Shown: in pieces, positions 1-64,000 of the stretch
How positions within the stretch are numbered: position 1 is the stretch's first letter
How the letters are laid out: each line of letters begins with the position of its first letter
NCBI RefSeq assembly: GCF_000696185.1
Contig: NZ_KK853997.1
Location: 2,499,926 to 2,563,925, forward strand
Length of the DNA stretch: 64,000 nucleotides
DNA from: Kitasatospora cheerisanensis KCTC 2395
Lineage (GTDB): Bacteria > Actinomycetota > Actinomycetes > Streptomycetales > Streptomycetaceae
Direction: 5' to 3'
The notes under the pieces: generated by a model
Databases searched by the model: none
What the model was told of the DNA's origin: nothing
What the model saw: the letters and a program-made list of their open reading frames with translations, nothing else
Program-made: the position numbers and the translations under genes

Positions 1-1
1 C

Positions 2-145
2 AAGGCGCTTCGCCAGACCAAGCAGGCAGGCCTGTACGACGTGCGGCGACACATCAAGGCCCTCGTCGACGCCCAGGTCCTCAGCGACTTCAACGACCTG
101 CTCGCGACCTACCGCGACACCCTCACGTCGGAGGACGACGAATGA
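2..145 (+). CDS. jetB: JetB C-terminus (Wadjet, DUF4194 family), partial
   Basis: This is an open frame running from the window edge to a TGA at 143-145, giving 47 residues and ending TSEDDE. Its stop overlaps the start of the next gene (ATGA at 142-145), the tight coupling expected inside a jet operon. Identity rests mainly on position: in Wadjet systems the DUF4194 protein JetB (a MukE/kleisin-partner-like subunit) directly precedes the SMC-like JetC. The visible piece is helical and charged, which is consistent but not diagnostic. JetA would lie further left, outside the window. Confidence 0.72.
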   Translation, partial: KALRQTKQAGLYDVRRHIKALVDAQVLSDFNDLLATYRDTLTSEDDE

Positions 146-3100
146 GCATCACCGCACCTGGAACCTCTCTCGTCCCGCGACAGTCAGGTCCGGGTGACAG
201 CACCCTCGGCGTCGGCCCGGGCTTCAGGCTGGCCCGCCTGGAGGTGCTGAACTGGGGTACGTTCCACCGCAGCATCTGGGCCTTCGACGTCGACGGCCGC
301 AACGCGCTGCTGACCGGCGGTGTGGGGTCGGGTAAGTCCACGCTGGTCGACGCGATGACCACCCTGCTTCTCCCCGCCAACAAGATCGCTTACAACAAGG
401 CCGCCGGTGCTGAGTCGAAGGAGCGGAACCTGCGCTCCTACGTACTCGGCCACTACAAGAGCGAGCGCGTCGAGGCGACGAACAGCACCCGTCCGGTCGC
501 TCTCCGCAGTGCCTCCTCGCACAGCGTGATCCTGGGCGTGTTCACCAACTACACCCTCGGTGTCCACGTCACACTCGCCCAGGTGTTCTGGGTGCCCGAC
601 GTCAACACCGGCCAGCCGGACCGCTTCTACGTCACCGCCGACACCCCGATGTCCATCGGCGCGGACTTCATCGACTTCGGCACCGACATCAACGACCTGC
701 GCCAGCGGCTGCGACGCGGCGGCGCCACGATCCACAACACCTACCCGCCGTACGGAAAGACCCTGCGGCGCGGCCTCGGCATTCCCAGCGATCAGGCGCT
801 GGATCTGTTCCACCAGACGGTGTCGATGAAGGCCGTGGGGAGTCTCGACGAGTTCGTCCGCGAGCGGATGCTCGAGCCGTTCGACGCGCAGGCCGAGGTC
901 GACAAGATCGTCGCGCACTTCAACGCGCTGACGGCCAGCCATGACGAGGTCGTCCGGGCGAAGTCGATGATCGAGGCTCTCGGGCCGATCGTGGAAGCGT
1001 GCGACACCTGCGACGGAATCCAGCGCGAGATCGAGACGCTGCAGCGGCGCCGTGAAGCCCTACCAGTCTTCTTCGCCCAGCACCGCCACCACGTCCTAAG
1101 CCGGCGCGGCAGGGAGCTGGGGGCACGGTTCCGGGAGCTCACCGAACTCCAGGAGGGCCGCGAGACGCGGCTGGAGCAGCTCCGCGAGACCGCTGACATC
1201 CTGCGGCGCCGTATCGACGGTGCCGGCGGGGAGAAACTGGTGCGTTTGGACGCCAGGATCGAGGATCTCCGCCGCGAGCGTGACCGGCGCCGCGAGCGGG
1301 CGGCCGGGTACACGGGCTGGCTCGGCAAGGCCGGCCTGGATCCCGTCAGCGACGCGGTGTCCTTCTATGAGCGTTCCGGTCAGATCTCCGAGGTCCGCGC
1401 GCAGGTCACGCAGCAGGAACAACGTGCTCGCGACGAACTCGACGCCCTCGCCGTGGACCGCCATAACAACACCAAGGAATCCGACGAACTTCGCCGGGAG
1501 ATCACCAGCCTGCAGAGCCAGCGCTCCAGCATTCCCTCCCGTCTTCTGGAGCTGCGGCAGAACCTCGCGACCGCTGTGGATGTTTCCGTCGACGAACTGC
1601 CGTTCGCAGGAGAGCTCATCCAGGTTCGCGACGATGAAGCCGTGTGGGCAGGCGCCGCCGAACGCGTCCTGCGCAGCTTTGCGTTGTCCCTCCTCGTACC
1701 CGAAGCCCAGTACGAGCAGGCGTCGGCGTGGGTGAACGGCCGGCATCTTGGATTGCGCCTGGTGTACTTCAAGGTGCCCGCCCGCGCCGAGGCCGCCGAG
1801 CTGCCGCCGGACCGGGATCTACTTCTGGGCAAGCTCGAACTCAAGGACGACAGTTGGGCACGCGACTGGCTCGCAGCGCAGCTTCGGACCCGCGCCGACT
1901 ACGTGTGCGCTACCGACCTTGACGCCTTCACTCGCTCCACCCGCCCGGCGGTGACCCGGCAAGGCCTGGTCAAGAGCGGGGGCGGCCGACATGAAAAGAA
2001 CGACACGTCCCGTGTCGACGACCGGAGCTCCTGGGTGCTCGGCTGGTCCAACCAGGCCAAGCTGGATGCGCTTCTCGTAAAGGCGGCGCAGCTGACGAAG
2101 GAGAGCGCGTCCATCACGACGCGCACCCGGGCGCTCAAGCAGCAGCAGACGGACCGGGCCGGAATTGGCGAGGCTCTGACACTTCTCGCAAGCGTCGGCT
2201 CGTACAGCGAGCTCGACTGGCAGGAATCCTCCGGCGAGATTGAGAAGACCGATCTGCAGAAGAAGGCTCTTGCGGCCGAGGCTGGCCTGGACAAGCTCAC
2301 CGCTGATCTGGACGCGACCGACGCCGAGATCAAGCGCAGCCGCGCAGCCGCTGACAACGGCCGGGAGGAGCTCGGCGGTGTCCGGCACGACAGCGAGAAG
2401 GTGGAGTTCCAGCTCGCGGAGACTTCGGCGTTCCTGGAGCAGTCCGAGCTTGCCGCGGTGGCGGAGCACGAGCAGGCGCTGACGGCCTTCCTGCCGGCTT
2501 CCGCCCTGGGCGTGCACCACCTAGACCTGCTGCAGTCGGCCGAGACCCAGGCGTTCGCGAAGCTCAGCCGCGGGGTCGAGAGCCAGGGCAGGGCCCTCCA
2601 GAGTGCCACTGGCCAGGCCACCGTGAAGATGGCCGCGTTCCGCACCGACTTCCCGCAGTACGCAAAGGACCTGGACCACACCCTTGGCTCCGGGAAGGGT
2701 TACCGCGCGCTCCACGGTCAGCTGGTCAGCGATGACCTGCCCCGGTTCGAGGAGCAGTTCCGGCAGTACCTGCGCACCAACGTCATCCGCGACATCGCCT
2801 CCTTCCAGGCCCGCCTGCGCGCCCAGGAGCAGGAGATCGGCGAGCGCATCGGTGTCATCAACGGCTCGCTGGCGGCCATCGACTACAACCCAGGCCGGTA
2901 CGTTCGCCTCAACGCCATCCCCACCGCCAACGTCGAGATCCGTGACTTCCGGCGCGAACTGCTCGAATGCACCAGCGACGCTCTGGCCACCGAAACCGAC
3001 GGTGCCTACACCGAGGAGAAGTTCCTGCAGGTGAAGCGTCTCCTCGACCGGTTCAAGGGCCGCTCCGGGCAGAGCGACAAGGACGCCGAGTGGACCGCCC

Positions 3101-3567
3101 GTGTCACCGACGTCCGCCGCTGGTTCACCTTCTCCGCCAGCGAGTACAGCCGCGCCGACGACACCGAGTACGAGGTCTACTCAGACTCCGGGGGCAAGTC
3201 CGGCGGTCAGAAGGAGAAGCTCGCCTACACCATCCTGGCCGCCTCACTCGCTTACCAGTTCCGGATCGACCCCGAGGCCAAGAAAGCCAAGACGTTCCGC
3301 TTCGTCGTCATCGACGAAGCCTTTGGGCGCGGCGACGACGAGGCCGCCCACTTCGGCCTGGACCTCTTCCACCGCCTCGGGCTCCAGCTCCTCGTGGTCA
3401 CTCCGCTGCAGAAACTGCACGTCATCGAACCCCACGTCAGTAGCGTCGGGTACGTCTACAAGCCCGACAAGGTCCACTCCCACATGGCCACTCTCACCAT
3501 CCAAGAGTTCCGCGAGCGCCAGGCAGCAGCTCGTCAGCCGCTCCCTCACACCGAGGGCCGGTCGTGA
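142..3567 (+). CDS. jetC: JetC, SMC-like ATPase of Wadjet plasmid defence
   Basis: The protein has 1141 aa and SMC/MukB/SbcC architecture. An N-terminal Walker A (GGVGSGKST) has its lysine near residue 65. Long charged coiled-coil arms fill the middle around a hinge-like region (about 470-620). The ABC signature SGGKSGGQKEKLAYT lies near 1017-1031 and Walker B FVVIDEAFGRGDD near 1054, with Asp1058 and Glu1059. In the characterised Wadjet systems (JetABCD/MksBEFG/EptABCD), JetABC is a loop-extruding SMC complex that senses small circular DNA and presents it to the JetD nuclease. The gene overlaps jetB by 4 bp at the start and jetD by 4 bp at the end (GTGA), so jetBCD form one translationally coupled operon. 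The core ATPase motifs look intact. Confidence 0.93.
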   Translation: MSITAPGTSLVPRQSGPGDSTLGVGPGFRLARLEVLNWGTFHRSIWAFDVDGRNALLTGGVGSGKSTLVDAMTTLLLPANKIAYNKAAGAESKERNLRSYVLGHYKSERVEATNSTRPVALRSASSHSVILGVFTNYTLGVHVTLAQVFWVPDVNTGQPDRFYVTADTPMSIGADFIDFGTDINDLRQRLRRGGATIHNTYPPYGKTLRRGLGIPSDQALDLFHQTVSMKAVGSLDEFVRERMLEPFDAQAEVDKIVAHFNALTASHDEVVRAKSMIEALGPIVEACDTCDGIQREIETLQRRREALPVFFAQHRHHVLSRRGRELGARFRELTELQEGRETRLEQLRETADILRRRIDGAGGEKLVRLDARIEDLRRERDRRRERAAGYTGWLGKAGLDPVSDAVSFYERSGQISEVRAQVTQQEQRARDELDALAVDRHNNTKESDELRREITSLQSQRSSIPSRLLELRQNLATAVDVSVDELPFAGELIQVRDDEAVWAGAAERVLRSFALSLLVPEAQYEQASAWVNGRHLGLRLVYFKVPARAEAAELPPDRDLLLGKLELKDDSWARDWLAAQLRTRADYVCATDLDAFTRSTRPAVTRQGLVKSGGGRHEKNDTSRVDDRSSWVLGWSNQAKLDALLVKAAQLTKESASITTRTRALKQQQTDRAGIGEALTLLASVGSYSELDWQESSGEIEKTDLQKKALAAEAGLDKLTADLDATDAEIKRSRAAADNGREELGGVRHDSEKVEFQLAETSAFLEQSELAAVAEHEQALTAFLPASALGVHHLDLLQSAETQAFAKLSRGVESQGRALQSATGQATVKMAAFRTDFPQYAKDLDHTLGSGKGYRALHGQLVSDDLPRFEEQFRQYLRTNVIRDIASFQARLRAQEQEIGERIGVINGSLAAIDYNPGRYVRLNAIPTANVEIRDFRRELLECTSDALATETDGAYTEEKFLQVKRLLDRFKGRSGQSDKDAEWTARVTDVRRWFTFSASEYSRADDTEYEVYSDSGGKSGGQKEKLAYTILAASLAYQFRIDPEAKKAKTFRFVVIDEAFGRGDDEAAHFGLDLFHRLGLQLLVVTPLQKLHVIEPHVSSVGYVYKPDKVHSHMATLTIQEFRERQAAARQPLPHTEGRS

Positions 3568-4736
3568 CCCCATCCCAGTGGACCCGCCCCGATCAGGTCG
3601 TCGCGGCGCTGCGCCGCAAGTGGACCGCCGGCCAGTTCCTGACCGCGGCCGCGCAGCGCCTCCCCTTCGAGCCCATCAGCATCCCACTCAAGGGCCCAGC
3701 CGCGGCGGACGTCACACGGCACTACGGCCAGGCACTGGCGTGGTCAGAGTCCTGGGCAGCCGGCCGGCATCCCCACCTGCGGATCCAGACCAAGACCGTC
3801 GGAGGCCGTAACAACACCCCCGCGAACACCATCCCCGACCGCGCCTGGGTCGACACCCGCGAAGACCTCTGGGCGGTCCTCGACGTTAACGCACAGGTCG
3901 ACCTCTTCCACGCCCTCCACAGCGGCACTCTCCAGCAGGACCCGGACCTCGCCCAGTGGATGACCACTAACCCCATGAAGGCGCTCCAGGCCCACGCCCA
4001 ATGGCAGCAGCTCGTCGACACCGTGAGCTGGATCGGGAACCATGCCACTGGCCCGATCTACCTCCGGCAGGTCGACGTCCCCGGCGTCGACACCAAGTTC
4101 ATCGAGACCAACAAGGGCATCCTCGGTGAACTCCTCGACCACACCCTGCCAGCCGACCGCATCCACACCGGCGTCGCGAGAGGCGACTTCGCCGCACGCT
4201 ACGGCTTCCTCACCAAGCCGCCATACGTACGGCTGCGCTACCTCGGCAACCAGCCAGGCCCGTTCAGCGAAATCACCGTCCGCGCCAGCGAGCTCACCGC
4301 ACCGCCCTCAGGCGTTCACACCGTCTTCGTCCTCGAAAACGAAGTCACCTACCTGTCACTGCCCGATGTCCCCGGCGCGATCGCCATCCTCGGCTCCGGC
4401 TACGCCGCCGTCCTCCTGCGGTACCTGCCGTGGCTCGCCAACGTCGACCTCCGGTACTGGGGAGACATCGACACCCACGGCTTCGCCATCCTGAGCCAGG
4501 TCCGGCGCCACTTCCCTCACACCCGTTCGTTCCTCATGGACCGCAGTACCCTGCTGGACCACAAGGCGCACTGGGGCGAAGAGAAAACTCAGACGCCCGA
4601 GCAACCGGCTCACCTCACCCTCGACGAGGCTGAGGTGGAGCGGGATCTACGCCTGGGCACCTACAAACCGCACCTACGCCTGGAGCAGGAACGCATCCCC
4701 ATTCGGACAGTGTTGCGGGCTCTCGCTGGGTCGTGA
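3564..4736 (+). CDS. jetD: JetD, Toprim-type nuclease of Wadjet (DUF3322-DUF2220)
   Basis: The product is 390 aa, the usual JetD length. It begins at a GTG overlapping the jetC stop. The N-terminal half is DUF3322-like and the C-terminal half is DUF2220, a topoisomerase VI/Toprim fold. Expected metal-binding acidic residues are visible: Glu258/Glu260 in VLENEVTYL and the DxD of WGDIDTHGF (Asp301, Asp303). In known systems JetD cleaves plasmid DNA captured by JetABC. The operon ends here. The following 150 bp separate it from the convergent restriction-modification operon and contain no supportable gene. Confidence 0.93.
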   Translation: MTPSQWTRPDQVVAALRRKWTAGQFLTAAAQRLPFEPISIPLKGPAAADVTRHYGQALAWSESWAAGRHPHLRIQTKTVGGRNNTPANTIPDRAWVDTREDLWAVLDVNAQVDLFHALHSGTLQQDPDLAQWMTTNPMKALQAHAQWQQLVDTVSWIGNHATGPIYLRQVDVPGVDTKFIETNKGILGELLDHTLPADRIHTGVARGDFAARYGFLTKPPYVRLRYLGNQPGPFSEITVRASELTAPPSGVHTVFVLENEVTYLSLPDVPGAIAILGSGYAAVLLRYLPWLANVDLRYWGDIDTHGFAILSQVRRHFPHTRSFLMDRSTLLDHKAHWGEEKTQTPEQPAHLTLDEAEVERDLRLGTYKPHLRLEQERIPIRTVLRALAGS

Positions 4737-4886
4737 ACGTGATCCACTCTCGGCCTGGTGGACCCGCCTTGATGAGACCGACACGGCAGGCCACCGGGCC
4801 ACAATTGGCTCCACCCGGACCGGCCTGCCCTCAATGTGAACTAGCTGTCCGAGACATTGCCGTTCCGCTGGCTGGTTGGGCTAGCC

Positions 4887-5648
4887 CTAACTATCGGGTA
4901 GCCATAGGTGAGCGCCCACATCGGCGAGACGGGCGCGGCGAGCCTCATAGTCGGGCATGGCTCGCTCGACGACAGACCAAAAAGCGGCCGAATGGTCATG
5001 GTGCTGGAGATGTGCAAGCTCATGAACGAGCACGTAGTCAACCAAGGCAATCGGCAATTGCATCGTTGCCCAGTGGATATTCACGACGCCACGAGGAGAA
5101 CAGGATCCCCATCGGTAGCCGAGCCTACGGACCGTAAGCTCGGCTACCGGTACGCGGAGGCGCTGTGCCCACGGGGCAGCGCGTTCAGGCAACCAGGCTT
5201 GCCCATGGCTGCGATACCAGTCGATCAAATCGTCGGCAGCAAAGCTCCGCCGGTCACGCCGAACCTGAAACCGGCCATGCACCAACTGCACTGGCGCCGG
5301 CGCGGCTTCGACAAACCTGAGTCGGTAGCTCCGACCGAGGTACGTGAAACCCTCCCCAGTGGCGAATCTCTTCGCTGGCCGGTTGGCAACCGCGGCGGCC
5401 CGGTCCTCGAGCTTGGAGTAGATCCAACGACGGCGGCCCTTGACCAGCTCCGTCAGTTGGTCAGCGGCAAGGCCGGCTGGGACCGCCGCAGTGACGCGCG
5501 CGTCACGCTCGACGGTCAGTCGCACGCCCCGCCTCTCGGCGGAGACAACGACATTGATGTCAAGGCCGCCGATGTTCATCGGCCCTGACTCGAGCGGGGG
5601 TGTGTCACCCCTGCGGGCGGCAGCCCTACCGAGTGCGCTGGAGTTCAT
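4887..5648 (-). CDS. YgjP-like zinc metallopeptidase (DUF45/M48) attached to type I RM operon
   Basis: The product is up to 253 aa with the DUF45 fold. The zinc motif HELAH lies at residues 209-213, followed by the family HHDHSAAFW segment, and RRLGYRWGSCS precedes it, as in YgjP-like proteins. It is the last gene of the hsd operon. From the upstream ATG it overlaps the end of hsdR by 23 bp. A second ATG at 5579 (MNIGGLDINVV) would remove 23 residues and avoid overlap, and I cannot decide between them because neither has a strong ribosome site. YgjP-like proteases are often encoded beside type I restriction systems. A role in controlling or processing the restriction enzyme is inference. Confidence 0.85.
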   Translation of the reverse strand: MNSSALGRAAARRGDTPPLESGPMNIGGLDINVVVSAERRGVRLTVERDARVTAAVPAGLAADQLTELVKGRRRWIYSKLEDRAAAVANRPAKRFATGEGFTYLGRSYRLRFVEAAPAPVQLVHGRFQVRRDRRSFAADDLIDWYRSHGQAWLPERAAPWAQRLRVPVAELTVRRLGYRWGSCSPRGVVNIHWATMQLPIALVDYVLVHELAHLQHHDHSAAFWSVVERAMPDYEARRARLADVGAHLWLPDS

Positions 5649-8600
5649 GTCGACGGTGGCTCACGATCTCGAACAATTTGTCCGCAAGGTGCGCGGCGTG
5701 ATGAGACTCGCCAACCTCAGCAGTGACAAGGACACCGACAATGGCCTTCTGGAAATCGCTCCGCGCGACCTGGTTGTTCCAGAAGTTCTTCTTGCGGGTC
5801 CGGTCAAACGCGAGGCTCTCGATCTCCGTGACAACGCTGACGAAGTGGTCTCGGGTTGTATCCGGCACGATGCCATCAGTCAGGACCTCTTCCACAATGG
5901 CACCATACAGGGCCTGCTCCAGCTTGCTGAGCTTACCGAGAGTGGCGTCCTCACTGTTTGATCCATACTCGTGCACCTGGATGACCTCGTCCACGAGCGC
6001 CTGGAAGAGCAGAACTTGCTGCTCCCACTGTTCCGCATACTCCGCCAAGATCTGCTCCAGGCGTTCACGGAGCTTCCCGTACTCGGCGGGATCTTGGTTG
6101 AAGTAAACGTCGAGGTGATGGCGGATCGCGTGCTGCATCTCCGACGCCTGTGCCTTCGCCCCTGGCAGGGCCTGGACCTTCGGGGCGAAATCCTGTGCCG
6201 TGATCTCTGCCGGCGGTATCACCTGGGAGACGCCCAGCGCGATGACATGCCGGTCGATCAACTCGCGGACCTTCTCGCCGTACAGTGAGGGATCGAACTC
6301 CGCCATCTCCCGGTAGCGGGCCCTGGTCCACTTCGCTACCAGCGCGAAGAGTCGCACGTCCGCAAGGAACGGCTTGGCCTCGCTACGCGGCATCACCGTC
6401 TCCACTGCCATAAGGAACTTCCGGAGAGCGACCTCGAACTTGTCGCGCAGATCCTCATCAGCCAGGAGTTCCACGCATGCTTCGATCGAGAGCGGGTCGT
6501 CTGCGGGAGAGACTCCCCGGTCTGTGAAGAGCATCATGAGCCGGTTACGGCGCGGCTCCAACTTCGCGATCTCGACTGCGAAGTCGATGGGCTTACCCTC
6601 AGCGTCGTCGGCGCTGTACGCCTCCATCGCAGCCTGCAGATGCTTGGAGACCCCGGCATAGTCGACCACGAACCCACAGGCCTTGCGGTCGGCCACCCTG
6701 TTCACACGTGCCACCGCTTGGAGGAGCTCTGCCTCCTTGATCCGTCGGTCGAGGTACATCGCCTGCTCGATCGGAGCGTCGAATCCGGTCAGCAGCATCG
6801 TGCGCACGATAAGGAACGCGATCGGCTTGTCACTCTCAGAGGGACTCTCAGGGAAGGCCTTGCGGAATCGATCGATCGCAGCTTCCTGGCCTGCGCCATC
6901 CGTCCAAGTGGCGAGGTCCTCAGTGTCATTCTGACCCTCAGAGATCACAGGCACGAAGTCAATCGTCTTCAGCAGGTCCAGCTTGCGACGTGCCGCTACC
7001 TGCACGGCCTGGCGGCCCTTGAGCTCCTCCGGCGCCTTCTCAAGGAGTGCTTCCGAAAGCTTCTCCGCCTCAGCCACCAACTCCGCGCGAGCCGCGAGCA
7101 GGGCATCGCGATACCTGACTGCCACCCTCCGCGTGTGCGCAACCACTTGCGCCTTGAACCCGTTGGGCATCACTCCGGAGACATAGTGAGCCAGCATGTC
7201 TCGCGCCTTCTTGCGTACCAGGCTGTCTGCGGCCAGCACATCGCTGGTGGTCGCGTAGCGCTCCTGCAGCTGGTCGTACTCTTCGTCTGTGAGCTCCGGA
7301 AAGTACTGGGCGATCGCGTCTTCAAGATCTTCGGCCTCAGCGATAGCACCCTTGGCGATCCGGCCTTCGTAAACGATGGGGACGATCGCCCCGTCCTCCT
7401 CGGCTTCCTTCAGCCGGTACTTGTCGATGAACTGCCCGAAGATGTTGGTCGTGCGGTTCTTCTCCCGCATGATGATCGGCGTGCCAGTGAAACCGATCCG
7501 CGCCGCGTTCGGAAGTGACTCCATCAAGTTCTGGTGCAGCGCCGATCCCTGCGACCGGTGGGCCTCGTCCACCAGGATCAAGATCGACTCATCATCGTTG
7601 AGCAAGTCCCATCCAGGCGATCGATCATGCGCGAGAGTGTCCCCAGAAGCCTTCGCCTTGGCAGCGTCCACCTGCTTCTGGATCATCACGAAGACCATCC
7701 CAGGGCCCTTGCGGGAGAGCACCCCTGGTACGCCCTTGGAACGCTTGATCACATCGGGCTTCTCATCCGCCAGCTTCGCAGTCTCTGAGAGCTGCTTCTG
7801 CAGCTGCGTTCGATCAGTGATCAACACGACCTTGAAGTGACCAAGCCCAGGAGTGGACCGCATCTTACGCACCAGGAACACCATGGTCAGCGACTTCCCA
7901 GATCCCTGGGTGTGCCAGATGATCCCACCGCGCCTATCGCTATCGCCATCCTCGGCGAGAGTCTTGCCGCTGAGAAGACGCTCGACCGACTTGCACACGG
8001 CCCGGTACTGCTGGTAGCGGGGAGCGATCTTGACACGCCGGCTGCCACCGTTGTCCACGTCGACTTCCATGAACACCATGAAGTTCCGCGTGATGTCAAG
8101 CAATCGGTGGGGGTGCAGTACCCCGGCTGCGAGGACCTCCTGCTCCCTCAGCGCTGCCTCGCTCTTGCCCAGCATTGACGCAAGCTCTGACTTTGTGACC
8201 GGATAGGGGTCGCGCCAGACGGCATAGTGGCCAGGGCCAGAGGTGAACGTGCCCAGCAAAGCCTGATTCCCGCATGTCGCCACGGTGAGCTGCGCAGTGT
8301 GAAACAGTTTCTCATTGCCCTCGGGCATCACGGCGCCACGCTGATTAGAGTAGCGCCGCAACTGTTCGATCGCCTGGGCGGTCGACCCGCCATGGAACGT
8401 TGGCTTCTTGCACTCAATAACGACCAGCGGGATGCCGTTGACAAACAACACTATGTCCGGAACAACCGATTTCTTCCGGTTAGTGCCAGGCACGTAAAGC
8501 CGGAACTGTGAAATCGCAAGGAAGTCATTACGATTGGGGTCAGTGAAGTCAATAAACCTAACTCGTTGACCGCGGCCTCCTTCCCACCCCTCAATGCCGT

Positions 8601-8934
8601 CGACAACGGTTCCGTCCAACAGCACTTGAGTCGTCTCACTGTTCGCTTCAAGCAGTGAGGTCGCCCCAAGTCGGGTTAACGCGCCAATTGCCTGTCCGAT
8701 GCGCTCATCGTCCAGCCACTCGTTGCCCGCAGGGTCAAGGTTCAGCTTTCTCAGCTGCTTGCGCAGGATACCAAGGAGCAGGGGCTCAGAGAACGAGGAA
8801 CGAAGGGACGCATTCGGGTCCGTCGGCTCCATAGGCCCCGCCGGCCCTCCGCGCTGGTGCCGCCATCCCATCCCTTCAAGCTGCCCGATCAGCGGCGACT
8901 CGACCAGCACGAACTCGTATCCCGACTCCGACAT
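5626..8934 (-). CDS. hsdR: Type I restriction endonuclease R subunit
   Basis: HsdR translocates DNA and cuts unmodified DNA as part of the R2M2S complex. The 1102-aa protein is full length. The N-terminal PD-(D/E)xK nuclease is visible as PDIVLFVNG...VVIECKK (Asp160, Glu174, Lys176). The SF2 motor has Walker A HTQGSGKS (Lys347) and motif II LVDEAH (456-459). The helicase C-terminal part includes the LLTGFDAP and QAVARVNR segments. It lies 8 bp downstream of hsdS. Base composition is lower in GC than in the genes right of 13.5 kb, supporting horizontal acquisition with the rest of the operon. No disrupting change is seen, so the nuclease is probably active. Confidence 0.95.
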   Translation of the reverse strand: MSESGYEFVLVESPLIGQLEGMGWRHQRGGPAGPMEPTDPNASLRSSFSEPLLLGILRKQLRKLNLDPAGNEWLDDERIGQAIGALTRLGATSLLEANSETTQVLLDGTVVDGIEGWEGGRGQRVRFIDFTDPNRNDFLAISQFRLYVPGTNRKKSVVPDIVLFVNGIPLVVIECKKPTFHGGSTAQAIEQLRRYSNQRGAVMPEGNEKLFHTAQLTVATCGNQALLGTFTSGPGHYAVWRDPYPVTKSELASMLGKSEAALREQEVLAAGVLHPHRLLDITRNFMVFMEVDVDNGGSRRVKIAPRYQQYRAVCKSVERLLSGKTLAEDGDSDRRGGIIWHTQGSGKSLTMVFLVRKMRSTPGLGHFKVVLITDRTQLQKQLSETAKLADEKPDVIKRSKGVPGVLSRKGPGMVFVMIQKQVDAAKAKASGDTLAHDRSPGWDLLNDDESILILVDEAHRSQGSALHQNLMESLPNAARIGFTGTPIIMREKNRTTNIFGQFIDKYRLKEAEEDGAIVPIVYEGRIAKGAIAEAEDLEDAIAQYFPELTDEEYDQLQERYATTSDVLAADSLVRKKARDMLAHYVSGVMPNGFKAQVVAHTRRVAVRYRDALLAARAELVAEAEKLSEALLEKAPEELKGRQAVQVAARRKLDLLKTIDFVPVISEGQNDTEDLATWTDGAGQEAAIDRFRKAFPESPSESDKPIAFLIVRTMLLTGFDAPIEQAMYLDRRIKEAELLQAVARVNRVADRKACGFVVDYAGVSKHLQAAMEAYSADDAEGKPIDFAVEIAKLEPRRNRLMMLFTDRGVSPADDPLSIEACVELLADEDLRDKFEVALRKFLMAVETVMPRSEAKPFLADVRLFALVAKWTRARYREMAEFDPSLYGEKVRELIDRHVIALGVSQVIPPAEITAQDFAPKVQALPGAKAQASEMQHAIRHHLDVYFNQDPAEYGKLRERLEQILAEYAEQWEQQVLLFQALVDEVIQVHEYGSNSEDATLGKLSKLEQALYGAIVEEVLTDGIVPDTTRDHFVSVVTEIESLAFDRTRKKNFWNNQVARSDFQKAIVGVLVTAEVGESHHAAHLADKLFEIVSHRRHELQRTR

Positions 8935-8942
8935 AATTCCCC

Positions 8943-10163
8943 CTACTGGCAGGTCCCACCAGGCACGCGGACTCGCCCCACGAAAAGATCATCCATCAGG
9001 CCCTGCTTTATCCTACCGAGCTCCGCCAGGTGACGCTTCTCAACGTCAATCGAATCCTGCCATCCAATTAGCGATCGCTCCATCGCAATCTGCTCTTCTA
9101 GCGGCGGAGCGGAAAGCGGCAAGCTCCGCAATGTCTCAGATCGAATGGAGGACATAATTCCCCCTTGGACATCCTGACCGAGATGGTCCAGGACCCACGG
9201 CGCATAGTTGATCTGCATACACGCCAGCAGCGGCCGATAGCGCGCCGGATCGAGGCTAATCGTCCACGTGTGCTTCGACGACAGCGCTTGACCAATCCAC
9301 TCTGGAACCACGCAGCAGCGCCCAACCGTTCCCATGATTGTGATCATTAGGTCATTGGGGCGAACCTGATAGCGCCGGAGCTCACGAAACTTTTCAGCCG
9401 TTACGAACCTTGTGAAATCGCCAACAAACCGTTCGACCTGAACGTTGTCAATCCCCAAGAGTGGAGTTCCAGACTCCACCAGATCCTCTTTGAGTAGGGA
9501 GCTGCCAAACGGACCGCTGCGCATAGCCGGGTCCACATCGGCCAAGAGTTCGTTGATGCGCCGCACAGGCCAGCGTTCAGGGGAAAGAAGTTCAAGCATT
9601 GTGCTGATGCGCAGCTGCTCAAGTTTGGCAACTAGTTTGCGAGTCCCGGCGATTTGCCGGTCGATCGAGTCGATGATGTCCGCAATCCGCTGCTGCTCGA
9701 AGATCGACGGAACGCCAATTCGATAGTCCGCCACAAGCTTCGTTTCAAGTCGACCGGTCCCATGGCTGGCCTCATCGACCAGCTTCAAGATGTCCGGCTC
9801 GGCTGCTTTCACAGCCCATCCGAGGTAGCGCGGATCAATCCCTTCATGTGGAATCAGCGCTTTGCAGTCTTGACCGAATGCGACAGTCCTGCCTGTAACT
9901 CCGACTCGAAGTTCTGACTTGAGACTCATTCCACGTACAACGAAAATGGTCGTTCCCGGCGGTACTAGTCGAGTACCGCTGCGAGCGCCAAGCTCGGTCA
10001 ACCGCCGGGCTGAATCCTCGATATTGAAGTCCTTTAGGCTCGCTGCACTGATCCATGGGATACTTCCATCCCAGTAAGCTGGATCATCTGTTGAGGGGGT
10101 CCCTCCGGACATCCACTCGGCAACGTCGCCAAGCCGTCTTGTGGGCCATTCTTGCTCACGCAT
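8943..10163 (-). CDS. hsdS: Type I RM specificity subunit
   Basis: The product is 406 aa from the ATG at 10163, which overlaps the last codons of hsdM by 8 bp (ATGCGTGA). I prefer this start to an in-frame one 20 codons upstream because [21 protein letters not shown] is the usual HsdS N-terminus. Two target-recognition domains are seen: residues about 7-180, with [15 protein letters not shown], and about 210-390, with the second block opening [12 protein letters not shown]. Each is followed by a helical spacer ([17 protein letters not shown] and [17 protein letters not shown]). The recognition sequence cannot be read from the protein. This is the AT-richest, most atypical gene of the operon, as expected for the fast-evolving S subunit. 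Confidence 0.93.
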
Positions 10164-12606
10164 AGCCGAGCTCCTCAAGGTACTCAGAAAGCTGCGCTGC
10201 GGCAGCGGCTCGCTGAGCCTCAAGATCTGCCAAAGTTACCGCATACTTGTCGCCCCAAGTTCTGTAGGCGTCGATGAGAGATCGGCGGCCGGCAAGCAAG
10301 AACCGAGTCAAGCGAGTGTGCAGGTCCTCACTGAGGAACTGGAGAACATAATTACGGGTCTCGACATCAGAAAGCATGTCAGCGGCACACTTCAGCTCAG
10401 CAACAAAGGTCGCGCGAAGTTCCTTTACGTTTGCCTTGGCTTGTTTGAGTTCGGCTTTAAGTCGACGCAGCTCCGCCGGACTCAGCACCTCCTCGGCATC
10501 GTCGCTCTCTTCCTCACCGTCGTCCGCTGACTTCTTGGCAGTCGCAGCCTTGATGCGTACGTCCAGCTCTGCGGCTCGCAGCTCTGAGCTCTCCAGAGCC
10601 TCGACATAGGAGGGGATTAGGACAGGCACCAGGCGGTGATCTCGGGCACGCCGCTGATCGCTGCGAAGCCGGGTGAGGGTCTTTGCGTCAGCATCTTCAG
10701 GCTCATCGAAGGCCGACTCAATGTTAGCCACCCACCGGTCGACCACGGCACGGAACCCATTAGCAGACAGACTCTTCAAGTCATGCTGTGAGTCGTACCA
10801 CCATGCAGCCACAGCACCAGCGAGTTGATGCCGATCTAGGACGCCGAGAGGTTCGAGCGCTGAGACAAAGGAATCCAAGAGCTCCTCTCGGGTATTCGTG
10901 AGCTTCTTGGTGAGCGGGAGTTCGACGAGTCGGTATTCGTGCTTTGCCCACCATGTTTCGTAGGCATCAGCAACCTCACGCTCGCGCTCGGCCACCAATT
11001 CTGGGATACGGGCAGCAGCAGCCTCGTAACCGTCAGCCGGGAACGCGTAGTAGTCACTACCCATCTCGACAAAGAGCGTCGATGGATCGAGACCGTATGC
11101 CGCGAACTGTTCGATCTTCGCAGCAACCTCCGACATCGGCACACCGCCATGCAGGTGCGCACGCACATCCTGCGGCTCGGAAGGCGGAGTATTGTCGACG
11201 TAGCGACGAATGTTGAGGTTGAAGTCATTCTTCTCCAGCTCTGCCAGTGACACCACTCGGGCGAATCCCGGGATATCACGACGCTCCTGGAAAGCAGCAA
11301 CAATCTTCTCTGCGTGCTGCGGGTCAAGGTAGTTCTGCGCTCGACCGGGAGTGAACTCCCTGTCAGCATTGATGAATAGGACCCCGTTACGCTGACCCTC
11401 TGGAACCCCATTCGATCCGCGTACAACTAGGATGCATGCCGGGATGCCAGTTCCGTAGAAGAGGTTAGGGGGCAGGCCGATCACAGCATCAAGGCGGTTC
11501 TCCTCGATGAAGCCTCGGCGGATCTTCTTCTCCTCGCCGCCACGAAATAGCACTCCATGTGGCATAACCGAGGCGCCAATTCCGTCAGGTTCCAGGACGG
11601 CAAGAACGTGCTGGATGAACATCAGGTCGGCCTTTTTTCCTGACTCCGGACACCAGCCGTACTTCATCCGCTCCTGGTGCACCATCCCCTTACGCGCGTA
11701 GTTCAGCGAGAATGGCGGGTTGGTCAGCACCCGGTCAAACCGGATGAGTTCACCGTCCTGCTCATGTGCGGGAGCAGAGAGAGTGTCATCGTTACGCAGA
11801 TCAGCGTCGGCGATCCCATGAAGGATCATGTTCATCTTCGCCATCGCCCAGACTCCGCCGTTGTACTCCTGCCCGGCGAGATCAAGCGTGGCGGCGTCAT
11901 GTCCATGATCTTCGACGTACTCCTTGGCAAGGATCAGCATGCCGCCCGATCCACAGCAAGGGTCATAAACCGACATCTCTTCGTCCGGTTTGACCAGGCG
12001 TACCATCATGCGCACCACAGCCCGGGGGGTGTAGAACTCGCCGCCCTTCTTGCCGGCCGAGTCTGCAAACTCTCCGATCAAGTACTCGTATGCGTGCCCA
12101 AGCAGGTCCGGGAACTCGAAGTCTTCATTTCGCAGTCGGTAACGGCCGAAGTGGTCGACAAGCTGCTGGAGCTTGACGTTACTCAACGATGCTTGGCCGA
12201 CCTTGCGGCTGAAGTCGATGTGCTCCAGGACGTCGTCCAGTGCCGGACTGTTCGCTTCCGAGAGCGCACCCATCGCCACGTTCAGGGTCTCGGCAACCTT
12301 CACATCCGAGTTGCGAGACCTGTCGACGATCGTGCGCCAGCGCGCTTCCTCAGGCACGTAGAACTGACCGCGCGCATAGTGGTGAGGCATCTCTGCGTTC
12401 TTCTCGGCGGCCTCCGGCGGCTTGCCCGCCTTCAGCTGGTCAGCGATGACCCGTTCACGCAGCTCGTCGAACTGATCCGAGGCACGCTTCAGGAACAGCA
12501 TGCCAAAGATGTACTCCTTGAACTCGGAGGCATCCATCTTTCCTCGAAGGATGTCCGCCGCCGCGTACAGGTGCCGTTCCAACTGGGGCAGGGTCAGCCT
12601 TGCCAC
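10156..12606 (-). CDS. hsdM: Type I RM DNA adenine methyltransferase (M subunit), C-terminally extended
   Basis: This is the first gene of the hsd operon, encoding 816 aa. The HsdM N-terminal helical domain (residues 1-170) is followed by the N6-adenine methyltransferase core, with [14 protein letters not shown], the AdoMet motif DPCCGSGG (215-222) and the catalytic NPPF (296-299). Typical HsdM proteins are about 500-550 aa. Here a further 250-300 residues follow the catalytic core, rich in Lys, Glu and Arg, with an acidic [12 protein letters not shown] patch and predicted coiled coil. With HsdS it methylates the recognition site and protects host DNA. Confidence 0.94.
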
Positions 12607-12971
12607 CCACGCCTCGCTTCCATCGTTCGTCGCAGTGATCTCACGGTCACAAGTCTGGCAGCCACGCTAGACGAGGGCACCGACATCCACGAAATGGTGC
12701 TTCATGACGCCCGCAACTGCGGCAAGCGCAACTGCGTGGGCCACGCCTCATCCAGGAGCCTGTGCCGACCCGGCGATCACCTAGCTTCGGAGAGGAGGCC
12801 AGAGTCACGGCCGTCCATCCACCACCTCAGCGGTTTCCACCGCACTGGCCCGACGTCGGTGAGGCCCCTCGGTCCCCTCGGACGACCAACGCATCAGCCA
12901 CCGGGCCTCGGCGGAGGCCGTCAGCCCCTTCAGGCCACCTGCTCAAGCGGCCTCCATCGGGTACGCATCCC

Positions 12972-13025
12972 AGGGACTTTTCAGGGACTTTCAGCTCTGT
13001 CTGAGGGACTTTCGAGGGACGTTTT
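12972..13025. repeat. Four AGGGAC-TTT direct repeats at edge of defence island
   Basis: Four copies of AGGGAC(T/G)TTT start at 12972, 12983, 13004 and 13015, i.e. two close pairs. The block sits about 90 bp beyond the 3' end of rnpB on the island side. Short iterated sites of this type beside a stable-RNA 3' end resemble arm-type binding sites of tyrosine integrases, but no integrase gene is present in the window, so the function is inferred only from pattern and place. Confidence 0.5.
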
Positions 13026-13057
13026 GCCGCCTACCACGGCAAGCCCCTGAAAGATCG

Positions 13058-13090
13058 GAAAGGGCCTCCGACACAGGTCAGAGGCCCTTC
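13058..13090 (-). terminator. Probable rnpB terminator hairpin
   Basis: A nine-base perfect stem (AAGGGCCTC at 13060-13068 with GAGGCCCTT at 13081-13089) with a 12-nt loop lies about 20 bp past the rnpB 3' end. A smaller GGGGC/GCCCC hairpin lies between them. The U-tract is poor (CC interrupts it), as is common in actinobacteria. Confidence 0.55.
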
Positions 13091-13111
13091 CGGGGGCAAA
13101 GCCCCTGGTAC

Positions 13112-13518
13112 GGCGGATGGAGCCGGCCTGTACGCCGGGTTCTGTCACCCGGGTCGCTTGCGCGGCCCGGGGAGACGGCCATCCATCTAGGGCTGCCGTT
13201 GCCGACAGCCTCGTGCGGTCCACCCGCGAACTCGGGCGAGCAGCCCTCGAACATTCGCGCACGACACCCGAGGGTGTCGATCTTGACCTTGCTCCGAGTG
13301 GGGTTTACCTAGCCGGCCGAGTCACCTCGGTCGCTGGTGGTCTCTTACACCACCGTTTCACCCTTACCCTCCGCCGAAGCGGTGGGCGGTCTGCTTTCTG
13401 TGGCACTGTCCCGCGGGTCACCCCGGGTGGGCGTTACCCACCACCCTGCTCTGTGGAGCCCGGACGTTCCTCGGCGGGCCCCGAAGGGACCCGACGCGAC
13501 CGCCCGGCCGGCTCGTCC
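13112..13518 (-). ncRNA. rnpB: RNase P RNA (type A)
   Basis: Catalytic RNA of RNase P, which matures tRNA 5' ends. Read on the minus strand, the universal conserved blocks are all present in order: GAGGAACGTCCGGGCTCC (CR I), ACAGAGCAGGGTGGTGGGTA, GGGACAGTGCCACAGAAA, AAGGGTGAAACGGTGG with TAAGAGACCACCAGC, AGGTAAACCCC, GGAGCAAGGTCAAG, and the 3' ACAGAACCCGGCGTACAGGC. The length is close to that of other Streptomyces RNase P RNAs. The exact ends are estimated to within a few bases. It lies just downstream of, and co-oriented with, the drug exporter gene. Its 3' end faces the defence island. Confidence 0.96.
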
Positions 13519-13528
13519 GCCGTACTGG

Positions 13529-14992
13529 TCATGGTAGCCGCTCCGCGGACGCTCCCCGTACGCCGCCCTGCGCGTGGTCGAAACGGGCCGCCACCCGGGC
13601 CGCCGTACCGGCCGCCCACGGGGTGGTGGTGACCAGGCCGAGCAGGAACACGGTCAGGCCCAGGCCGGTGACGATCCACCAGCCGGCGTGCGTGGCGGGC
13701 GCGAAGCCGCCGGCCCGGGCGACCGCGCCGGTGACCACCGTGCCGATCACGGCGACGCCCAGCGACTGGCCGACCTGCCGGCTGGTGGAGGCGACCGCGG
13801 CGGCCACCCCGGCCTGGGCGAGCGGCATGCCGGAGACCGCCGAGTTGGTGATCGGCGCGTTCACCAGGCCGAAGCCCAGACCGAACAGCGCGTACGCGGG
13901 CAGCAGCAGGAGGGCCGGGGAGTCCGCCGTCAGCCGGGTCAGCAGCACCCCGCTGGCGGCGATCGCCGCACCGGCGGCCAGCAGCGGCAGGCGCGGGCCG
14001 CGGCTGCCGACGATCCGGCCGGACAGCGGCGCGGCCAGCAGCGTCAGCCCGGCCATCGGGAGCGTCCACAGGCCGGCCGCCACCGGGCTGTAGTGGCGCA
14101 CGTTCTGCAGGTACAGGGTGTTCAGGAACAGGAAGCCGCCGAGCGCGGCGAACGCGCACACCGCCGTCACGGTGGCGCCGGTGAACGGGGCGCTGCGGAA
14201 GAACCGTGGATCGACCAGCGGCTCCGCCACCCGCCGCTCCCAGAACGGGAACGCCAGCAGTGCGGCCAGCGCGACCGCGGCCAGCGCCAGGATCAGCGGC
14301 GAGGTCCAGCCGTGGCCGGGGCCCTCGATGATCGCCGCGGTGCCGCAGCCCAGCAGCAGCACCATCAGCACCTGGCCGACCGGGTCGAGCCGGCGGGCCC
14401 GGGGCGCCCGCGACTCGGGGACGTGACGGACCGTCAGCAGGCAGGCCGCCAGCCCGACCGGGATGTTGATCAGGAAGATCGACGGCCAGCCCGCGGCGTC
14501 CACCAGGAAGCCGCCGATCAGCGGCCCGAGCGCCATGCTGATGCCGACCACGCCGCCCCACACGCCGATCGCCTGCGCCCGTTCCTTCCGGTCGGTGAAG
14601 GTGTTGGTGATGATCGACATCGCCACCGGGTTGAGCATCGACCCGCCGACCGCCTGCACCGCGCGGAACGCGATCAGCCAGCCCAGGCCCGGGGCCAGGC
14701 TGCACAGCAGCGAGCCGAGCACGAACAGCAGCAGCCCGGTCTGGAACACCCGCTTGCGGCCGATCCGGTCGGCGATCGAGCCGGACAGCATCAGCAGCGA
14801 GGCCAGCACCAGCGTGTAGGCGTCGATCACCCACTGCAGGCCGGAGGCGGGCGCGCCCAGGTCGTGCTGGATCGCGGGCAGCGCGATGTTCACCACGGTG
14901 TTGTCCAGGCCGACGATGAACAGGCTCAGGCAGCAGATGGCCAGGACGATCAGCCGGTGGCGGCGGTCGGGCACGGCGATCGATCGGCTCAT
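13529..14992 (-). CDS. DHA2-family (EmrB/QacA) multidrug efflux transporter
   Basis: The product is about 487 aa with 14 hydrophobic segments, a major facilitator of the 14-TM drug:H+ antiporter-2 group. The family motif C-like region around LGPLIGGFLVDAAGW and motif A-like GSIADRIGRKRVF after TM2 are visible. The N-terminus reads MSRSIAVPDRRHRLIV. A GGAGG touches this ATG directly, so the spacing is poor. An in-frame start 18 codons upstream (15046) cannot be excluded. No local regulator is adjacent. Substrates are unknown. Confidence 0.85.
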   Translation of the reverse strand: MSRSIAVPDRRHRLIVLAICCLSLFIVGLDNTVVNIALPAIQHDLGAPASGLQWVIDAYTLVLASLLMLSGSIADRIGRKRVFQTGLLLFVLGSLLCSLAPGLGWLIAFRAVQAVGGSMLNPVAMSIITNTFTDRKERAQAIGVWGGVVGISMALGPLIGGFLVDAAGWPSIFLINIPVGLAACLLTVRHVPESRAPRARRLDPVGQVLMVLLLGCGTAAIIEGPGHGWTSPLILALAAVALAALLAFPFWERRVAEPLVDPRFFRSAPFTGATVTAVCAFAALGGFLFLNTLYLQNVRHYSPVAAGLWTLPMAGLTLLAAPLSGRIVGSRGPRLPLLAAGAAIAASGVLLTRLTADSPALLLLPAYALFGLGFGLVNAPITNSAVSGMPLAQAGVAAAVASTSRQVGQSLGVAVIGTVVTGAVARAGGFAPATHAGWWIVTGLGLTVFLLGLVTTTPWAAGTAARVAARFDHAQGGVRGASAERLP

Positions 14993-15052
14993 CCTCCGAT
15001 CATCGCACCGGCTCCCGCCCTCCCCCGAGGGCCCGCCCGCCCCCACGGCACC

Positions 15053-16506
15053 TCACGCGTCCGGCACCAGCGCGAACCGGACCGTCCGCGTCACCGGGTC
15101 CGCGAGGGTCAGCCGGACGGTGACCCGGCGGCCCAGCGGCAGCCGGTCCGCCGCGTCGCACTTCGCCACCACCGCGGGCTCGCGCAGCTGCACCGTGCCG
15201 ACGGTGGGCCGGCGCTCGTCCACGTCGACCACCACCGCCGGGAACTCCTCGCCCTCCCGGCCGCGCAGCAGCTCGGTCTCCACCAGGTCGACGCAGGCGC
15301 GCTCCACCTCGTGCGCCCGGCGGTCGCCGCTCTCCATCAGGCCGGGCACCAGCGGCAGCGTGTCCCGCACCCAGGCCGGGACGTCGGCGCCGCCGGCCAC
15401 CGCCAGGCAGATCTCCAGCGCGTACCGGTCGCCGAGCCGGCGCAGCGGCGCCGTGCAGTGGGTGTAGGGGGCGGCCAGCGCGGCGTGGCCCGGGTCGGCC
15501 GGCGGGGCGGTGCCGCGGGCGGTGTCGAAGGCGTGGTAGCCCGCGCCGCGCAGCAGGCCGGTGCACTCGTTCAGGAACGCGGCGTCGGCGGTCCGGGCCG
15601 GGTCGAGGGAGCGGATCAGCTGCGGGTAGGGCAGGCCGTCCGGCCAGGGCACGCCGAGTGCGGCGGCGACCCGGCGCAGCCGCGCGTAGGCCGGCTCCGG
15701 GCGGCGGGCAGGGTGCGCAGCAGGCCGATCCCGGCGTCCAGCATCAGTTCGGCGGCGGCCATGCCGGTCAGCAGCGAGATCTGCGCGTTCCAGCCGTCGG
15801 CGGGCCGGGGGGCGCGGTAGGCGAGCCGGTAGCCGCCGTTGGCCGCCACCACCTCCTGCTCGGGGATCGGCAGGCTGACGCCGCCGCGGGCCTGCTCCTG
15901 CGCCTCGCGGAGCCGGCCGATCTCGGCGAGCAGGGTGAGCTGCCCGTCCGCGGCGCCGGCGTCGATCCGGTCCTGGACGGTCGCGTAGTCCAGCCGGCGG
16001 CGCGAGCGCACCCGGGCCCGGCGCAGGTCGGCCAGCACCAGCCCGCCGTCGGCGTCCAGGTCGAGCTGCCAGAGCAGGGCGGGCCGCAGCTCGCCGGGCA
16101 GCAGGCTGGCCGCGCCCTCGGACAGCCGGGCGGGGTGCAGCGGCACGTTGCCGTCCGGGAAGTACAGCGTCTGGACGCGGCGGCCCGCCTCGGTGTCGAT
16201 CGCGCCGCCCGGGGAGACGTACGCGGCGACGTCGGCGATCGCGTAGTGCACCCGGTAGCCGCCGGGGCGGCGGGAGAGGTGCATGGCCTGGTCGAGGTCG
16301 CGGGAGTCCGGCGGGTCGAGCGTGAACAGGTCGAGGTCGGTCGCGTCGGACTCCGGCAGCCGGGGCAGCGAGGCGGCCCGGTCGGCCTCCGCGAGCACCT
16401 CCGGCGGCCAGTCGGTGCGGATCTCCAAGCGGCTTCTGAGGTCGGCGAGTTCGGTGTTGATCCTGGCGGTCTGGGCGGCCCGGACGCTGAGGTGTCGGCG
16501 CGGCAT
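15053..16506 (-). CDS. RNB-domain exoribonuclease (RNase II/R family), split by an apparent frameshift
   Basis: RNB-fold 3'-5' exoribonuclease. The N-terminal part starts MPRRHLSVRAAQTARINTEL and contains the RNase II active-site stretch TLDPPDSRDLDQAM, with three of the usual four aspartates and Gln at the fourth position. The C-terminal part continues in another frame through PYTHCTAPLRRLGDRYALE, the conserved RNB end block. The switch of frame falls at about 15700-15715, inside GC-rich repeats (GCCGCCCGG on the coding strand). Both halves match one contiguous family protein of about 485 aa, so a one-base sequence error is more likely than a true pseudogene. No S1 domain is obvious. Confidence 0.82.
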
Positions 16507-16602
16507 GGACGCAGCGTAAGACGCAGTAGCGTGGTTGGCGCGTCGGACCGGCCGGTGAAGCCGGTTGTGGCGCACGGGGATTGACGTGGGAAGGGGCGCG
16601 CC

Positions 16603-17129
16603 GTGACCGAGCGGGCGGACATCCGGCAGGGCGCGGCGCCGCGGTGCCGGTGCTGCGGGGACGGGCGGCCGCGGGCGCGGACGCCGCCCCGGACGAGGTC
16701 GGGCGCGGGGTGCGGGTCACGGCGGCGGCCGTGGCCGGGACGCTGGCCGCAGTGGGCGCGCTGCACCTGGTGTGGGCCCGTTCTCCCTGGCCGTGCCGGG
16801 ACCGCGAGCGCTTCGCCGAGCTGGTGGTCGGCGTCGGCCCGGAGCAACTGCCGTCCGCGGGGGCCTGCCTGGGGGTGGCCGGGCTGCTCGGCGCCGCCGC
16901 CGGCCTGGTCGGGTCGCGCGGCGGGGTGCTGCCCCCGGTCGGCCCGCGCCGGCTCCGCACCGCCGGCGCCGCAGCCGTGGCCGGCGTCCTGCTGGCCCGC
17001 GGCCTGGCCGGTCCGGTGGCCTTCGCCCGGCGCTCCCCCGCCTTCGTCCGCCTGGACCGCCGCCTGTACGCCCCCCTCTGCCTGGCCCTGGGCACGGGCG
17101 CGGCGGCGGTCGCCGCGAAGGGGCGGTAG
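16603..17129 (+). CDS. Small integral membrane protein, DUF3995-like, possible frameshift near the N-terminus
   Basis: From about 16710 the frame encodes a protein of four hydrophobic segments (VRVTAAAVAGTLAAVGALHLVWARSPWPCRD... to CLALGTGAAAVAAKGR) that resembles DUF3995 membrane proteins. Function is unknown. A good ribosome site (GGAAGGGG) precedes a GTG at 16603, but that GTG is in a different frame. A single indel between 16620 and 16710 would join them. Otherwise the in-frame GTG at 16710 would be the start. It is divergent from the RNB gene. Confidence 0.55.
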
Positions 17130-17206
17130 CGGGCCGGATTCCGGTTGCGCCCGCGCAGGTCGTTAGGGTTGACGGGGTCTGCTGTGGGTCGTCGAGAGGT
17201 GTCGTC

Positions 17207-18004
17207 GTGCTGGTTCTGCTGCCGCCGTCGGAGGGGAAGGCCGCGCCGGAGGCCGGGGTTCCGGTGGAGGTGGCGGGGCTGTCGCTGGCGGGGCTGACCG
17301 GGGCGCGGGAGAAGGCGCTGCGGGCGCTGGTGGAGCTGTGCTCGGGGGACGAGGAGCGGGCCGCCGAGGTGCTGGGGCTGAGCAAGGGCCTGCGCGGGGA
17401 GGTGGCCAAGAACGCGGGGCTGCTGACGGCGGGGGCACGGCCGGCCGGCGAGGTGTACACCGGGGTGCTGTTCGACAGCCTGGGCCTGGCGAAGCTGGAC
17501 GCCGCGGCGTACGCCCGTGCCGAGCGGTCGCTGCTGGTGTTCTCCGGCCTGTGGGGCGCGGTGCGGATCGGCGACCGGATCCCGCCGTACCGCTGCGCGA
17601 TGGGCGTGAAGCTGCCGCCGCTGGGCGCGCTCGGCCCGTACTGGCGGGCGGAGATGGACGGGGTGCTCCCGGAGGTGGCGGACAGCCTGGTGCTGGACCT
17701 GCGCAGCTCGGCGTACGCGGCGGCGTGGAAGCCGGCCGGGGAGCTCGCGGGCCGGACGGTGACGGTGCGGGTGCTGCAGGAGCGCGAGGTGGACGGGGTG
17801 CTGAAGCGTTCCGTGGTCAGCCACTTCAACAAGGCGACCAAGGGCCGCCTGGTGCGCGACCTGCTGGTCGGCGGCCTGGAGCCGGCCGGCCCGGGCGAGC
17901 TGGTGGACGCGCTCCGGCAGCTGGGCTACCGGGTGGAGGTCTCCGCGCGGGGCGCGGCCCGCAAGCCGTGGCAGCTGGACGTCGTGGTGACGGACGTGCA
18001 CTGA
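17207..18004 (+). CDS. yaaA: YaaA family peroxide-stress protein
   Basis: The product is about 265 aa from a GTG preceded by GAGAGG with 6-nt spacing. The N-terminus LVLLPPSEGK and the block VFSGLWGAVRIGDRIPPYRCAMGVKL are hallmarks of the YaaA/DUF328 family, as is SHFNKATKGRLVRDLL near the C-terminus. In E. coli, YaaA lowers intracellular free iron and protects DNA from Fenton damage during H2O2 stress. The same job is assumed here. It is convergent with the RNase HI gene. The shared terminator hairpin encloses its stop codon. Confidence 0.9.
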   Translation: MLVLLPPSEGKAAPEAGVPVEVAGLSLAGLTGAREKALRALVELCSGDEERAAEVLGLSKGLRGEVAKNAGLLTAGARPAGEVYTGVLFDSLGLAKLDAAAYARAERSLLVFSGLWGAVRIGDRIPPYRCAMGVKLPPLGALGPYWRAEMDGVLPEVADSLVLDLRSSAYAAAWKPAGELAGRTVTVRVLQEREVDGVLKRSVVSHFNKATKGRLVRDLLVGGLEPAGPGELVDALRQLGYRVEVSARGAARKPWQLDVVVTDVH

Positions 18005-18021
18005 CGGTCCGTCACCACGAC
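17981..18021. terminator. Bidirectional terminator enclosing the yaaA stop codon
   Basis: A perfect 15-bp inverted repeat (17981-17995 with 18007-18021, GTCGTGGTGACGGAC arm) has an 11-nt loop. The yaaA stop codon 18002-18004 is in the loop and the convergent RNase HI/phosphatase gene ends at 18029, so one hairpin can serve both transcripts. Confidence 0.8.
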
Positions 18022-18028
18022 GGCGGGC

Positions 18029-19181
18029 TCAGCGCAGGTGCGCGGTGTCGTTCAGCAGGCGCAGCGACGCGTTGCCGTCGCCGTAGTACTGGACGGCGCA
18101 CAGCGAGGCCGCGGACAGTTCCATCCGGTGCACGGCGTCCGGCGGGGCGCCGAGGGCGAGTCGCACCAGCGTCTTGATCGGGCTGACGTGCGAGACCACC
18201 AGGACGGTCTTGCCGGGGTAGCGGGCGAGGATCTTGTCGCGGGCCTGCCCGGACCGGTGGGCGAGGGTGGTGAGCGACTCGGCGCTGCCGGTGGGCTTGG
18301 CCTTGGCGGAGCCCAGGAAGGCGTTCAGGTCGTCGGGGTGACGCTCCATCACCTCGGCGAAGGTGAGGCCCTCCCAGGCGCCGAAGTCCAGCTCCCGCAG
18401 GCCCTCCTCGATCCGCACCTCCAGGCCGAGCCGGCGGGCGACGGCCTCCGCGGTCTGCCGGCAGCGCAGCATCGGCGAGGAGACCACGGCCTGCACGGTG
18501 CCGCGCGCGGCGAGCGCCTCGGCGGCCCGCTCGGCCTGCCAGACGCCCTTCTCGGACAGGCCCGGGTCGCTGCCGGTGCTGCCGGAGAACCGTTTGTGCG
18601 GGGTGAGCGGGGTCTCGCCGTGCCGCAGCATCACCAGCGTGGTGGGGGTGCCGAGGTCGGCGGGCCCGGCCCAGCCGGCCCGGGGGCGGGGGCGGCGGGC
18701 AGCGGCTCGTCCACCGCGGGGCGGCGGCCGGGGCGGCGGCGCGGGGCCTGGGCTCCCACTGGCGGCCCTGCTTGCCGGCGTCCATCGCCTCGTTGGCGAG
18801 CCGGTCCGCCTCCTTGTTCTTCTCCCGCGGGATCCACTTGTACTCGACGCTGCCGCGCGGGGCGATGCCGCGGGCCTCGGCGGCGAGCGGCTGCATGTCC
18901 GGGTGCTTGATCTTCCAGCGCCCGGACATCTGCTCGACGACCAGCTTGGAGTCCATCTCGACCAGGATCCGGGCGTCCGGGTCCAGGTCGCGGGCCGCCC
19001 GGAGTCCGGCGATCAGGCCCTTGTACTCGGCGACGTTGTTGGTGGCGCGGCCGATGTACTCGGCGGCCTCGGCCAGGATCTCGCCGGTGCGGGCGTCGAG
19101 GACGACCGCACCGTAGCCGGCCGGCCCCGGGTTGCCCCGGGAGCCGCCGTCGGCCTGGACGATGAACTGGGCTCCGGCCAC
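18029..19181 (-). CDS. Bifunctional RNase HI / histidine-phosphatase (phosphoglycerate-mutase fold) protein, split by an apparent frameshift
   Basis: The N-terminal RNase H domain (start GTG at 19181, IVQADGGSRGNPGPAGYGAV) carries the family acidic residues in DGGSRGN, ATNNVAEYKGL, LVEMDSKLVVEQM and EADRLANEAM. The C-terminal histidine phosphatase domain has the RHGE catalytic motif (VMLRHGETPLT) and VVSHVSPIK. This fusion is the actinobacterial RNase HI/acid phosphatase, also tied to alpha-ribazole phosphatase activity in related proteins. The two domains are in different frames, switching in the Pro/Ala-rich linker at about 18670-18720. Both domains are intact, so a sequence error in the GC-rich linker is the likely cause. 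It is last in an operon with Nif3 and the zinc-ribbon protein (4-bp gap). Confidence 0.87.
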
Positions 19182-19185
19182 CGGG

Positions 19186-19929
19186 TCAGACGCCCGACTC
19201 GCCGGTGCGGACCAGGATCCGGCCGCAGTTCTCGCAGCGCAGCACCTTGTCCGCGGGCTCGGCCTTGATCGCGTTGAACTCGGTGATCGAGAACTCGGTG
19301 CGGCAGCCCTCGCAGCGGCGCTGGTACAGGCGGGCCGCGCCGACGCCGCCCTGCTGCTCGCGCAGGCGCAGGTAGGCCTTCATCAGGTCGGCGGGGATCA
19401 CGTTGGCGACGGCCTCGCGGTCGCGGCGGACCTTCTCCGCCTCGGCGTCGATCTCGGCGAACTTGGCGTCGCGGCGGCCCTCGGCCTCGGCGACCACCAC
19501 GGCGGAGTGCTCCAGGCGGGCGGTCAGCTCGGTGACCCGGGTCTGCGCGGACTCCAGGCGCTCCATCACCTCCAGGACGACGTCCTCCAGGTCGCCCTGG
19601 CGCTTGGCCAGCGAGGCGTTCTCGTGCTGGAGGTTCTCCAGGTCCTTCGGCGAGGTGACCGCGCCGGAGTCCATCCGCTGCTGGTTGCGGGCGGCCCGGC
19701 TGCGGACCTGCTCGACGTCCGCCTCGGCCTTGGCCTGCTCGCGGGTGGTGTCGCCGAGCTGGGCCTGGGCGGCGACCACCAGGTCCTTGAGGGCGGTGTG
19801 GTCGGCGGTGGCCTTGTCGATCTCGGCGTGCTCGGGCAGGCTGCGGCGCCGGTGGGCCAGCTGGTCGAGGCGGGAGTCGATGGCCTGCAGGTCGAGCAGG
19901 CGGATCTGGTCGGCGGGCGCGGCGTTCAC
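19186..19929 (-). CDS. Coiled-coil zinc-ribbon protein (DUF164/zf-RING_7 family)
   Basis: The product is 247 aa. Residues 1-180 form a long charged coiled coil, and the C-terminus has a four-cysteine zinc ribbon (CEGCRTEF...CENCGR). The family includes HP0958/CT398-like proteins, which bind RNA or partner proteins. In actinobacteria it sits consistently between Nif3 and RNase HI, as here. Molecular function is not established from sequence. It reads leftward, 33 bp after Nif3 and 4 bp before the RNase HI gene. Confidence 0.88.
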   Translation of the reverse strand: MNAAPADQIRLLDLQAIDSRLDQLAHRRRSLPEHAEIDKATADHTALKDLVVAAQAQLGDTTREQAKAEADVEQVRSRAARNQQRMDSGAVTSPKDLENLQHENASLAKRQGDLEDVVLEVMERLESAQTRVTELTARLEHSAVVVAEAEGRRDAKFAEIDAEAEKVRRDREAVANVIPADLMKAYLRLREQQGGVGAARLYQRRCEGCRTEFSITEFNAIKAEPADKVLRCENCGRILVRTGESGV

Positions 19930-19962
19930 GCGGGATGGCTCCTGTGTTGGTTCGACGGGGTG

Positions 19963-20799
19963 TCAGGGGGTGTACGGCATCGGCGCGTGCGCCGTCCACG
20001 GGTCGGTGACCCGGGTGGAGACGCGGGTCTCCAGCTGCCGATCGCGGTCGGCCGTGCGGCTGGTGAGCTCGCGGGCGGCGAGGGTGAGCCAGGGCCACTC
20101 GGTGGCCCAGTGCGCCGCGTCGACCAGGGCGACCGGCGCCGCCTCGGTGGCCTCGGACGCGGGGTGGTGGCGCAGGTCCGCGGTGAGGTAGGCGTCCACG
20201 CCGGCCCTGCGGGCCTCGGCGAGGAAGGAGTCGCCGGAGCCGCCGCAGACCGCGACCCGGCGCACCGGCCGCTCCGGGTCTCCGGCGGCGCGCACGCCCG
20301 CGGCGGTGGCGGGCAGTCCGGCGGCGACCCGGGCGGCGAACGCGCTCAGCGTCATCGGCTCCGGGAGTTCGCCGATCCGGCCGCTGCCGCGGCGGCCCGC
20401 CGGGTCGGTCGGGTCGGCCACCAGCGGGCCGGTGACCTTCAGTCCGACGGCCTCGGCGAGGGCGTCGGAGACGCCCGGGTCGGCGTGGTCGGCGTTGGTG
20501 TGCGCGACGTGCAGCGCGATGTCGTGCTTGATCAGGGTGTGCACCACCCGGCCCTTGAAGCCGGTCGCGGCGACCGTGGTGGTGCCGCGCAGGTAGAGCG
20601 GGTGGTGGGTGACCAGCAGGTCGGCGCCCCACTCGACGGCCTCGTCCACGACGGCCTGCACGGGGTCGACGGCGAACAGCACCCGGCCCACCTCGGCCTC
20701 GGGGTCGCCGCAGACCAGGCCCACCGCGTCCCAGGACTCCGCCCACTGCGGGGGGTAGATCTCTTCGAGCACGGCGATGACGTCGGACAGTTTCGGCAC
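19963..20799 (-). CDS. Nif3-like dinuclear metal-centre hexameric protein
   Basis: The product is 278 aa of the Nif3/YqfO family. The metal-binding motif THHPLYLRG (residues about 64-72), HTNADHADPGVSDALAE and the C-terminal HWATEWPWL region are visible. Members form hexameric rings around two metal ions. They are implicated in GTP cyclohydrolase-type or cofactor-damage-control chemistry, but the reaction is unsettled. It is first gene of the three-gene leftward operon. The start ATG at 20799 is the only good candidate. Confidence 0.9.
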   Translation of the reverse strand: MPKLSDVIAVLEEIYPPQWAESWDAVGLVCGDPEAEVGRVLFAVDPVQAVVDEAVEWGADLLVTHHPLYLRGTTTVAATGFKGRVVHTLIKHDIALHVAHTNADHADPGVSDALAEAVGLKVTGPLVADPTDPAGRRGSGRIGELPEPMTLSAFAARVAAGLPATAAGVRAAGDPERPVRRVAVCGGSGDSFLAEARRAGVDAYLTADLRHHPASEATEAAPVALVDAAHWATEWPWLTLAARELTSRTADRDRQLETRVSTRVTDPWTAHAPMPYTP

Positions 20800-21236
20800 C
20801 TGTCGAGACTACCGCGTGCCACGGCCCCGCCCGGCCGGGCCCGTCCCGGGCGGTCCGGCGCCCGTCCCGCGGGCGGCCCGCACAGGTGCGCGTCAACCCG
20901 TTGCGGTGCGGCGGGTCGGCGCGCCGGCGGACGTCCGCGCGGCCCGGCGGTGCGGGGAGGGCCGGTGGGGGCCGGGAACGCCCTGCCCACACACCCCCGG
21001 GCGAACGCATTAGAAAACGAAACTCGATCACCCTTAAGAGTGAAGTGACCCGGTCGGTGTTGAGTCACCCCCTCCCCGAAAGTAACTTCAGTCCTGCGAA
21101 CGAGAGTTGCCTCGGCCAGGGGGGTCGAAAGGGCGACCGACCGGAATTCCCGCGGAATTCCGGCGGCGCGGGCGAGCCTCTCGTGACTTCCGCAGACCGG
21201 AGCCGGTCGAGTCCACCGTGAAGGGGTGTGAAGCAG
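20800..21236. other. Regulatory region between Nif3 operon and lanthipeptide cluster
   Basis: These 437 bp have no supportable gene. The left part is GC-rich and should hold the leftward Nif3 promoter. The right part (about 21010-21110) is locally AT-richer and contains a palindrome and a promoter-like pair listed below. It is the only intergenic gap before lanL and therefore the obvious control region of the lanthipeptide operon. Confidence 0.6.
21028..21043. promoter_or_regulatory. 16-bp palindrome upstream of lanL, candidate operator
   Basis: TCACCCTTAAGAGTGA pairs in seven of eight positions around the centre TTAA. It stands about 20 bp upstream of a promoter-like TTGAGT (21060) and TAACTT (21083) with 17-bp spacing. 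Neither element has been matched to a known regulator, and no cluster-specific regulator gene is visible nearby. Confidence 0.35.
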
Positions 21237-24107
21237 ATGGGGGCGGACACACCGCTGCACAGGACCGGGGGGCCGGTGCCGGTCGACGACGTGCCGACCG
21301 CGGACGGCACGTTGGTGGAGGTGGCGCGGGCGGCCGTGGCCGGCAGCAGGGCCCGGGGAGGCGACGGCGACTGGACGGTCGCGGTCGAGGGCTTCTGGTG
21401 CACGGTCCGGCCGCCCGGCCGCGAACTGCCCGAGCAGGGCTGGAAGCTGCACGTCGCCGCAGCCTCCACGGTGGCCTGCGAGGTGCTGGCCGCGGTCGCC
21501 GCGGTGCTCGCCGCGGATCCGTGCGCGTTCAAGTTCGCCGCCGACCGGGAACGCCTGCACGAAATCAATTCCCGCAACAGCGAACGGGGTTCGGCCGGGA
21601 AATTCATCACCGTCTATCCGGACGGCGACGAACAATTCCTCCGGCTCGCCGAGGAACTCCACCGCGCCACCGCCGGAATGCCCGGGCCGGCGATTCTCTC
21701 CGACCGCCCGTACCGTCCCGGCAGCCTGGTGCACTACCGGTACGGCGCGTTCGCCGGCCGCGCGCTGCTGGGGCACGACGGCGCGTACCGCTCGATGCTG
21801 CGCGGCCCGGACGGCGAACTGGTCGAGGACGTCCGCGCGGCCACCTACCGCCGCCCGCCGTGGGCGGTCGACCCCGTCGAGGGGACGGGATCGGCCGCCG
21901 GCACCGGGCAGGTACCGGCGCAGCCCGGGCCGGAGGCCCGGCGGCCGGCCGGGGTGCTGCTGGACGGCCGCTGGGCGCTCACCGCCGCACTGCGGCACAG
22001 CGCCAAGGGCGGCGTGTTCCTGGGCACCGAGCCGGCCACCGGCGCCGAGGTGGTGGTCAAGCAGGCCCGGGCGCACATCGAGGTCGACCGGGCCGGCACC
22101 GACGCCCGCGACGCGCTCCGGCACGAGGCCGAGCTGCTCGGCCGACTGGCCGACAGCGGCTTGACACCGCGGGTGCACGCCCTGGTCGAGCAGCAGGACT
22201 CGCTCTTCCTGGTGCAGGAGCGCGTCCCCGGGCAGTCGCTGGGCAGTTGGGTGGCCGCCCGGCTGCGCCGGGACGGCACCCCGGACGTGCCGTGGGCCGA
22301 GGCCGGCCCGATGGCGCTGGCGCTGCTCGACCTGGTGGCGGGCGTCCACCGGCGCGGCCTGGTGCTGCGCGACCTCTCCCCCGGCAACGTGCTGGTCGGC
22401 CCGGACGGCGCCGTGCGCCTGGTCGACCTCGAACTCGCCGTCCCCGCCGGGACGGTGGCCGGGAACGCCGGCACCCCCGGGTACCGCGCCCCCGAGCACT
22501 CCGGCCCGCACCGCACCGGCGTCGCCGACCCCGGCGCCGACCTGTACGCGCTCGGCGGCCTGCTCTTCCTGCTCGCCACCGGCCACGACCCGCTGCTCCC
22601 GGACGACCTGCCGTCGGCCCGCCCGGTCGCCGACCGCCTCGGCCGCTGGCTGTCGCTGGCCGCCCGCGACGGCCTGACCGCCCGCCGGCTGGCCGCGCCG
22701 GTGCTCGGACTGCGCGCCGAGCGGGCCGGGCACCGGTGGAGCCTGGACCGCGTCCGGGCGGAGCTCACCGGCACCCCCGGGCCGGCCCCGCAGCCCGCCG
22801 GCCCGCCGCCGCTGGACCGGCTGCTGCACGACGGACTGCTCCACCTCGCGGCCACCGCCGCCCCGGAGCGGCGCGACCGGCTGTGGCCGACCGTCCCGGC
22901 CGGGCAGCTCACCGACCCGTGCAACGTGCAGCACGGCGCGGCCGGCGTGCTGGCCCTGCTCGCCCGGGCGAGCCTCGCCCCGCTGCCCGAGGCCGCCCGC
23001 AGCCGGGCCCGGGCCACCGCCGCGACGGCCGCCGACTGGATCGAACGGCGCTGCGCCGCCGAGCCCGTGGTGCTGCCCGGCCTGCACTTCGGCCGCTCCG
23101 GCACCGCCTGGGCGCTGTTCGACGCGGCCGAGGCGCTCGACGACCCCGGCCTCGCCGAACGGGCCGCCGGGCTGGCCGCGAAGGTCCCGCTCGGCTGGCC
23201 CAACCCGGACGTCTGCCACGGCGCCGCCGGCGCCGGCCTCCTCCAGTTGCGTGCCCACCGCGCCACCGGGGCGCGCCTGTTCCTCGACCGCGCCGCGCAC
23301 TGCGCCCGCACCCTGCTGGCCGCCGCCCGCACCGAGCCGTACGGGACGGTGTGGCCGGTGCCCGCGGACTTCGACTCGGCGCTCGCCGGGGCGGTGCACC
23401 TCGGCCACGCGCACGGCGTGGCCGGAGTGGGCGCCTTCCTGCTGGCCTGCGCCGACCGCATGACCGACACCGGCGACGCCGAACTCTTCGGCCCGGCGCG
23501 GGAGTTGCTGGCCGGTGCGGAGCGCGCCGCGCAGACCCTGGCCGCGACCGCGCGGTGGGACGGCGAGGCGGCGTGGTGGCCGCAGAGCCACGGCGACCCG
23601 GCGCACGTCCGGCTGGCGCACTGGTGCAGCGGCTCGTCCGGCGTCGGCGCCTTCCTGGTGCGGTTCTGGCAGGCCACCGGCGACGAGAAGGCCCGCCGGC
23701 TGGCGCGGGCCGCCGGGCAGGCCGTGCTGAACGGCCGCTGGCACAGCGGGGTCTCCGCCTGCCACGGGCTGGCCGGCAACGGCGAGTACCTGCTCGACCT
23801 GGCCCGGGCCACCGGCGAGAGCCGCTTCGAGGACGGCGCGCACGAACTCGCCGCGCTGATCGCCGCCCGCGCCGCCCTGCGGGACGGGCTGCTGGTCCTC
23901 CCCGACGAGACCGGCACCGCCGGCACTCCCGCGTACGGCACCGGCACCGCCGGGCCGCTCGCCTTCCTGCTCCGCCTGCGGCACGGCGGCCCCCGGCTCT
24001 GGTCCGACCCCGAGCCGTACCGCGCCACGCCGCCCTCCCGGAGCGGCCCTCAACTGCCTTCCTCTGCCAGCCCGTTGCCCGCCCGACCCGCAGGAGGCCC
24101 CCGATGA
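21237..24107 (+). CDS. lanL: Class IV-like lanthipeptide synthetase (lyase-kinase-cyclase)
   Basis: The enzyme is about 956 aa (residue numbers below count from an alternative GTG at 21228). The phosphothreonine-lyase domain (to about 215) has GWKLHVAAAS, FKFAADRERL, GKFITVYP and GSLVHYRYGAF. The Ser/Thr kinase domain (about 245-520) has Lys278, catalytic LRDLSPGN (Asp382) and DFG-equivalent VDLEL (Asp400). The LanC-like cyclase (about 555-959) has CNVQHGAAG, WCSGSSGVG (Cys800) and ACHGLAGNG (Cys845, His846). The Cys/Cys-His zinc triad is the mark of class IV LanL and is missing from class III LanKC. The enzyme should phosphorylate and eliminate Ser/Thr of the precursor and close thioether rings. 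The ATG at 21237 is 10 nt from AAGGGG. Its stop overlaps the peptidase start (ATGA). Confidence 0.9.
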   Translation: MGADTPLHRTGGPVPVDDVPTADGTLVEVARAAVAGSRARGGDGDWTVAVEGFWCTVRPPGRELPEQGWKLHVAAASTVACEVLAAVAAVLAADPCAFKFAADRERLHEINSRNSERGSAGKFITVYPDGDEQFLRLAEELHRATAGMPGPAILSDRPYRPGSLVHYRYGAFAGRALLGHDGAYRSMLRGPDGELVEDVRAATYRRPPWAVDPVEGTGSAAGTGQVPAQPGPEARRPAGVLLDGRWALTAALRHSAKGGVFLGTEPATGAEVVVKQARAHIEVDRAGTDARDALRHEAELLGRLADSGLTPRVHALVEQQDSLFLVQERVPGQSLGSWVAARLRRDGTPDVPWAEAGPMALALLDLVAGVHRRGLVLRDLSPGNVLVGPDGAVRLVDLELAVPAGTVAGNAGTPGYRAPEHSGPHRTGVADPGADLYALGGLLFLLATGHDPLLPDDLPSARPVADRLGRWLSLAARDGLTARRLAAPVLGLRAERAGHRWSLDRVRAELTGTPGPAPQPAGPPPLDRLLHDGLLHLAATAAPERRDRLWPTVPAGQLTDPCNVQHGAAGVLALLARASLAPLPEAARSRARATAATAADWIERRCAAEPVVLPGLHFGRSGTAWALFDAAEALDDPGLAERAAGLAAKVPLGWPNPDVCHGAAGAGLLQLRAHRATGARLFLDRAAHCARTLLAAARTEPYGTVWPVPADFDSALAGAVHLGHAHGVAGVGAFLLACADRMTDTGDAELFGPARELLAGAERAAQTLAATARWDGEAAWWPQSHGDPAHVRLAHWCSGSSGVGAFLVRFWQATGDEKARRLARAAGQAVLNGRWHSGVSACHGLAGNGEYLLDLARATGESRFEDGAHELAALIAARAALRDGLLVLPDETGTAGTPAYGTGTAGPLAFLLRLRHGGPRLWSDPEPYRATPPSRSGPQLPSSASPLPARPAGGPR

Positions 24108-26053
24108 GCACGGCGACCGTGCGTACCTCGCCGCAGGCGTTGCGGCGGCTGAGTTTCACCTTCTCCGGGGACGGCTCGCACGCCGCCTGCCTGGCCGCGG
24201 GGGCCGACGGCGGCTGGTACGTGGAGAGTTGGCGGCTGCCCGAGCACGGCGCGGCGGAGCCGGTGGCGCTGCCGCTTCCGGACGGGCGGGCGGAGAGCCT
24301 GCGTTCGCAACTGGTGGCACTGCCGGACGGGCGGGTGCTGGTGTGCCGGCACGACGGCGACCGGCACGCGGTGGTGCTGCTGACCGCCGGGGAGCCCGGC
24401 CGGCCCGCGGCCGAACTCCCGTTGACGGCGGTGCGGTTGCCGGGCCTGCGGATGCTGCCGATGCCCGGCCCGGCGGGCGCGGCGGACGCCCCGGTGGCGG
24501 TGTTGCTGGGCACCGACACCCGCCCGGTGACCACGGTGCGGCTGCTGGCGGCGGACGGCTCCGAGCCGCGCGAGGTGGCCGAACTGCCGGGGCTGTACGG
24601 CGGCGGGGTCTGGCTGGAGCGGACCGGGCGGCTGCTGGCGCTGGACCGGGTGGCCGGCGGGACGGTGAAGACCGTCGTGCTGGACCTCCGACTCGGCACC
24701 ACCACCCCGCTGTTGGAGCTCGGCGAGGCCAGCAACGACCGGCTGGTGCTGTTCGACCCGGCGACCGGCTTCGGGATGCTGCGCAGCGACGCGCCGGGCG
24801 CCGACCGGCTGGGCTGGGCGCTGATCGGCGGCAGCGAGCCGGTGCGCTTCCCGGACTGCCTGCACCAGCCGGGCCGGCTGCTGCGGCCGATCGCGCTGGC
24901 CCCGCAGGAGCCGGGCGCGGAGCCGCGGGTGGTGCTCCAGGTGGACCACGGCGCGGCGTCCTCGCTGGTGCTGTGGCACCCGGGCAGCGGGCGGCTCGAC
25001 CCGCTGCCGGTGCCGCCGGGCCGGCTGGGCGCGATCGGGCACTGGTCGCCCGCGGGCCTGCGGATGCCGTACTCGGCGCCGGACCGTCCGGCCGCGCTCG
25101 CCACCGTGGACATCGACGCGCTGCTGACGGCACGTCCGGCTCCGGCGGCCGCCCCCGTGCCGCTCCCGCTGTCGCTGGCTCCGCTCAACGGCCTTCCGCC
25201 GCAGCAGGGTTCGGCACCGGCCGGCTGGCGGCTGGACGGTTCGACCCCGCCCGGGGACGGCGGCCGGTGGCGGCCCGCGCAGTGCCTGGAGCTGGCCGGG
25301 CCGACCGGTCCGGTCGAGGCGGTGGTGTACGGCGGCGAGCAGTGGCTGTCCGCCCCGCACCTGGTGCTGGCGCTGCACGGCGGCCCGGCGGACGCCTGGC
25401 GGCTGGAGTTCGACCCGGCGCTGCAGCGGATGGCCTCGGAGGGCCTGGCGGTGCTGGCCCCGAACCAGCGCGGTTCGACGGGCTACGGCACGGAGTTCGC
25501 GATGGCGATCCGCGGCGCGTGGGGCGGGCCCGACCTGGATGACGTCCTGGCGCTGCTGACGGGTGTGGCCGGGCAGCGGGCCGCCCTGGGGCTGGAGCCG
25601 CCGGCCCTGTTCGGCGTCAGCTACGGCGCGTTCCTGGCGCTGCTGGCGGCGGCGCACGCCCCGGTCGGGGCGGTGTCGCGGTGCGCGGTGGTGGCGCCGT
25701 TCCTGTCCGGCGGCCGGCTGCTGGCGGAGGCCTCGGCCCCGGTGCGGGCGCTGACCGGCCGGCTCGGCGGCGACCGTCCGATCGAGGACGACCGCGGCCC
25801 GCGGGACGTCCTGCAGCTCGCCGACCGGCTGCGCACCCCGCTGCTGATCCTGCACGGGGACCGCGACGAGGTGGTGCCGGTCGGTCAGTCCCGGTCGCTG
25901 CGGCACGAGTTGCTGCGGCTGGGCCGCAGCGAGGGGACGGACTTCCGCTACGTGGAGGCCGCGGGGGCGGGCCACGAGGTGCTCGCCGAGGAGGGCGCGG
26001 CGGTGCTGCACGAGCTGCTCGCGGGCTTCCTGCGCACCGGCAGACCGGCCTGA
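24104..26053 (+). CDS. S9 prolyl-oligopeptidase-family serine peptidase, candidate leader peptidase
   Basis: The product is 649 aa starting at an ATG that overlaps the lanL stop and follows CAGGAGG. Residues 1-350 have repeated beta-strand patterns of a propeller. The C-terminal alpha/beta-hydrolase domain carries the triad Ser506 (FGVSYGAF), Asp588 (HGDRDEVVP) and His624 (GAGHEVL), with ALHGGP forming the oxyanion region near residue 425. No signal peptide is seen, so it should be cytoplasmic. Prolyl-oligopeptidase homologues FlaP and AplP trim class III lanthipeptide leaders. By position this enzyme probably cleaves the leader of the 47-aa precursor, which contains a Pro at residue 18. Pairing with a zinc-bearing LanL is less usual. 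Confidence 0.88.
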   Translation: MSTATVRTSPQALRRLSFTFSGDGSHAACLAAGADGGWYVESWRLPEHGAAEPVALPLPDGRAESLRSQLVALPDGRVLVCRHDGDRHAVVLLTAGEPGRPAAELPLTAVRLPGLRMLPMPGPAGAADAPVAVLLGTDTRPVTTVRLLAADGSEPREVAELPGLYGGGVWLERTGRLLALDRVAGGTVKTVVLDLRLGTTTPLLELGEASNDRLVLFDPATGFGMLRSDAPGADRLGWALIGGSEPVRFPDCLHQPGRLLRPIALAPQEPGAEPRVVLQVDHGAASSLVLWHPGSGRLDPLPVPPGRLGAIGHWSPAGLRMPYSAPDRPAALATVDIDALLTARPAPAAAPVPLPLSLAPLNGLPPQQGSAPAGWRLDGSTPPGDGGRWRPAQCLELAGPTGPVEAVVYGGEQWLSAPHLVLALHGGPADAWRLEFDPALQRMASEGLAVLAPNQRGSTGYGTEFAMAIRGAWGGPDLDDVLALLTGVAGQRAALGLEPPALFGVSYGAFLALLAAAHAPVGAVSRCAVVAPFLSGGRLLAEASAPVRALTGRLGGDRPIEDDRGPRDVLQLADRLRTPLLILHGDRDEVVPVGQSRSLRHELLRLGRSEGTDFRYVEAAGAGHEVLAEEGAAVLHELLAGFLRTGRPA

Positions 26054-26230
26054 CGGCAGCTGCCCCACCGGCCGGCGGCCCGACTCCGCCCCCGGCCGCT
26101 GCGTGACGCGCGCCCGCGCCGACGGGCCGTCATGCCGGATCGACACGCCTTCACAAGACTTCCCGCCGCGCGCGGGAGCCCGCCGGCCTGCCCGGCTGCG
26201 GCCCGGAGCGCGCGCGGCGGGGCCCGACCT

Positions 26231-26284
26231 GCGACGGGAAAACGCTTTCCGTCGCAGCCGTCGGACACGTCCGTGCCCGACGGA
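26231..26284. promoter_or_regulatory. Two consecutive inverted repeats upstream of lanA
   Basis: The first repeat pairs GCGACGG (26231-26237) with CCGTCGC (26249-26255), flanking AAA/TTT. The second pairs CCGTCGG (about 26260) with CCGACGG (about 26278). They lie 22-75 bp upstream of the lanA start inside a 253-bp gap after the peptidase gene. They could be an operator, an attenuator limiting read-through, or an RNA element raising lanA expression. Sequence alone cannot decide. Confidence 0.35.
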
Positions 26285-26306
26285 AACCGATAGGGGAGGA
26301 AACACC

Positions 26307-26450
26307 ATGGAGAACATGACCGCGTTCGAGACCGACCTCGCGGCCCTGCAGGAGCTGCCGGAGCTGGAGTCGGTCGAGCTGGGCGGCCACGGCAGCGGGT
26401 GCCAGTTCACCTGTCTGCTGCTGACCTGCCTGATCTTCACCCTCAGCTGA
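26307..26450 (+). CDS. lanA: Lanthipeptide precursor peptide
   Basis: The product is 47 aa. The start ATG is 7 nt behind a strong GGGGAGGA site. The leader (about 1-29) is acidic and contains LAALQELPELES, the short amphipathic helix motif recognised by class III/IV synthetases, then a Gly-rich GGHG junction. The core, SGCQFTCLLLTCLIFTLS, has three Cys (32, 36, 41) and five Ser/Thr (Ser30, Thr35, Thr40, Thr45, Ser47) in a very hydrophobic context. Ser30-Cys36 and Thr35-Cys41 both have five intervening residues and could form overlapping thioether rings, but ring topology is only a guess. It lies between the peptidase and two exporters, the layout of SapB-like (ram/amf) clusters. Confidence 0.88.
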   Translation: MENMTAFETDLAALQELPELESVELGGHGSGCQFTCLLLTCLIFTLS

Positions 26451-26563
26451 CGCCGGGGCACTCGCCCGGGCCGTGGCCGCTCCCGTTCGCGGGGGCGGGC
26501 ACGGCCCGCGCCCCGGCCTCGGCCCGTCCGGATCTCTTCCCTTCATCTGCCTGGAGTTGTCTC

Positions 26564-28225
26564 GTGCGAGGCTGGTCGGTCGCGCTGACGGTGTCGGTAC
26601 CACTGGAAGCCGCGGCGACACTGGCCCTGCCCGGGGCATCGGGGGCGGTCCTGGACGCGGTACTGGCGGGGCGTCCGTCAGGGTGGGCGATCGCCGGACT
26701 GGCGGCCCTGCTGGTGCTCGGTGCGGCCGCGGCGGCACTGGCTTCGGCGGCCGGTCCGGCCTGCTCGGCGGCGGACACGGTCGACCTGCGGGTCGGCCTG
26801 CTGCGCCGGGTGCTGTGGCTGCGGCCGTTCCCTTCGGCGGCGGAGCGGCCGGCCGGCGAGCGGCCCGGGGCGGGCGATCTGACGGCCCGTCTGGTCGGCG
26901 CGGCGGCGGACGCGGGCGCGGCGCGAGCGGCCCGGCTGGGGGCGGCGACCGCGCTGGTGACCTCGGCGGGCGCGGTGCTGGGCCTGGGGCTGCTGTCGCC
27001 GTGGCTGGCGGCGGCGTTCTTCGCCGGGGTGCTGCCCGGGGTGGTGCTGGTGCGCCTGTTCATGCGCACCGCGGAGGACGTCTTCGAGCGCTACCAGGCG
27101 GCGCAGGGCCGGCTCGCCGACCGGCTGTCGGACGCGCTGGCCGGCATCCGGACGGTGCACGCGGCGGGCGCGCAACGGCAGGAGGCGGCCCGGGTCCTGG
27201 CCGTGCTGCCCGAACTCGGCGACGCCGGACGGTCGTTGTGGCAGGCGCAGCGCCGGACGGTCGGCCGGGCGACGCTGCTGATCGCGGCCGTGGAGCTGAC
27301 GGTGCTGGGCACGGCGGGCCAGCTGGTGGCGGCCGGGGAGCTGCCCGCCGGGGCGTTCGCCGCGGCGGCGGGGTGGGCGGCGCTGGGGCTCGGCTTCTTC
27401 GAGCAGGTGGAGGCCCTGGTCGGGGTGGCCCACGCACGGGCCGGGCTGTCCCGGGTCCGGCAGTTGGAGCTGTGGCCGACCGCGACTGCGGGCGGCCGTG
27501 AACTTCCGGACGGGCCGGGTGAGTTGGCCTTCCGTTCGGTACTGGTACGGGACGCCGAGGGGGCGGTGGTGTTCGGCCCGCTGGACCTGACCGTCCCGGC
27601 CGGCGCAACCCTCGCCGTGGTGGGACGGTCCGGCGCGGGCAAGTCCCTGCTGGCCGCGCTGGCGGGCGGGCTCCGGCTGCCGGACAGCGGAGCGGTCCTG
27701 GTCGACGGCGTGCCCGTGGCCGCACTCTCGGTCGCGGAGCGGAGACGGGCGGTCGGCTACGCGTTCGAACGGCCGTGGCTGGTCGGCCCGACGCTGGACG
27801 AGGCGCTGGAGGGCGCCGGGCCCGCCGCGATGTCCGCCGCGCGGGCCGACGGCTTCCTGGCCCGGCTCCCCCTGGCGGGACGCACTCCAGTGAGCGAACT
27901 CCGGTTGTCTGGGGGCGAGTTGCAGCGCCTCGGCCTGGCCCGACTGCTGGCCGCCGACTCCCGGGTGGTGATCACCGACGACGCGACCTCCCACCTCGAC
28001 CTGGCCACCGAACACCAGGTCACCCAGGCCCTGGACACCGCCACCCGGGGCCGCACCCGCGTCGTCGTCACCCACCGTGCCGCCGTCGCCGCCCGCGCCG
28101 ACCTCGTCGCCTGGCTCGACGCCGGCCGCCTCCGCGCCACCGGCCCCCACACCACCCTCCTCGCCGACCCGGCCTACCGCGCCGTCCTGACCGGCACGAC
28201 GGCGGGGCAGGACGCGAGGAGCTGA
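26564..28225 (+). CDS. ABC exporter half-transporter 1 of lanthipeptide cluster
   Basis: The product is about 553 aa from a GTG preceded by GGAG with 7-nt spacing. An N-terminal membrane domain of about six segments (to about 320) is followed by an ATPase domain with Walker A GRSGAGKS, signature LSGGE and Walker B VVITDDATSHLD, plus the switch His in VVTHRA. The residue after the Walker B aspartate is Asp instead of the usual catalytic Glu, which normally weakens hydrolysis at that site. No C39 peptidase domain is present, so leader removal must be separate. With the next gene it resembles the RamA/RamB pair that exports SapB. Confidence 0.87.
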   Translation: MRGWSVALTVSVPLEAAATLALPGASGAVLDAVLAGRPSGWAIAGLAALLVLGAAAAALASAAGPACSAADTVDLRVGLLRRVLWLRPFPSAAERPAGERPGAGDLTARLVGAAADAGAARAARLGAATALVTSAGAVLGLGLLSPWLAAAFFAGVLPGVVLVRLFMRTAEDVFERYQAAQGRLADRLSDALAGIRTVHAAGAQRQEAARVLAVLPELGDAGRSLWQAQRRTVGRATLLIAAVELTVLGTAGQLVAAGELPAGAFAAAAGWAALGLGFFEQVEALVGVAHARAGLSRVRQLELWPTATAGGRELPDGPGELAFRSVLVRDAEGAVVFGPLDLTVPAGATLAVVGRSGAGKSLLAALAGGLRLPDSGAVLVDGVPVAALSVAERRRAVGYAFERPWLVGPTLDEALEGAGPAAMSAARADGFLARLPLAGRTPVSELRLSGGELQRLGLARLLAADSRVVITDDATSHLDLATEHQVTQALDTATRGRTRVVVTHRAAVAARADLVAWLDAGRLRATGPHTTLLADPAYRAVLTGTTAGQDARS

Positions 28226-28473
28226 GGCCGCCCGGGGTGGGGCCAATCACGGCCCCCGGAGGGTCAGTTGGCGCGGCGGGCTGCCCGTACCCCAGAGAAT
28301 GGGCGCTGCCGTCGAGTCGGCCGCCGCGGGCCGCTGACGGAGCGTCGGTGACGGTGCGCCGGTGGGCGGCTGTCGGCAGGAGCACCGGACACACCGCGTG
28401 CCGGCACCGCTCCGCCGTCCTCACGGCACGCGCCATGGACAAGCAGCATCGACTATCGGAGGGGAGCGTTGCC

Positions 28474-30296
28474 GTGGGGCGGCATCGGAGGGCGGTGGCC
28501 GGGCAGGCCGTGCGGGGGCTGGTGGAGGTGGCACCGCGGGCGGCGCTGTGGCGGCTGGCGGGGTGGTCCGCGGTGGAGGCGGTGCCGGCGTTGTGTTCGG
28601 GGCTGCTGGTGGCAGCGGCGGCGGACCGCGGGTTTCTGGCGGGGCGGCCGTGGGTCGGGTTCGGGTGGCTGGCGGGGCTGGGGGCGGTGACGGCGCTGCG
28701 GGCGGTCGCGGCGCGGGCGGTGTTCCCGCATCTCGCGGAGGTGGTCGAGCCGCTGCGGGACGCGCTGGTGGCGCGGGTGGTGCGGGGTGCGCTCGCCCGG
28801 CCGGATCCGGACGGTCCGGCGGAGATCGCCCGGATCACCGAACAGGTCGAGTCTGCCCGGCAGTTGACGGCGACGCTGCTGCGCAGTGCGCGGGGTGTCG
28901 GGGTGGGCCTGCTGGCCGCGCTGGTCGGGTTGGGGCTGCTCGCGCCGGTGGTCCTGCCGCTGGTGCTGCTGCCGCTGCTGGTCTCGGGGGTGCTGTTCGC
29001 GCGCCTGCTGGGGCCGCTGGTGGCGCGCCGCCGGGCGGTGGTGCTGGCGGACGAGCGGATCGCCGCGGAGGCGGGCCGGGCGTTCGCGGGACTGCGGGAC
29101 GTGGCGGCGTGCGGGCGCAGCAGCGGGTGGCGGAGCGGCTGGAGGCGCTGGTCACGGCCCAGGGCGAGGCGTTGCGGGCGGTGGGCCGGGCGGCGGCGGC
29201 CCGTTCGTCGACGGTGGCGGTGGGCGGGCGGCTGCCGCTGCTGGTGGTGGTGTGCGCGGCGCCGTGGCTGGTCGCCGACGGGTGGCTGTCGGCCGGTGAG
29301 GTGCTGGGCGTGGCGACCTACCTGTTGCAGCAACTGGAGCCGGCGGTGCGGACCTTGGCGGGCATGCTGGGCAGTTGGCTGCTCGATCTGGCCGTGGTGC
29401 TGGAGCGCCTCTCGTCCTCCACTCCACCGCACCCTCTCGCGGCGCCGGACACGTCGGTCCCACTCCCGTTGGCGGACGGCTCGTTGACCGTCCGTTCGCT
29501 GCGGTACGCGCACGCGCCGGGCGCCGATCCCGTCCTGGACGGGCTGGAGTTCACGGTGCCTCCGGGCGGGCGGCTGGCGGTGGTGGGGCCGAGCGGGACG
29601 GGGAAGTCGACGCTGGCGGCGCTGCTGGCCGGGATGCTGGCGCCGGACCGCGGTCACGTGCTGGTGGGCGGCGTGGAGTTGGCGAGGGTTCCGGGCGCCG
29701 GGCGGGCGTCCCGGCTGGCGCTGGTGCCGCAGGAGGCGTACGTGTTCGCCGGGTCGGTCCGGGAGAACCTGCGCTGGCCGTCCGGCGAGCAGTCGGACCG
29801 GGAACTCGCCGACGCGGCGGAGAAGTTGGGAGCCGCCGGGCTGCTGGCCCGGCTGGGCGGGCCGGACGGCCGGATCGCCTCGCCGGCCGCGCTGTCCGCC
29901 GGTGAGCGTCAACTGCTGGCGCTGGTACGGACGTTCGTCTCGCCCGCGCCGGTCGTCGTGCTGGACGAGGCGACCTGCCATCTGGACGCGGCGGCGGAGC
30001 GGCGTGCGGAGGAGGCGTTCGCGGAGCGGCCGGGGACGCTGGTGGTGGTGGCGCACCGGCTCGGGTCCGCGGTGCGGGCCGATCGGGTGCTGCTGCTGGA
30101 CGGCGGCCGGGGCGTTCTCGCGGGGCACGGCGATCTGCAGGTGATCTCGCCGCTGTACCGGGAACTGGTCGGCCACTGGCGGGCGTCGATCGGGGTGGGC
30201 GGGCCGGCCGCCATGTCGGGGCCGGGGAGCGGGCGGCGTGAGAGCGGCGGGCGTGTGGCGGGCCGGGTTTCCGGGGCGCGACGCGCAGCGGTTTGA
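28474..30296 (+). CDS. ABC exporter half-transporter 2 of lanthipeptide cluster, split by an apparent frameshift
   Basis: The start is a GTG 7 nt behind GGAGGGGAG. The membrane domain begins in one frame (AVRGLVEVAPRAALWRLAGW...FAGLRDVAACG) and continues in another from about 29118 (AQQRVAERLEALVTAQGE...). The switch occurs in a GCGGGCGCAGCAGCG tract. The remainder includes Walker A GPSGTGKST, Q-loop VPQEAYVF, signature LSAGERQLL and canonical Walker B VVVLDEATCHLD. The two exporters probably form a heterodimer in which this subunit supplies the proper catalytic Glu and the first supplies the canonical LSGGE. The split is most likely a one-base sequence error, since both parts are conserved. 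Confidence 0.83.
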
Positions 30297-30459
30297 GTAG
30301 GCTCCGATCCGATCCGGCCGTTATCGTGGCCCCTTCGCGGGCCGTCCACGAGGACGGCCGGCTTCCTGCTGTCCGGGTCCCGGGCACACCGGTACGCCGA
30401 GGCGTACCCGGCGCACCTTTCCGCAGAGACCATCCATTCGCACGGAGAAGACTGACCTG

Positions 30460-30612
30460 ATGTCCGAGTCCATCGACGACACCACCGAGCACGACCACCG
30501 CGCGCCCGGCGCCGACGAGACCGCCGACGGCGTGGCTCACGGCCGGCACCGGGGCACCACCGCCAGCGACGACAGCGCGGACGCGGACCCGCACGGCCGC
30601 CACCGCCGCTGA
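30460..30612 (+). CDS. 50-aa acidic/histidine-rich peptide with GRHR repeats
   Basis: The ATG lies 9 nt after GGAGAAG. The product is 50 aa, hydrophilic, with an acidic first half (SESIDDTTEHDH) and two copies of HGRHR (HGRHRG near residue 31 and HGRHRR at the C-terminus). It has no cysteine, no signal peptide and no hydrophobic segment. I do not recognise a function. It is about 160 bp downstream of the second exporter and has a strong terminator after it, so it could be the last gene of the lanthipeptide transcript or an independent small gene. Confidence 0.6.
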   Translation: MSESIDDTTEHDHRAPGADETADGVAHGRHRGTTASDDSADADPHGRHRR

Positions 30613-30665
30613 CGTCCTGGTCGCCGCGGGCCGGACGGCCCGCCGCCCGACCACCTCGCACCGCC

Positions 30666-30708
30666 GACGCCCCGGGCCCGTCACCGTCCTGACGGGCCCG
30701 GGGGCGTC
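30666..30708. terminator. Strong GC-rich terminator between the 50-aa ORF and the dehydrogenase
   Basis: An 18-bp inverted repeat with one bulge (GACGCCCCGGGCCCGTCA and its complement) and a loop of about 6 nt lies between two converging genes, so it can end both. Confidence 0.8.
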
Positions 30709-30746
30709 GGCCGTCGAGCCGCCGGGCAGCGGCCGGTGAGTGGCCG

Positions 30747-31826
30747 TCAGTCGAGGGTGAGCACGGTGCGCAGCGCCTCGCCGCTGCGCATCTGCCGGAT
30801 CGCCTCGTTGACCTCGGCCAGCGGCAGCCGGTGGGTGATCATGCCGGCCAGGTCGAGCCGGCCGGCCCGCCACAGGTCGACGGCCCGGCCGGCGGTGCGG
30901 CGGACGTCGCCGCCGCCGTACATGGACGGCAGCAGGCGCTTCTCGTTGAAGAACAGTTCACCGAGGCTGAACGCCACCTTGTCGTCGGCCGCTCCGGCGC
31001 CGATCACCACCACCGCGCCGCCGCGCCGGGCGGCGTCGTAGCCGGCCCGGACGGTGGCGGAGCGGCCGACGGCCTCGAAGACGTAGTCGAAGCCGCCGCC
31101 GGGGACGCCGCGGGCCGCGGACTTGAGGTCCTCGGGGGCGATCGCCTCGGTCGCGCCGAAGCCGAGGGCGCGTTCGCGCCGGGACTCGACCGGGTCGACG
31201 ACGGTGATCCGGGCCGCGCCGCAGATCCTGGCGCCCTGGACGGCGGCGATGCCGACGCCGCCCGCGCCGATCACGGCGACCGCCGAACCCGGCTCCACCC
31301 GGGCGGTGTTGACGGCGGCTCCGAGTCCGGTGGTGACGCCGCAGCCGATCAGCGCGGCCAGCTCGTAGGGCAGGTCGGCGGGCACCGGCAGCAGGGCGTC
31401 GGCGGCGACGACCAGCTCCTCGGCGAAGGTGCCGGTGCTGTAGAAGCCGTACGCGTCGGTGTCGCCGCCGACCCGGAAGGTCGGGGTGGACAGCCTGCGG
31501 AGCGAGGACACGCACAGGTGGGTCCGGCCGTGCAGGCAGGCGTGGCAGCTGCCGCAGGGCGGCATCCAGCAGAGCACCACCCGGTCGCCGGGGGCGAGGC
31601 CGGTGACGCCCTCGCCGACCTCGACCACCTCGCCGGCGCCCTCGTGGCCGGGCACGAACGGGGCGGGCTGCGGGAGCACGCCGGCCATCGCGGACAGGTC
31701 GGAGTGGCAGAGGCTGGCGGCGTGCAGCCGGACCCGGACCCTGCCCGGTCCGAAGCCGATCGCTTCGACGTCGTCGCGGACGTCCAGGGTGTCCTGTCCG
31801 GTCTTCTGCAGGATCGCTGCGCGCAC
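30747..31826 (-). CDS. Zinc-dependent alcohol dehydrogenase (MDR superfamily)
   Basis: The product is 359 aa. Catalytic zinc ligands are seen in LCHSDLSAM and GHEGAGEVVEVG. The four-cysteine structural zinc site is CGSCHACLHGRTHLC. The Rossmann motif is VIGAGGVGIAAVQGA. These features fit the class of NAD(P)-dependent long-chain zinc alcohol dehydrogenases acting on primary alcohols or aldehydes. Substrate is unknown. The start is an ATG at 31826. A 14-bp palindrome matching the KstR operator pattern lies 94 bp upstream, suggesting control by the TetR regulator at 41683 and a link to lipid or sterol-like metabolism (inference). Confidence 0.9.
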   Translation of the reverse strand: MRAAILQKTGQDTLDVRDDVEAIGFGPGRVRVRLHAASLCHSDLSAMAGVLPQPAPFVPGHEGAGEVVEVGEGVTGLAPGDRVVLCWMPPCGSCHACLHGRTHLCVSSLRRLSTPTFRVGGDTDAYGFYSTGTFAEELVVAADALLPVPADLPYELAALIGCGVTTGLGAAVNTARVEPGSAVAVIGAGGVGIAAVQGARICGAARITVVDPVESRRERALGFGATEAIAPEDLKSAARGVPGGGFDYVFEAVGRSATVRAGYDAARRGGAVVVIGAGAADDKVAFSLGELFFNEKRLLPSMYGGGDVRRTAGRAVDLWRAGRLDLAGMITHRLPLAEVNEAIRQMRSGEALRTVLTLD

Positions 31827-31919
31827 GGGCTGCTCCCGGGGTGAGGGTCCACCGCCGGCGGGCGGCGGGCCCGGCTGCGGTGGGGCGGTTGGGGGCTACG
31901 GAGGGCGGGGCCGCGGCGG

Positions 31920-31933
31920 TGGAACACGTTCTA
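31920..31933. promoter_or_regulatory. KstR-like operator upstream of alcohol dehydrogenase
   Basis: TGGAACACGTTCTA fits the mycobacterial KstR half-site pattern TnnAACnnGTTnnA at every fixed position. It lies in the gap between the leftward dehydrogenase and the rightward M48 protease. A KstR-like TetR regulator is encoded 10 kb away. Confidence 0.55.
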
Positions 31934-32096
31934 CTCCGGGGCCGCCCTCTGGTATAGCGCATCGGTGCGGCCGGGCGGCAGCCCGCACCCACTCGTCCCG
32001 GCCCGCGCCCACTCGTCCCGGCTCGCGCGGACCGTCGGCACGCACCGACCGGAAACCGCTTTCCCGCTGTCCTCCGGCATGGCATGATCCGCCGCC

Positions 32097-33469
32097 ATGT
32101 CCACCACCGAAGCCCCGGGCGACAGAGCCCCCGACGCCGACGGCCCTGCCGCCGCGGGCGCCTCTCCCACCGAGCGCTGCCCCGAGTGCCGCTCCGCACT
32201 CGTCGTGAACGAACGCTTCCCCACCTGGTGCCCGAACTGCGAGTGGAACCTGATTCCGCCCGGGCCCGCCGCCGACCCCCTCACTCCGCGTCAGCAGCGC
32301 CGCGCGGACCGGGCCGAACGCCGCGACGAGGCCGTCCGGCGCGACCTCCGGAACCGCAGCGAGCAGGTGTTCACGCTGGTGTCCGAGGGCGGCTCGGACC
32401 TCCGGGACCGCGCGACGACGGCCGCGTACGCGCTGGCCGGCGTGGTCCACCTGGTGTCGCTGACGGTGCTGCTGCTCGGTCTCGGTCTGGTCACCGGGCT
32501 GCTGCTGCCGGGCTGGCCGGGCCGGATCCTCGGGGTGATCGCGCTGGCCGTCGCCTTCCAACTGCGCCCCCGCCTGGGCCGCCCGGCCCGTGACGGCCTG
32601 CTGCCCCGGGCCGCCGCGCCGACCCTGTACGAGCTGGTCGACCGGGTCTGCGAGGCGGCGGGCGCGCCGAAGGTCGACACGATCGTGGTCGACGGGGACT
32701 GGAACGCCTCCTTCGCCGTGCTCGGCCTGCGCCGCCGCCGGCAGCTGACCATCGGCCTGCCGCTGTGGACGGTGCTGTCCCCGCAGCAGCGGGTCGCGGT
32801 GCTCGCGCACGAGATCGGACACTGCGTCAACGGCGACAACCGGCGCGGACTGTGGACCGGTTCGGCGCTCAACGCCCTGGTCGCGTGGTACCGGCTGACC
32901 CTGCCCGACTGGACCCGGAGCCGGAGCGGCTCGCTCGGGCTGATCGTGATGATCGCCGACGCGCTGGCCAACCGGGTCCTGTGGGTGCTGAACCGGACGG
33001 TGCGTGCGCTGGTGCTGCTGATGAACCGGCTGTGGCTGCGCTCCGGGCAGGCCGCCGAGTACCGGGCCGACCTGCTGGCGGTCCGGCTGACCTCGGTCGC
33101 CGACACCCGCGGCACGCTGACCGCGCTGCTGCACCGGCCGACCTTCGAGACGGTGCTGCACCGTCAGCGCGCCGTCCCCCGGCGGCGGCCGCGGCCGGCG
33201 GGCCCGCCGCGCCCGACCTGTGGCAGGCGCTGGCCGAGGCCGTCCGCACCGTCCCGCCGCTGGAGACCGAACGCCGGCTGCGGGCGGCCGCCCGGGAGGA
33301 CAGCGCCGTGGACAGCTCGCACCCGCCGACCCACCTGCGGCTGCGGATGCTCACCGCCACCCCGGCCGAGCAGCACCGGCACCCGGTGGTGCTGGACGCC
33401 GGCCGGAGCGCGCTGATCGAGGCCGAACTGGCCGGCCGCCGCGAACGGATTGCCGTCGACCTGCGCTGA
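32097..33469 (+). CDS. M48-family membrane zinc metalloprotease with N-terminal zinc ribbon, split by an apparent frameshift
   Basis: The N-terminus carries a CxxC...CxxC ribbon (CPECRSAL...CPNCEWNL). A hydrophobic pair at about 110-145 follows, then the peptidase domain with HEIGH at about 239-243 (LAHEIGHCVNGDN) and the downstream Glu of AEYRADLLAV. After about 33170 the frame changes within a C/G-rich tract, and the conserved tail (DLWQALAEAVRTVPPLETERRLR...) follows in the new frame to 33469. Members resemble HtpX/Oma1-type membrane quality-control proteases. No clear ribosome site is seen, so the start is the ATG at 32097 by default. A true frameshift cannot be excluded but a sequence error is likelier. 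Confidence 0.8.
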
Positions 33470-33618
33470 CCCGGCCCGTCCCGGTCGGCCACCCGCCCCA
33501 CCACGGGCGGCCACCTCACGGCAGCAGGCGGGCGGAGCGGCCGGCGACCGGTCCGCGAAGGGCGTTCCTACCATCCAGTAGGGTCCTGGTCAGTCCCCCA
33601 GCCCGGCAGGAGCGCCCG

Positions 33619-34278
33619 ATGACCGACCTCACCCCCGCCGCCCCGGCCACGCCCGACCCGCAGGTGCTCGACGCGTTCCGGGCCGCCACCGGCTTCATGC
33701 CGGAGGACGAGGGCCTGGCGCTGTACGCGGCGGCCCTGGAGGCGGCGGGGCGCACCGGCCTGCCGCTGCTGGAGATCGGCACCTACTGCGGGCGTTCGGC
33801 GATCCTGCTGGCCGACGCCGCCCGCCGGGCCGGCACGGTCGCGCTGACCGTCGACCACCACCGCGGCTCCGAGGAGCAGCAGCCGGGCTGGGAGTACCAC
33901 GACCCGACGCTGGTCGACCCGGAGGTCGGCCTGATGGACACCCTGCCGCGGTTCCGCCGCACCCTGCACGCGGCCGGCCTGGAGCCGCACGTGGTGGCGC
34001 TGGTCGGCCGCTCGCCGCAGATCGCGGCGGTGTGGCAGGGCCGGCTGTCGCTGGTGTTCATCGACGGCGGGCACACCGACGAGCACGCCACCGGCGACTA
34101 CCTGGGCTGGGCCCCGCACCTGGCCGAGGACGGCCTGCTGGTGGTGCACGACGTGTTCCCCGACCCGGCGGACGGCGGCCAGGCCCCGTACCGGGTGTAC
34201 CTGCGGGCACTGGACGAGGGCTTCGAGGAGGTCTCGGTGACGGGCTCGCTGCGGGTGCTGCGCCGCGCCGCTTCCTGA
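33619..34278 (+). CDS. Class I SAM-dependent methyltransferase (Methyltransf_24 family)
   Basis: The product is 219 aa from an ATG 6 nt behind CAGGAG. The AdoMet-binding loop is LLEIGTYCGRSAILLADAARRAG. The acidic residues in VDHHRGSEEQQ and the metal-site-like FIDGGHTDEHATGDY follow, resembling the O-methyltransferase group acting on small molecules. The substrate is unknown. It is followed by a monocistronic-looking gap of about 230 bp with no gene. Confidence 0.82.
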   Translation: MTDLTPAAPATPDPQVLDAFRAATGFMPEDEGLALYAAALEAAGRTGLPLLEIGTYCGRSAILLADAARRAGTVALTVDHHRGSEEQQPGWEYHDPTLVDPEVGLMDTLPRFRRTLHAAGLEPHVVALVGRSPQIAAVWQGRLSLVFIDGGHTDEHATGDYLGWAPHLAEDGLLVVHDVFPDPADGGQAPYRVYLRALDEGFEEVSVTGSLRVLRRAAS

Positions 34279-34512
34279 CCTTCCGTCACCCTCCGGGCCG
34301 GGCCGCGGTCGGCGAACTTTCCGGCCGCGACCGGGAACGATCACCGCCGCTGCGGCGTCGTCCCCACCGCGACGCGTTGCGGGACCGCCGTGACCCGCCC
34401 CGCCGACGGCCGGTACGGTGTCGGGGCGGCAGACGGCGAACGACCCGTGCGGGCGCGGTCGGTGCGACGGACAGGCATCCACGGGTCAGCAGGCGGGGGC
34501 GAGGGGCAACGC

Positions 34513-35939
34513 ATGACGGAACAGGGCAGGGCCGCACGGGCGGTGTGGGATCCGACCGCGAACAACGGCGCGGGCGGGTGGGTCCGCAAGCCGGCGGCGG
34601 CCGACCCGGCTGCCGCGGGTCCGCCCACCACGGCGATCCCGCTGCCGAAGTTCGACGACGGCCCGGTCGCGCCCGCCGCCCCGGTCCCACCGGTCTCTCC
34701 CGTCTCGCCCGTCCCGCCGGTCACCCCCGTTCCGCCGGTCTCCCCGCTCTCTCCGATCCCCCGGCCTCCCCGGTCCCGCCGGTCCCGCCGCAGGCCGAGG
34801 CGCCGCAGCCGCAGCAGCCCGCAGCCCCGCAGCCCTCGTACGGCGGGCAGCAGACCTTCGGCGGGCAGCAGTCCCCGCAGCCGCAGGGCCAGACGTTCGG
34901 CGGCCAGCAGGGCTTCGCCGCGCCGCCTGGCTTCCCCGAGCAGCCGGCCCAGGGTCCGCAGCCCACCTTCGGCGGCCAGCCCCCGCAGAGCGGTCCGCCC
35001 CCGCAGCCCGGCCAGCCCTCGTTCGGCGGCCAGCAGGCCTTCGGCGGCCAGCCTCAGTTCGACCAACAGCCGTACGGGCAGCAGCAGTTCGGCGGCCCGC
35101 AGGGCACCTTCGGCGGGCAGCCGGGCTTCGGCGGCCAGCAGACCTTCGGGGGCCAGCCGCAGTTCGGGAACGGCCCGGGCGGGTACGGCGGCCAGGAGCC
35201 CGAGTTCGACTACGAGGAGGACCCGCGGCGGCGGCGCACCCCGGTGCTGATCGGCGCGGCGGTGGCGCTGCTGCTGGTGATCGGCGTCGGCGTGGTGTGG
35301 GCGGTGAAGAACAGCGACACCAGCGGCTCGAACCAGGCGCAGGGCGGCAGCACCGCCCCGGCGCCGGTCCCGTCGCAGGGCGGCGGCGCCGGCGGGCAGG
35401 GCGCGTCGCCGGCGGCCTCCGCCTCGGGTGCCGCCGATCCGTCGCCGTCCGCCTCGGGCGCGTCCTCGGCCGGGCCGGACGCCGCCTCGCAGGCGAAGGC
35501 GCTGGACGCGCTGCTGACGAAGGGTGAGAACGCGAAGGCGCCGATCGGCAACGCGGTGGCGAAGGTCCGCAGCTGCCCGCCGAAGGCGGAGATCGACAAC
35601 GCCGCGAAGGTGTTCGACACCGGCGCCCAGCAGCGCGACCAACTGCTCGCCGATCTGGCCCAGTTGAAGACCGACAGCCTGCCCGGCGGGGCGGATGCGG
35701 TGGCGGAGCTGAAGGACGCCTGGCAGCAGTCCGGGGACATCGACCGGGCGTACGCGGCCTGGGCGCGCACCGTCTCCGCGCAGGGCTGTGCGAACAACAC
35801 CGTTCCCAGCACCGCCGACCTGGGCCGCGCCAATGACCTCAACCCGCAGGCCACCCAGTCCAAGAAGGACTTCGTGGCGAAGTGGAAACCGATCGCCGAC
35901 ACGTACGGACTGACGGTGCGTACCTGGGACAGGATCTGA
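34513..35939 (+). CDS. Single-pass membrane protein with Gln/Gly/Phe-rich repeats, split by an apparent frameshift
   Basis: The ATG at 34513 is 6 nt behind GAGGGG. The N-terminal cytoplasmic part is Pro-rich. After a frame switch at about 34755-34775, in a run of C residues, it becomes a low-complexity region with many FGGQQ/FGGQP repeats (about 34850-35200). One membrane helix (TPVLIGAAVALLLVIGVGVVWAV) is followed by a Ser/Ala/Pro linker and an extracellular helical domain with two cysteines (SCPPK, QGCAN). I do not recognise the family. Its stop is 7 bp before the GTG of the amidase gene, suggesting joint expression and a cell-envelope role. Confidence 0.72.
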
Positions 35940-35946
35940 GGAACTC

Positions 35947-36933
35947 GTGACCGGCCGCACCACCCCGCCCCCCGTCGAGCCTGACCCGTACCCCGGCCCG
36001 GAGCAGCGCGCCGCGCTGTGGCGGCCGGCCGCGAAAGTGGCGGGGGTGGTGCTGCCGGTCTGCCTGATCGGCTGGCTGGGCTGGCAGGCCGTCGCGAACA
36101 GTTCGCGGGACGTGGCCCCGCACGCCGCCGTCGCCCCGCAGTACGCGGAGGGCGACCGGCTGGACGCGGACGAGGCGTCGGGCTCCCCGGCTCCGGCGGG
36201 CAGTCCGGAGGCCGGCGCCGCGGCCCCGTCGCCGGCCGCGCCGTCGCCGAGCGCGGCGGGGCGGCCGCTGTCCGGGCGGACGGTGCTGCTCGACCCGGGC
36301 CACAACGCGGGCAACGCGAAGCACACCGCCGACATCAACCGGAAGGTGGACATCGGCAACGGCCGCAAGGAGTGCGACACCACCGGCACGTCCACCAACG
36401 CGGGCTACCCGGAGGCCGAGTTCACCCTCGACGTGGTGCACCGGGCCCGGCAGATCCTCCAGGACCGGGGCGCGACCGTGGTGCTCACCCAGGACGGTGA
36501 CCGCGCCTGGGGTCCGTGCATCGACGAGCGGGCCCGGATCGGCAACGAGGCCAAGGCGGACGCGGCGGTCTCCGTCCACGCGGACGGCGCGTCGGCCTCC
36601 GGCAGCGGCTTCCACGTGATCATGCCCGGCAGGGTGGTGACCGGCCCGGCCGACACCGCCGCGATCGTGGACCCGTCGCACCGGCTGGGCGTGCTGCTGC
36701 GCGACGCGTTCAAGGCCGGCACCGGCGAGCCGACCTCGACGTACATCGGCCAGCAGGGCCTGGACACCCGGACCGACCTGGGCGGGCTCAACCTGTCGAA
36801 GGTCCCGAAGGTGTTCATCGAGTGCGGCAACATGCGCAACGCCGGCGACGCCGGACGGATGTCCGACCCGGCGTGGCGCCAGCGCGCCGCGCAGGCCGTC
36901 GCCGACGCCCTGACCAGCTATCTCACGGGGTGA
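35947..36933 (+). CDS. N-acetylmuramoyl-L-alanine amidase (Amidase_3), membrane-anchored
   Basis: The product is 328 aa from a GTG 3 nt behind GAGGAA. A single membrane segment (about 29-50, AGVVLPVCLIGWLGWQAV) and a Ser/Pro/Ala linker precede the zinc amidase domain from about residue 115. Zinc ligands and active site appear in LLDPGHNAGN, the Glu of YPEAEFTLDV, the His of VSVHADGA and VFIECGNMRNAGDAG. It hydrolyses the bond between N-acetylmuramic acid and L-Ala in peptidoglycan outside the cell. It is probably co-transcribed with the upstream repeat protein. Confidence 0.9.
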   Translation: MTGRTTPPPVEPDPYPGPEQRAALWRPAAKVAGVVLPVCLIGWLGWQAVANSSRDVAPHAAVAPQYAEGDRLDADEASGSPAPAGSPEAGAAAPSPAAPSPSAAGRPLSGRTVLLDPGHNAGNAKHTADINRKVDIGNGRKECDTTGTSTNAGYPEAEFTLDVVHRARQILQDRGATVVLTQDGDRAWGPCIDERARIGNEAKADAAVSVHADGASASGSGFHVIMPGRVVTGPADTAAIVDPSHRLGVLLRDAFKAGTGEPTSTYIGQQGLDTRTDLGGLNLSKVPKVFIECGNMRNAGDAGRMSDPAWRQRAAQAVADALTSYLTG

Positions 36934-37138
36934 GCCGCTGCACCGACCCGCCATCTGACCGCTCGTCCCGTCCCCGTGCCGGACGCCCGCCGACCCGTCC
37001 GGTTCGTACCGGATCCGGAGGGCGCTGTGCACACGGCGTCGCCTTGGCCCTAGGCTTTTGCCCCGTCGTACCGCTCCGGTACCACGGGGGCTCGGTCACC
37101 GCCCGCCGACCACGACTACACCAATGAGGGGAACGTCA

Positions 37139-38125
37139 GTGAATCTGCGCGCTCTCACCAGGGGAGACGCCGCCGTCGCCGGTGCGGCAGTACTGCTCCT
37201 GATTTCGTCCTTCCTTCCTTTCCGGGCGTACGACTGCTCCGGCAAGTACTGCCCCGCCAGCACGTCCCGCAACGGCTGGTCCTCGGACCTGTTCCCGGTG
37301 CTGCCCTCGGTCGTCCTGACCGGCCTGATCGGCGCGGCGCTGATCCTGCTGTTCCGGCTCCAGAAGGAGAACTGGGGCGGCAAGCAGGTCGCCGGTCTGC
37401 GGCTGGACCAGTGGGGCACGGCGCTGGCCGTGGTCTCGTTCTGGGGCTGCCTGTGGACCCTGATCGGCTGCCCGGACGGTCTCAGCAACGGCGCGGGCGC
37501 CTGGCTGTCACTGGTCGCCACGCTGGCCCTGGCGGGTGCGGTGATCGCCGCTCCGCTGGTCCCGGCGCTGGCCGGCCCGCTGCTCTCCGGCGCCCCGTCG
37601 GCGCCGACCACCCCGCAGCCGTTCCCGCCCTACGCCGGTCAGCCCGGCACCCCCGGCCAGCCCGGTCAGGTCGGCCAGCCCGGTCAGCCCGGCGCGTACG
37701 GCTACCCGGGTGCGCAGCAGCAGCCGTTCCCCGGCCAGTCGCAGCCGCAGCCGCAGGCCGAGCAGCCCGCTCCGGCGCAGCAGTTCGGCGGCCAGCCGGC
37801 CGGCGGCTACGGCTACCCGGCGCCCGCGCAGGCGGCCGCTCCGGCTCCGCAGCCGATGGCGCAGCAGCCCACCGCGGTCCAGCCGGCCGTGCAGGACCAC
37901 GTTCCGCCGCAGGCCGCCGCCGCCCCGTTCGCCCCGTTCTGGTTCGCCGTCCCGGCGGTCCGTCCGCTGGCCAACAAGGACAACCCGGCGGCCCCGCCGG
38001 TCGGCGAGCTGGTCCCCGGCACCTGGTACCTGGCGGTGGACCAGCGCGGTGCGGCCCTGGTCGCCCAGCTGCCCGACGGCACCCACGGCGTGCTGACCGA
38101 CACGGCGGGCATCCAGCGCGGCTGA
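37139..38125 (+). CDS. Four-helix membrane protein with Pro/Gln-rich tail
   Basis: The start is a GTG 6-8 nt behind GAGGGGA. An in-frame ATG five codons upstream is possible. Residues 1-150 contain four hydrophobic helices, with CSGKYCPAST in an external loop. Residues about 160-290 are Pro/Gln/Gly-rich (PGQPGQVGQPGQP, QPQPQAEQ). The C-terminal 50 residues are folded-looking (GELVPGTWYLAVDQRGAALVAQLPDG). This type is common in Streptomyces but has no assigned function that I recognise. A very strong terminator follows. Confidence 0.75.
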   Translation: MNLRALTRGDAAVAGAAVLLLISSFLPFRAYDCSGKYCPASTSRNGWSSDLFPVLPSVVLTGLIGAALILLFRLQKENWGGKQVAGLRLDQWGTALAVVSFWGCLWTLIGCPDGLSNGAGAWLSLVATLALAGAVIAAPLVPALAGPLLSGAPSAPTTPQPFPPYAGQPGTPGQPGQVGQPGQPGAYGYPGAQQQPFPGQSQPQPQAEQPAPAQQFGGQPAGGYGYPAPAQAAAPAPQPMAQQPTAVQPAVQDHVPPQAAAAPFAPFWFAVPAVRPLANKDNPAAPPVGELVPGTWYLAVDQRGAALVAQLPDGTHGVLTDTAGIQRG

Positions 38126-38173
38126 CGCCCCGTCGGGGGCGCGCGCGCCCGCGCGGGCGGCCCCGCTCACCAC

Positions 38174-38220
38174 GAAAGGTCCGCCCGAGGAGGGAACTCC
38201 CCTCCTCGGGCGGACCTTTC
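38174..38220. terminator. Perfect 21-bp bidirectional terminator
   Basis: Bases 38174-38194 are exactly complementary to 38200-38220 with a 5-nt loop, between converging genes ending at 38125 and 38236. It is the strongest hairpin noted in the window. Confidence 0.9.
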
Positions 38221-38235
38221 GGCGTCCCTGACGGT

Positions 38236-39315
38236 TCAGCAGCAGTCGTCGACGACCAGTCCGGCCGGCAGCTCCTCGCCGCCGAACACGCTGACCGTCG
38301 CGTGGTCGCCGCCGAGCGCGGCGACGGCGAGCAGCAGCGCGCCGGCGGTCCAGGTGGTGCGTTCCTCGGGCCAGATCGCGTCGTCCTCGAAGACGTAGCC
38401 GGTCCAGTAGGAGCCGTCCTGGTGGCGCAGGTGCTGGATCCAGCGGAGGATCTCGACGGCCCGGTCGGACTGGCCGGCGGCCCACAGCGCGAGGGCGAGT
38501 TCGGCGCTCTCGCCGCCGGTGACCCAGGGGCGGTCGCTGACGCAGCGGACGCCGAGGCCGGGGACGACGAAGCGGTCCCAGTCGGCGGCGAGCCGGGCGG
38601 TCGCGTCCTCGCCGCGCAGCGCGGTGCCGAGGACGGGGTAGTACCAGTCCATGGAGTAGCGGCCCTTGTCGAGGAACCGCTCGGGGTGGTGGGCGATGGC
38701 GTGCTGGAGCCGGCCGGCGGCCAGTTCCCAGTCGGGCTGGGGCCGGTCGAGGTGGTCGGCGACGGCGAGTCCGCAGCGCAGGGCGTGCAGGATCGAGCAG
38801 GAGCCGGTGAGCAGGGCGTCCTGGGCGGTGTCGCCGTTCTCGTCCTGCCGCCAGGCGATCGCCCCGCCGGGGAGGCTGAGCCGGACGGTGTGGTCGAGGG
38901 CGCGGCTGACGGTGGGCCAGATCCGTTCCAGGAAGCCGTCGTCGCCGGTGGAGAGGTGGTGGTGCCAGGCGCCGACGGCGAGGTACGCGCAGAAGTTGGT
39001 CTCGCGGGCGCGGTCGGTGGCGGTGCCGTCGGCGATGCCGTCCTGGCCGTAGGCGTAGGCGGCGTACCAGGACCCGTCGGGGTTCTGCCGGTCGGCGAGC
39101 CACTGGTAGGCGGCCTCGGCGGCGGCGTGCTCGCCGGCGGTGTCGAGGGCCATCGCGGCCTCGGTGTGGTCCCAGGGGTCGAGGTGGCCGCCGTGGAACC
39201 AGGGGATGGCGCCGTCGGGCTGCTGCTGGGCGAGGATCGAGCGGACCGTGTCGGCGGCCCGGTCGGCGTCGAGGACGCCGTCCAGCAGCAGGGCCGCGGG
39301 GACGGCGGCCGTCAC
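38236..39315 (-). CDS. Alpha/alpha-barrel (prenyltransferase/glycosidase-like) protein of glycosyltransferase operon
   Basis: The product is 359 aa from a GTG overlapping the methyltransferase stop (GTGA). Repeated helical hairpins such as QQQPDGAIPWFHGG, DRQNPDGSWYAAY and HLRHQDGSYWTGY have the DGxxxW pattern of terpene-cyclase/prenyltransferase-like or six-hairpin glycosidase toroids. No signal peptide is seen, so it is cytosolic. The operon context (glycosyltransferase, then methyltransferase, then this protein) suggests modification of a glycolipid or polyprenyl-linked sugar, but the reaction is unknown. Confidence 0.78.
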   Translation of the reverse strand: MTAAVPAALLLDGVLDADRAADTVRSILAQQQPDGAIPWFHGGHLDPWDHTEAAMALDTAGEHAAAEAAYQWLADRQNPDGSWYAAYAYGQDGIADGTATDRARETNFCAYLAVGAWHHHLSTGDDGFLERIWPTVSRALDHTVRLSLPGGAIAWRQDENGDTAQDALLTGSCSILHALRCGLAVADHLDRPQPDWELAAGRLQHAIAHHPERFLDKGRYSMDWYYPVLGTALRGEDATARLAADWDRFVVPGLGVRCVSDRPWVTGGESAELALALWAAGQSDRAVEILRWIQHLRHQDGSYWTGYVFEDDAIWPEERTTWTAGALLLAVAALGGDHATVSVFGGEELPAGLVVDDCC

Positions 39316-40043
39316 TCGCCGGTCCGGGGCTTGCTGGCGTACACCACGAAGGACTTGCCGATCACCGGGTTGAGGGCCTTCTCGGCGGCCTTGGTGAGGG
39401 TGGAGACGACGGGGGTGCCGACGATGTCCCAGACCAGCAGCTGGTGGAAGGCGCGCACCGGCAGGGACTTGTCGTTGTTGACGCCGACGGCGCACTTGAT
39501 CCACCAGTACGGGGAGTGCAGGGCGTGGGCGTGGTGGCTGCCGTAGGGCTGCAGGCCGGCCTCGCGGACCTTCTGGACGAGTTCGTCGCCCTTGTAGATG
39601 CGGATGTGGCCGCCCTCGACCTCGTGGTACTCGTCGGACAGCGCCCAGCAGATCTTCTCGGGCAGGTAGCGGGGCACGGTGACGGCGAGCAGGCCGCCGG
39701 GCTTGAGGACGCGGACCATCTCGGCGAGCACGCCCTTGTCGTCGGGGATGTGCTCCATCACCTCGGAGATGATGATCTTGTCGAAGGTGTCGTCCTCGAA
39801 CGGCAGGTTCAGCGCGTCGCCCTCCATGGCGGTGGCGCTGGCCCCGGCGGGCGCCTCGCCGGCCTGCTCCATGGCGGCGAACCACTTGCGGACCTCGGCG
39901 ATCTCCTCGCCGTTCTGGTCCAGGGCGATCACGTTGGCGCCGCGCCGGTAGCACTCGAACGCGTGCCGGCCGCCGCCGCAGCCCAGGTCGAGCACCCGGT
40001 CGCCTGGGGCGAGCGGGAAGCGGGAGAAGTCGACGGTCAGCAC
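39312..40043 (-). CDS. SAM-dependent methyltransferase (Methyltransf_11) of glycosyltransferase operon
   Basis: The core has VLDLGCGGGRHAFECYRRGANVIALD (motif I), GDALNLPFEDDTFD (post-I/II) and EVMEHIPDDKGVLAEMVRVLKPGG (motif III). A GTG at 40043 lies 7 nt behind GGGAG and is preferred to the ATG at 40061. It is the middle gene of a three-gene leftward operon. The C-terminal third (HSPYWWIKCAVGV...) is atypical for small-molecule enzymes and may bind a lipid-linked substrate (inference). Confidence 0.85.
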   Translation of the reverse strand: MLTVDFSRFPLAPGDRVLDLGCGGGRHAFECYRRGANVIALDQNGEEIAEVRKWFAAMEQAGEAPAGASATAMEGDALNLPFEDDTFDKIIISEVMEHIPDDKGVLAEMVRVLKPGGLLAVTVPRYLPEKICWALSDEYHEVEGGHIRIYKGDELVQKVREAGLQPYGSHHAHALHSPYWWIKCAVGVNNDKSLPVRAFHQLLVWDIVGTPVVSTLTKAAEKALNPVIGKSFVVYASKPRTGE

Positions 40044-40106
40044 TGCGGGGCTCCCATTCACGAAGGGGTGTTGCGAGAGTTGACGGGCCGTCGGTCGGCC
40101 GCGGCG

Positions 40107-41426
40107 TCAGCCGACGTAGCGCCAGCCGGGTCCGGAGCGGGCCGCGGCGCCCGCACCGGTGGCGATGGCGGCCCGGTAGCGGTCGGCGGTGAGTTCGGCG
40201 GCCCGGGCCCAGGTGAACCGGTCCAGCACCCGGGCGCGGCCGGCCTCGCCGAGGCGGGTGCGCAGCCCGGGGTCGTCGAGCAGCCGGCCGAGGGCGGCGG
40301 CCAGCGCCCCGGCGTCGCCGGGCGGGACGGCCAGGCAGGTCTCGCCGTCGGGCCCGGCGACCTCGGGGATGGCGCCGCCGGTGGTGGCGACCAGCGGGGT
40401 GGCGGTGGCCATCGCCTCGGCGGCGGGCAGCGAGAAGCCCTCGTACAGGGACGGGACGCAGGCGGCCTCGGCGGAGCGGTACAGGTCGACGAGTTCGGCG
40501 TCGGTCAGGCCGGTGCGGAACTCGATGTGCTGCTCCAGGCCGAAGCGGCGGACCGCCTCGGCGACCGGGCCGTCGTCCTTCTGCGGCTTGCCGACGACCA
40601 CCAGGTGGGCGTCGCGTTCGGTGCGGACCTTGGCGAGCGCCTCGACCAGGTGCACCAGGCCCTTGAGCGGGACGTCGGCGCTGGAGGTGGCGACGATCCG
40701 GCCGGGCACCCGGGCGATGTCCGCGGACGGCGACCAGAGGCGGGTGTCGGCGCCGATCGGGACGACCGAGATGGCGTGCGGGGCGGCGCCGAGGTGTTCG
40801 GCGATCTCGGCGCGGGAGCTCTCCGAGACGGTGATGACGTGCTCCAGCCGCCGGGCCACCCGCTGCTGCATCCGGGTGAAGGAGTACCAGCGGCGCTTGC
40901 CGAGCCGCTCCAGCCGGGTGGCGGCCGCGTCGATCTCCAACTGCCGGTCCACGGTGACCGGGTGATGGACCGTCGTGACCAGCGGGAACCCGTGCCGGGC
41001 CAGGCCGAGCAGGCCGTAGCCGAGGGTCTGGTTGTCGTGCACCACGTCGTAGCGGCCCTTGTGCCGGGCCAGGTACTGGCGGGCGCGCAGCGAGAAGGTC
41101 AGCGGCTCGGGGAAGCCGCCGGTGCGCATCACCGCGAACTCCAGCAGGTCCACCGGGCCGCGGAACTCGCCGGCGGCGGGGGTGCGGAACGGGTCGTCGG
41201 AGCGGTACAGGTCGAGGCTGGGCAGCTCCACCAGGCGCACCGAGCCGGGTCCTTCGACCTCGTCGAGCACGGGGTAGGGCTGGGCGCCGATCACGTCGAC
41301 GTGGTGGCCGAGCCGGGCGAGCTCCCGGGACAGGTGGCGCACGTACACGCCCTGGCCGCCGCAGAACGGGTCGCCGCGGTACGACAGCAGGGCGATCCGC
41401 AGCGACGGCGGCGGCAACGCGGTCAT
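40107..41426 (-). CDS. GT4-family glycosyltransferase
   Basis: The product is 439 aa from an ATG behind GAAGAGGGG. The N-terminal Rossmann domain begins LRIALLSYRGDPFCGGQGVYVRHLSRELARLGHHV. The C-terminal nucleotide-sugar domain has ATSSADVPLKGLVHLVEAL and the E-x7-E motif (PSLYEGFSLPAAEAMATATPLVATTGGAIPEV). It is a retaining GT-B enzyme, probably mannosyl- or glucosyl-transferring. It is the first gene of the operon. A KstR-like operator candidate lies about 60 bp upstream, between it and the divergent TetR gene. Confidence 0.88.
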   Translation of the reverse strand: MTALPPPSLRIALLSYRGDPFCGGQGVYVRHLSRELARLGHHVDVIGAQPYPVLDEVEGPGSVRLVELPSLDLYRSDDPFRTPAAGEFRGPVDLLEFAVMRTGGFPEPLTFSLRARQYLARHKGRYDVVHDNQTLGYGLLGLARHGFPLVTTVHHPVTVDRQLEIDAAATRLERLGKRRWYSFTRMQQRVARRLEHVITVSESSRAEIAEHLGAAPHAISVVPIGADTRLWSPSADIARVPGRIVATSSADVPLKGLVHLVEALAKVRTERDAHLVVVGKPQKDDGPVAEAVRRFGLEQHIEFRTGLTDAELVDLYRSAEAACVPSLYEGFSLPAAEAMATATPLVATTGGAIPEVAGPDGETCLAVPPGDAGALAAALGRLLDDPGLRTRLGEAGRARVLDRFTWARAAELTADRYRAAIATGAGAAARSGPGWRYVG

Positions 41427-41487
41427 CCGGGGCCCCTCTTCCCTACTCACCGGGACCGGCGACGGACACGGCCGCCGACCGGTAAAG

Positions 41488-41501
41488 TAGATCACGTTTC
41501 A
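41488..41501. promoter_or_regulatory. KstR-like operator in the divergent GT / TetR promoter region
   Basis: TAGATCACGTTTCA differs at one fixed position from TnnAACnnGTTnnA. It is in the 256-bp gap between the leftward glycosyltransferase and the rightward KstR-like regulator, the expected place for autoregulation. Confidence 0.45.
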
Positions 41502-41682
41502 CAGTGGTGCAGGCTCGCCGTCGGGGAAAGTGAACAACGGGAGACCTCGAAGATTACCGGGCCGTAGCTGGCCGTCAGGAGCCCTGGCAGGTGATTCACG
41601 CCACGCTGCGCGGCCGCCCGTCCCCGGCGTTTCCGGCCCGCTCCAGCCGCCCGCCCTTGGATCCCCCGCCCCGGGAGTGAAC

Positions 41683-42339
41683 GTGACCGCGAACGCCGCC
41701 GACGACGGGGCGCTGACGCCGCGCCAGGCCGAACGCCGCCGGGGCATCCTGCGGGCCGCCACCGCGCTGGCCGCCCGGGGCGGCTTCGAGGCGGTGCAGA
41801 TGCGCGAGGTCGCGGAGAGCGCGCAGGTCGCCCTGGGCACCCTGTACCGCTACTTCCCGTCCAAGGTGCACCTGCTGGTGGCGGTGATGCGGGAGCAGCT
41901 GGAGCGGCTGCACGAGCAGGTGAGGCGGCGTCCGCCGACCGGAGCGGACCCGGCGGCGCGGGTCGCCGAGGCGCTCACCCACGCCTTCCACGCGCTGCAG
42001 CGCGAGCCGCGGCTGGCGGAGGCGATGGTGCGGGCGCTGTCGTTCGCGGACCGCTCGGTGGGCAGCGAGGTGGACGAGGTCGCACAGGTCACCTCGGCGA
42101 TCGTGCTGGAGGCCGCGCGGCTGCCCGATCCGCCGACGGCCGGCCAGCAGGCGGCGCTCCGGGTGGTCGCCCACACCTGGCACGCGACGCTGCTGGCGTG
42201 GCTGTCGGGGCGGGCGTCGCTGGCCGAGGTGCGGGCGGACCTGCACACCGCCGCCCGGCTGCTGACGCTCGCCGGTTCCGAGGCCGAACTGCAACCCGTT
42301 CCACCACCTGTCCGGGGTGCCGCGCCGGTCGGCGGCTAG
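41683..42339 (+). CDS. KstR-like TetR family transcriptional repressor
   Basis: The product is about 218 aa. The GTG at 41683 is 5 nt from GGGAG. The TetR DNA-binding domain reads RRRGILRAATALAARGGFEAVQMREVAESAQVALGTLYRYFPSKVHLL. It is strikingly close to KstR of mycobacteria, the repressor of sterol catabolism that senses a steroid-CoA, including VGTLYRYFPSKVHLLV-type sequence and the helix RALSFADRSVGSEVDEV. No sterol-degradation genes occur in the window. Its likely targets here are its own promoter, the glycosyltransferase operon and the distant dehydrogenase. Confidence 0.83.
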   Translation: MTANAADDGALTPRQAERRRGILRAATALAARGGFEAVQMREVAESAQVALGTLYRYFPSKVHLLVAVMREQLERLHEQVRRRPPTGADPAARVAEALTHAFHALQREPRLAEAMVRALSFADRSVGSEVDEVAQVTSAIVLEAARLPDPPTAGQQAALRVVAHTWHATLLAWLSGRASLAEVRADLHTAARLLTLAGSEAELQPVPPPVRGAAPVGG

Positions 42340-42379
42340 AGTCTTGGGGCGCGGACCGGCCCCCACCGGACCGCCGACA

Positions 42380-42500
42380 ACTTCATCCGCCTCCGAGGCC
42401 GGGGGAAGCCGGTGCGATTCCGGCACTGACCCGCAACCGTGAGCTGCGCCGTTCCGCGGCGGAGCGCAGTCGGACTGCCCGGCCGGAGACGAGCGGCCCT
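42380..42500 (+). promoter_or_regulatory. Cobalamin riboswitch
   Basis: The diagnostic core GGGGAAGCCGGTGCGATTCCGGCACTGACCCGCAACCGTGA spans 42402-42442, followed by AGTCGGACTGCCC (B12-box-like) to about 42490. It sits 130 bp upstream of the first gene of the ECF transporter operon and should turn it off when adenosyl- or other cobalamin is abundant. Ends are estimated. Confidence 0.93.
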
Positions 42501-42626
42501 CCTCCGTCGTGGCTCGAGGGCCTCTCCGCCCGGCCCTGTCGCGCACCCGGCAGGACCGGACGGACGGCCCCACGGGCGGCCCGTGCGCACGGGTCCGCTG
42601 CGACCGCTCCCGAAAGGCTTCTCCCC

Positions 42627-44039
42627 ATGCTGACCGCTGCCCGTCTGGGCGCCGCCGCGCTGGCCGGCGCGCTGCTCGCCGGCGTCGCCGCCGCGCCCGC
42701 GCTCGCCGACCCGTTGCCCGACGCGTCCGTCTCCGGTTCCCCGTCCGGTTCGGCCTCCGGCTCCGCGTCGGGTTCGCCGTCGACGTCCTCCGGCGTGCCG
42801 GCCGGGCTGTACGGCAAGGGCGACCCGCAGTACGACGGCGTGTGGCGGCAGTCGCTGGCGCTGATCGCGCTGCACCAGGAGAAGGTCGAACCGGCCGACG
42901 CCGCGGTGAAGTGGCTGCTCGACCAGCAGTGCGAGGACGGCGGCTGGCCGTCGTACCGGGCCGAGGGCGCCGCCTGCGTGGCCGCCGCCGAGGACTCCAA
43001 CGCCACCGCGATGGCCGTGCAGGCGCTGTCCGCGCTCGGCGGCCACCAGCAGCCGGTCACCCGGGGCGTCGACTGGCTGCGCGCCCAGCAGACCGTGGAC
43101 GGCACCTGGGCGTACAACCCGGGCACGCCCGGCGACGCCAACTCGACCGCGCTGGTGGTGAACGCGCTGCTGGCCGCCGGCCTGGACCCGGGCGCCACCG
43201 CCGCGAACGGCGGGCAGTCCGCCTACCAGGGGCTGGCCTCCTTCCAGCTGGGCTGCTGGAGCGCCGCCGAGCAGCGCGGCGGGTTCGTGTACCAGCCGGT
43301 GGCGGGCGGCCCGTCCGCGCCGAACACGCTGGCCTCCGCGCAGGCCCTGCTGGCGTCCGCGGGCGGGCACCTGCCGGTGACCACCGCCGACCGCAAGGCC
43401 GCCGCGCCGAAGGCGCTGGCCTGCCCGGCCGGAGTCATGGGCGACGGCCCGGTGGCGCACGCCGACTCCGCCGAGGCGGACGCCGCCTGGCTGACCGGCA
43501 GGCTCGCCGCCGGCGGGCAGCGCCTGCTGCTGGACACCCCGGGCGCGGCCGCCACCGCCGACTTCAACTCGACCGCCTGGGCGGTGCTCGGCCTGGTCGC
43601 CGCCGGCCACGCCGCGGAGGCCGCCAGCGCCGCCGACTGGCTGGCCGGCAACGGCTACGCCTGGGCCGCGCAGGGCAAGAGCGGCACCGACCCGGCGGCC
43701 ACCGCCACCCTGGTGCTGACCGCCCGCGCCGCCAAGCTCGACCCGTACAACTTCGGCGGCGCCAACCTGGTGCAACTGCTGGCCGACTCCGGCCCGAAGC
43801 CGAAGGCCGGGCCGGTCGGCGGCGACCCGCAGGCCACCCGCGCGCCCGGCTCGGCGATCACCGAACCGGACGAGAACAGCGGCTTCTCGGCGGGCTGGCT
43901 GATCGGCGTCGGCCTGCTGGTCGGCATCGGCGCGGGCATCCTGCTGAGCCTGAACCGCCGCCGCCAGAACCAGCCCGCGGCCGCCGCCGCGCCGACCGCC
44001 GACGCCGCCTCGGACGAGGGTCCGGAGCAGGACCGGTGA
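42627..44039 (+). CDS. Secreted, membrane-anchored alpha/alpha-barrel protein, possible B12-binding (transcobalamin-like) component
   Basis: The product is 470 aa. A signal peptide (1-30, ending APALA) and a Ser-rich linker precede repeated helical hairpins WLLDQQCEDGGWPSYR, WLRAQQTVDGTWAYNPG and WLAGNGYAWAAQGK of the prenyltransferase/squalene-oxidase repeat fold. A C-terminal membrane helix (GWLIGVGLLVGIGAGILLSL) and basic tail follow. Intrinsic factor and transcobalamin use the same alpha6/alpha6 barrel, and this gene is directly under a cobalamin riboswitch and upstream of a cobalamin-type ECF transporter. Cobamide capture at the cell surface is therefore a plausible, unproven role. Its stop overlaps the next start (GTGA). 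Confidence 0.85.
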   Translation: MLTAARLGAAALAGALLAGVAAAPALADPLPDASVSGSPSGSASGSASGSPSTSSGVPAGLYGKGDPQYDGVWRQSLALIALHQEKVEPADAAVKWLLDQQCEDGGWPSYRAEGAACVAAAEDSNATAMAVQALSALGGHQQPVTRGVDWLRAQQTVDGTWAYNPGTPGDANSTALVVNALLAAGLDPGATAANGGQSAYQGLASFQLGCWSAAEQRGGFVYQPVAGGPSAPNTLASAQALLASAGGHLPVTTADRKAAAPKALACPAGVMGDGPVAHADSAEADAAWLTGRLAAGGQRLLLDTPGAAATADFNSTAWAVLGLVAAGHAAEAASAADWLAGNGYAWAAQGKSGTDPAATATLVLTARAAKLDPYNFGGANLVQLLADSGPKPKAGPVGGDPQATRAPGSAITEPDENSGFSAGWLIGVGLLVGIGAGILLSLNRRRQNQPAAAAAPTADAASDEGPEQDR

Positions 44040-44712
44040 CCGGCCCGCTGCGCCGGACTCCCGCCCCCGCGGCGGCCGTTGCCCTGCTGTTCGGGCTGCT
44101 GGCGGCGCTGCTCGGCCCGGCCGCCGGGTCGGCGCACGCCGCGGACTACCGGTACTGGTCGTTCTGGAAGGGCGGCGCGGACGGCTGGGCGTACCAGCAG
44201 GTCGGGCCGACCGGGAACGTGCCCGCGGACGGCGCGGTGGACGGCTGGCGATTCGTGCTCAGCCCGGACGGCGGCCAGGACGCGCCCGGCCGTCGCAGGC
44301 CGCCGACTTCGGCGCGATCTGTGCGGCCACCCCGGCCGCCGGCGGCCGCAAGCGGGTCGCCGTGGTGCTCGACTTCGGCACCGCGAAGGACGCCCCGAAC
44401 GGTGAACAGCCCGCCGCGGCACGCTCCTTGTGCGCCTCGGTGCCGACCGCCGCGAACTCGGCGGAGGTGCTGGCCGCGGTCGCGACGCCGCTGCGCTACG
44501 ACTCCGGCGGGCTGCTCTGCGCCATCGCGGGCTACCCGAGGGCGGGCTGCGGCGACGCCGCCGGCGGCGGGTCCGGCTCCTCGTCCGCGGCGGGCGGTTC
44601 GGCCGGCCGGGGCGAGGGCGGGCCGGACCTCGGCCTGATCGCCGGCGCCGGCGCGGTGGTCCTGCTGGGCGCCGGCGCGGTCTGGCAGGCCCGTCGCCGC
44701 CGCACCCGCTGA
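44036..44712 (+). CDS. SCO2322-family secreted/anchored protein, split by an apparent frameshift
   Basis: The GTG overlaps the upstream stop and is preceded by GGAG. A signal peptide (to SAHA) is followed by the conserved YRYWSFWKGGADGWAYQQVGP...DGWRF block. The frame changes at about 44285 in a GC tract and continues with ADFGAICAAT-type sequence, VVLDFGTAKDAPNG, several cysteines, and a C-terminal membrane helix with RRRR tail. It is regularly found with the riboswitch-controlled ECF genes. Function is unknown, probably extracellular help in corrinoid uptake. Confidence 0.72.
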
Positions 44713-44714
44713 CC

Positions 44715-45854
44715 ATGTCCGTCGACCGTCTGCGCCGCACCGCCGCCGAGCCCGCGAACTCGGGGGCGGTGCACAGCCGTTCGCTGTCCCGTCAGGTGCA
44801 CCCCGGCGCCTGGTGGCTGTGGTCGCTGGGCCTCGCGGCGGCGGCCAGCCGGACCGGCAACCCGCTGCTCCTGCTGCTGATCCTGGCGGTGGCGGGCTTC
44901 GTGGTGGCCGCCCGGCGCGGCGACGCCCCGTGGGCCCGCTCGTACGCCGCGTTCCTGCGCCTCGGCCTGCTGGTGCTGGCCGCCCGGGTGGTGTTCGCGG
45001 TCGTGCTGGGCTCCCCCGTCGGCGGCACCCACGTCCTCTTCACCCTCCCCCAACTCCCGCTGCCCGCCTGGGCGCAGGGCGTCCGGCTGGGCGGCTCGGT
45101 GACCCTGGAGGGCGTGCTGTTCGCGCTGTACGAGGGCCTGCGGCTGGCCGTGCTGCTGGCCTGCGTGGGCGCGGCGAACGCGCTGGCCTCCCCGTCGCGG
45201 CTGCTCCGCTCGCTGCCGGGCGCGCTGTACGAGGCGGGCGTGGCGGCCGTGGTGGCGATGACCTTCGCCCCGAACCTGGTCGCCGACGTCCGCCGGCTGC
45301 GCGCGGCCCGGCGGCTGCGCGGCCGCACCGACCGGGGAGTGCGGGCCGTGCTGTCGGTCGGACTGCCGGTGCTGGAGGGCGCGTTGGAGCGTTCGGTGGC
45401 CCTGGCCGCGGCGATGGACACCCGCGGCTTCGGCCGCACCGCCGAGGTGCCGCGCCGACTGGTGCGCACCGGCGGGGCGTTGACCCTCGCCGGGCTGCTC
45501 GGCGTGTGCGCCGCCACCTACGGGCTGCTCACCGCCGGCACCCACCCGTGGGCGCTGCCGGTGCTGGCCGCGGGCGCGGCCGCACTGGGCGCGGGACTCG
45601 CGCTCGGCAGCCGACGGACCGTCAGAACCCGTTACCGGCCCGACCCGTGGGCGCTCCCGGAGTGGCTGACGGCCCTCTCGGGCGTGCTGGTCGGGGCCGC
45701 CCTGATCTGGTACGCGGGCCGCTGGCCGGAGGCCCTGACGCCGCCGGTGGTGCCGCCGGCCGCGCCCCGGCTGCCGCTGCTGCCCGCCCTGGCCGTGCTG
45801 ATCGGCCTGCTGCCCGCCTTCGCCACCCCCGAGCCGCCCCGGAGCACCCGGTGA
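44715..45854 (+). CDS. ECF transporter T component (CbiQ/EcfT family)
   Basis: The product is 379 aa starting 2 bp after the preceding stop. It has about seven hydrophobic segments. The EcfT cytoplasmic signature region is seen in LVADVRRLRAARRLRG and AAMDTRGFGRTAEVPRR (the A-R-G-type motif that contacts the ATPases). It couples ATP hydrolysis to the substrate-binding S component. It overlaps the ATPase gene by 4 bp. Confidence 0.88.
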   Translation: MSVDRLRRTAAEPANSGAVHSRSLSRQVHPGAWWLWSLGLAAAASRTGNPLLLLLILAVAGFVVAARRGDAPWARSYAAFLRLGLLVLAARVVFAVVLGSPVGGTHVLFTLPQLPLPAWAQGVRLGGSVTLEGVLFALYEGLRLAVLLACVGAANALASPSRLLRSLPGALYEAGVAAVVAMTFAPNLVADVRRLRAARRLRGRTDRGVRAVLSVGLPVLEGALERSVALAAAMDTRGFGRTAEVPRRLVRTGGALTLAGLLGVCAATYGLLTAGTHPWALPVLAAGAAALGAGLALGSRRTVRTRYRPDPWALPEWLTALSGVLVGAALIWYAGRWPEALTPPVVPPAAPRLPLLPALAVLIGLLPAFATPEPPRSTR

Positions 45855-47470
45855 TCACTTTCGAGCAGGTCGGCGTGCGGTACGCCGACGCCTCCGAACC
45901 CGCCCTGCGCGGCGTCGACCTGACCGTCCCCGAGGGCGAACTCTGCCTGCTGGTCGGCCCGTCCGGCGCCGGCAAGTCCACCCTGCTCGGCACCGTCTCC
46001 GGGCTGGTGCCGCACTTCACCGGCGGCGTCCTGGAGGGCCGGGTCACCGTCGCCGGCCGTGACACCCGCACCCACCGGCCGCGCGAACTCGCCGACGTGG
46101 TCGGCACGGTGGGCCAGGACCCGGCGGGGCACTTCGTCACCGACACGGTCGAGGAGGAACTCGCCTACGGCATGGAGTCGCTGGGCCTGCCGCCCGCCGT
46201 GATGCGCCGCCGGGTCGAGGAGACCCTCGACCTGCTCGGCCTGGCCGAGCTGCGCGGCCGCGCGCTGTCCGCGCTCTCCGGCGGCCAGCGCCAGCGGGTC
46301 GCGATCGGCTCGGTGCTGACCGTCCACCCGAAGGTGCTGGTGCTCGACGAGCCCACCTCGGCCCTCGACCCCGGCGCCGCCGAGGAGGTCCTGGCCGTCC
46401 TGCAACGCCTGGTGCACGACCTCGGCACCACCGTGCTGCTCTCCGAACACCGGCTGGAGCGCGTCGTCCAGTACGCCGACCAGGTCCTGCTGCTGCCCGG
46501 CCCCGGCGAGCCCCCCGTCCTCGGCGACCCCGCCGAGCTGATGGCCCGCTCGCCCGTCCGCCCGCCCGTGGTCGACCTCGGACGGCTGGCCGGCTGGGAT
46601 CCGCTGCCGCTCACCGTCCGCGACGCCCGGCGCCGCGCGGCGGCGCTGCGCGAGCGGCTGCCCGCGCCGCCCGATCCGCCCGCGCCCGCCGCCGCACCGC
46701 CCGCCGCCACCGCGATCGCCACCGCCTCCCGGCTGGTGGTCGCGCGCGGCCCCGTCCCGGCCCTGCGCGGCGTCGAACTCGCCCTGTTCCCGGGGGAGAT
46801 CACCGCACTGATGGGACGCAACGGCGCCGGCAAGTCCACCCTGCTGGGCAGCCTGGTCGGCCTGCACGCCCCCGCTTCCGGCACCGTCCGGGTGAACGGC
46901 CTCGTCCCGCACAAGTCCCGTCCCAAGGACCTGATCCGCTCCGTCGGCCTCGTCCCGCAGGACCCGCGCGACCTGCTGTACGCCGAGACCGTCGCCGAGG
47001 AGTGCGCCGCCGCCGACCGCGACGCCGACGCCGAACCCGGCACCTGCCGGGGCCTGTTGGCCACCCTGCTGGCCGGCATCGACGACGAACGCCACCCCCG
47101 CGACCTCTCCGAGGGCCAGCGCCTCACCCTCGCCCTCGCCGTCGTCCTCGCCGCCCGCCCGCCACTGCTGCTCCTCGACGAACCCACCCGCGGCCTCGAC
47201 TACGCCGCGAAGGCCCGCCTGGTCGACATCCTGCGCACCCTCGCCGCCGACGGCCACACCGTCCTGCTCGCCACCCACGACGTCGAACTCGCCGCCGAAC
47301 TCGCCCACCGCACCGCGGTCCTCGCCGAGGGCGAGATCGTCGCCGACGGCCCCACCCCCGACGTCGTCCTCGCCTCCCCCACCTTCGCCCCTCAGACCGC
47401 GAAGATCCTCCCCCCGTACCTCACCGTCGCCGACGTCGCCAAGGCCCTCACCCCCCAGGACCAGCCATGA
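45851..47470 (+). CDS. Fused double ATPase of ECF transporter (EcfA-EcfA')
   Basis: The product is 539 aa with two complete ABC domains. The first (1-245) has GPSGAGKST, LSGGQRQRVAIG and VLVLDEPTSALD. The second (about 295-530) has GRNGAGKST, DLSEGQRLTLAL and LLLLDEPTRGLD. A Pro/Ala linker joins them. The fusion replaces the separate A and A' subunits of typical ECF complexes. GTG start overlaps the T-component stop. With the riboswitch this marks the operon as a cobalamin (or precursor) importer. Confidence 0.92.
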   Translation: MITFEQVGVRYADASEPALRGVDLTVPEGELCLLVGPSGAGKSTLLGTVSGLVPHFTGGVLEGRVTVAGRDTRTHRPRELADVVGTVGQDPAGHFVTDTVEEELAYGMESLGLPPAVMRRRVEETLDLLGLAELRGRALSALSGGQRQRVAIGSVLTVHPKVLVLDEPTSALDPGAAEEVLAVLQRLVHDLGTTVLLSEHRLERVVQYADQVLLLPGPGEPPVLGDPAELMARSPVRPPVVDLGRLAGWDPLPLTVRDARRRAAALRERLPAPPDPPAPAAAPPAATAIATASRLVVARGPVPALRGVELALFPGEITALMGRNGAGKSTLLGSLVGLHAPASGTVRVNGLVPHKSRPKDLIRSVGLVPQDPRDLLYAETVAEECAAADRDADAEPGTCRGLLATLLAGIDDERHPRDLSEGQRLTLALAVVLAARPPLLLLDEPTRGLDYAAKARLVDILRTLAADGHTVLLATHDVELAAELAHRTAVLAEGEIVADGPTPDVVLASPTFAPQTAKILPPYLTVADVAKALTPQDQP

Positions 47471-47655
47471 CGCCCCGTGAACCCGCGACACCGAAGACCC
47501 CCGAACTCGCCCGGCCCGTACCGCCGACCGCCCCGCGCAGCGGAAACCCCGAAGCCGCCCGAGCCCAACTCCGCTCACCCGACGCCGCCATGACCATCCG
47601 CCACCTCCCTGTCTTCCTCCTCACCTCCCCCTCCCTCCCGGAGGGTCCCCGATGA
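47467..47655 (+). CDS. Small coupled ORF, 62 aa
   Basis: This ORF lies between the ATPase gene and the S-component gene, overlapping both neighbours through ATGA junctions (47467-47470 and 47652-47655). The product is Pro-rich, with MTPREPATPKTPELARPVP at the N-terminus. The stretch PELARPVP recurs just ahead of the S-component core, hinting at a small duplication. I see no known domain. It may be only a leader that couples translation. Confidence 0.35.
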   Translation: MTPREPATPKTPELARPVPPTAPRSGNPEAARAQLRSPDAAMTIRHLPVFLLTSPSLPEGPR

Positions 47656-48475
47656 CCCGGCAGCCGCCCCCGAACTCGCCCGCCCCGTGCCGCTCGGGCG
47701 GCGGTCGGTGGTGGCGCTGGGGCTGGTCTCGGCGGTGGGGGTGGCCGCGTTCGGGTGGCCGCTGCTGGCCTCGCGGGACTCGGACCTGGTCGGTCACTCC
47801 GCCGATGCGCCGTGGCTGTTCGCCCTGCTGCTGCCGCTGCTGCTCGCGGTGCTGGTCGCGCAGCTCTCCGAAGGCCGGAACGCGGCCGGCGCGCCCGGCC
47901 TGGACGCCAAGGCCGTCGCGATGCTCGGGGTCCTCGCGGCCGCGGGCGCGGCGCTGCGTCCGCTGGGTGCGGGCACGGCCGGGCTGGAGCCGATGTTCTT
48001 CCTGATGGTGCTGTCCGGGCGGGCCCTCGGCCCGGGCTTCGGTTTCGTCCTCGGCGCGCTGTCGATGTTCGCGTCGGGTCTGCTCACCGGCGGCGTCGGC
48101 CCGTGGCTGCCGTTCCAGATGCTCGCGATGGGCTGGGTCTGTCTCGGCGCGGGGCTGCTCCCGGGCGCCGCCCGCCTGCGCGGCCGGGCCGAGTTGCTGC
48201 TGCTGGCCGGGTACGGCGTCGTCTCGGCGGTGGGCTACGGCGTGGTGATGAACCTTCAGGGCTGGCCGTACATCGGCGGCCTGAGCACCTCGATCTCGTT
48301 CGTCCCGGGCGATCCGCTGCCCGCCAACCTGGCGCGTTTCGCGCTGTACTGCCTGACCACGTCGCTCGGCTGGGACCTCCCCCGCGCCGCGCTCACCGCC
48401 GTCCTCTGCCTCACCGTCGGCGGCCCCTTGCTGCGCACCCTGCGCCGGGCCACCCGCCGGGCCGCCTTCCAATGA
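47652..48475 (+). CDS. ECF transporter S component, probable cobalamin/corrinoid binder
   Basis: This is a six-helix membrane protein from VVALGLVSAVGVAAFGWP onward, including the loop LRPLGAGTAGLEPMFFLMVLSGRALGPGFGFVLGALSMFASGLLTGGVGPWLPFQM, typical of EcfS proteins of the CbrT-like group. The best start is ATG 47652 with GGAGGG 6 nt upstream, but it is one base out of frame. A missing C in the CCCCC run at about 47667-47671 would repair it. Otherwise translation would begin at the weak GTG 47687. Being last in a riboswitch-controlled operon, it is the likely corrinoid-specific subunit. Confidence 0.83.
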
Positions 48476-48477
48476 GA

Positions 48478-48513
48478 GTGCGGGGCCGGTCCCTTCCGGG
48501 CCCGGCCCCGCAC
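48478..48513. terminator. Bidirectional terminator after ECF operon
   Basis: A 12-bp perfect stem (GTGCGGGGCCGG with its complement) and 12-nt loop lie between the converging S-component and monooxygenase-fold genes. Confidence 0.8.
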
Positions 48514-48523
48514 GGGGGGTGTC

Positions 48524-48844
48524 CTACTGCTTCGACGCCGCCTGCTGGACGACCTCGAAGGACCACAGCTCCGACCCGGTCGCGGCGGGCTTGGGCCGCT
48601 CGCCGGCGCCCTGGTGGGCGTGCGCGTCCTTCCGCGGGCCTTCCAGCCATGCCAGGTACGACTCCTCGTCGCGCCAGCGGGTGTAGACGAGGTACTGGTC
48701 GGTCCCGTCGACGGGGCGCAGCAGCTCGAACCACTCGAAGCCGTCCGAGTTCTCGACCACGCCGGCCCGCGCGGCGAACCGCTGCTCCAGCACCTCCCGC
48801 TGCTCGGCGGGAACGGTCAGCACATTGATCTTCACGACGCTCAT
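48524..48844 (-). CDS. Antibiotic biosynthesis monooxygenase (ABM) fold protein
   Basis: The product is 106 aa from an ATG 8 nt behind GGAGG. It is a ferredoxin-like ABM-domain dimeric protein: VVKINVLTVPAEQREVLEQRFAARAG at the N-terminus, GFEWFELLRP, then YLVYTRWRDEESYLAWLEG. The family includes heme-degrading IsdG-like and quinone-forming enzymes. No heme-ligating pattern can be assigned confidently. It is probably monocistronic. Confidence 0.82.
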   Translation of the reverse strand: MSVVKINVLTVPAEQREVLEQRFAARAGVVENSDGFEWFELLRPVDGTDQYLVYTRWRDEESYLAWLEGPRKDAHAHQGAGERPKPAATGSELWSFEVVQQAASKQ

Positions 48845-48908
48845 GGGCCCATCCTCCCCCACCTCACACCCGGGCCCGGGGCGACGTGGCTGGCCGGGCC
48901 GGGGCGGG

Positions 48909-49967
48909 TCAGGCCCGGTGGGGGGCGGTCTGCTTGATGCCGTCGACGATGGTGCGGGCGGTGACGGCGGAGGTGTGGATGACCGTGCCGGGCTTGATCA
49001 GGTCCGGTTCGGCCGAGGCGCCGACCTGGACCTGGCGCTCGCCGAGGAAGGCGAAGGTCGTCCGGTCGAAGATCCACTCGCTGCGGACGCCGGACGTCTC
49101 GTCGAGCCGGGCGACCGCGATCCCGTGGCGGCCGAGGGCGTCGGCCGCGTCGTTCACCTGGGCCACACCGGGGATCTTGCCGGCGGCCTTGTAGAGCGCG
49201 GCCGACAGCGCGGCGGGCGGGTAGCTCTCGGCGAGCAGGTCGCCGATGGTGGTGAACGCCTCCGCGTCCGGTCCGGGGCCGTGGCCCGCGGTGTCCGCGT
49301 AGATCTTCTTCAGCAGCGCGTCGGGGTCGGTGGGGAGCCCGGCCAGGTAGTCGTAGGACGGCCCGTTCAGGTACGGCTGCTCCTCGGTGTCCAGCGCGAT
49401 GCCGTTCTTGTGGTGCTCGTCGACCAGCCAGCCCCGGTGGCCGTCCGCCGACTTCCAGGCCTGACGGGTGGTCAGGCCGGAGCCGACCGCCGAGCGCTTC
49501 CCGTTGACGACCCGCAGGTCGGTGCCGGCCACCTTCGACTCGATGTAGACGTACTGGTTCGCGCCGACCGCCGGGACGGCCGCCCCGGCGGCGGCCAGCG
49601 AGATCCGGTCGAGCAGTTGGACCACGCCGTGCGTATCGGCGGCGCCGACGGTGGTGGTCAGGGCGGGGCCGGCGGCCGGGTCGGCGGCCTCCTCCGGGGC
49701 GCGCGTGGTCAGGCCGACTCCGGCGACGGCGGCGCCCGCCAGGACGCAGGCGGCGACGGGGAACAGGACGACGCGGCGCAGGAACGGGTTGCGCCGCACG
49801 GCGGGGACGGGTCGCTCGGCGGCGGAGAGGTCTTCGTGGATCCGGGCCATCAGGCGCTCCTTGTGGAACTGGTGGCGGCCCGCCGGCAGGTCCCGCTCCG
49901 GGGTCGGCCGGAGCCCGGCGGGCTCCGGCCGCTCAGCCGGGCGCGGCTGGGAGGGGCTGGCGTTCAT
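48909..49967 (-). CDS. CU044_5270 family membrane protein, partner of ECF sigma factor
   Basis: The product is 352 aa from an ATG overlapping the sigma-factor stop (ATGA). A cytoplasmic N-terminus (about 75 residues), one membrane helix (VVLFPVAACVLAGAAVAGVGL) and an extracellular domain with the family block QYVYIESKVAG...RQAWKSADGHRGWLVDE are seen. In actinobacteria these proteins are regularly encoded next to ECF sigma factors and may act as anti-sigma or sensor components. The coupling here supports that, but no ZAS motif is present. Confidence 0.83.
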   Translation of the reverse strand: MNASPSQPRPAERPEPAGLRPTPERDLPAGRHQFHKERLMARIHEDLSAAERPVPAVRRNPFLRRVVLFPVAACVLAGAAVAGVGLTTRAPEEAADPAAGPALTTTVGAADTHGVVQLLDRISLAAAGAAVPAVGANQYVYIESKVAGTDLRVVNGKRSAVGSGLTTRQAWKSADGHRGWLVDEHHKNGIALDTEEQPYLNGPSYDYLAGLPTDPDALLKKIYADTAGHGPGPDAEAFTTIGDLLAESYPPAALSAALYKAAGKIPGVAQVNDAADALGRHGIAVARLDETSGVRSEWIFDRTTFAFLGERQVQVGASAEPDLIKPGTVIHTSAVTARTIVDGIKQTAPHRA

Positions 49968-50596
49968 CGGCTTCCTTCCGGTACGGGCCGGACCGCTGTC
50001 GCGCGGTCCCCATTCATCTGTCGGGCGCGGCGGGCGGGTTCCCGTTTCGCTGCCTCGAGTTCCGCGACTGCGAGTTTTCGCAGTCTGGTTCGGGCGCGGG
50101 ACAAGCGGGAGCGGACGGTTCCGACGGGAATGCCGAGCGCCTCGGCGGCCTCGGCGTACTCCAGGCCCTCCCACAGGCAGAGGACCAGGACCTCGCGCTC
50201 GGGGCGGCGGAGCGAACCCATCGCGGTGACCGTGGCGGCGATCCGGCGCCGGTCGTCCACCTGGCCGGCCACGTCCTCGGCGTGGTCGGGCAGTTCCACC
50301 ACCGAGGGCCCGGTCGCGGCGAGCGCTGCGGCCGCGGCGCGGTAACGCCGGTTGCCGCGGCAGTGGTTGCGGGCGAGGTTGGTGGCGACGCCCAGCAGCC
50401 ACGGGCGCAGCGATCCGCCTTCGGCGGTCACCTTGCCGCGCAACCGCCAGGCCTCCATGAACGTCGCCGACATGACGTCCTCGGCGGCCGACCAGTCCGC
50501 GGTGAGCCGGAAGGCGTGGTTGTAGACGGTTCGGGCGTACAGGTCGAACAGTTCCCCGAAAACGTTCGGGTCCCCCGCCCGTACCCGGGTTCGCAT
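49964..50596 (-). CDS. ECF-type RNA polymerase sigma factor
   Basis: The product is about 210 aa from ATG 50596 (MRTRVRAGDPNVF). A GTG at 50608 is equally possible. Sigma region 2 is FGELFDLYARTVYNHAFRLTADWSAAEDVMSATFMEAWRLRG and region 4 is LRRPEREVLVLCLWEGLEYAEAAEALGIPVGTVRSRLSRAR. It directs transcription of a small regulon, probably including its own operon with the coupled membrane protein. It is divergent from the DUF6879 gene with about 200 bp between. Confidence 0.88.
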   Translation of the reverse strand: MRTRVRAGDPNVFGELFDLYARTVYNHAFRLTADWSAAEDVMSATFMEAWRLRGKVTAEGGSLRPWLLGVATNLARNHCRGNRRYRAAAAALAATGPSVVELPDHAEDVAGQVDDRRRIAATVTAMGSLRRPEREVLVLCLWEGLEYAEAAEALGIPVGTVRSRLSRARTRLRKLAVAELEAAKREPARRARQMNGDRATAVRPVPEGSR

Positions 50597-50811
50597 CTCT
50601 ATGGTCACCCCAATGAACTGTCCGGCACCGACAGGCGAGTTCCCGTGACGCGCGTCACGCCCGAACTCGCGGCCGTCCGAACAGTACGCAGAATGATCAA
50701 CCATCACCCCGCCGTTCGCTCCCGCCGGGCGAATATCCGCGAATCAGCGCCCTGCCCCGCCCGATGCCCGGGCATTCTGAGGCCGATCGCCAACAGGAGG
50801 GGAAGAGGGAC

Positions 50812-51567
50812 ATGACGACCCGTCGACTGCGCTACATCGGGAGCAATTCGGGGAACAACGGATGCCCGACGCTGTACGAGGACGAGGAGACCGGGCAGGT
50901 GATCGTGCAGGGCGACCTCGTCACCGACCCTGGCGAGGTGGCTCAACTCCGAAACATCAAGCCCGGCGAGGGGTTCGTGACGGTGCCCCGCGTCCTGCTC
51001 GCGGACTTCGCGCCACGTGCCGCCGAGCGCGAGCCGGTGATGATCAGCTGGGACGAGTTCGAGTCCATGTTCGAGACCCTGAAGCACACGGCCTTCCGGC
51101 TGGAGACCCGACGTCAGTACCGCTCCGACGAGCAGACCGAGACCTACCGCCGGTTCGTGGCCGGCGAGGACCCCGGCTGGGACATGGACGACGCCTGGTC
51201 CCGCAATCGGCGTGAACAGGCAGCGCAGGGCAAGCGGTTCGAACGGGTGCGGATCATGGACAATCCGCCGACTCTCGGGCAGCGCTACCTGCTCGAGAAC
51301 GCCGAACAGATCGGCACGGTGGGTGAGGACGTCCGCTACCTGTGGCGGGAGGACGCGGACCGGCTGGGCCTTCCCCTGGAGGACGCCTGGGTGTTCGACT
51401 CCCGGGTGATCGCTCTGCTGCACTTCGACGCCGACGACCTGCTGACCGGCGTCGAGCTGATCACCGATCCGGTCCGGGTCAACCGCGCCTGCCAGGAGCG
51501 GGACGCCGCTTGGCACTTCGCCGTGCCGCACCGTGAGTTCCGGGCTGGGGTACCGTCCGGCGGGTGA
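50812..51567 (+). CDS. DUF6879 family protein
   Basis: The product is 251 aa from an ATG behind AGGAGGGGAAGAGGG. An N-terminal module of about 65 residues has CPTLYEDEETGQVIVQGDLV. The DUF6879 domain follows (ISWDEFESMFETLKHTAFRLETRRQY... to FDADDLLTGVELITDPVRV). Such proteins are typically encoded directly beside XRE/DUF5753 regulators in Streptomyces (WhiJ-like gene sets). The biochemical role is not known. The stop overlaps the next GTG (GTGA). Confidence 0.85.
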   Translation: MTTRRLRYIGSNSGNNGCPTLYEDEETGQVIVQGDLVTDPGEVAQLRNIKPGEGFVTVPRVLLADFAPRAAEREPVMISWDEFESMFETLKHTAFRLETRRQYRSDEQTETYRRFVAGEDPGWDMDDAWSRNRREQAAQGKRFERVRIMDNPPTLGQRYLLENAEQIGTVGEDVRYLWREDADRLGLPLEDAWVFDSRVIALLHFDADDLLTGVELITDPVRVNRACQERDAAWHFAVPHREFRAGVPSGG

Positions 51568-52404
51568 GCACCGACTTCCAACAGGCCCGATTCGCCCTCG
51601 GTCTGCGGCTGCGCGAGCTGCGGACCGAGGGCGGTCTCACAGGCCGTCAACTGGCGGAGCGCCTCGGATGGACGCAGTCCAAGGTCAGCAAGCTGGAGAC
51701 CGGCCGCCAGACTGCCGCCCATGACGACCTGCGGGCCTGGGCGGAGGGCGTGGGGCAACCCGAGGCGGCGGCCGAGCTGTCGGCCCGGCTTCGCGCCTTC
51801 GAGACACAATCCCGGTCCTGGCGCCGGCAGTTGGCCGCCGGTCACCGGCCGGTCCAGGACCCGACTGACGGTCGAGTACGAGCAGTCGGCCGTCATGCGG
51901 GCCTGGGAGTCGTCCTTGGTCGTGGGAATGCTTCAGACCGCCGACTATGCGCGCCATGTGTTCGAGGCTTATGCCGATCTGCACCGATCGCCGCGAGACA
52001 TCGAGGAAGCCGTCAGCGTTCGCGTTCGACGTCAGGAACTGCTGTACCGAGGCGGCAAGCGCTTTCATGTCGTCCTGTGGGAAGCGGCCTTGCGCGCGAG
52101 GCTGTGCCCGCCGACGGTGATGGCCGCCCAACTCGACCGTCTCAGCGGCGTAATTGGCCTGGACACGGTGATCCTCGGGATCGTTCCCTTCGAGGCAGCG
52201 CTCAACTTGCCGCCCGCCAACGGATTCTGGCTCTACGACGAGCGCCTGGTCATCGCCGAGGACTGGCACGCCGAAATCTGGCTCGACGACCCCGCCAGCG
52301 TGGCGCTCTACCGACGCGTGTGGGAGTCGCTGAACCGAGCTGCCGTCCACGGGCCCGCCGCGCAGCGGGTCATCGCCCGGTGCCGCCAAGCGCTGGACAC
52401 CTGA
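51564..52404 (+). CDS. XRE-family HTH regulator with DUF5753 domain, split by an apparent frameshift
   Basis: The N-terminal helix-turn-helix is LRLRELRTEGGLTGRQLAERLGWTQSKVSKLETGR. From about 51860 the frame changes (GTCCAGGACCCGACTGACGG on the plus strand) and continues as LTVEYEQSAVMRAWESSLVVGMLQTADYARHVF, the usual opening of DUF5753, to RVIARCRQALDT. The parts match one protein of about 280 aa. These regulators often bind inverted repeats near their own locus. One such repeat lies just downstream, ahead of the small peptide gene. Confidence 0.83.
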
Positions 52405-52421
52405 ACCTGGGACAGGCCGCG

Positions 52422-52446
52422 AATTCCCGCCGCCACCAGGGGAATT
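52422..52446. promoter_or_regulatory. AATTCCC/GGGAATT inverted repeat upstream of the 51-aa peptide gene
   Basis: Seven-base arms are separated by 11 bp, in the only gap (52405-52536) between the XRE regulator and the peptide/methyltransferase pair. It is a candidate binding site for the XRE protein. This is the pattern only and has not been tested. Confidence 0.4.
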
Positions 52447-52536
52447 ACGGAGAATCAGACGCCCGCCGTCCAATCCCGGCACCTACCGTGAACAACGGAC
52501 GGAAGCCCGTCCCACCTGGGAGAACAAGGAGGCACC

Positions 52537-52692
52537 ATGCCCACGTTCGACGGCAAGCACGGCGGCGGTACCGGCGACGGTTCCGGTGGCGGTCAGCAGG
52601 ACGACAGCAACAGCGGCAACAAGCACGGTGGCGGCGGCAGCGACGAGGGCGGCAACTCGTCCGACGGCCAGGGCCCGGCGACGGGGCGCTGA
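52537..52692 (+). CDS. 51-aa Gly/Asp/Ser-rich peptide, candidate RiPP precursor
   Basis: The ATG is 4 nt behind a consensus AAGGAGG, one of the best ribosome sites in the window, implying strong expression. The peptide has no Cys, few hydrophobic residues, and about 40% Gly. It contains KHGGG twice (residues 7-11 and 29-33) and Asp-Gly pairs at 5-6, 14-15 and 43-44, plus DDS at 22-24. Its stop is 1 bp from the start of a PIMT-like methyltransferase. Peptides paired with such enzymes are the substrates in imiditide and pamtide RiPPs, where an Asp becomes aspartimide or isoaspartate. That role is proposed here from the pairing and the Asp-Gly content. Confidence 0.72.
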   Translation: MPTFDGKHGGGTGDGSGGGQQDDSNSGNKHGGGGSDEGGNSSDGQGPATGR

Positions 52693-52693
52693 G

Positions 52694-53890
52694 GTGGTGA
52701 CGGCGCGTCAGCACGCGGAGGCCGGTCGCGACCGGCTGGCCTCCGCGCTCATCGCCAACGGTTCGCTGCAACCCGATTGGTTCGCGGCGTACCACGCCGT
52801 TCCCCGGCACCTGTTCGTGCCGGACACGGTGTGGCCGGGACAGGCGGACGGGGTCCGGCAGGGCAGGGCGGTGAGCCGACTGGAGGACCCTGCGGGGTGG
52901 TGGCGGGCGGTGTACGCGGACGTGCCGCTGACCACGCAGTGGGACGACGGGGTGCTACCGGTGCACAACGGCCGGGGCAGCAGCCCGAGTTCGTCCAGTT
53001 CGATGCCCACGATGGTGTTCTCGATGCTCGGGGCGCTGGATGTTGCGGACGGCCACCGCGTGCTGGAGATCGGCACCGGCACGGGCTGGAACGCCGCGCT
53101 GCTGTCGCACCGTCTCGGGTCGGCGAACGTCACCACTGTCGAGGTGGACCGGAACACGGCCGCCGACGCCCGGCACCGGCTCGCCCGGGCCGGATACGCA
53201 CCGACCGCCGTGGTCGGCGACGGCGCGGCAGGGCACCCGCCGGGAGCACCCTTCGACCGGGTGATCGCCACCTGCTCGGTGCGACAGCTGCCGCCGGCCT
53301 GGATCGAGCAGTGCCGCCCGGGCGCCGTGATCCTCGCGCCCTGGGGGCCGGAGTACGGCGGCGAGGCGATTGCGCGGCTGACGGTCGGTCAGGAGGGCGG
53401 CGCCCGCGGCAGGTTCGTCCACTCCTCCGCGTTCATGCGGATGCGCGCCCAGCGCACCACCCGCCCGAACAGCCTCGCCTACCTGTCCGCGCCGTGGCCG
53501 GCCGACGGCGTCCGCTCGACCACCGCCCTCTCGCCGGACCGGCTCGGCGACTGGGCGGCCATGTTCGCGATCGGCGTCCGCACACCGGGCGTGTTTCCGC
53601 TGACGGAGCGCTACCGGGACGGGTCGTACACGCTGTGGCTGCACGACACGGCCGTCACCTCGTGGGCGACGGCCGACTGGGAGCCGGGGCGGGCGGAGTT
53701 CGAGGTGGTGCAGTCCGGCCCGCGCCGGCTGTGGGACGAAGTGGAGTCCGCGTGGCGATGGTGGGACGCGCTGGGCCGCCCGGGGTTCGAGCGCTTCGTG
53801 CTGACCGTCTCCCCGGACGGCACGCAGACCGTCGAGCCGGACCGACCGGGCGTCAGGCCTGGCGGCCCGACAGGGCGAGGGCCCAGGTGA
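52694..53890 (+). CDS. PIMT-like protein O-methyltransferase, candidate RiPP tailoring enzyme
   Basis: The product is 398 aa starting at GTG 52694 (or 52697), 1 bp after the peptide stop. The N-terminal region is of PIMT type, with HLFVPDTVWPG and SSSSSMPTMVFSMLGAL. The AdoMet motif is VLEIGTGTGWNAALLSHRLG and the catalytic-core segment is FDRVIATCSVRQLPPAW. A C-terminal extension of about 190 residues is absent from housekeeping PIMT but present in RiPP-associated versions that methylate Asp side chains and drive aspartimide formation. The 3' end overlaps the convergent DUF1772 gene by 38 bp. Confidence 0.85.
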   Translation: MVTARQHAEAGRDRLASALIANGSLQPDWFAAYHAVPRHLFVPDTVWPGQADGVRQGRAVSRLEDPAGWWRAVYADVPLTTQWDDGVLPVHNGRGSSPSSSSSMPTMVFSMLGALDVADGHRVLEIGTGTGWNAALLSHRLGSANVTTVEVDRNTAADARHRLARAGYAPTAVVGDGAAGHPPGAPFDRVIATCSVRQLPPAWIEQCRPGAVILAPWGPEYGGEAIARLTVGQEGGARGRFVHSSAFMRMRAQRTTRPNSLAYLSAPWPADGVRSTTALSPDRLGDWAAMFAIGVRTPGVFPLTERYRDGSYTLWLHDTAVTSWATADWEPGRAEFEVVQSGPRRLWDEVESAWRWWDALGRPGFERFVLTVSPDGTQTVEPDRPGVRPGGPTGRGPR

Positions 53891-54377
53891 GGCAGCCGAA
53901 GGCGGCGGTGGCGGCGACGGCCCGGACCAGGTTCCAGCGGACCCAGACGTCCTCGAACGCGGCGCGGACGGCGGCCGGGTCGGTGAGGCCGTCGGGCGCT
54001 CCGGCGGCGGCCAGCCGGTCGTTGAGCGGGACGTTCACGGCGCCGGTCACGACGAGCATCACCAGGTAGAGGACGGCGGCGGCGCCGATCCACAGCAGCA
54101 CGGTGCGGTCGCCGCCGCGCCACTGCAGGACGCCCGCGGCGGCGATCAGCAGCAGCGCACCCAGGAAGCTGATCATGAACCAGCCGTTCAGGATGGCCGT
54201 GTTGATGCGCTGCATGGCGTCGACGAACGCCCGGTCGTCGACCTTGGCCAGGCCCGGCATCACCGAGCAGGCGTAGGAGTAGAAGAGTCCGGCGCTCAGG
54301 CCTGCGGTGAGGGTCGCGCCGATCAGCGTCAGCGTGCGGAGAACTGCCATGCCGTGGGACCCCGTTCGTTCGGTCAT
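53853..54377 (-). CDS. DUF1772 (anthrone-oxygenase-like) membrane protein
   Basis: The product is up to 174 aa, with an alternative ATG ten codons downstream (MAVLRTLTLIG). Four hydrophobic helices are seen, with the conserved NxPLNDRL-type NVPLNDRLAA and the Arg/Trp-rich VRWNLVRAVAATAAF near the end. Such proteins include putative anthrone oxygenases and many of unknown function. It is divergent from an AraC regulator that probably controls it. It overlaps the methyltransferase tail to tail. Confidence 0.8.
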   Translation of the reverse strand: MTERTGSHGMAVLRTLTLIGATLTAGLSAGLFYSYACSVMPGLAKVDDRAFVDAMQRINTAILNGWFMISFLGALLLIAAAGVLQWRGGDRTVLLWIGAAAVLYLVMLVVTGAVNVPLNDRLAAAGAPDGLTDPAAVRAAFEDVWVRWNLVRAVAATAAFGCLTWALALSGRQA

Positions 54378-54481
54378 GACGAGCAGTCAACCCGGCGCGG
54401 CGGTCAAGATCCATGGCCGGGAAGCTCGTTGGCATGCGCGAGCGTCCACCCGCCCGGCGACGGCCGTCTACGCTGGCGGCC

Positions 54482-55429
54482 ATGGACGCGCTCGCCGCAC
54501 TGCTGACCGGCCCCCGGGCCCGAGGGGCGTTCCTGCTGCGGTCGGTGTTCGACCCGCCGTGGTCGCTCCGGATCGAGGACCGGGCGCCGCTGACGGTGCT
54601 GACCACGGTGCGCGGCGACGGCTGGATCGTCCCGGACGACGGCGCGCCGGTGCCGCTGCGCACCGGCGACCTGGCGATCGTCCGCGGCCCGGAGCCGTAC
54701 ACCGTCGCCGACCGGCCGGAGACCGCGCCGCAGGTGGTGATCCACCCCGGCCAGGTGTCGACCACCGTCGGCGGCGAGCGGCTGTGCGAGACGCTCGACC
54801 AGGGCGTCCGCACCTGGGGCACCGCCAGGGACGCGGCGACCGTCCTGCTCAGCGGCAGCTACGCCCTGCACGGCGAGGTCGGCGGGCGGCTGCTGCGCGC
54901 CCTGCCGCAGGTCCTGCGGCTGCCCGCCGAGGAGTGGAGCTCCCCGCTGCCGGCCCTGCTGGAGGCCGAGATCGGACGGGACGAACCGGGCCAGGAGGTG
55001 GTGCTGGACCGGCTGCTCGACCTGCTGCTGATCTCCGCGCTGCGCTGCTGGTTCTCCCGCGACGCCCGGCACGCCCCCGCCTGGCACCGGGCGCACTCCG
55101 ACGCGGTGGTGGGCCGCGCGCTGGGCCTGCTGCACGGCGACCCGGCGCGCGCCTGGACTGTGCACGACCTGGCCGCCGAGACCGGCGTCTCCCGGGCCGC
55201 GCTGGCCCGCCGCTTCACCGACCTGGTCGGCGAGCCGCCGATGGCGTACCTCACCGAGTGGCGGCTCGCCCAGGCCGCCGACCTGCTGGCCGAACCGGAC
55301 GCCACCCTCGCGGCGGTGGCCCGCCGGGTCGGCTACGGCAGCGGCTTCGCGCTCAGCGCCGCGTTCAAGCGGGTCCGGGGCCTGAGCCCGCAGCAGTTCC
55401 GCGACCGGGCCGCCGCCGCAGCGGGCTGA
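54482..55429 (+). CDS. AraC-family regulator with cupin_6 sensor domain
   Basis: The product is 315 aa from ATG 54482. The N-terminal cupin-like domain includes IVPDDGAPVPLRTGDLAIVRGPEPYTVAD. The C-terminal double HTH reads WTVHDLAAETGVSRAALARRFTDLVGEPPMAYLTEWRLAQAADLL and LAAVARRVGYGSGFALSAAFKRVRGLSPQQFR. It belongs to the group usually encoded beside a membrane protein or oxidoreductase it regulates. Here the divergent DUF1772 gene is the obvious target. Confidence 0.88.
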   Translation: MDALAALLTGPRARGAFLLRSVFDPPWSLRIEDRAPLTVLTTVRGDGWIVPDDGAPVPLRTGDLAIVRGPEPYTVADRPETAPQVVIHPGQVSTTVGGERLCETLDQGVRTWGTARDAATVLLSGSYALHGEVGGRLLRALPQVLRLPAEEWSSPLPALLEAEIGRDEPGQEVVLDRLLDLLLISALRCWFSRDARHAPAWHRAHSDAVVGRALGLLHGDPARAWTVHDLAAETGVSRAALARRFTDLVGEPPMAYLTEWRLAQAADLLAEPDATLAAVARRVGYGSGFALSAAFKRVRGLSPQQFRDRAAAAAG

Positions 55430-55572
55430 CGGGGCGTGGGACGGACAACCCGCGCCCACGCATCTCCCCGCGAATCGGACAGCGGGCACCCCGCCCCGGG
55501 CGTCCCTGTCGTCCCGTGGGATGGTCCTGCATAATCACCCCGTTCGATTTCCGACCCGAGGAGGACCGGCCC

Positions 55573-56894
55573 ATGTCGGCAGACCGCTGCCCCCGCTGCG
55601 GCACCGCACGGACCGCCGGCGGCTGCGCGTGCCACGCCGTCTCCCCGGTCGAACAGACCGCGGTCCTGCCGCCGTTGGACGGCCCGCACCTGGTGCGGCC
55701 GTACGTCGCCGGCACGCCGGTGGTGGAGGCGGGCGACCCGTCCGTCGACCCCTTCGCCACCCGGGTCGGCCCGGCCCCGGTCCAGCCGATCACGGGCCCG
55801 CAGCCCGGGCCGCCGCCGTTCGCCCCGCCGCAGCCGCCCGCCCGGCCGCCGCACGTGCCGCAGGCCGCCAGCCCGTTCGGGCCGCCGCAACCCGCCGCCC
55901 CCGCCCAGCCGTTCGCGCCGCAGCCGGACGCGCCGCAGCCGGACGCACCGCAGCCGGACGCCGCCGCCACGCAACTGCTGCCGCCCGTCCCGCCGCAGGG
56001 GTCGCCCGCGCCGGGGCGGTTCGCGCCGGACGGCGGCCCGGAGCAGGGCGTCCCGTTCACGCTGGGCCGGGTGGTTCCACCGCCGCAGGCCGAGCAGCCG
56101 ACCGCGCTGCTCCCCCCGGTCCCGGCCGGGGCTGCCGGAGCGGCCGGGCCGGTCGACGCGGACCTGCCGGACCAGGAGCAGCCCGGCCGCCCCGCCGCCG
56201 ACCTCGGGATGTTCTCCTTCCACGGCGACGACGAGGCCGCGCCGGTCAGCCGCGCGGAGCGCCGTTCGCAGCGCCGGCAGAGCGCCGACCGCAAGCGGCT
56301 GGTGATCGCGGGCGGCGCGGTGGGCGTGACCGCGCTCGGCGCGAGCCTGGCGATGCTGCTGTCCTCCTCGCCGACGAAGGTCGACAAGGCGCTGCCGGCG
56401 CCGACCGCCCCGGCGGTGGTGTCGTCCGCCTCGGCCACCCCGAGCGCGCCGCCGAGCGCCGACGCCTCCCCGGACGCGTCCGCGACGACGGCGGGCCCGT
56501 CGCCGGTCCGCACCACCGCCCGGCCGACCCAGACCGTCACCACCCACCCGGCGGCCGCCCGACCACCGTCGCGCCGCCCGCGCCGACCTCCGCGCCCCCG
56601 ACCCAGCCGTCCTCGCCGCCCGCGTTCCGGACGCTGCGGATGAACGACACGGGGCCGGAGGTGACGCAGCTCCAGCGGCTGCTGATGGCCTACAACTGCA
56701 ACCTGATCGGCCAGCTCGACACCGACCGGACCGGCGACATCCCCAGCCGGCCCGGATTCGGCTACTGGACGCAGAGCGTGCTGAGCAGCTTCCAGCGCGA
56801 GAACCGCAAGCGCCTGCCGGGCACCACCCAGGGCGTCTACGACCAGCAGACCCAGGCCCTGCTCCAGGCGGAGGCGCAGAACCCGGACTGCTGA
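55573..56894 (+). CDS. Peptidoglycan-binding membrane protein, split by an apparent frameshift
   Basis: The ATG is behind GAGGAGGACC. A small N-terminal zinc-knuckle-like CPRCGTARTAGGCACH precedes a long Pro/Gln-rich stretch with the tandem unit QPDAP. One membrane helix (LVIAGGAVGVTALGASLAMLL) and a Ser/Thr/Pro linker follow. After a frame change at about 56555-56580 comes a PG_binding_1 domain (MNDTGPEVTQLQRLLMAYN...GYWTQSVLSSFQRENRK...VYDQQTQALLQAE). Both parts fit a single protein of about 440 aa that tethers the envelope to the cell wall. The C/G-rich linker makes a sequencing indel likely. Confidence 0.78.
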
Positions 56895-56918
56895 CCGGAC
56901 GGGTGTGCTGACGGCGCG

Positions 56919-57506
56919 TCAGCCGGTGATCGCCTTGAACAGGCTGAACCCGGCCAGCGCGATCATCGCCAGCGCGGCGACCCGCACGATGACCTTCATC
57001 GGCACGTGCCGCAGCAGCTTCTGCCCGCCGACGATGGCGACGCCGCCGACCGCGCAGAGCGCCAGCCAGGAGCCCAGGCCGACGGCCAGCGGGTCGGCGT
57101 ACTTGGCGGCCAGGTTGGCGGTCATGATCTGGGTCAGGTCGCCGAACTCGGCGACCGCGACGATCACGAAGCTGGTGCCGGCGACCCGCCAGAACGAGCT
57201 GTTCCTGGGCTCCTTGCCCTCGGCCTCGTCGTCCTCGTCCTCCTTGTGCCACAGCAGCATGCCCGCGCCGACCAGGAACAGGACGCCGGTGACGCCCTCC
57301 ACCCAGCGGTGCGGGAGCAGTGCCAGCAGGCTGCCCGCGACGAGCGCGAGCGCGACCTGGACGGCAAACGCGGCGGCGATGCCCGCGAACACGTAGCTCG
57401 CCCGGTACTTGGTGCCGAGGACCAGGCTGGCCAGGGCGGTCTTGTCCGGCAGTTCGGAGAGGAAGATGATGCCGAACGTCAGCGCGGCGATGGACAGGCT
57501 GTTCAT
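56919..57506 (-). CDS. TMEM165/GDT1 family cation exporter, probably Mn2+
   Basis: The product is 195 aa from ATG 57506 (MNSLSIAAL). Two copies of the family motif E-x-G/P-D-K/L-T are present, ELPDKT in helix 1 and EFGDLT in helix 4, in a 6-TM inverted-repeat layout with an acidic cytoplasmic loop (KEDEDDEAEGKE). Bacterial members (MneA-like) export manganese. A yybP-ykoY Mn2+ riboswitch directly upstream on the same strand makes that function here quite secure. Confidence 0.92.
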   Translation of the reverse strand: MNSLSIAALTFGIIFLSELPDKTALASLVLGTKYRASYVFAGIAAAFAVQVALALVAGSLLALLPHRWVEGVTGVLFLVGAGMLLWHKEDEDDEAEGKEPRNSSFWRVAGTSFVIVAVAEFGDLTQIMTANLAAKYADPLAVGLGSWLALCAVGGVAIVGGQKLLRHVPMKVIVRVAALAMIALAGFSLFKAITG

Positions 57507-57604
57507 CGGATAAGAGCAGTCTCTCGGTCTCGGGCCGCCGACCCCGGGCACCCGTCGAAGGGGACGCCTCGGCCCGGCAGCACTGGTTCATGGTCACAGC
57601 ACTG

Positions 57605-57715
57605 CGGCCGAAGGTCTCGCCGACACCCCGCGAGGTGCCCCGGGCGCCGGGCTCGTCCGCGAGGGACTGGCCAGTATGTCGACGGTCCGGTGGAGGGCTA
57701 CTCCCCTTCAACAAC
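57605..57715 (-). promoter_or_regulatory. yybP-ykoY manganese riboswitch
   Basis: Read on the minus strand, the conserved L1 block AAGGGGAGTAGCC (about 57696-57708) is followed by GTCGACA, a GC-rich stem, and the L3 block GAGACCTTCGG (57608-57618). This is the Mn2+-sensing motif, about 100 nt upstream of the TMEM165-family exporter, expected to allow its expression when Mn2+ is high. Boundaries are approximate. Confidence 0.85.
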
Positions 57716-57724
57716 GGACCGAGC

Positions 57725-58509
57725 TTACCGGACGCCGACCAGTCCCCGGCCCACCAGTTCCAGCACCGCCGCGACCGCCACCGCCTCCACCGCCAGCAGC
57801 GCGACCAGGACGAACAGCTGCACCGCCCGGCCTGCACGGGCGTCGCCCCGCCGAGCAGCATCCCGACGAACGCGCCGGGCAGGGTGACCAGCCCGACCGT
57901 GCGGGTCTGGTCCAGCGCCGGGACCAGTGAGGTCGCGGCGGCGGTCCGGCAGATCTCCAGCCGGGCGTCCCGGCCCTCGAAGCCCAGCGCCAGCGCCGCC
58001 TCCACCTCGCCGTGCCGCAGCCGCAGTTCGTCCAGCGCCCGCCGTCCGGCCAGCGAGGTCGCGGTGAGCGCCCCGCCGATCAGGATGCCCGCGACCGGGA
58101 TCACGCTCAGGCCCTTCGGCGGCAGCAGGCCGGTCACCGTCAGCAGGAGCAGCACCGGCAGCACCCCCGCGGCGATCGGCACCGCCGCCCACGCCCACTC
58201 CCAGCGGCCGCCCGGGCCCGCCCGGCCCTCGCCGATCCGCCGGCCCGCGGTGCGCACAGCGACGGCGAACATCAGCACCACGAACAGCGCCGACGCCCAC
58301 AGCGAGCGCACCACCCAGGCGATCACCAGCGCGACGGCCGCCAACTGCACGGCCGCCCGCACCCCGGCCCGCAGCACCGCCCGCCCGTGCCCCAGCCCGC
58401 CCCTCCCGGCGACCAGCGCGGCCACCGCGAGCAGCACCGCGCACGCCACCCCGAGCGGCCAGGTGACCGGCAGCAACTGCGAACCCGCGCCTGCGGAAAG
58501 CGCTTTCAC
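57725..58509 (-). CDS. FetB/YbbM-like ABC permease (UPF0014), split by an apparent frameshift
   Basis: The GTG at 58509 follows the mannosyltransferase stop by 6 bp. It is a multi-helix membrane protein with the UPF0014 hallmark region GLSVIPVAGILIGGALTATSLAGRRALDELR and GFEGRDARLEICRTAAATSLVPALDQTRTVGLVTLPGAFVGMLLGGATPVQA. After about 57830 the frame changes and the conserved end (LFVLVALLAVEAVAVAAVLELVGRGL) follows. FetB works with the ATPase FetA in iron export. No fetA homologue is present nearby, so its partner is unknown. Confidence 0.8.
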
Positions 58510-58515
58510 GGGGCG

Positions 58516-60099
58516 TCAGATCCAACTGGTGAACCACATCCGGTCGCGCCACTCGGACATCGGGATCACCTCCGCCGTGTACAGCGGGTGAAAATACGCG
58601 AAGCAGCCGACGATCGCCAGCACGATCAGCCCCGCCCCGGCCGCGCCCCAGCGCCGCCGGCGCGGCGGGCAGCCCGCCGGGCCGAGCATCGCCCCCAGCA
58701 TCTGCGTCACCGCCAGACACAGGAACGGCACCAGCAGCACCATGTAGAAGGAGAACGTGGTCCGGTGCTGGTACTGGAACCACGGCAGGTAGATCCCGGC
58801 GACCCCGGCCAGGATCGCGCCGGACCGCCAGTCCCGCCGGAAGAACCACCGGTACAGCACGTACGCCAGCGCGAAGCACGCCGTCCACCACAGGAACGGC
58901 GTCCCCAGCGCCAGGATCTGGCTCGCGCAGCCGTCCGCGGACGCGCAGCCGCGCTGCCCGTCCGGCACCTGCTCCCAGTACATGGAGACCGGCCGGCCCT
59001 GCACCAGCCAGCTCCACGGATTGGACTGGTAGGTGTGCGGGGACGACAGGCCGGTATTGAAGTCGTACATCTGCGCGTGGTAGTGCCACAGGCTGCGCAG
59101 CGGCGCCGGCACCCAGCTCATCGACACCTGCGGCAGCGGCACGTCCACCAGCGGCGTCCGCTCCGGCGAGAGCCCGGCCCGGCCGTCCGCCCAGTGCCGG
59201 CCGTAACCGCCGTCGGACGCGAACCAGCCGCTCCACGAGAGCACGTACACCACCAGCGCGCTGCCCACCATGGACAGCGCCGCCGGCCACAGGTCGCGCC
59301 GCAGCATCGACCGCCACGGCCGCCACGCACCCGCCGCCCGCCGGCCCGCCCGGTCCCACAGCAGGGTCAGCACCGTGAACACCGCCAGCACCTGCAGGCC
59401 GTTCCACTTCACCGCGCACGCCGCCCCCAGCAGCACCCCGGCGGCGACCCGCCACGGCCGGCCGCCGAGCCGCAGCTCGTCCCCGGCCCGGCCGCCCTCC
59501 GCCCGCGCGGCCCGCAACAGCTCCCGGGTGCGGTCGCGGTCGACCAGCAGGCAGCCGAACGCCGCCAGCACGAAGAACGCCGACACCCCGTCCAGCAGCC
59601 CGACCCGGCTCATCACGAACTGCAGCCCGTCCACGCTCAGCAGCAGCGCCGCGACACACCCCAGCAGCGTCGACCGGAACAGCCGCCGACCGATCCTCGC
59701 CAGTATCAGCACGCTCAACGCGCCCAGCACCGCGACCACGATCCGCCAGCCGAACGGATGCAGCCCCCAGAACCGCTCCCCCACCGCGATCGCCCACTTC
59801 CCCAGCGGCGGGTGCGCGACGAACGCCCCCTCCTGGCTCAGCGGGATCACCTGCGGCACCCCGAGGATCAACTCGTTCGCGTTGTCCGGCCAGACCGCCT
59901 CGTAGCCCTGCTGCAGCAGCGACCACGCGTCCTTCGGGTAGTACGTCTCGTCGAACACGAACGCGTTCGGGTACGGCAGGTCCCACAGCCGAAGCACCCC
60001 CGCGAACACCGCCACCCCGACCGGCCCCCACCACCTGAACCGGTCCCGCGCTGCGCCCGCGGCAACCGTCTCCCGCCGCTCCTCGACCGCCAGCGCCAT
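58516..60099 (-). CDS. pmt: Protein O-mannosyltransferase (PMT family, GT39)
   Basis: The product is 527 aa from ATG 60099 (MALAVEERR); a longer start at 60147 is possible. About ten membrane helices are present. The catalytic acidic pair is in FVFDETYYPKDAWS in the first extracytoplasmic loop, with HPPLGKWAIAVGERFWG following. The C-terminal PMT_4TMC region holds WLVQGRPVSMYWEQ and the lipid-side YLPWFQYQHRTTFSFYMV. It transfers mannose from polyprenyl-phosphate-mannose to Ser/Thr of exported proteins. In Streptomyces this enzyme is needed for phage phiC31 infection and normal envelope function. It is divergent from the MerR-clamp gene. Confidence 0.92.
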   Translation of the reverse strand: MALAVEERRETVAAGAARDRFRWWGPVGVAVFAGVLRLWDLPYPNAFVFDETYYPKDAWSLLQQGYEAVWPDNANELILGVPQVIPLSQEGAFVAHPPLGKWAIAVGERFWGLHPFGWRIVVAVLGALSVLILARIGRRLFRSTLLGCVAALLLSVDGLQFVMSRVGLLDGVSAFFVLAAFGCLLVDRDRTRELLRAARAEGGRAGDELRLGGRPWRVAAGVLLGAACAVKWNGLQVLAVFTVLTLLWDRAGRRAAGAWRPWRSMLRRDLWPAALSMVGSALVVYVLSWSGWFASDGGYGRHWADGRAGLSPERTPLVDVPLPQVSMSWVPAPLRSLWHYHAQMYDFNTGLSSPHTYQSNPWSWLVQGRPVSMYWEQVPDGQRGCASADGCASQILALGTPFLWWTACFALAYVLYRWFFRRDWRSGAILAGVAGIYLPWFQYQHRTTFSFYMVLLVPFLCLAVTQMLGAMLGPAGCPPRRRRWGAAGAGLIVLAIVGCFAYFHPLYTAEVIPMSEWRDRMWFTSWI

Positions 60100-60246
60100 A
60101 TTCGCCCCGTCCGCCCGCAAGTTGACGACATGTCCGCAATGTCGCAAATCCTAGCGGTTCCCTCCACGCCCTCCCGTTCCGGACCCCGCCGCGCCTCCCG
60201 GCTACCGTTTGACCCTCAACCTGGTCGAGGGCTCAGGGTCTACCGC

Positions 60247-61287
60247 GTGGAGAGCACATTGCGCAGCATCGGCGAGATGGCCCGCGCCAGCGGCCTGAGC
60301 GTCAGCGCCCTGCGGTTCTACGACGGCGCCGGCGTCTTCGCCCCGGCCGTCGTCGACCCGCACACGGGCTACCGCTGGTACGCGGACGAGCAACTGCCGG
60401 ACGCCCGCCTGCTGACGCGCCTGCGTCGTGTCGGCGTGCCGCTGGCCGGGATCGTCCGCATCCTGACCGGCACCCCGGCCGAGGGCCGGGCCGAGCTGGA
60501 CGCGCACCTGCGCCGGCTGGAGGACGGCCTGTCCGATGCCCGCCGTGAACTCTCCGCTGTCCGTGCCCTGCTCGACTCGAGGGAGTTCCCCATGCCGCAG
60601 ACCCGACTGACCGTTCCCGCCGCCCGCCTCGCGGCCGCCCTGGACGCGGTGCGTTTCGCCGCCCCGGCCGACGCCGCCCTCCCCGCCGTCGCGGGGATCT
60701 TCCTGGACGCGGAGGACGGCGTGCTGCACCTGGTCGCCACCGACCGCTACCGCCTGGCGGTCGCCGACTGCCCGGCCGCGCTGGACGGCCCGGCCGTCTC
60801 CGCGCTGCTGCCGACGGCCCTCGCGGACGCCGCCCGGGCCCTGCTCGACGACTCCGAGGAGGCCGAACTCGTCCTGGACGGCGGCACGTTCACCGTCCGT
60901 GCCGGAGGCCGCGAGCTCTCCGGCGCGCCCGTCGACCACGACTTCCCGGACTACCGCCGCCTGCTGCACCTGGAGCCCACCCACCGGCTGACCCTGACGG
61001 CGGACCAGCTGCACGGCATGCTCACCGCCGTCGAGCCGACCGTCGAGACCCGCTCCCAGGACGGCGTCGACTTCCCGGTCAGCGCCCTGACCGCGACCGC
61101 CGACGACGCCCTCCCGGGCGCCTCCCCGGCCGACCTGCTGGTCCACGTCAACCGCGACTTCCTGCTGGAGGCCGTCGCCGGCGCCGACCAGCTGGTCCTC
61201 GAACTCGGCGGCCCCATCGCCCCGTTGGCCATCCGCTTCCCGGCCCGCGAGGACACCTTCTCGCTCCTCATGCCCACCCGCCGCTGA
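60247..61287 (+). CDS. MerR-type HTH fused to DNA polymerase III beta-clamp-like domains
   Basis: The product is about 346 aa. Residues 1-110 form a MerR DNA-binding domain (RSIGEMARASGLSVSALRFYDGAGVFAPAVVDPHTGYRWYADEQL) with its dimer helix (about 75-112). Residues about 118-346 look like two domains of the beta sliding clamp: the GVLHLVATDRYRLAV strand-turn, FTVRAGGRELSG, DFPDYRRLL, LTADQLHGML, VNRDFLLEAVAG and the C-terminal LLMPTRR that mirrors the clamp MPMR end. The first clamp domain is missing. The start is GTG 60247, or TTG 60259 with GGAG six bases upstream. It may be a clamp-shaped effector or DNA-tethering regulator; the function is unknown. Confidence 0.85.
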   Translation: MESTLRSIGEMARASGLSVSALRFYDGAGVFAPAVVDPHTGYRWYADEQLPDARLLTRLRRVGVPLAGIVRILTGTPAEGRAELDAHLRRLEDGLSDARRELSAVRALLDSREFPMPQTRLTVPAARLAAALDAVRFAAPADAALPAVAGIFLDAEDGVLHLVATDRYRLAVADCPAALDGPAVSALLPTALADAARALLDDSEEAELVLDGGTFTVRAGGRELSGAPVDHDFPDYRRLLHLEPTHRLTLTADQLHGMLTAVEPTVETRSQDGVDFPVSALTATADDALPGASPADLLVHVNRDFLLEAVAGADQLVLELGGPIAPLAIRFPAREDTFSLLMPTRR

Positions 61288-61322
61288 CGCCAGCCCACCG
61301 GGCCGCGCGCCGGCCTCACGGC

Positions 61323-61353
61323 GCAGACCCCCGGCCTCCGGCCGGGGGTCTGC
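61323..61353. terminator. Terminator between MerR-clamp and MFS genes
   Basis: A 13-bp stem (GCAGACCCCCGGC and complement) with a 5-nt loop lies between converging genes. Confidence 0.8.
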
Positions 61354-61437
61354 TGCTCGTCGCCGCGCGCGGCCGCGGGACCGCCGCGGGTCTGGCGGTC
61401 ACCGGGCCGCACCGCGGCACGATGCGCCGGTGACCGG

Positions 61438-62724
61438 TCAGGCCACCGCCTCCAGTTCGCGCAGCTCGCGCTGCGGGACGTTCAGCACCCGGACGTTGTC
61501 CTGCGCGGGCGTCAGGAAGCCGCGCAGCCGGAACGCCATGGCGACGATCAGCAGGGTGCAGGCGGCCATCGAGATCAGGTAGAGCGGCCACGTCCCGGAG
61601 CCGACCAGCATGACGCCGACGGCGGGGCCGACCGCGACGGCGATCTGCTTCACCAGCGCGTAGCCGGAGTTGTAGGTGCCGAGCAGCCGCGCGGGCGCGA
61701 GGTCCGCGACGATCGGGCTCATGGTGGGCGCGAGCAGGGACTCGCCGACGCCGAACAGGGCGTAGATCGCGACGATGGCGACCGTCGCGGCCAGCTGGTC
61801 CTCGCGGATCAGGCCGGCCACCAGGGCCATGCCCCAGGCGGCGAGCCAGACCACGCCGGCGGCGGCCATCGCGGTGGTGCGGCGGCGGCGCTCGGTGAGC
61901 CGGACGACGAACATCTGCAGCACCACGATGGTCAGCGCGTTCGCGCCGATGGCCAGGCCGAGGGTGGACTCCGGGGTGCCGACGGTGTGGGTGGCGAACG
62001 CGGCGACGCCGGACTCGAACTGGCCGTAGCAGGTGAAGAAGATCAGGCCGGCGAGCAGGCAGAGCCGCAGCATGGCCTTGTCGGCCACCAGCGCCCGCAG
62101 CCCGCCGCGGCCGGCGGCCGCCTCGACGCCCGCGCCGACGTCCGCCGGCTCGACCTCGGCGGCGGGGATCCGCGCGGTGCCGGTGACGGCGGCCAGGCCG
62201 AGGAAGGTCACCGCCTCGATGGTGAACAGCCGGGTCAGGCTGGCCGGGTCCGAGGTGTCGACGATCAGGCCGCCGACCAGCGCGCCGATGCCCATGCCCA
62301 GGTTGACCAGGGTGAACTGGAGCGCGAAGGCCCGGGACCGCTCGGCCTTGCGGGTGCAGCGGACGATCATCGTGGCGAGTGCGGGCTGGCAGGTGGTGAA
62401 GCCGGCGCCGAACAGGAAGGAGGAGACCAGCAGCGTCGGGGCGCTCCCGGCCTGGCCGAAGGCGAACGCGCCGACGGCGGCCATCGCCGTACCGGCCAGC
62501 AGCACCGGACGCGGGCCGTACTTGTCGATGCCGCGGCCGATGAACGGCAGCACGGCCAGCGCGGCGAGCGCGAACACGGTGAACACCGCGCCGGCCGCCG
62601 CGGAGCCGAGACCCCGCACCTCGTTCACGTACACGAACATGTACGGCAGCGTGAAGCCGCTTCCGAATGCGCTGAGCGCGTTGCCGATCTGGACGCGACG
62701 CAGTCGGCCGCCCCACTCCTTCAC
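61438..62724 (-). CDS. MFS transporter (12-TM)
   Basis: The product is 428 aa from a GTG 6 nt behind GAGGGG. It has twelve hydrophobic segments, with the MFS motif A-like GRGIDKYGPRPVLLAG after TM2 and RLTERRRRTTAMA in the mid loop. The C-terminal tail is soluble (VRVLNVPQRELREL). It is probably a drug or metabolite exporter. It is divergent from a MarR regulator across a 139-bp AT-rich gap, the usual layout for MarR-controlled efflux. Confidence 0.87.
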   Translation of the reverse strand: MKEWGGRLRRVQIGNALSAFGSGFTLPYMFVYVNEVRGLGSAAAGAVFTVFALAALAVLPFIGRGIDKYGPRPVLLAGTAMAAVGAFAFGQAGSAPTLLVSSFLFGAGFTTCQPALATMIVRCTRKAERSRAFALQFTLVNLGMGIGALVGGLIVDTSDPASLTRLFTIEAVTFLGLAAVTGTARIPAAEVEPADVGAGVEAAAGRGGLRALVADKAMLRLCLLAGLIFFTCYGQFESGVAAFATHTVGTPESTLGLAIGANALTIVVLQMFVVRLTERRRRTTAMAAAGVVWLAAWGMALVAGLIREDQLAATVAIVAIYALFGVGESLLAPTMSPIVADLAPARLLGTYNSGYALVKQIAVAVGPAVGVMLVGSGTWPLYLISMAACTLLIVAMAFRLRGFLTPAQDNVRVLNVPQRELRELEAVA

Positions 62725-62787
62725 GTGACACCCCTCAAGACACCGAAGCCGGGCCCTCCAGGCCTCGGCTTTACTCCGTAAGATTTC

Positions 62788-62836
62788 AGACCTAAAGTCT
62801 ATGCATGGAAACCTTAACGAGTCAAAGGCTTAACGG
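62788..62836. promoter_or_regulatory. MFS/MarR divergent control region with palindrome and CTTAACG repeats
   Basis: An AGACCTAAAGTCT near-palindrome occupies 62788-62800, and CTTAACG occurs twice (62813 and 62829, 16 bp apart). The tract is much AT-richer than its surroundings. It is a likely MarR operator and overlapping promoters. Which element is bound is not known. Confidence 0.45.
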
Positions 62837-62863
62837 CTGCACCATGCGTGGAACAATGACCGT

Positions 62864-63427
62864 ATGAGCGCACGCAGAGCGGAGCCCGCCTCCGCCACCG
62901 AACTCGGCATCGCCGAGCAGGTGGCCCTCTACCAGCGGGAGTTCCCGACCGTGGACCCGCAGGTGGAGACCATCGTCTCCACCCTCTCCCGGCTCTCCCG
63001 CCGGATGAACGTGGCCTACAGCCGCCAGCTGGCCACGCTCGGCATCACCAACGCCGAGTGGGAGGTGCTCAAGGCACTGGTGTTCGCCGGCAGCCCGTAC
63101 CGGCTCGGCCCGGGCGAGCTCGCCAAGCGGCTCGGCCTGACCCCGGCCGCGATGACCCACCGGATCGACCGGATGGTCACCGAGGGCCTGGTCACCCGGG
63201 ACCGCGACGAGGCCAACCGAGTCCGGGTGATCATCGAGCTCACCCCGCTCGGCCGCGACAAGTGGCTCGAACTGATGCGGATGGCCGCCGTCTTCGAGGC
63301 CGACCTGCTCCAGGACGTCACCGGCGAGGCCCGCCCCGAGCTGGCCGCCACGCTCACCCGGATGCTCCGCCGCATCGAGGAGTCCCAGCCGGACGCCCTG
63401 GGCCGCACCGACGACCTGACCTGCTGA
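62864..63427 (+). CDS. MarR-family transcriptional regulator
   Basis: The product is 187 aa with a winged-helix MarR domain: ITNAEWEVLKALVFAGSPYRLGPGELAKRLGLTPAAMTHRIDRMVTEGLVTRDRDEANRVRVIIELT. It has an extended N-terminus with LYQREFPTVDPQVETIVSTLSRLSRRM. It probably represses the divergent MFS exporter and itself. Ligand is unknown. Confidence 0.9.
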   Translation: MSARRAEPASATELGIAEQVALYQREFPTVDPQVETIVSTLSRLSRRMNVAYSRQLATLGITNAEWEVLKALVFAGSPYRLGPGELAKRLGLTPAAMTHRIDRMVTEGLVTRDRDEANRVRVIIELTPLGRDKWLELMRMAAVFEADLLQDVTGEARPELAATLTRMLRRIEESQPDALGRTDDLTC

Positions 63428-63455
63428 GGCCGCACTCCGGCGGCGACGCAGAGAC

Positions 63456-63497
63456 GAGCGAGGGGCGCAGGGAGAGATCTCCCTGCGCCCCTCGCTC
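63456..63497. terminator. Strong terminator between marR and chitinase genes
   Basis: Twenty-base complementary arms (63456-63475 with 63478-63497) are centred on AGAGATCTCT, between converging genes. Confidence 0.88.
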
Positions 63498-63521
63498 TCA
63501 AGGGCCGTTACTGATCAGTCG

Positions 63522-64000
63522 TCAGCAGGCGCCGTTGTCGGTCCACACGCCCCACGCGCCGCTCAGGCTCGGGTCCTCGTTCGTGGTCCACCACTTGTTG
63601 GTGTAGTAGTGGCCCTTCCACGAGACCTTGGTGGAGGTGGCGTACACGGTGGCCGCGTTCCAGCTCGGCGCACCGGAGCAGGTGCCGGCCGTGGCGGACT
63701 GCGACGGGGAGGCCGAGGCGGAGGCCGACGCGGAGGCGGAAGCCGAGGCCGAGGCGGAGGCCGACGCGGAGGCGGAAGCCGAGGCCGAGGCGGACGGGCT
63801 GGCCGACTGCGAGGCGGAGGCCGAGGCCGAGGCGGTGGCCGACTGGGTCGGGGCGGCCGGGCAGTTCGCGGCGGAGCCGTTGGTGGCGGTCACCATCTTG
63901 TCGAACAGCGCGGTCTGGGTGCCCAGGTCGTACATCGAGAAGGCGAAGGAGCCGCCGAGGCCGTTGCAGTGCGCGTAGTCGAGCTTGGCCTGGATGGACT
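63522..64000 (-). CDS. Secreted GH18-type chitinase, C-terminal part (window edge)
   Basis: The visible part is the last about 158 residues; the start lies beyond the right edge. The catalytic-domain end (SIQAKLDYAHCNGLGGSFAFSMYDLG) fits GH18 chitinases. A linker of about 50 residues follows, dominated by Ser-Ala dipeptides (63680-63840). Last comes a CBM5/12 chitin-binding module (PSWNAATVYATSTKVSWKGHYYTNKWWTTNEDP...GVWTDNGAC) with its aromatic surface residues and Cys pair. It should hydrolyse chitin outside the cell. The position of the binding module at the C-terminus is common in Streptomyces enzymes. Confidence 0.82.
   Translation of the reverse strand, partial: SIQAKLDYAHCNGLGGSFAFSMYDLGTQTALFDKMVTATNGSAANCPAAPTQSATASASASASQSASPSASASASASASASASASASASASASASASPSQSATAGTCSGAPSWNAATVYATSTKVSWKGHYYTNKWWTTNEDPSLSGAWGVWTDNGAC

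Follow-up and report, generated by a model that had tools for sequence, protein, structure and literature searches.

The window analyzed here, i.e. a stretch of 64,000 nucleotides from Kitasatospora cheerisanensis KCTC 2395, carries at positions 21237–30296 a lanthipeptide locus that, taken as a whole, is probably a class IV (VenA-family) cluster, with a product of three abutting rings that each have Cys at the N-terminal side, export by an ABC pair, and an S9 peptidase that is not dedicated to the precursor. The genes of the locus are all on the + strand and are in the order LanL synthetase, S9 peptidase, precursor, transporter A and transporter B. Loci of this kind occur in 39 genomes from three genera, and the Cys and Thr positions of the precursor are conserved among them, which is more than chance would give.

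The class, domain content, family, conservation, gene loss and frameshift described below are read directly from the sequences. New among these are the conserved core pattern, the erosion of the locus with retention of the S9 gene, and the frameshift in transporter B. Within the limit of the open PMC literature, no paper was found on the window core or on such a loss of the cluster in Kitasatospora. The available part of PMC9576775 counts four class IV products characterized by 2022, and that of PMC11117518 describes K. setae as having a pair of class IV regions, of which one is termed 100% similar to SflA.

Synthetase and class assignment

The LanL sequence at positions 21237–24107 (+ strand) encodes a single protein that displays RamC_N/lyase, Ser/Thr kinase and LanC-like cyclase domains (PF25816, PF00069 and PF05147). 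On the class IV model NF038150 (cut-off 650) its score is 1057 bits, and on the class III model NF038151 it is 464 bits, which is under the cut-off of 575. The zinc ligands Cys, Cys and His are at positions 800, 845 and 846 when counted from a GTG at 21228, which is the numbering used in the first-pass annotation and is correct, or at 797, 842 and 843 when counted from the ATG at 21237. The same ligand set is found in 119 of 124 aligned synthetases and is missing from the two LanKC-like proteins of the window's genome (L077 and L078). Membership in class III (LanKC) was considered and rejected on the presence of these ligands and on the NF038151 score.

In a tree of 74 synthetases the window LanL falls within a Kitasatospora clade of 16 sequences (SH-aLRT 100), which itself lies inside LanL; the tree omits 19 of 80 named loci as near-copies, adds 8 of 40 further family loci, and is rooted by the two LanKC-like sequences of the window's own genome, with long branches at the root. 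Thus the phylogeny proposed earlier as a check places the enzyme within LanL, and the class IV reading made from the zinc ligands is backed by both the curated models and the tree. Its sequence, then, shows the synthetase to be a class IV LanL of the ordinary kind. The locus had been described as mixing class III, class IV and SapB-like features. This description does not stand, as LanL passes the class IV cut-off and not the class III one, and the combination of LanL, S9 peptidase, precursor and ABC pair, as read in these genomes, is a recurrent class IV layout across Actinomycetota. The parts are therefore not drawn from three systems.

Two further LanL proteins of the same genome (L075 and L076) score over the class IV cut-off; in L075 a Cys is aligned in place of the His zinc ligand. 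No precursor was found for either of the two. At the left end of the window, positions 142–12606 hold a defence island. This consists of Wadjet JetC and JetD at 142–4736 (+ strand) and of type I restriction-modification HsdR, HsdS and HsdM with a YgjP-like protein at 4890–12606 (− strand). The G+C content goes down to 58% at 8–12 kb of the window, and JetA and JetB would lie to the left of it.

Precursor and predicted rings

The precursor gene at positions 26307–26450 (+ strand) encodes a 47 amino acid peptide that scores 42.8 bits on the VenA family model NF038147 (curated cut-off 35). The predicted leader encompasses residues 1–31. The predicted core starts at Cys32 (nt positions 26400–26447, + strand) and reads C-QF-T-C-LLL-T-C-LIF-T-LS. 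A hydrophobic core with three Cys had been quoted at first pass and is read identically from this open reading frame. It had also been said to match no lanthipeptide, which is true of the exact core and not of the precursor, given its VenA-family score. An inverted repeat with 9-base arms and an 11-base loop is located between the peptidase gene and the precursor at positions 26229–26257 (+ strand). A similar hairpin precedes the precursors of some relatives, e.g. L044 and L045, with changed bases in both arms. As the sequence varies, a conserved operator upstream of the precursor was rejected.

The 39 loci, which come from three genera, share the conserved core pattern C-x2-T-C-x3-T-C-x3-T and contain 20 distinct cores. 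C1, T4, C5 and T9 are present in all 20, and C10 and T14 in 19; the exception, L051, is ended by a stop codon. The residues at the core end are variable (S, A, N, G, C), and the intervening ones are for the most part L, I, V or F. More distant precursors from S9-bearing loci follow the same grammar, i.e. CTWTCTWTCSIT in Glycomyces and CGWLITCGITCGDATCDVTCDIT in Acrocarpospora, and in some (L115, L116, L117 and L140) the tandem pattern is absent. The LanL-S9 locus of Acrocarpospora catenulata (L090) has three different precursors approximately 1.8–2.3 kb past the LanL stop codon, with up to five C-x2-4-S/T units.

Offsets of Ser and Thr from Cys were counted in 23 cores, of which 20 are from S9-bearing loci outside the Kitasatospora and venezuelin types and three are representatives; none was excluded for its spacing. 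Ser or Thr is at position +3 in 54 of 85 cases (31.3 in shuffled cores) and at position −1 in 50 of 65 (23.0 in shuffled cores), and in neither case were any of 2000 shuffles as high, kinship among the cores being ignored. Positions −3 (18/62) and −4 (9/62) show no excess over shuffles in these cores. The excess three residues after Cys predicts abutting rings with Cys N-terminal. A venezuelin-type control recovers +4 and +5, which are the known rings Cys45-Dha49 and Cys34-Dhb39, but also the non-ring offsets −2 and −6, thus the offset test alone is no proof of topology. Twelve precursors of S9-less, non-venezuelin loci gave no offset enrichment in the shuffle test.

By inspection, if the three Cys and three Thr are all paired and neighbours are excluded, at least two rings have Cys N-terminal, and under the same assumptions the sole non-overlapping pairing is CxxT, CxxxT and CxxxT. 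A boundary argument, based on absence of Ser/Thr ahead of the first Cys, was tried and fails. In 7 of 13 distinct stretches there is a Ser or Thr within eight residues upstream of the first core Cys, which counts against the model since a canonical ring is possible there.

From these sequences we infer modification, ring pattern, export, leader removal and bioactivity as follows. LanL would bind the ALQxLPE leader, then phosphorylate the threonines conserved in the core and carry out the elimination; each Cys would be joined by the zinc cyclase of LanL to the dehydrobutyrine that lies downstream by three or four residues. The outcome would be three methyllanthionine rings that abut without overlap and have Cys on the N-terminal side (Cys32-Thr35, Cys36-Thr40 and Cys41-Thr45). 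The peptide would be exported by the ABC pair, and the S9 peptidase may help to trim the leader, though it is not dedicated to the precursor. The product is most likely a hydrophobic peptide in which three small rings are each closed from a Cys on the N-terminal side; the prediction of activity ends at hydrophobicity, from which the surfactant-like or membrane-active product guessed at first pass would also draw its support.

The venezuelin system of Streptomyces venezuelae (VenA/VenL/VenT/VenH) is similar to the window in its LanL, its match to the VenA-family model and its LanL-LanA-transporter layout. Most venezuelin rings have Cys N-terminal, as predicted here, i.e. Cys34-Dhb39, Cys45-Dha49 and Cys32-Dhb43 in the available part of PMC2843593. 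Unlike the window, venezuelin as described there has four Cys, four overlapping rings including a canonical one (Cys50-Dhb31), and a protease-free cluster. The window core, with three Cys in C-x2-T-C-x3-T-C-x3-T, does not have the four-Cys spacing, and an S9 gene is found between LanL and the precursor. SflA of Streptomyces sp. NRRL S-1022, which is compared by description only, is a class IV product with two non-overlapping rings and in these respects is like the window prediction.

The same class IV cluster could instead produce overlapping rings or one canonical ring (e.g. Thr35-Cys41), with some Cys free or in a disulfide. The venezuelin rings and the upstream Ser/Thr in 7 of 13 stretches are consistent with this; however under canonical pairing there is no sensible partner for the invariant Thr45 and Cys32, the −3 and −4 offsets are not enriched, and the upstream Ser/Thr is missing in the other 6 of 13 stretches, so that we regard this outcome as unlikely. 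SapB (ram/amf) has a class III synthetase and an SxxSxxxC core. A SapB-like morphogenetic surfactant produced by a hybrid of classes III and IV would fit the hydrophobic core and the two related ABC half-transporters, which display 42–44% identity to the exporter pair at the genome's own SapB-type locus (L077, near 7.91 Mb). It is nevertheless highly improbable, as LanL passes the class IV and fails the class III cut-off, L077 already holds a SapB/AmfS-type precursor along with a LanKC-like enzyme and its own ABC pair, and no precursor of the window type was detected in 38 of the 70 Kitasatospora species. The window core, read directly, also lacks the SxxSxxxC motif given for SapB in the available part of PMC7268733. 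On the class models, zinc ligands and core together, a SapB/class III reading was rejected. The likeness to ram/amf noted at first pass is real for the exporter pair but does not extend to the core, and the SapB-type precursor of this genome is a separate one. The three abutting rings remain the preferred prediction.

Exporters, S9 peptidase and erosion of the locus

Both exporters noted after the precursor at first pass are present, each as an ABC half-transporter (PF00664, PF00005). Transporter A is at positions 26564–28225 (+ strand, 553 aa), and a domain search found no C39 peptidase domain in it. Transporter B (28474–30296, + strand) is not the single open reading frame 28362–30296 that had been assumed. 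The membrane part extends from 28474 to approximately 29115, where the frame changes, and the ATPase part continues in another frame to 30296. Relatives, e.g. L063, L068 and L071, are continuous at this site. The frameshift is either a real mutation or an assembly error; indel errors in the assembly are hinted at by L076, whose match is likewise split between two frames. Relocation of exporters elsewhere in the genome was considered for eight genomes without transporter A at the locus and rejected, the best match being at most 47% identical, and two genomes giving none at 1e-30.

The S9 gene (24104–26053, + strand) overlaps the LanL stop codon with its start codon by 4 bases. It encodes a beta-propeller and an alpha/beta hydrolase domain (PF00326) and is acylaminoacyl-peptidase-like. 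The triad S506, D588 and H624 is invariant in all 12 sequences aligned. The closest solved relatives by sequence in the PDB are an S9 peptidase and, mainly, acylamino-acid-releasing enzymes. An AlphaFold2 model of moderate confidence (mean pLDDT 69) consists of propeller and hydrolase, and its fold matches are acylaminoacyl peptidases, puromycin hydrolase and S9C-like proteins. VIA-align gives full-length S9 entries a Z of about 17.6–20 with an rmsd of 4.5–5.3 over 512–548 residues, and single-domain esterases score as high.

Among 70 Kitasatospora genomes the precursor is detected in 32, whereas the S9 gene is found in 69 and is thus not confined to substrate-bearing genomes. The flanking NIF3 gene is also found in 69, with the miss in the same genome (G211) that lacks S9. 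The site was fetched for 37 of the 38 precursor-less genomes. S9 is present in all 37, with the triad intact in 36 of 36 readable cases and one more interrupted by a contig end. In eight precursor-less genomes the site had been expected to be empty; S9 was found in all eight and the conclusion on S9 was changed by this result. The median pairwise dN/dS of the peptidase half is 0.25 in precursor-less and 0.20 in precursor-bearing genomes, the pairs not being independent. A pattern search at the 37 sites found no precursor-like peptide; diverged precursors missed by model and patterns could be present.

LanL at the 37 sites is anything from full length to absent. A frame of more than 800 aa is still open in 14 genomes, and of these three have lost the kinase Asp and two have an altered zinc set, vs 0 of 30 precursor-bearing genomes. 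The LanL median pairwise dN/dS is 0.51 in precursor-less and 0.41 in precursor-bearing genomes. L164, L170, L183, L187, L188 and L196, all precursor-less, have a partial LanL, some with the lyase-kinase half only (residues 1–510). Of the 32 precursor-bearing loci, 21 have both exporters (including the window with its broken B), seven have neither, one has B only, and three have the region cut by contig ends. The closest relatives of the window, L066 and L067, are among the seven without exporters and have intact precursors. On all these counts, the exporters tend to be lost first, then the precursor and LanL, and S9 last.

S9 outlives the precursor, the exporters and LanL in many Kitasatospora, which argues that it is not dedicated to the leader. 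It probably serves some other function, and whether or not it does so, it may also trim the leader of this precursor. An S9 enzyme serving as a dedicated leader peptidase, similar to the class III prolyl oligopeptidases FlaP and LanPB, is favored by the overlap of its gene with LanL, by S9 adjoining LanL in 33 of the best 80 named LanL loci, with 19 of the 33 from families other than Streptomycetaceae, by the C39 domain not found in exporter A, and by the FlaP precedent of an S9 gene beside a lanthipeptide synthetase, together with a statement on class IV in the available part of PMC10885120. Unlike FlaP and LanPB, the window enzyme is acylaminoacyl-peptidase-like and is kept without a precursor across Kitasatospora at the dN/dS given above, and among solved proteins it is closest to acylaminoacyl peptidases and puromycin hydrolase. 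The precursors of S9 loci L101 and L106 have leaders without proline, thus strict cleavage after Pro cannot be general. An exclusive role for S9 as the leader peptidase of this peptide is therefore doubtful and, on balance, unlikely. The peptidase recognized at first pass stands as an S9 fold with an aligned triad; the leader-processing role implied for it is weakened. In the available part of PMC10885120 the SflA cluster is peptidase-free and its leader is cut by an AplP-like enzyme encoded elsewhere, thus a non-dedicated peptidase would not be odd. There is some chance, though short of an even one, that the window copy is already inactive, since transporter B is broken, L066 and L067 (probably K. 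sp. CB01950 and K. griseola) are without both exporter genes, and exporters are lost, fragments aside, in all 37 fetched precursor-less genomes. However the genes for precursor, LanL and S9 are all intact and stay under constraint even without exporters (dN/dS among the window, L066 and L067 of 0.24–0.27 for S9 and 0.39–0.41 for LanL), and the frameshift may stem from assembly error.

Distribution beyond Kitasatospora and significance

The VenA model matches 53 of 394 Streptomycetaceae genomes, i.e. 14 in genome group g10 and 39 in groups g1, g2 and g5, where by inference g10 is Streptomyces, g1 Kitasatospora and g2 Yinghuangia. All 38 fetched loci outside g10 have LanL and S9; two examined g10 loci have a LanL (42% identity) and are missing S9. 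In a scan of named genomes, in which the best 80 of 410 LanL relatives were kept, S9 is beside LanL on the same strand in 33 of the best 80; of these cases 14 fall within Streptomycetaceae and 19 outside it. The latter include Planobispora, Herbidospora, Kribbella, Actinomadura, Amycolatopsis, Saccharopolyspora, Glycomyces and Micromonospora. On the tree of 74 synthetases, S9 presence takes at least 9 changes vs 24 when shuffled. The S9-less Streptomyces venezuelin clade has as its sister a lineage, with Actinomadura and Saccharopolyspora, in which a venezuelin-type precursor occurs along with S9.

Of 388 Streptomycetaceae genomes, 372 have a match to the S9 profile. Among the matches listed, those of Streptomyces and group g7 mostly cover model positions ~3–380, i.e. 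the propeller. In all 20 genomes checked, an S9-profile match is at most ~6 kb from NIF3. Of 16 NIF3-side loci fetched, five have the full protein and 11 the propeller part only, and 10 of these 11 show a PLQQAP, LQQAP or PLQKAP stretch near the end. The propeller-only relatives (L197–L204 and L210–L212, from Streptomyces and other Streptomycetaceae genera) have no peptidase domain. On synteny and homology the propeller gene is counted as the same gene, and from its sequence it looks like the S9 gene minus the catalytic domain.

More broadly, these loci may represent a class IV family that consists solely of abutting reverse-methyllanthionine rings (C-x2-3-T, three to five in succession) and is encoded beside S9 across Actinomycetota, whose cluster is being dismantled in Streptomycetaceae to leave an S9 peptidase with a second substrate in Kitasatospora and a conserved propeller without catalytic domain in Streptomyces. 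We advance this tentatively, at close to an even chance.

The core spacing nearly forces ring direction, and the locus thus offers a clean test of LanL control of direction. The 37 natural genomes in which the precursor is lost and the peptidase kept call into question the assignment of leader peptidases from gene neighborhood alone. The locus also brings out a conserved propeller gene of Streptomyces that is unstudied.

Follow-up and report, generated by a model that had tools for sequence, protein, structure and literature searches.

Does a small peptide gene and the methyltransferase gene behind it form a RiPP locus, and if so, which residue of the peptide is modified? We addressed this question for a pair of genes in the window, a 64,000-nucleotide stretch of the Kitasatospora cheerisanensis KCTC 2395 genome. 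Pamtides and imiditides were defined as a RiPP class only recently; few members have been characterised, and we know of no biological role for them. The initial annotation had read the locus as an imiditide/pamtide-type pair, and this reading held: the two genes are co-conserved and the enzyme groups with type I methyltransferases, with the chemistry assigned by analogy. We consider it probable that the two genes make up a minimal type I pamtide (imiditide) locus whose enzyme converts D43 of the peptide to aspartimide/isoaspartate; by the same analogy, the enzyme very probably reshapes one Asp of the peptide.

The peptide gene (52537..52692, forward strand) runs from an ATG at 52537 to a stop codon ending at 52692 and encodes the 51-residue precursor MPTFDGKHGGGTGDGSGGGQQDDSNSGNKHGGGGSDEGGNSSDGQGPATGR. 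As had been described, it has a consensus ribosome-binding site (AAGGAGGCACC, 52525..52536, forward strand, containing AGGAGG), and its product contains no Cys. One annotated record lists the peptide as a hypothetical protein next to a methyltransferase. The 51 residues include 19 Gly (37%) and 6 Asp (12%), with Pro and Lys at 4% each, and the net charge is -4. Published type I precursors are rich in Gly, Pro, Asp, and Lys, and their Pro content of 16.8%, against 4% in this peptide, is like the other figures an average over diverse precursors (PMC10787088). Charge alone does not set this precursor apart, because that of Streptomyces sparsogenes (L115) is also acidic (-5). The CxxCxGxG zinc ribbon of type II pamtide precursors is absent from the peptide, which lacks any Cys. 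Folding the peptide alone gave no structure (pLDDT about 60), and on its own it is predicted to be unstructured.

Three Asp-Gly pairs had been pointed out in the peptide, and they are present at positions 5, 14, and 43. Their number is expected by chance, as at least three pairs occurred in 41% of shuffles of the peptide composition (P = 0.41), and we rejected the count as evidence. Since composition alone predicts the pairs, conservation is the real evidence, and only D43 is conserved. Both copies of the KHGGG repeat noted earlier were likewise found (residues 7–11 and 29–33); the first occurs only in a subset of relatives, and H30GGGG is almost invariant.

The methyltransferase gene (52694..53890, forward strand) starts with a GTG at 52694, 1 bp after the peptide gene, and its stop codon ends at 53890. 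In agreement with the PIMT-like enzyme recognised initially, the 398-residue product is a PIMT-like peptide aspartyl O-methyltransferase (PAMT) that matched TIGR04188 over its full length (6e-105, 351.5 bits) and the PCMT domain PF01135 (1.4e-23). It contains the GTGTG SAM motif, the SMP active-site motif, and WxxxGxP (WDALGRP), the last of which has been reported in imiditide, graspetide, and lasso enzymes (PMC13001092). The large C-terminal extension remarked on before is real, exceeding 100 residues and being of the TmPIMT type, but its length is normal for the TIGR04188 family. The AlphaFold model of the enzyme had a mean pLDDT of 91.4, and the closest PDB structure was 1DL5, the T. maritima PIMT with the same kind of C-terminal domain.

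Pairing of the two genes was surveyed in 299 Streptomycetaceae genomes, with enzyme loci counted at about 55% identity or more. The peptide profile matched in 44 of the 299 genomes, and the same peptide lay directly upstream in 47 of the 55 methyltransferase loci, whereas it was upstream of none of the nine enzyme loci just below about 55% identity. The two genes overlapped or lay within a few bases of each other in nearly all loci. Among the eight enzyme loci without the peptide, one had an internally deleted peptide (SGNTNDGQGPADGR) and one was an enzyme fragment; the others that we inspected had deletions, were decayed, or were recombined at their front end. Three peptide matches had no listed enzyme, two being remnants and one adjoining a frameshifted enzyme. 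The pairing in 47 of 55 loci and the deleted, decayed, or remnant state of the exceptions thus indicated that the peptide and enzyme genes are largely retained and lost together. Homologous pairs, which the initial annotation had suggested seeking, are conserved in dozens of species, so that the conditions it had set for refuting its reading came out in favour of that reading; among 297 genomes drawn from the class, the peptide occurred in only two, both Streptomycetaceae. A pair of the same kind was found on a 304-kb linear Streptomyces plasmid (NZ_CP108097.1, 229628–230934; peptide MRMWWLTMVDGNPQDDSDSGNKHGGGGSDEGGNTNDGKDPADGK), indicating that the system can travel.

A scan of genome contigs together with a genus search yielded 72 loci with the conserved block of the peptide (Q21–G50). 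The C-terminal half was almost invariant (QDDSxSGNKHGGGGSDEGGNxxDGxxPAxG), and the N-terminus was variable, with three main styles. Residues Q21, D22, D23, S24, G27, H30–G34, S35, and E37–N40 and, nearer the C-terminus, D43, G44, P47, A48, and G50 were near-fixed, each in about 54–56 of the 57 distinct peptides, and D36 was present in 51 of them. The block had a pN/pS of 0.26, synonymous change being about four times nonsynonymous, and its pN of 0.12 compared with 0.27 in the enzyme, so that this purifying selection constrains the block more tightly than the enzyme. Judged from these alignments, the precursor shows an unusual degree of sequence conservation among its Streptomyces relatives. 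Type I precursors have conserved charged residues at their termini that serve recognition; here, only a final Arg or Lys was common, and the last twelve residues carried an average charge of -0.8 across relatives.

The proposal to align the peptides for a conserved Asp was borne out, and of the sites put forward at that stage D43 stood (55/57 distinct peptides), while D5 (8/57) and D14 (15/57) did not. D43 is thus the sole conserved Asp among the three Asp-Gly sites, although D22 and D23 are conserved as much (55/57). The precursor is of the ~45-residue class, free of Cys motifs, with a conserved Asp near Gly and Pro (D43-G44-x-x-P47). D43 was also retained in both natural deletion variants, L055 and L072, the latter lacking NKHGGGGSDEGG. 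Because it is conserved, followed by Gly, placed in a motif common to other precursors, and kept in these two variants, D43 (codon 52663–52665) is the best candidate target.

When 97 enzymes were placed in a quick maximum-likelihood tree, rooted approximately with two long-branched rows as outgroup, all enzymes with this peptide fell into one clade (SH-aLRT 99) nested among type I pamtide/imiditide enzymes that have ordinary Pro/Lys-rich precursors. The sister clade has precursors such as MGDENKGGEQDGGGGAHAKPGGPAIGPKPSPDGQGPAPDPKHKK, encoded at locus L002 of the same genome and ending in SPDGQGPAPDPKHKK, and the next clade out contains S. sparsogenes (L115), the species of SpaM; L115 was taken as SpaA-SpaM by species and gene arrangement. 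Within the limits of such rooting, the enzyme is therefore nested beside SpaM and the type I enzyme of its own genome. L002 (C3:20200–21473) and L003 (C1:440733) are two further two-gene type I pamtide-like loci of this genome with Pro/Lys-rich precursors. A further PIMT-like domain ends a longer protein at C1:2478785 (L005), about 21 kb before the window start, and is possibly of the FxLD lanthipeptide kind.

The precursors were compared as well. Of 56 peptides in this family, 54 contain DGxxP, as do 17 of 26 other precursors, and DGQGPA is exactly common to this peptide and the L002 precursor. Profile-profile comparison of this precursor family with ordinary type I precursors revealed no similarity, and a type I precursor profile run on the K. 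cheerisanensis genome did not find this peptide. The DGxxP match is therefore suggestive of kinship between the precursor families and does not demonstrate their homology. Charge compensation between the peptide and the C-terminal domain of the enzyme was also considered; the correlation across related sequences was weak and not usable.

Taken together, the locus consists of a small precursor and a PAMT with no primary enzymes of other RiPP classes, and architecture, enzyme, and phylogeny assign it to the type I pamtides/imiditides, with an atypical precursor composition. By these sequence features, it falls within an existing RiPP class and has a distinct, unusually conserved precursor. Two-gene pamtides and their reaction have been described (PMC10787088, PMC13001092), and a published survey covers 1,414 type I pamtides with several conservation patterns and could include this branch (PMC10787088). 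A literature search for the conserved peptide string returned no paper.

Enzymes of this family methylate an Asp side chain, and the resulting ester cyclises to an aspartimide whose hydrolysis yields isoaspartate or Asp; for type I pamtide enzymes a linear substrate suffices, in contrast to those of graspetides and lasso peptides (PMC10787088, PMC13001092), and SpaM is active on its linear precursor (PMC10787088). Carrying this chemistry over from SpaM and NmaM, we infer that the peptide is the substrate and D43 the site. The peptide and enzyme would be translationally coupled. With SAM as methyl donor, the enzyme would methylate a single Asp side chain of the linear, otherwise unmodified peptide, the likeliest residue being D43 within N-[ST]-[SN]-D-G-x-x-P. 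Ring closure through the G44 backbone amide would then give an aspartimide, which may persist or hydrolyse, mostly to isoaspartate. SpaM and NmaM reportedly need a cationic tail, which for SpaM is Lys/His-rich (PMC10787088, PMC13001092). The present peptide is Pro-poor and has no such tail, so its recognition must differ from that by SpaM and should lie in the conserved block. We tentatively suggest, as a rather doubtful extension, that the peptides form a distinct pamtide branch in which the near-invariant Gly/His/acidic block (GNKHGGGGSDEGGN) instead of a cationic tail presents D43, possibly via a metal or a turn, and in which the fixed sequence would point to a conserved signalling or regulatory product as opposed to a diversifying antimicrobial. 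That H30 takes part in metal binding is conjecture.

Upstream of the pair lie a DUF6879 protein gene (50812..51567, forward strand; PF21806, 4e-51), a recurrent neighbour of PAMT loci, and an XRE regulator gene with DUF5753 (51564..52404, forward strand). The XRE/DUF5753 gene had been placed just upstream, and it is there, but its frame is broken near 51859 by a single base that an intact homologue, with 86% identity across 3.7 kb, does not have, and by this comparison it would be either a pseudogene or the product of a sequencing error. Clustering of the genes around 49 loci yielded mainly XRE/DUF5753 (23 loci) and DUF6879 (20 loci) as recurring neighbours, counted anywhere in the stretch and in some cases on the opposite strand; DUF6879 lay within 3.5 kb in 14 of the 49. 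At C1:7824400–7830000 (L144, L004), a second DUF6879-XRE/DUF5753 pair precedes a radical-SAM enzyme and a PAMT-like methyltransferase, with a 69-residue ORF (1736–1945 in L144) between genes. Since pairs of rSAM and PAMT enzymes that lack a known precursor have been reported (PMC10787088), the two regulator genes may serve to mark PAMT clusters. The inverted repeat observed earlier just upstream of the peptide gene, GAATTCCC-N10-GGGGAATT (52421..52446, arms at 52421 and 52439), was recovered as a possible operator and is retained in the closest relative only; a sigma-70 promoter scan found nothing. Downstream, an anthrone-oxygenase-like membrane protein gene (53853–54377, reverse strand) converges on the methyltransferase gene and overlaps its end by 38 bp; its product bears a weak, below-cut-off resemblance to ChrI from the chryseobasin system. 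With the divergent Cupin_6/AraC regulator gene that follows (54413–55429, forward strand), it is apparently a unit separate from the peptide-methyltransferase pair.

We then weighed other explanations of the pair. TIGR04188 (methyltr_grsp) is named after an ATP-grasp system, and this name and the score, 351.5 bits over the whole profile and thus below the curated cut-off of 380 bits, would fit a stranded graspetide methyltransferase whose substrate is first cyclised by an enzyme from another part of the genome. However, the K. cheerisanensis genome contains no graspetide ATP-grasp maturase above the family cut-off, and no ATP-grasp neighbour recurs in the clade (49 loci). We thus disfavour this explanation as extremely improbable, and the earlier remark that no ATP-grasp enzyme is adjacent extends to the whole genome, no second conserved modifying enzyme standing out nearby. 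Strongly disfavoured, and very improbable, is an ordinary isoaspartate-repair methyltransferase beside an unrelated peptide or chance frame: the catalytic domain does match PIMT repair enzymes, but the C-terminal domain, the WxxxGxP motif, and the tree position argue against it, as do the conservation of the peptide (pN/pS 0.26) and the close coupling of the two genes.

Two further explanations leave the enzyme chemistry in place. Modification might fall on D23 (or D22) in QDDS, or on several Asp residues, with D43-G44 serving recognition. D22 and D23 match D43 in conservation, and the most divergent peptides, L085 and L134, have Asp there (END/EDD) but no longer a DG where D43 would be. On the other hand, L055, which has an intact enzyme alongside, lacks QDDS altogether yet retains NDGQNP; Asp-Gly is the usual site of aspartimide formation, and DGxxP is the only motif common to other type I precursors. 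We regard a QDDS target as distinctly unlikely. It is also unlikely, in our judgement, that the peptide is the dedicated substrate of an intracellular switch with a regulatory Asp/isoAsp state under the XRE/DUF6879 pair. The C-terminal half hardly varies between species and the N-terminus does, unlike in a diversifying antimicrobial, no conserved transporter or protease stands out among the 49 neighbourhoods, and two of the three DUF6879 genes of the genome adjoin PAMT-family loci (this locus and the radical-SAM/PAMT pair at C1:7828349). Against a core switch, the peptide is patchily distributed, with matches in 44 of the 299 Streptomycetaceae genomes, and some copies are decayed, as would suit an accessory trait; other type I pamtide clusters likewise have two genes only (PMC10787088). 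We therefore retain the type I pamtide assignment with D43 as the putative site.

A near-fixed precursor in dozens of Streptomyces and Kitasatospora species makes it easier to ask what purpose the aspartimide or isoaspartate serves, and since the substrate has no cationic tail, it tests the current charge-based model of recognition.

The locus can be set beside several known systems. Type II pamtides/cysimiditides (FcaA-FcaM) have the two-gene architecture and a PAMT in common with it, whereas the tetracysteine zinc ribbon is absent here. The group 13 graspetide methyltransferases (TIGR04188 members such as SsfM and AmdM) are of the same family and length as the present enzyme, which has no ATP-grasp partner or ester-cyclised core and scores under the family cut-off. 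NmaA-NmaM, the imiditide of Nonomuraea maritima (PMC13001092), likewise combines a linear precursor with a PIMT homologue that turns Asp into aspartimide, a chemistry presumed here by analogy. However, NmaA is modified at Asp-His, and its recognition relies on charge-charge contacts to an acidic loop of NmaM, whereas the present peptide is acidic (-4) with Asp-Gly. The L002 precursor has SPDGQGPAP where this peptide has SSDGQGPAT but contains 18% Pro and ends in PDPKHKK, and its sister-clade enzyme is 47% identical to the one here. A characterised counterpart in arrangement is SpaA-SpaM of S. sparsogenes (PMC10787088), also a two-gene locus with the precursor directly upstream of and coupled to a PAMT that has the C-terminal domain and WxxxGxP, with no other modifying enzyme. 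SpaM and the present enzyme are 44% identical, and SpaA shares the Gly-rich N-terminal half and DGxxP near the C-terminus with this precursor, which differs in being Pro-poor, without the HRK tail, without profile-level similarity to SpaA, and in having a near-invariant core block.
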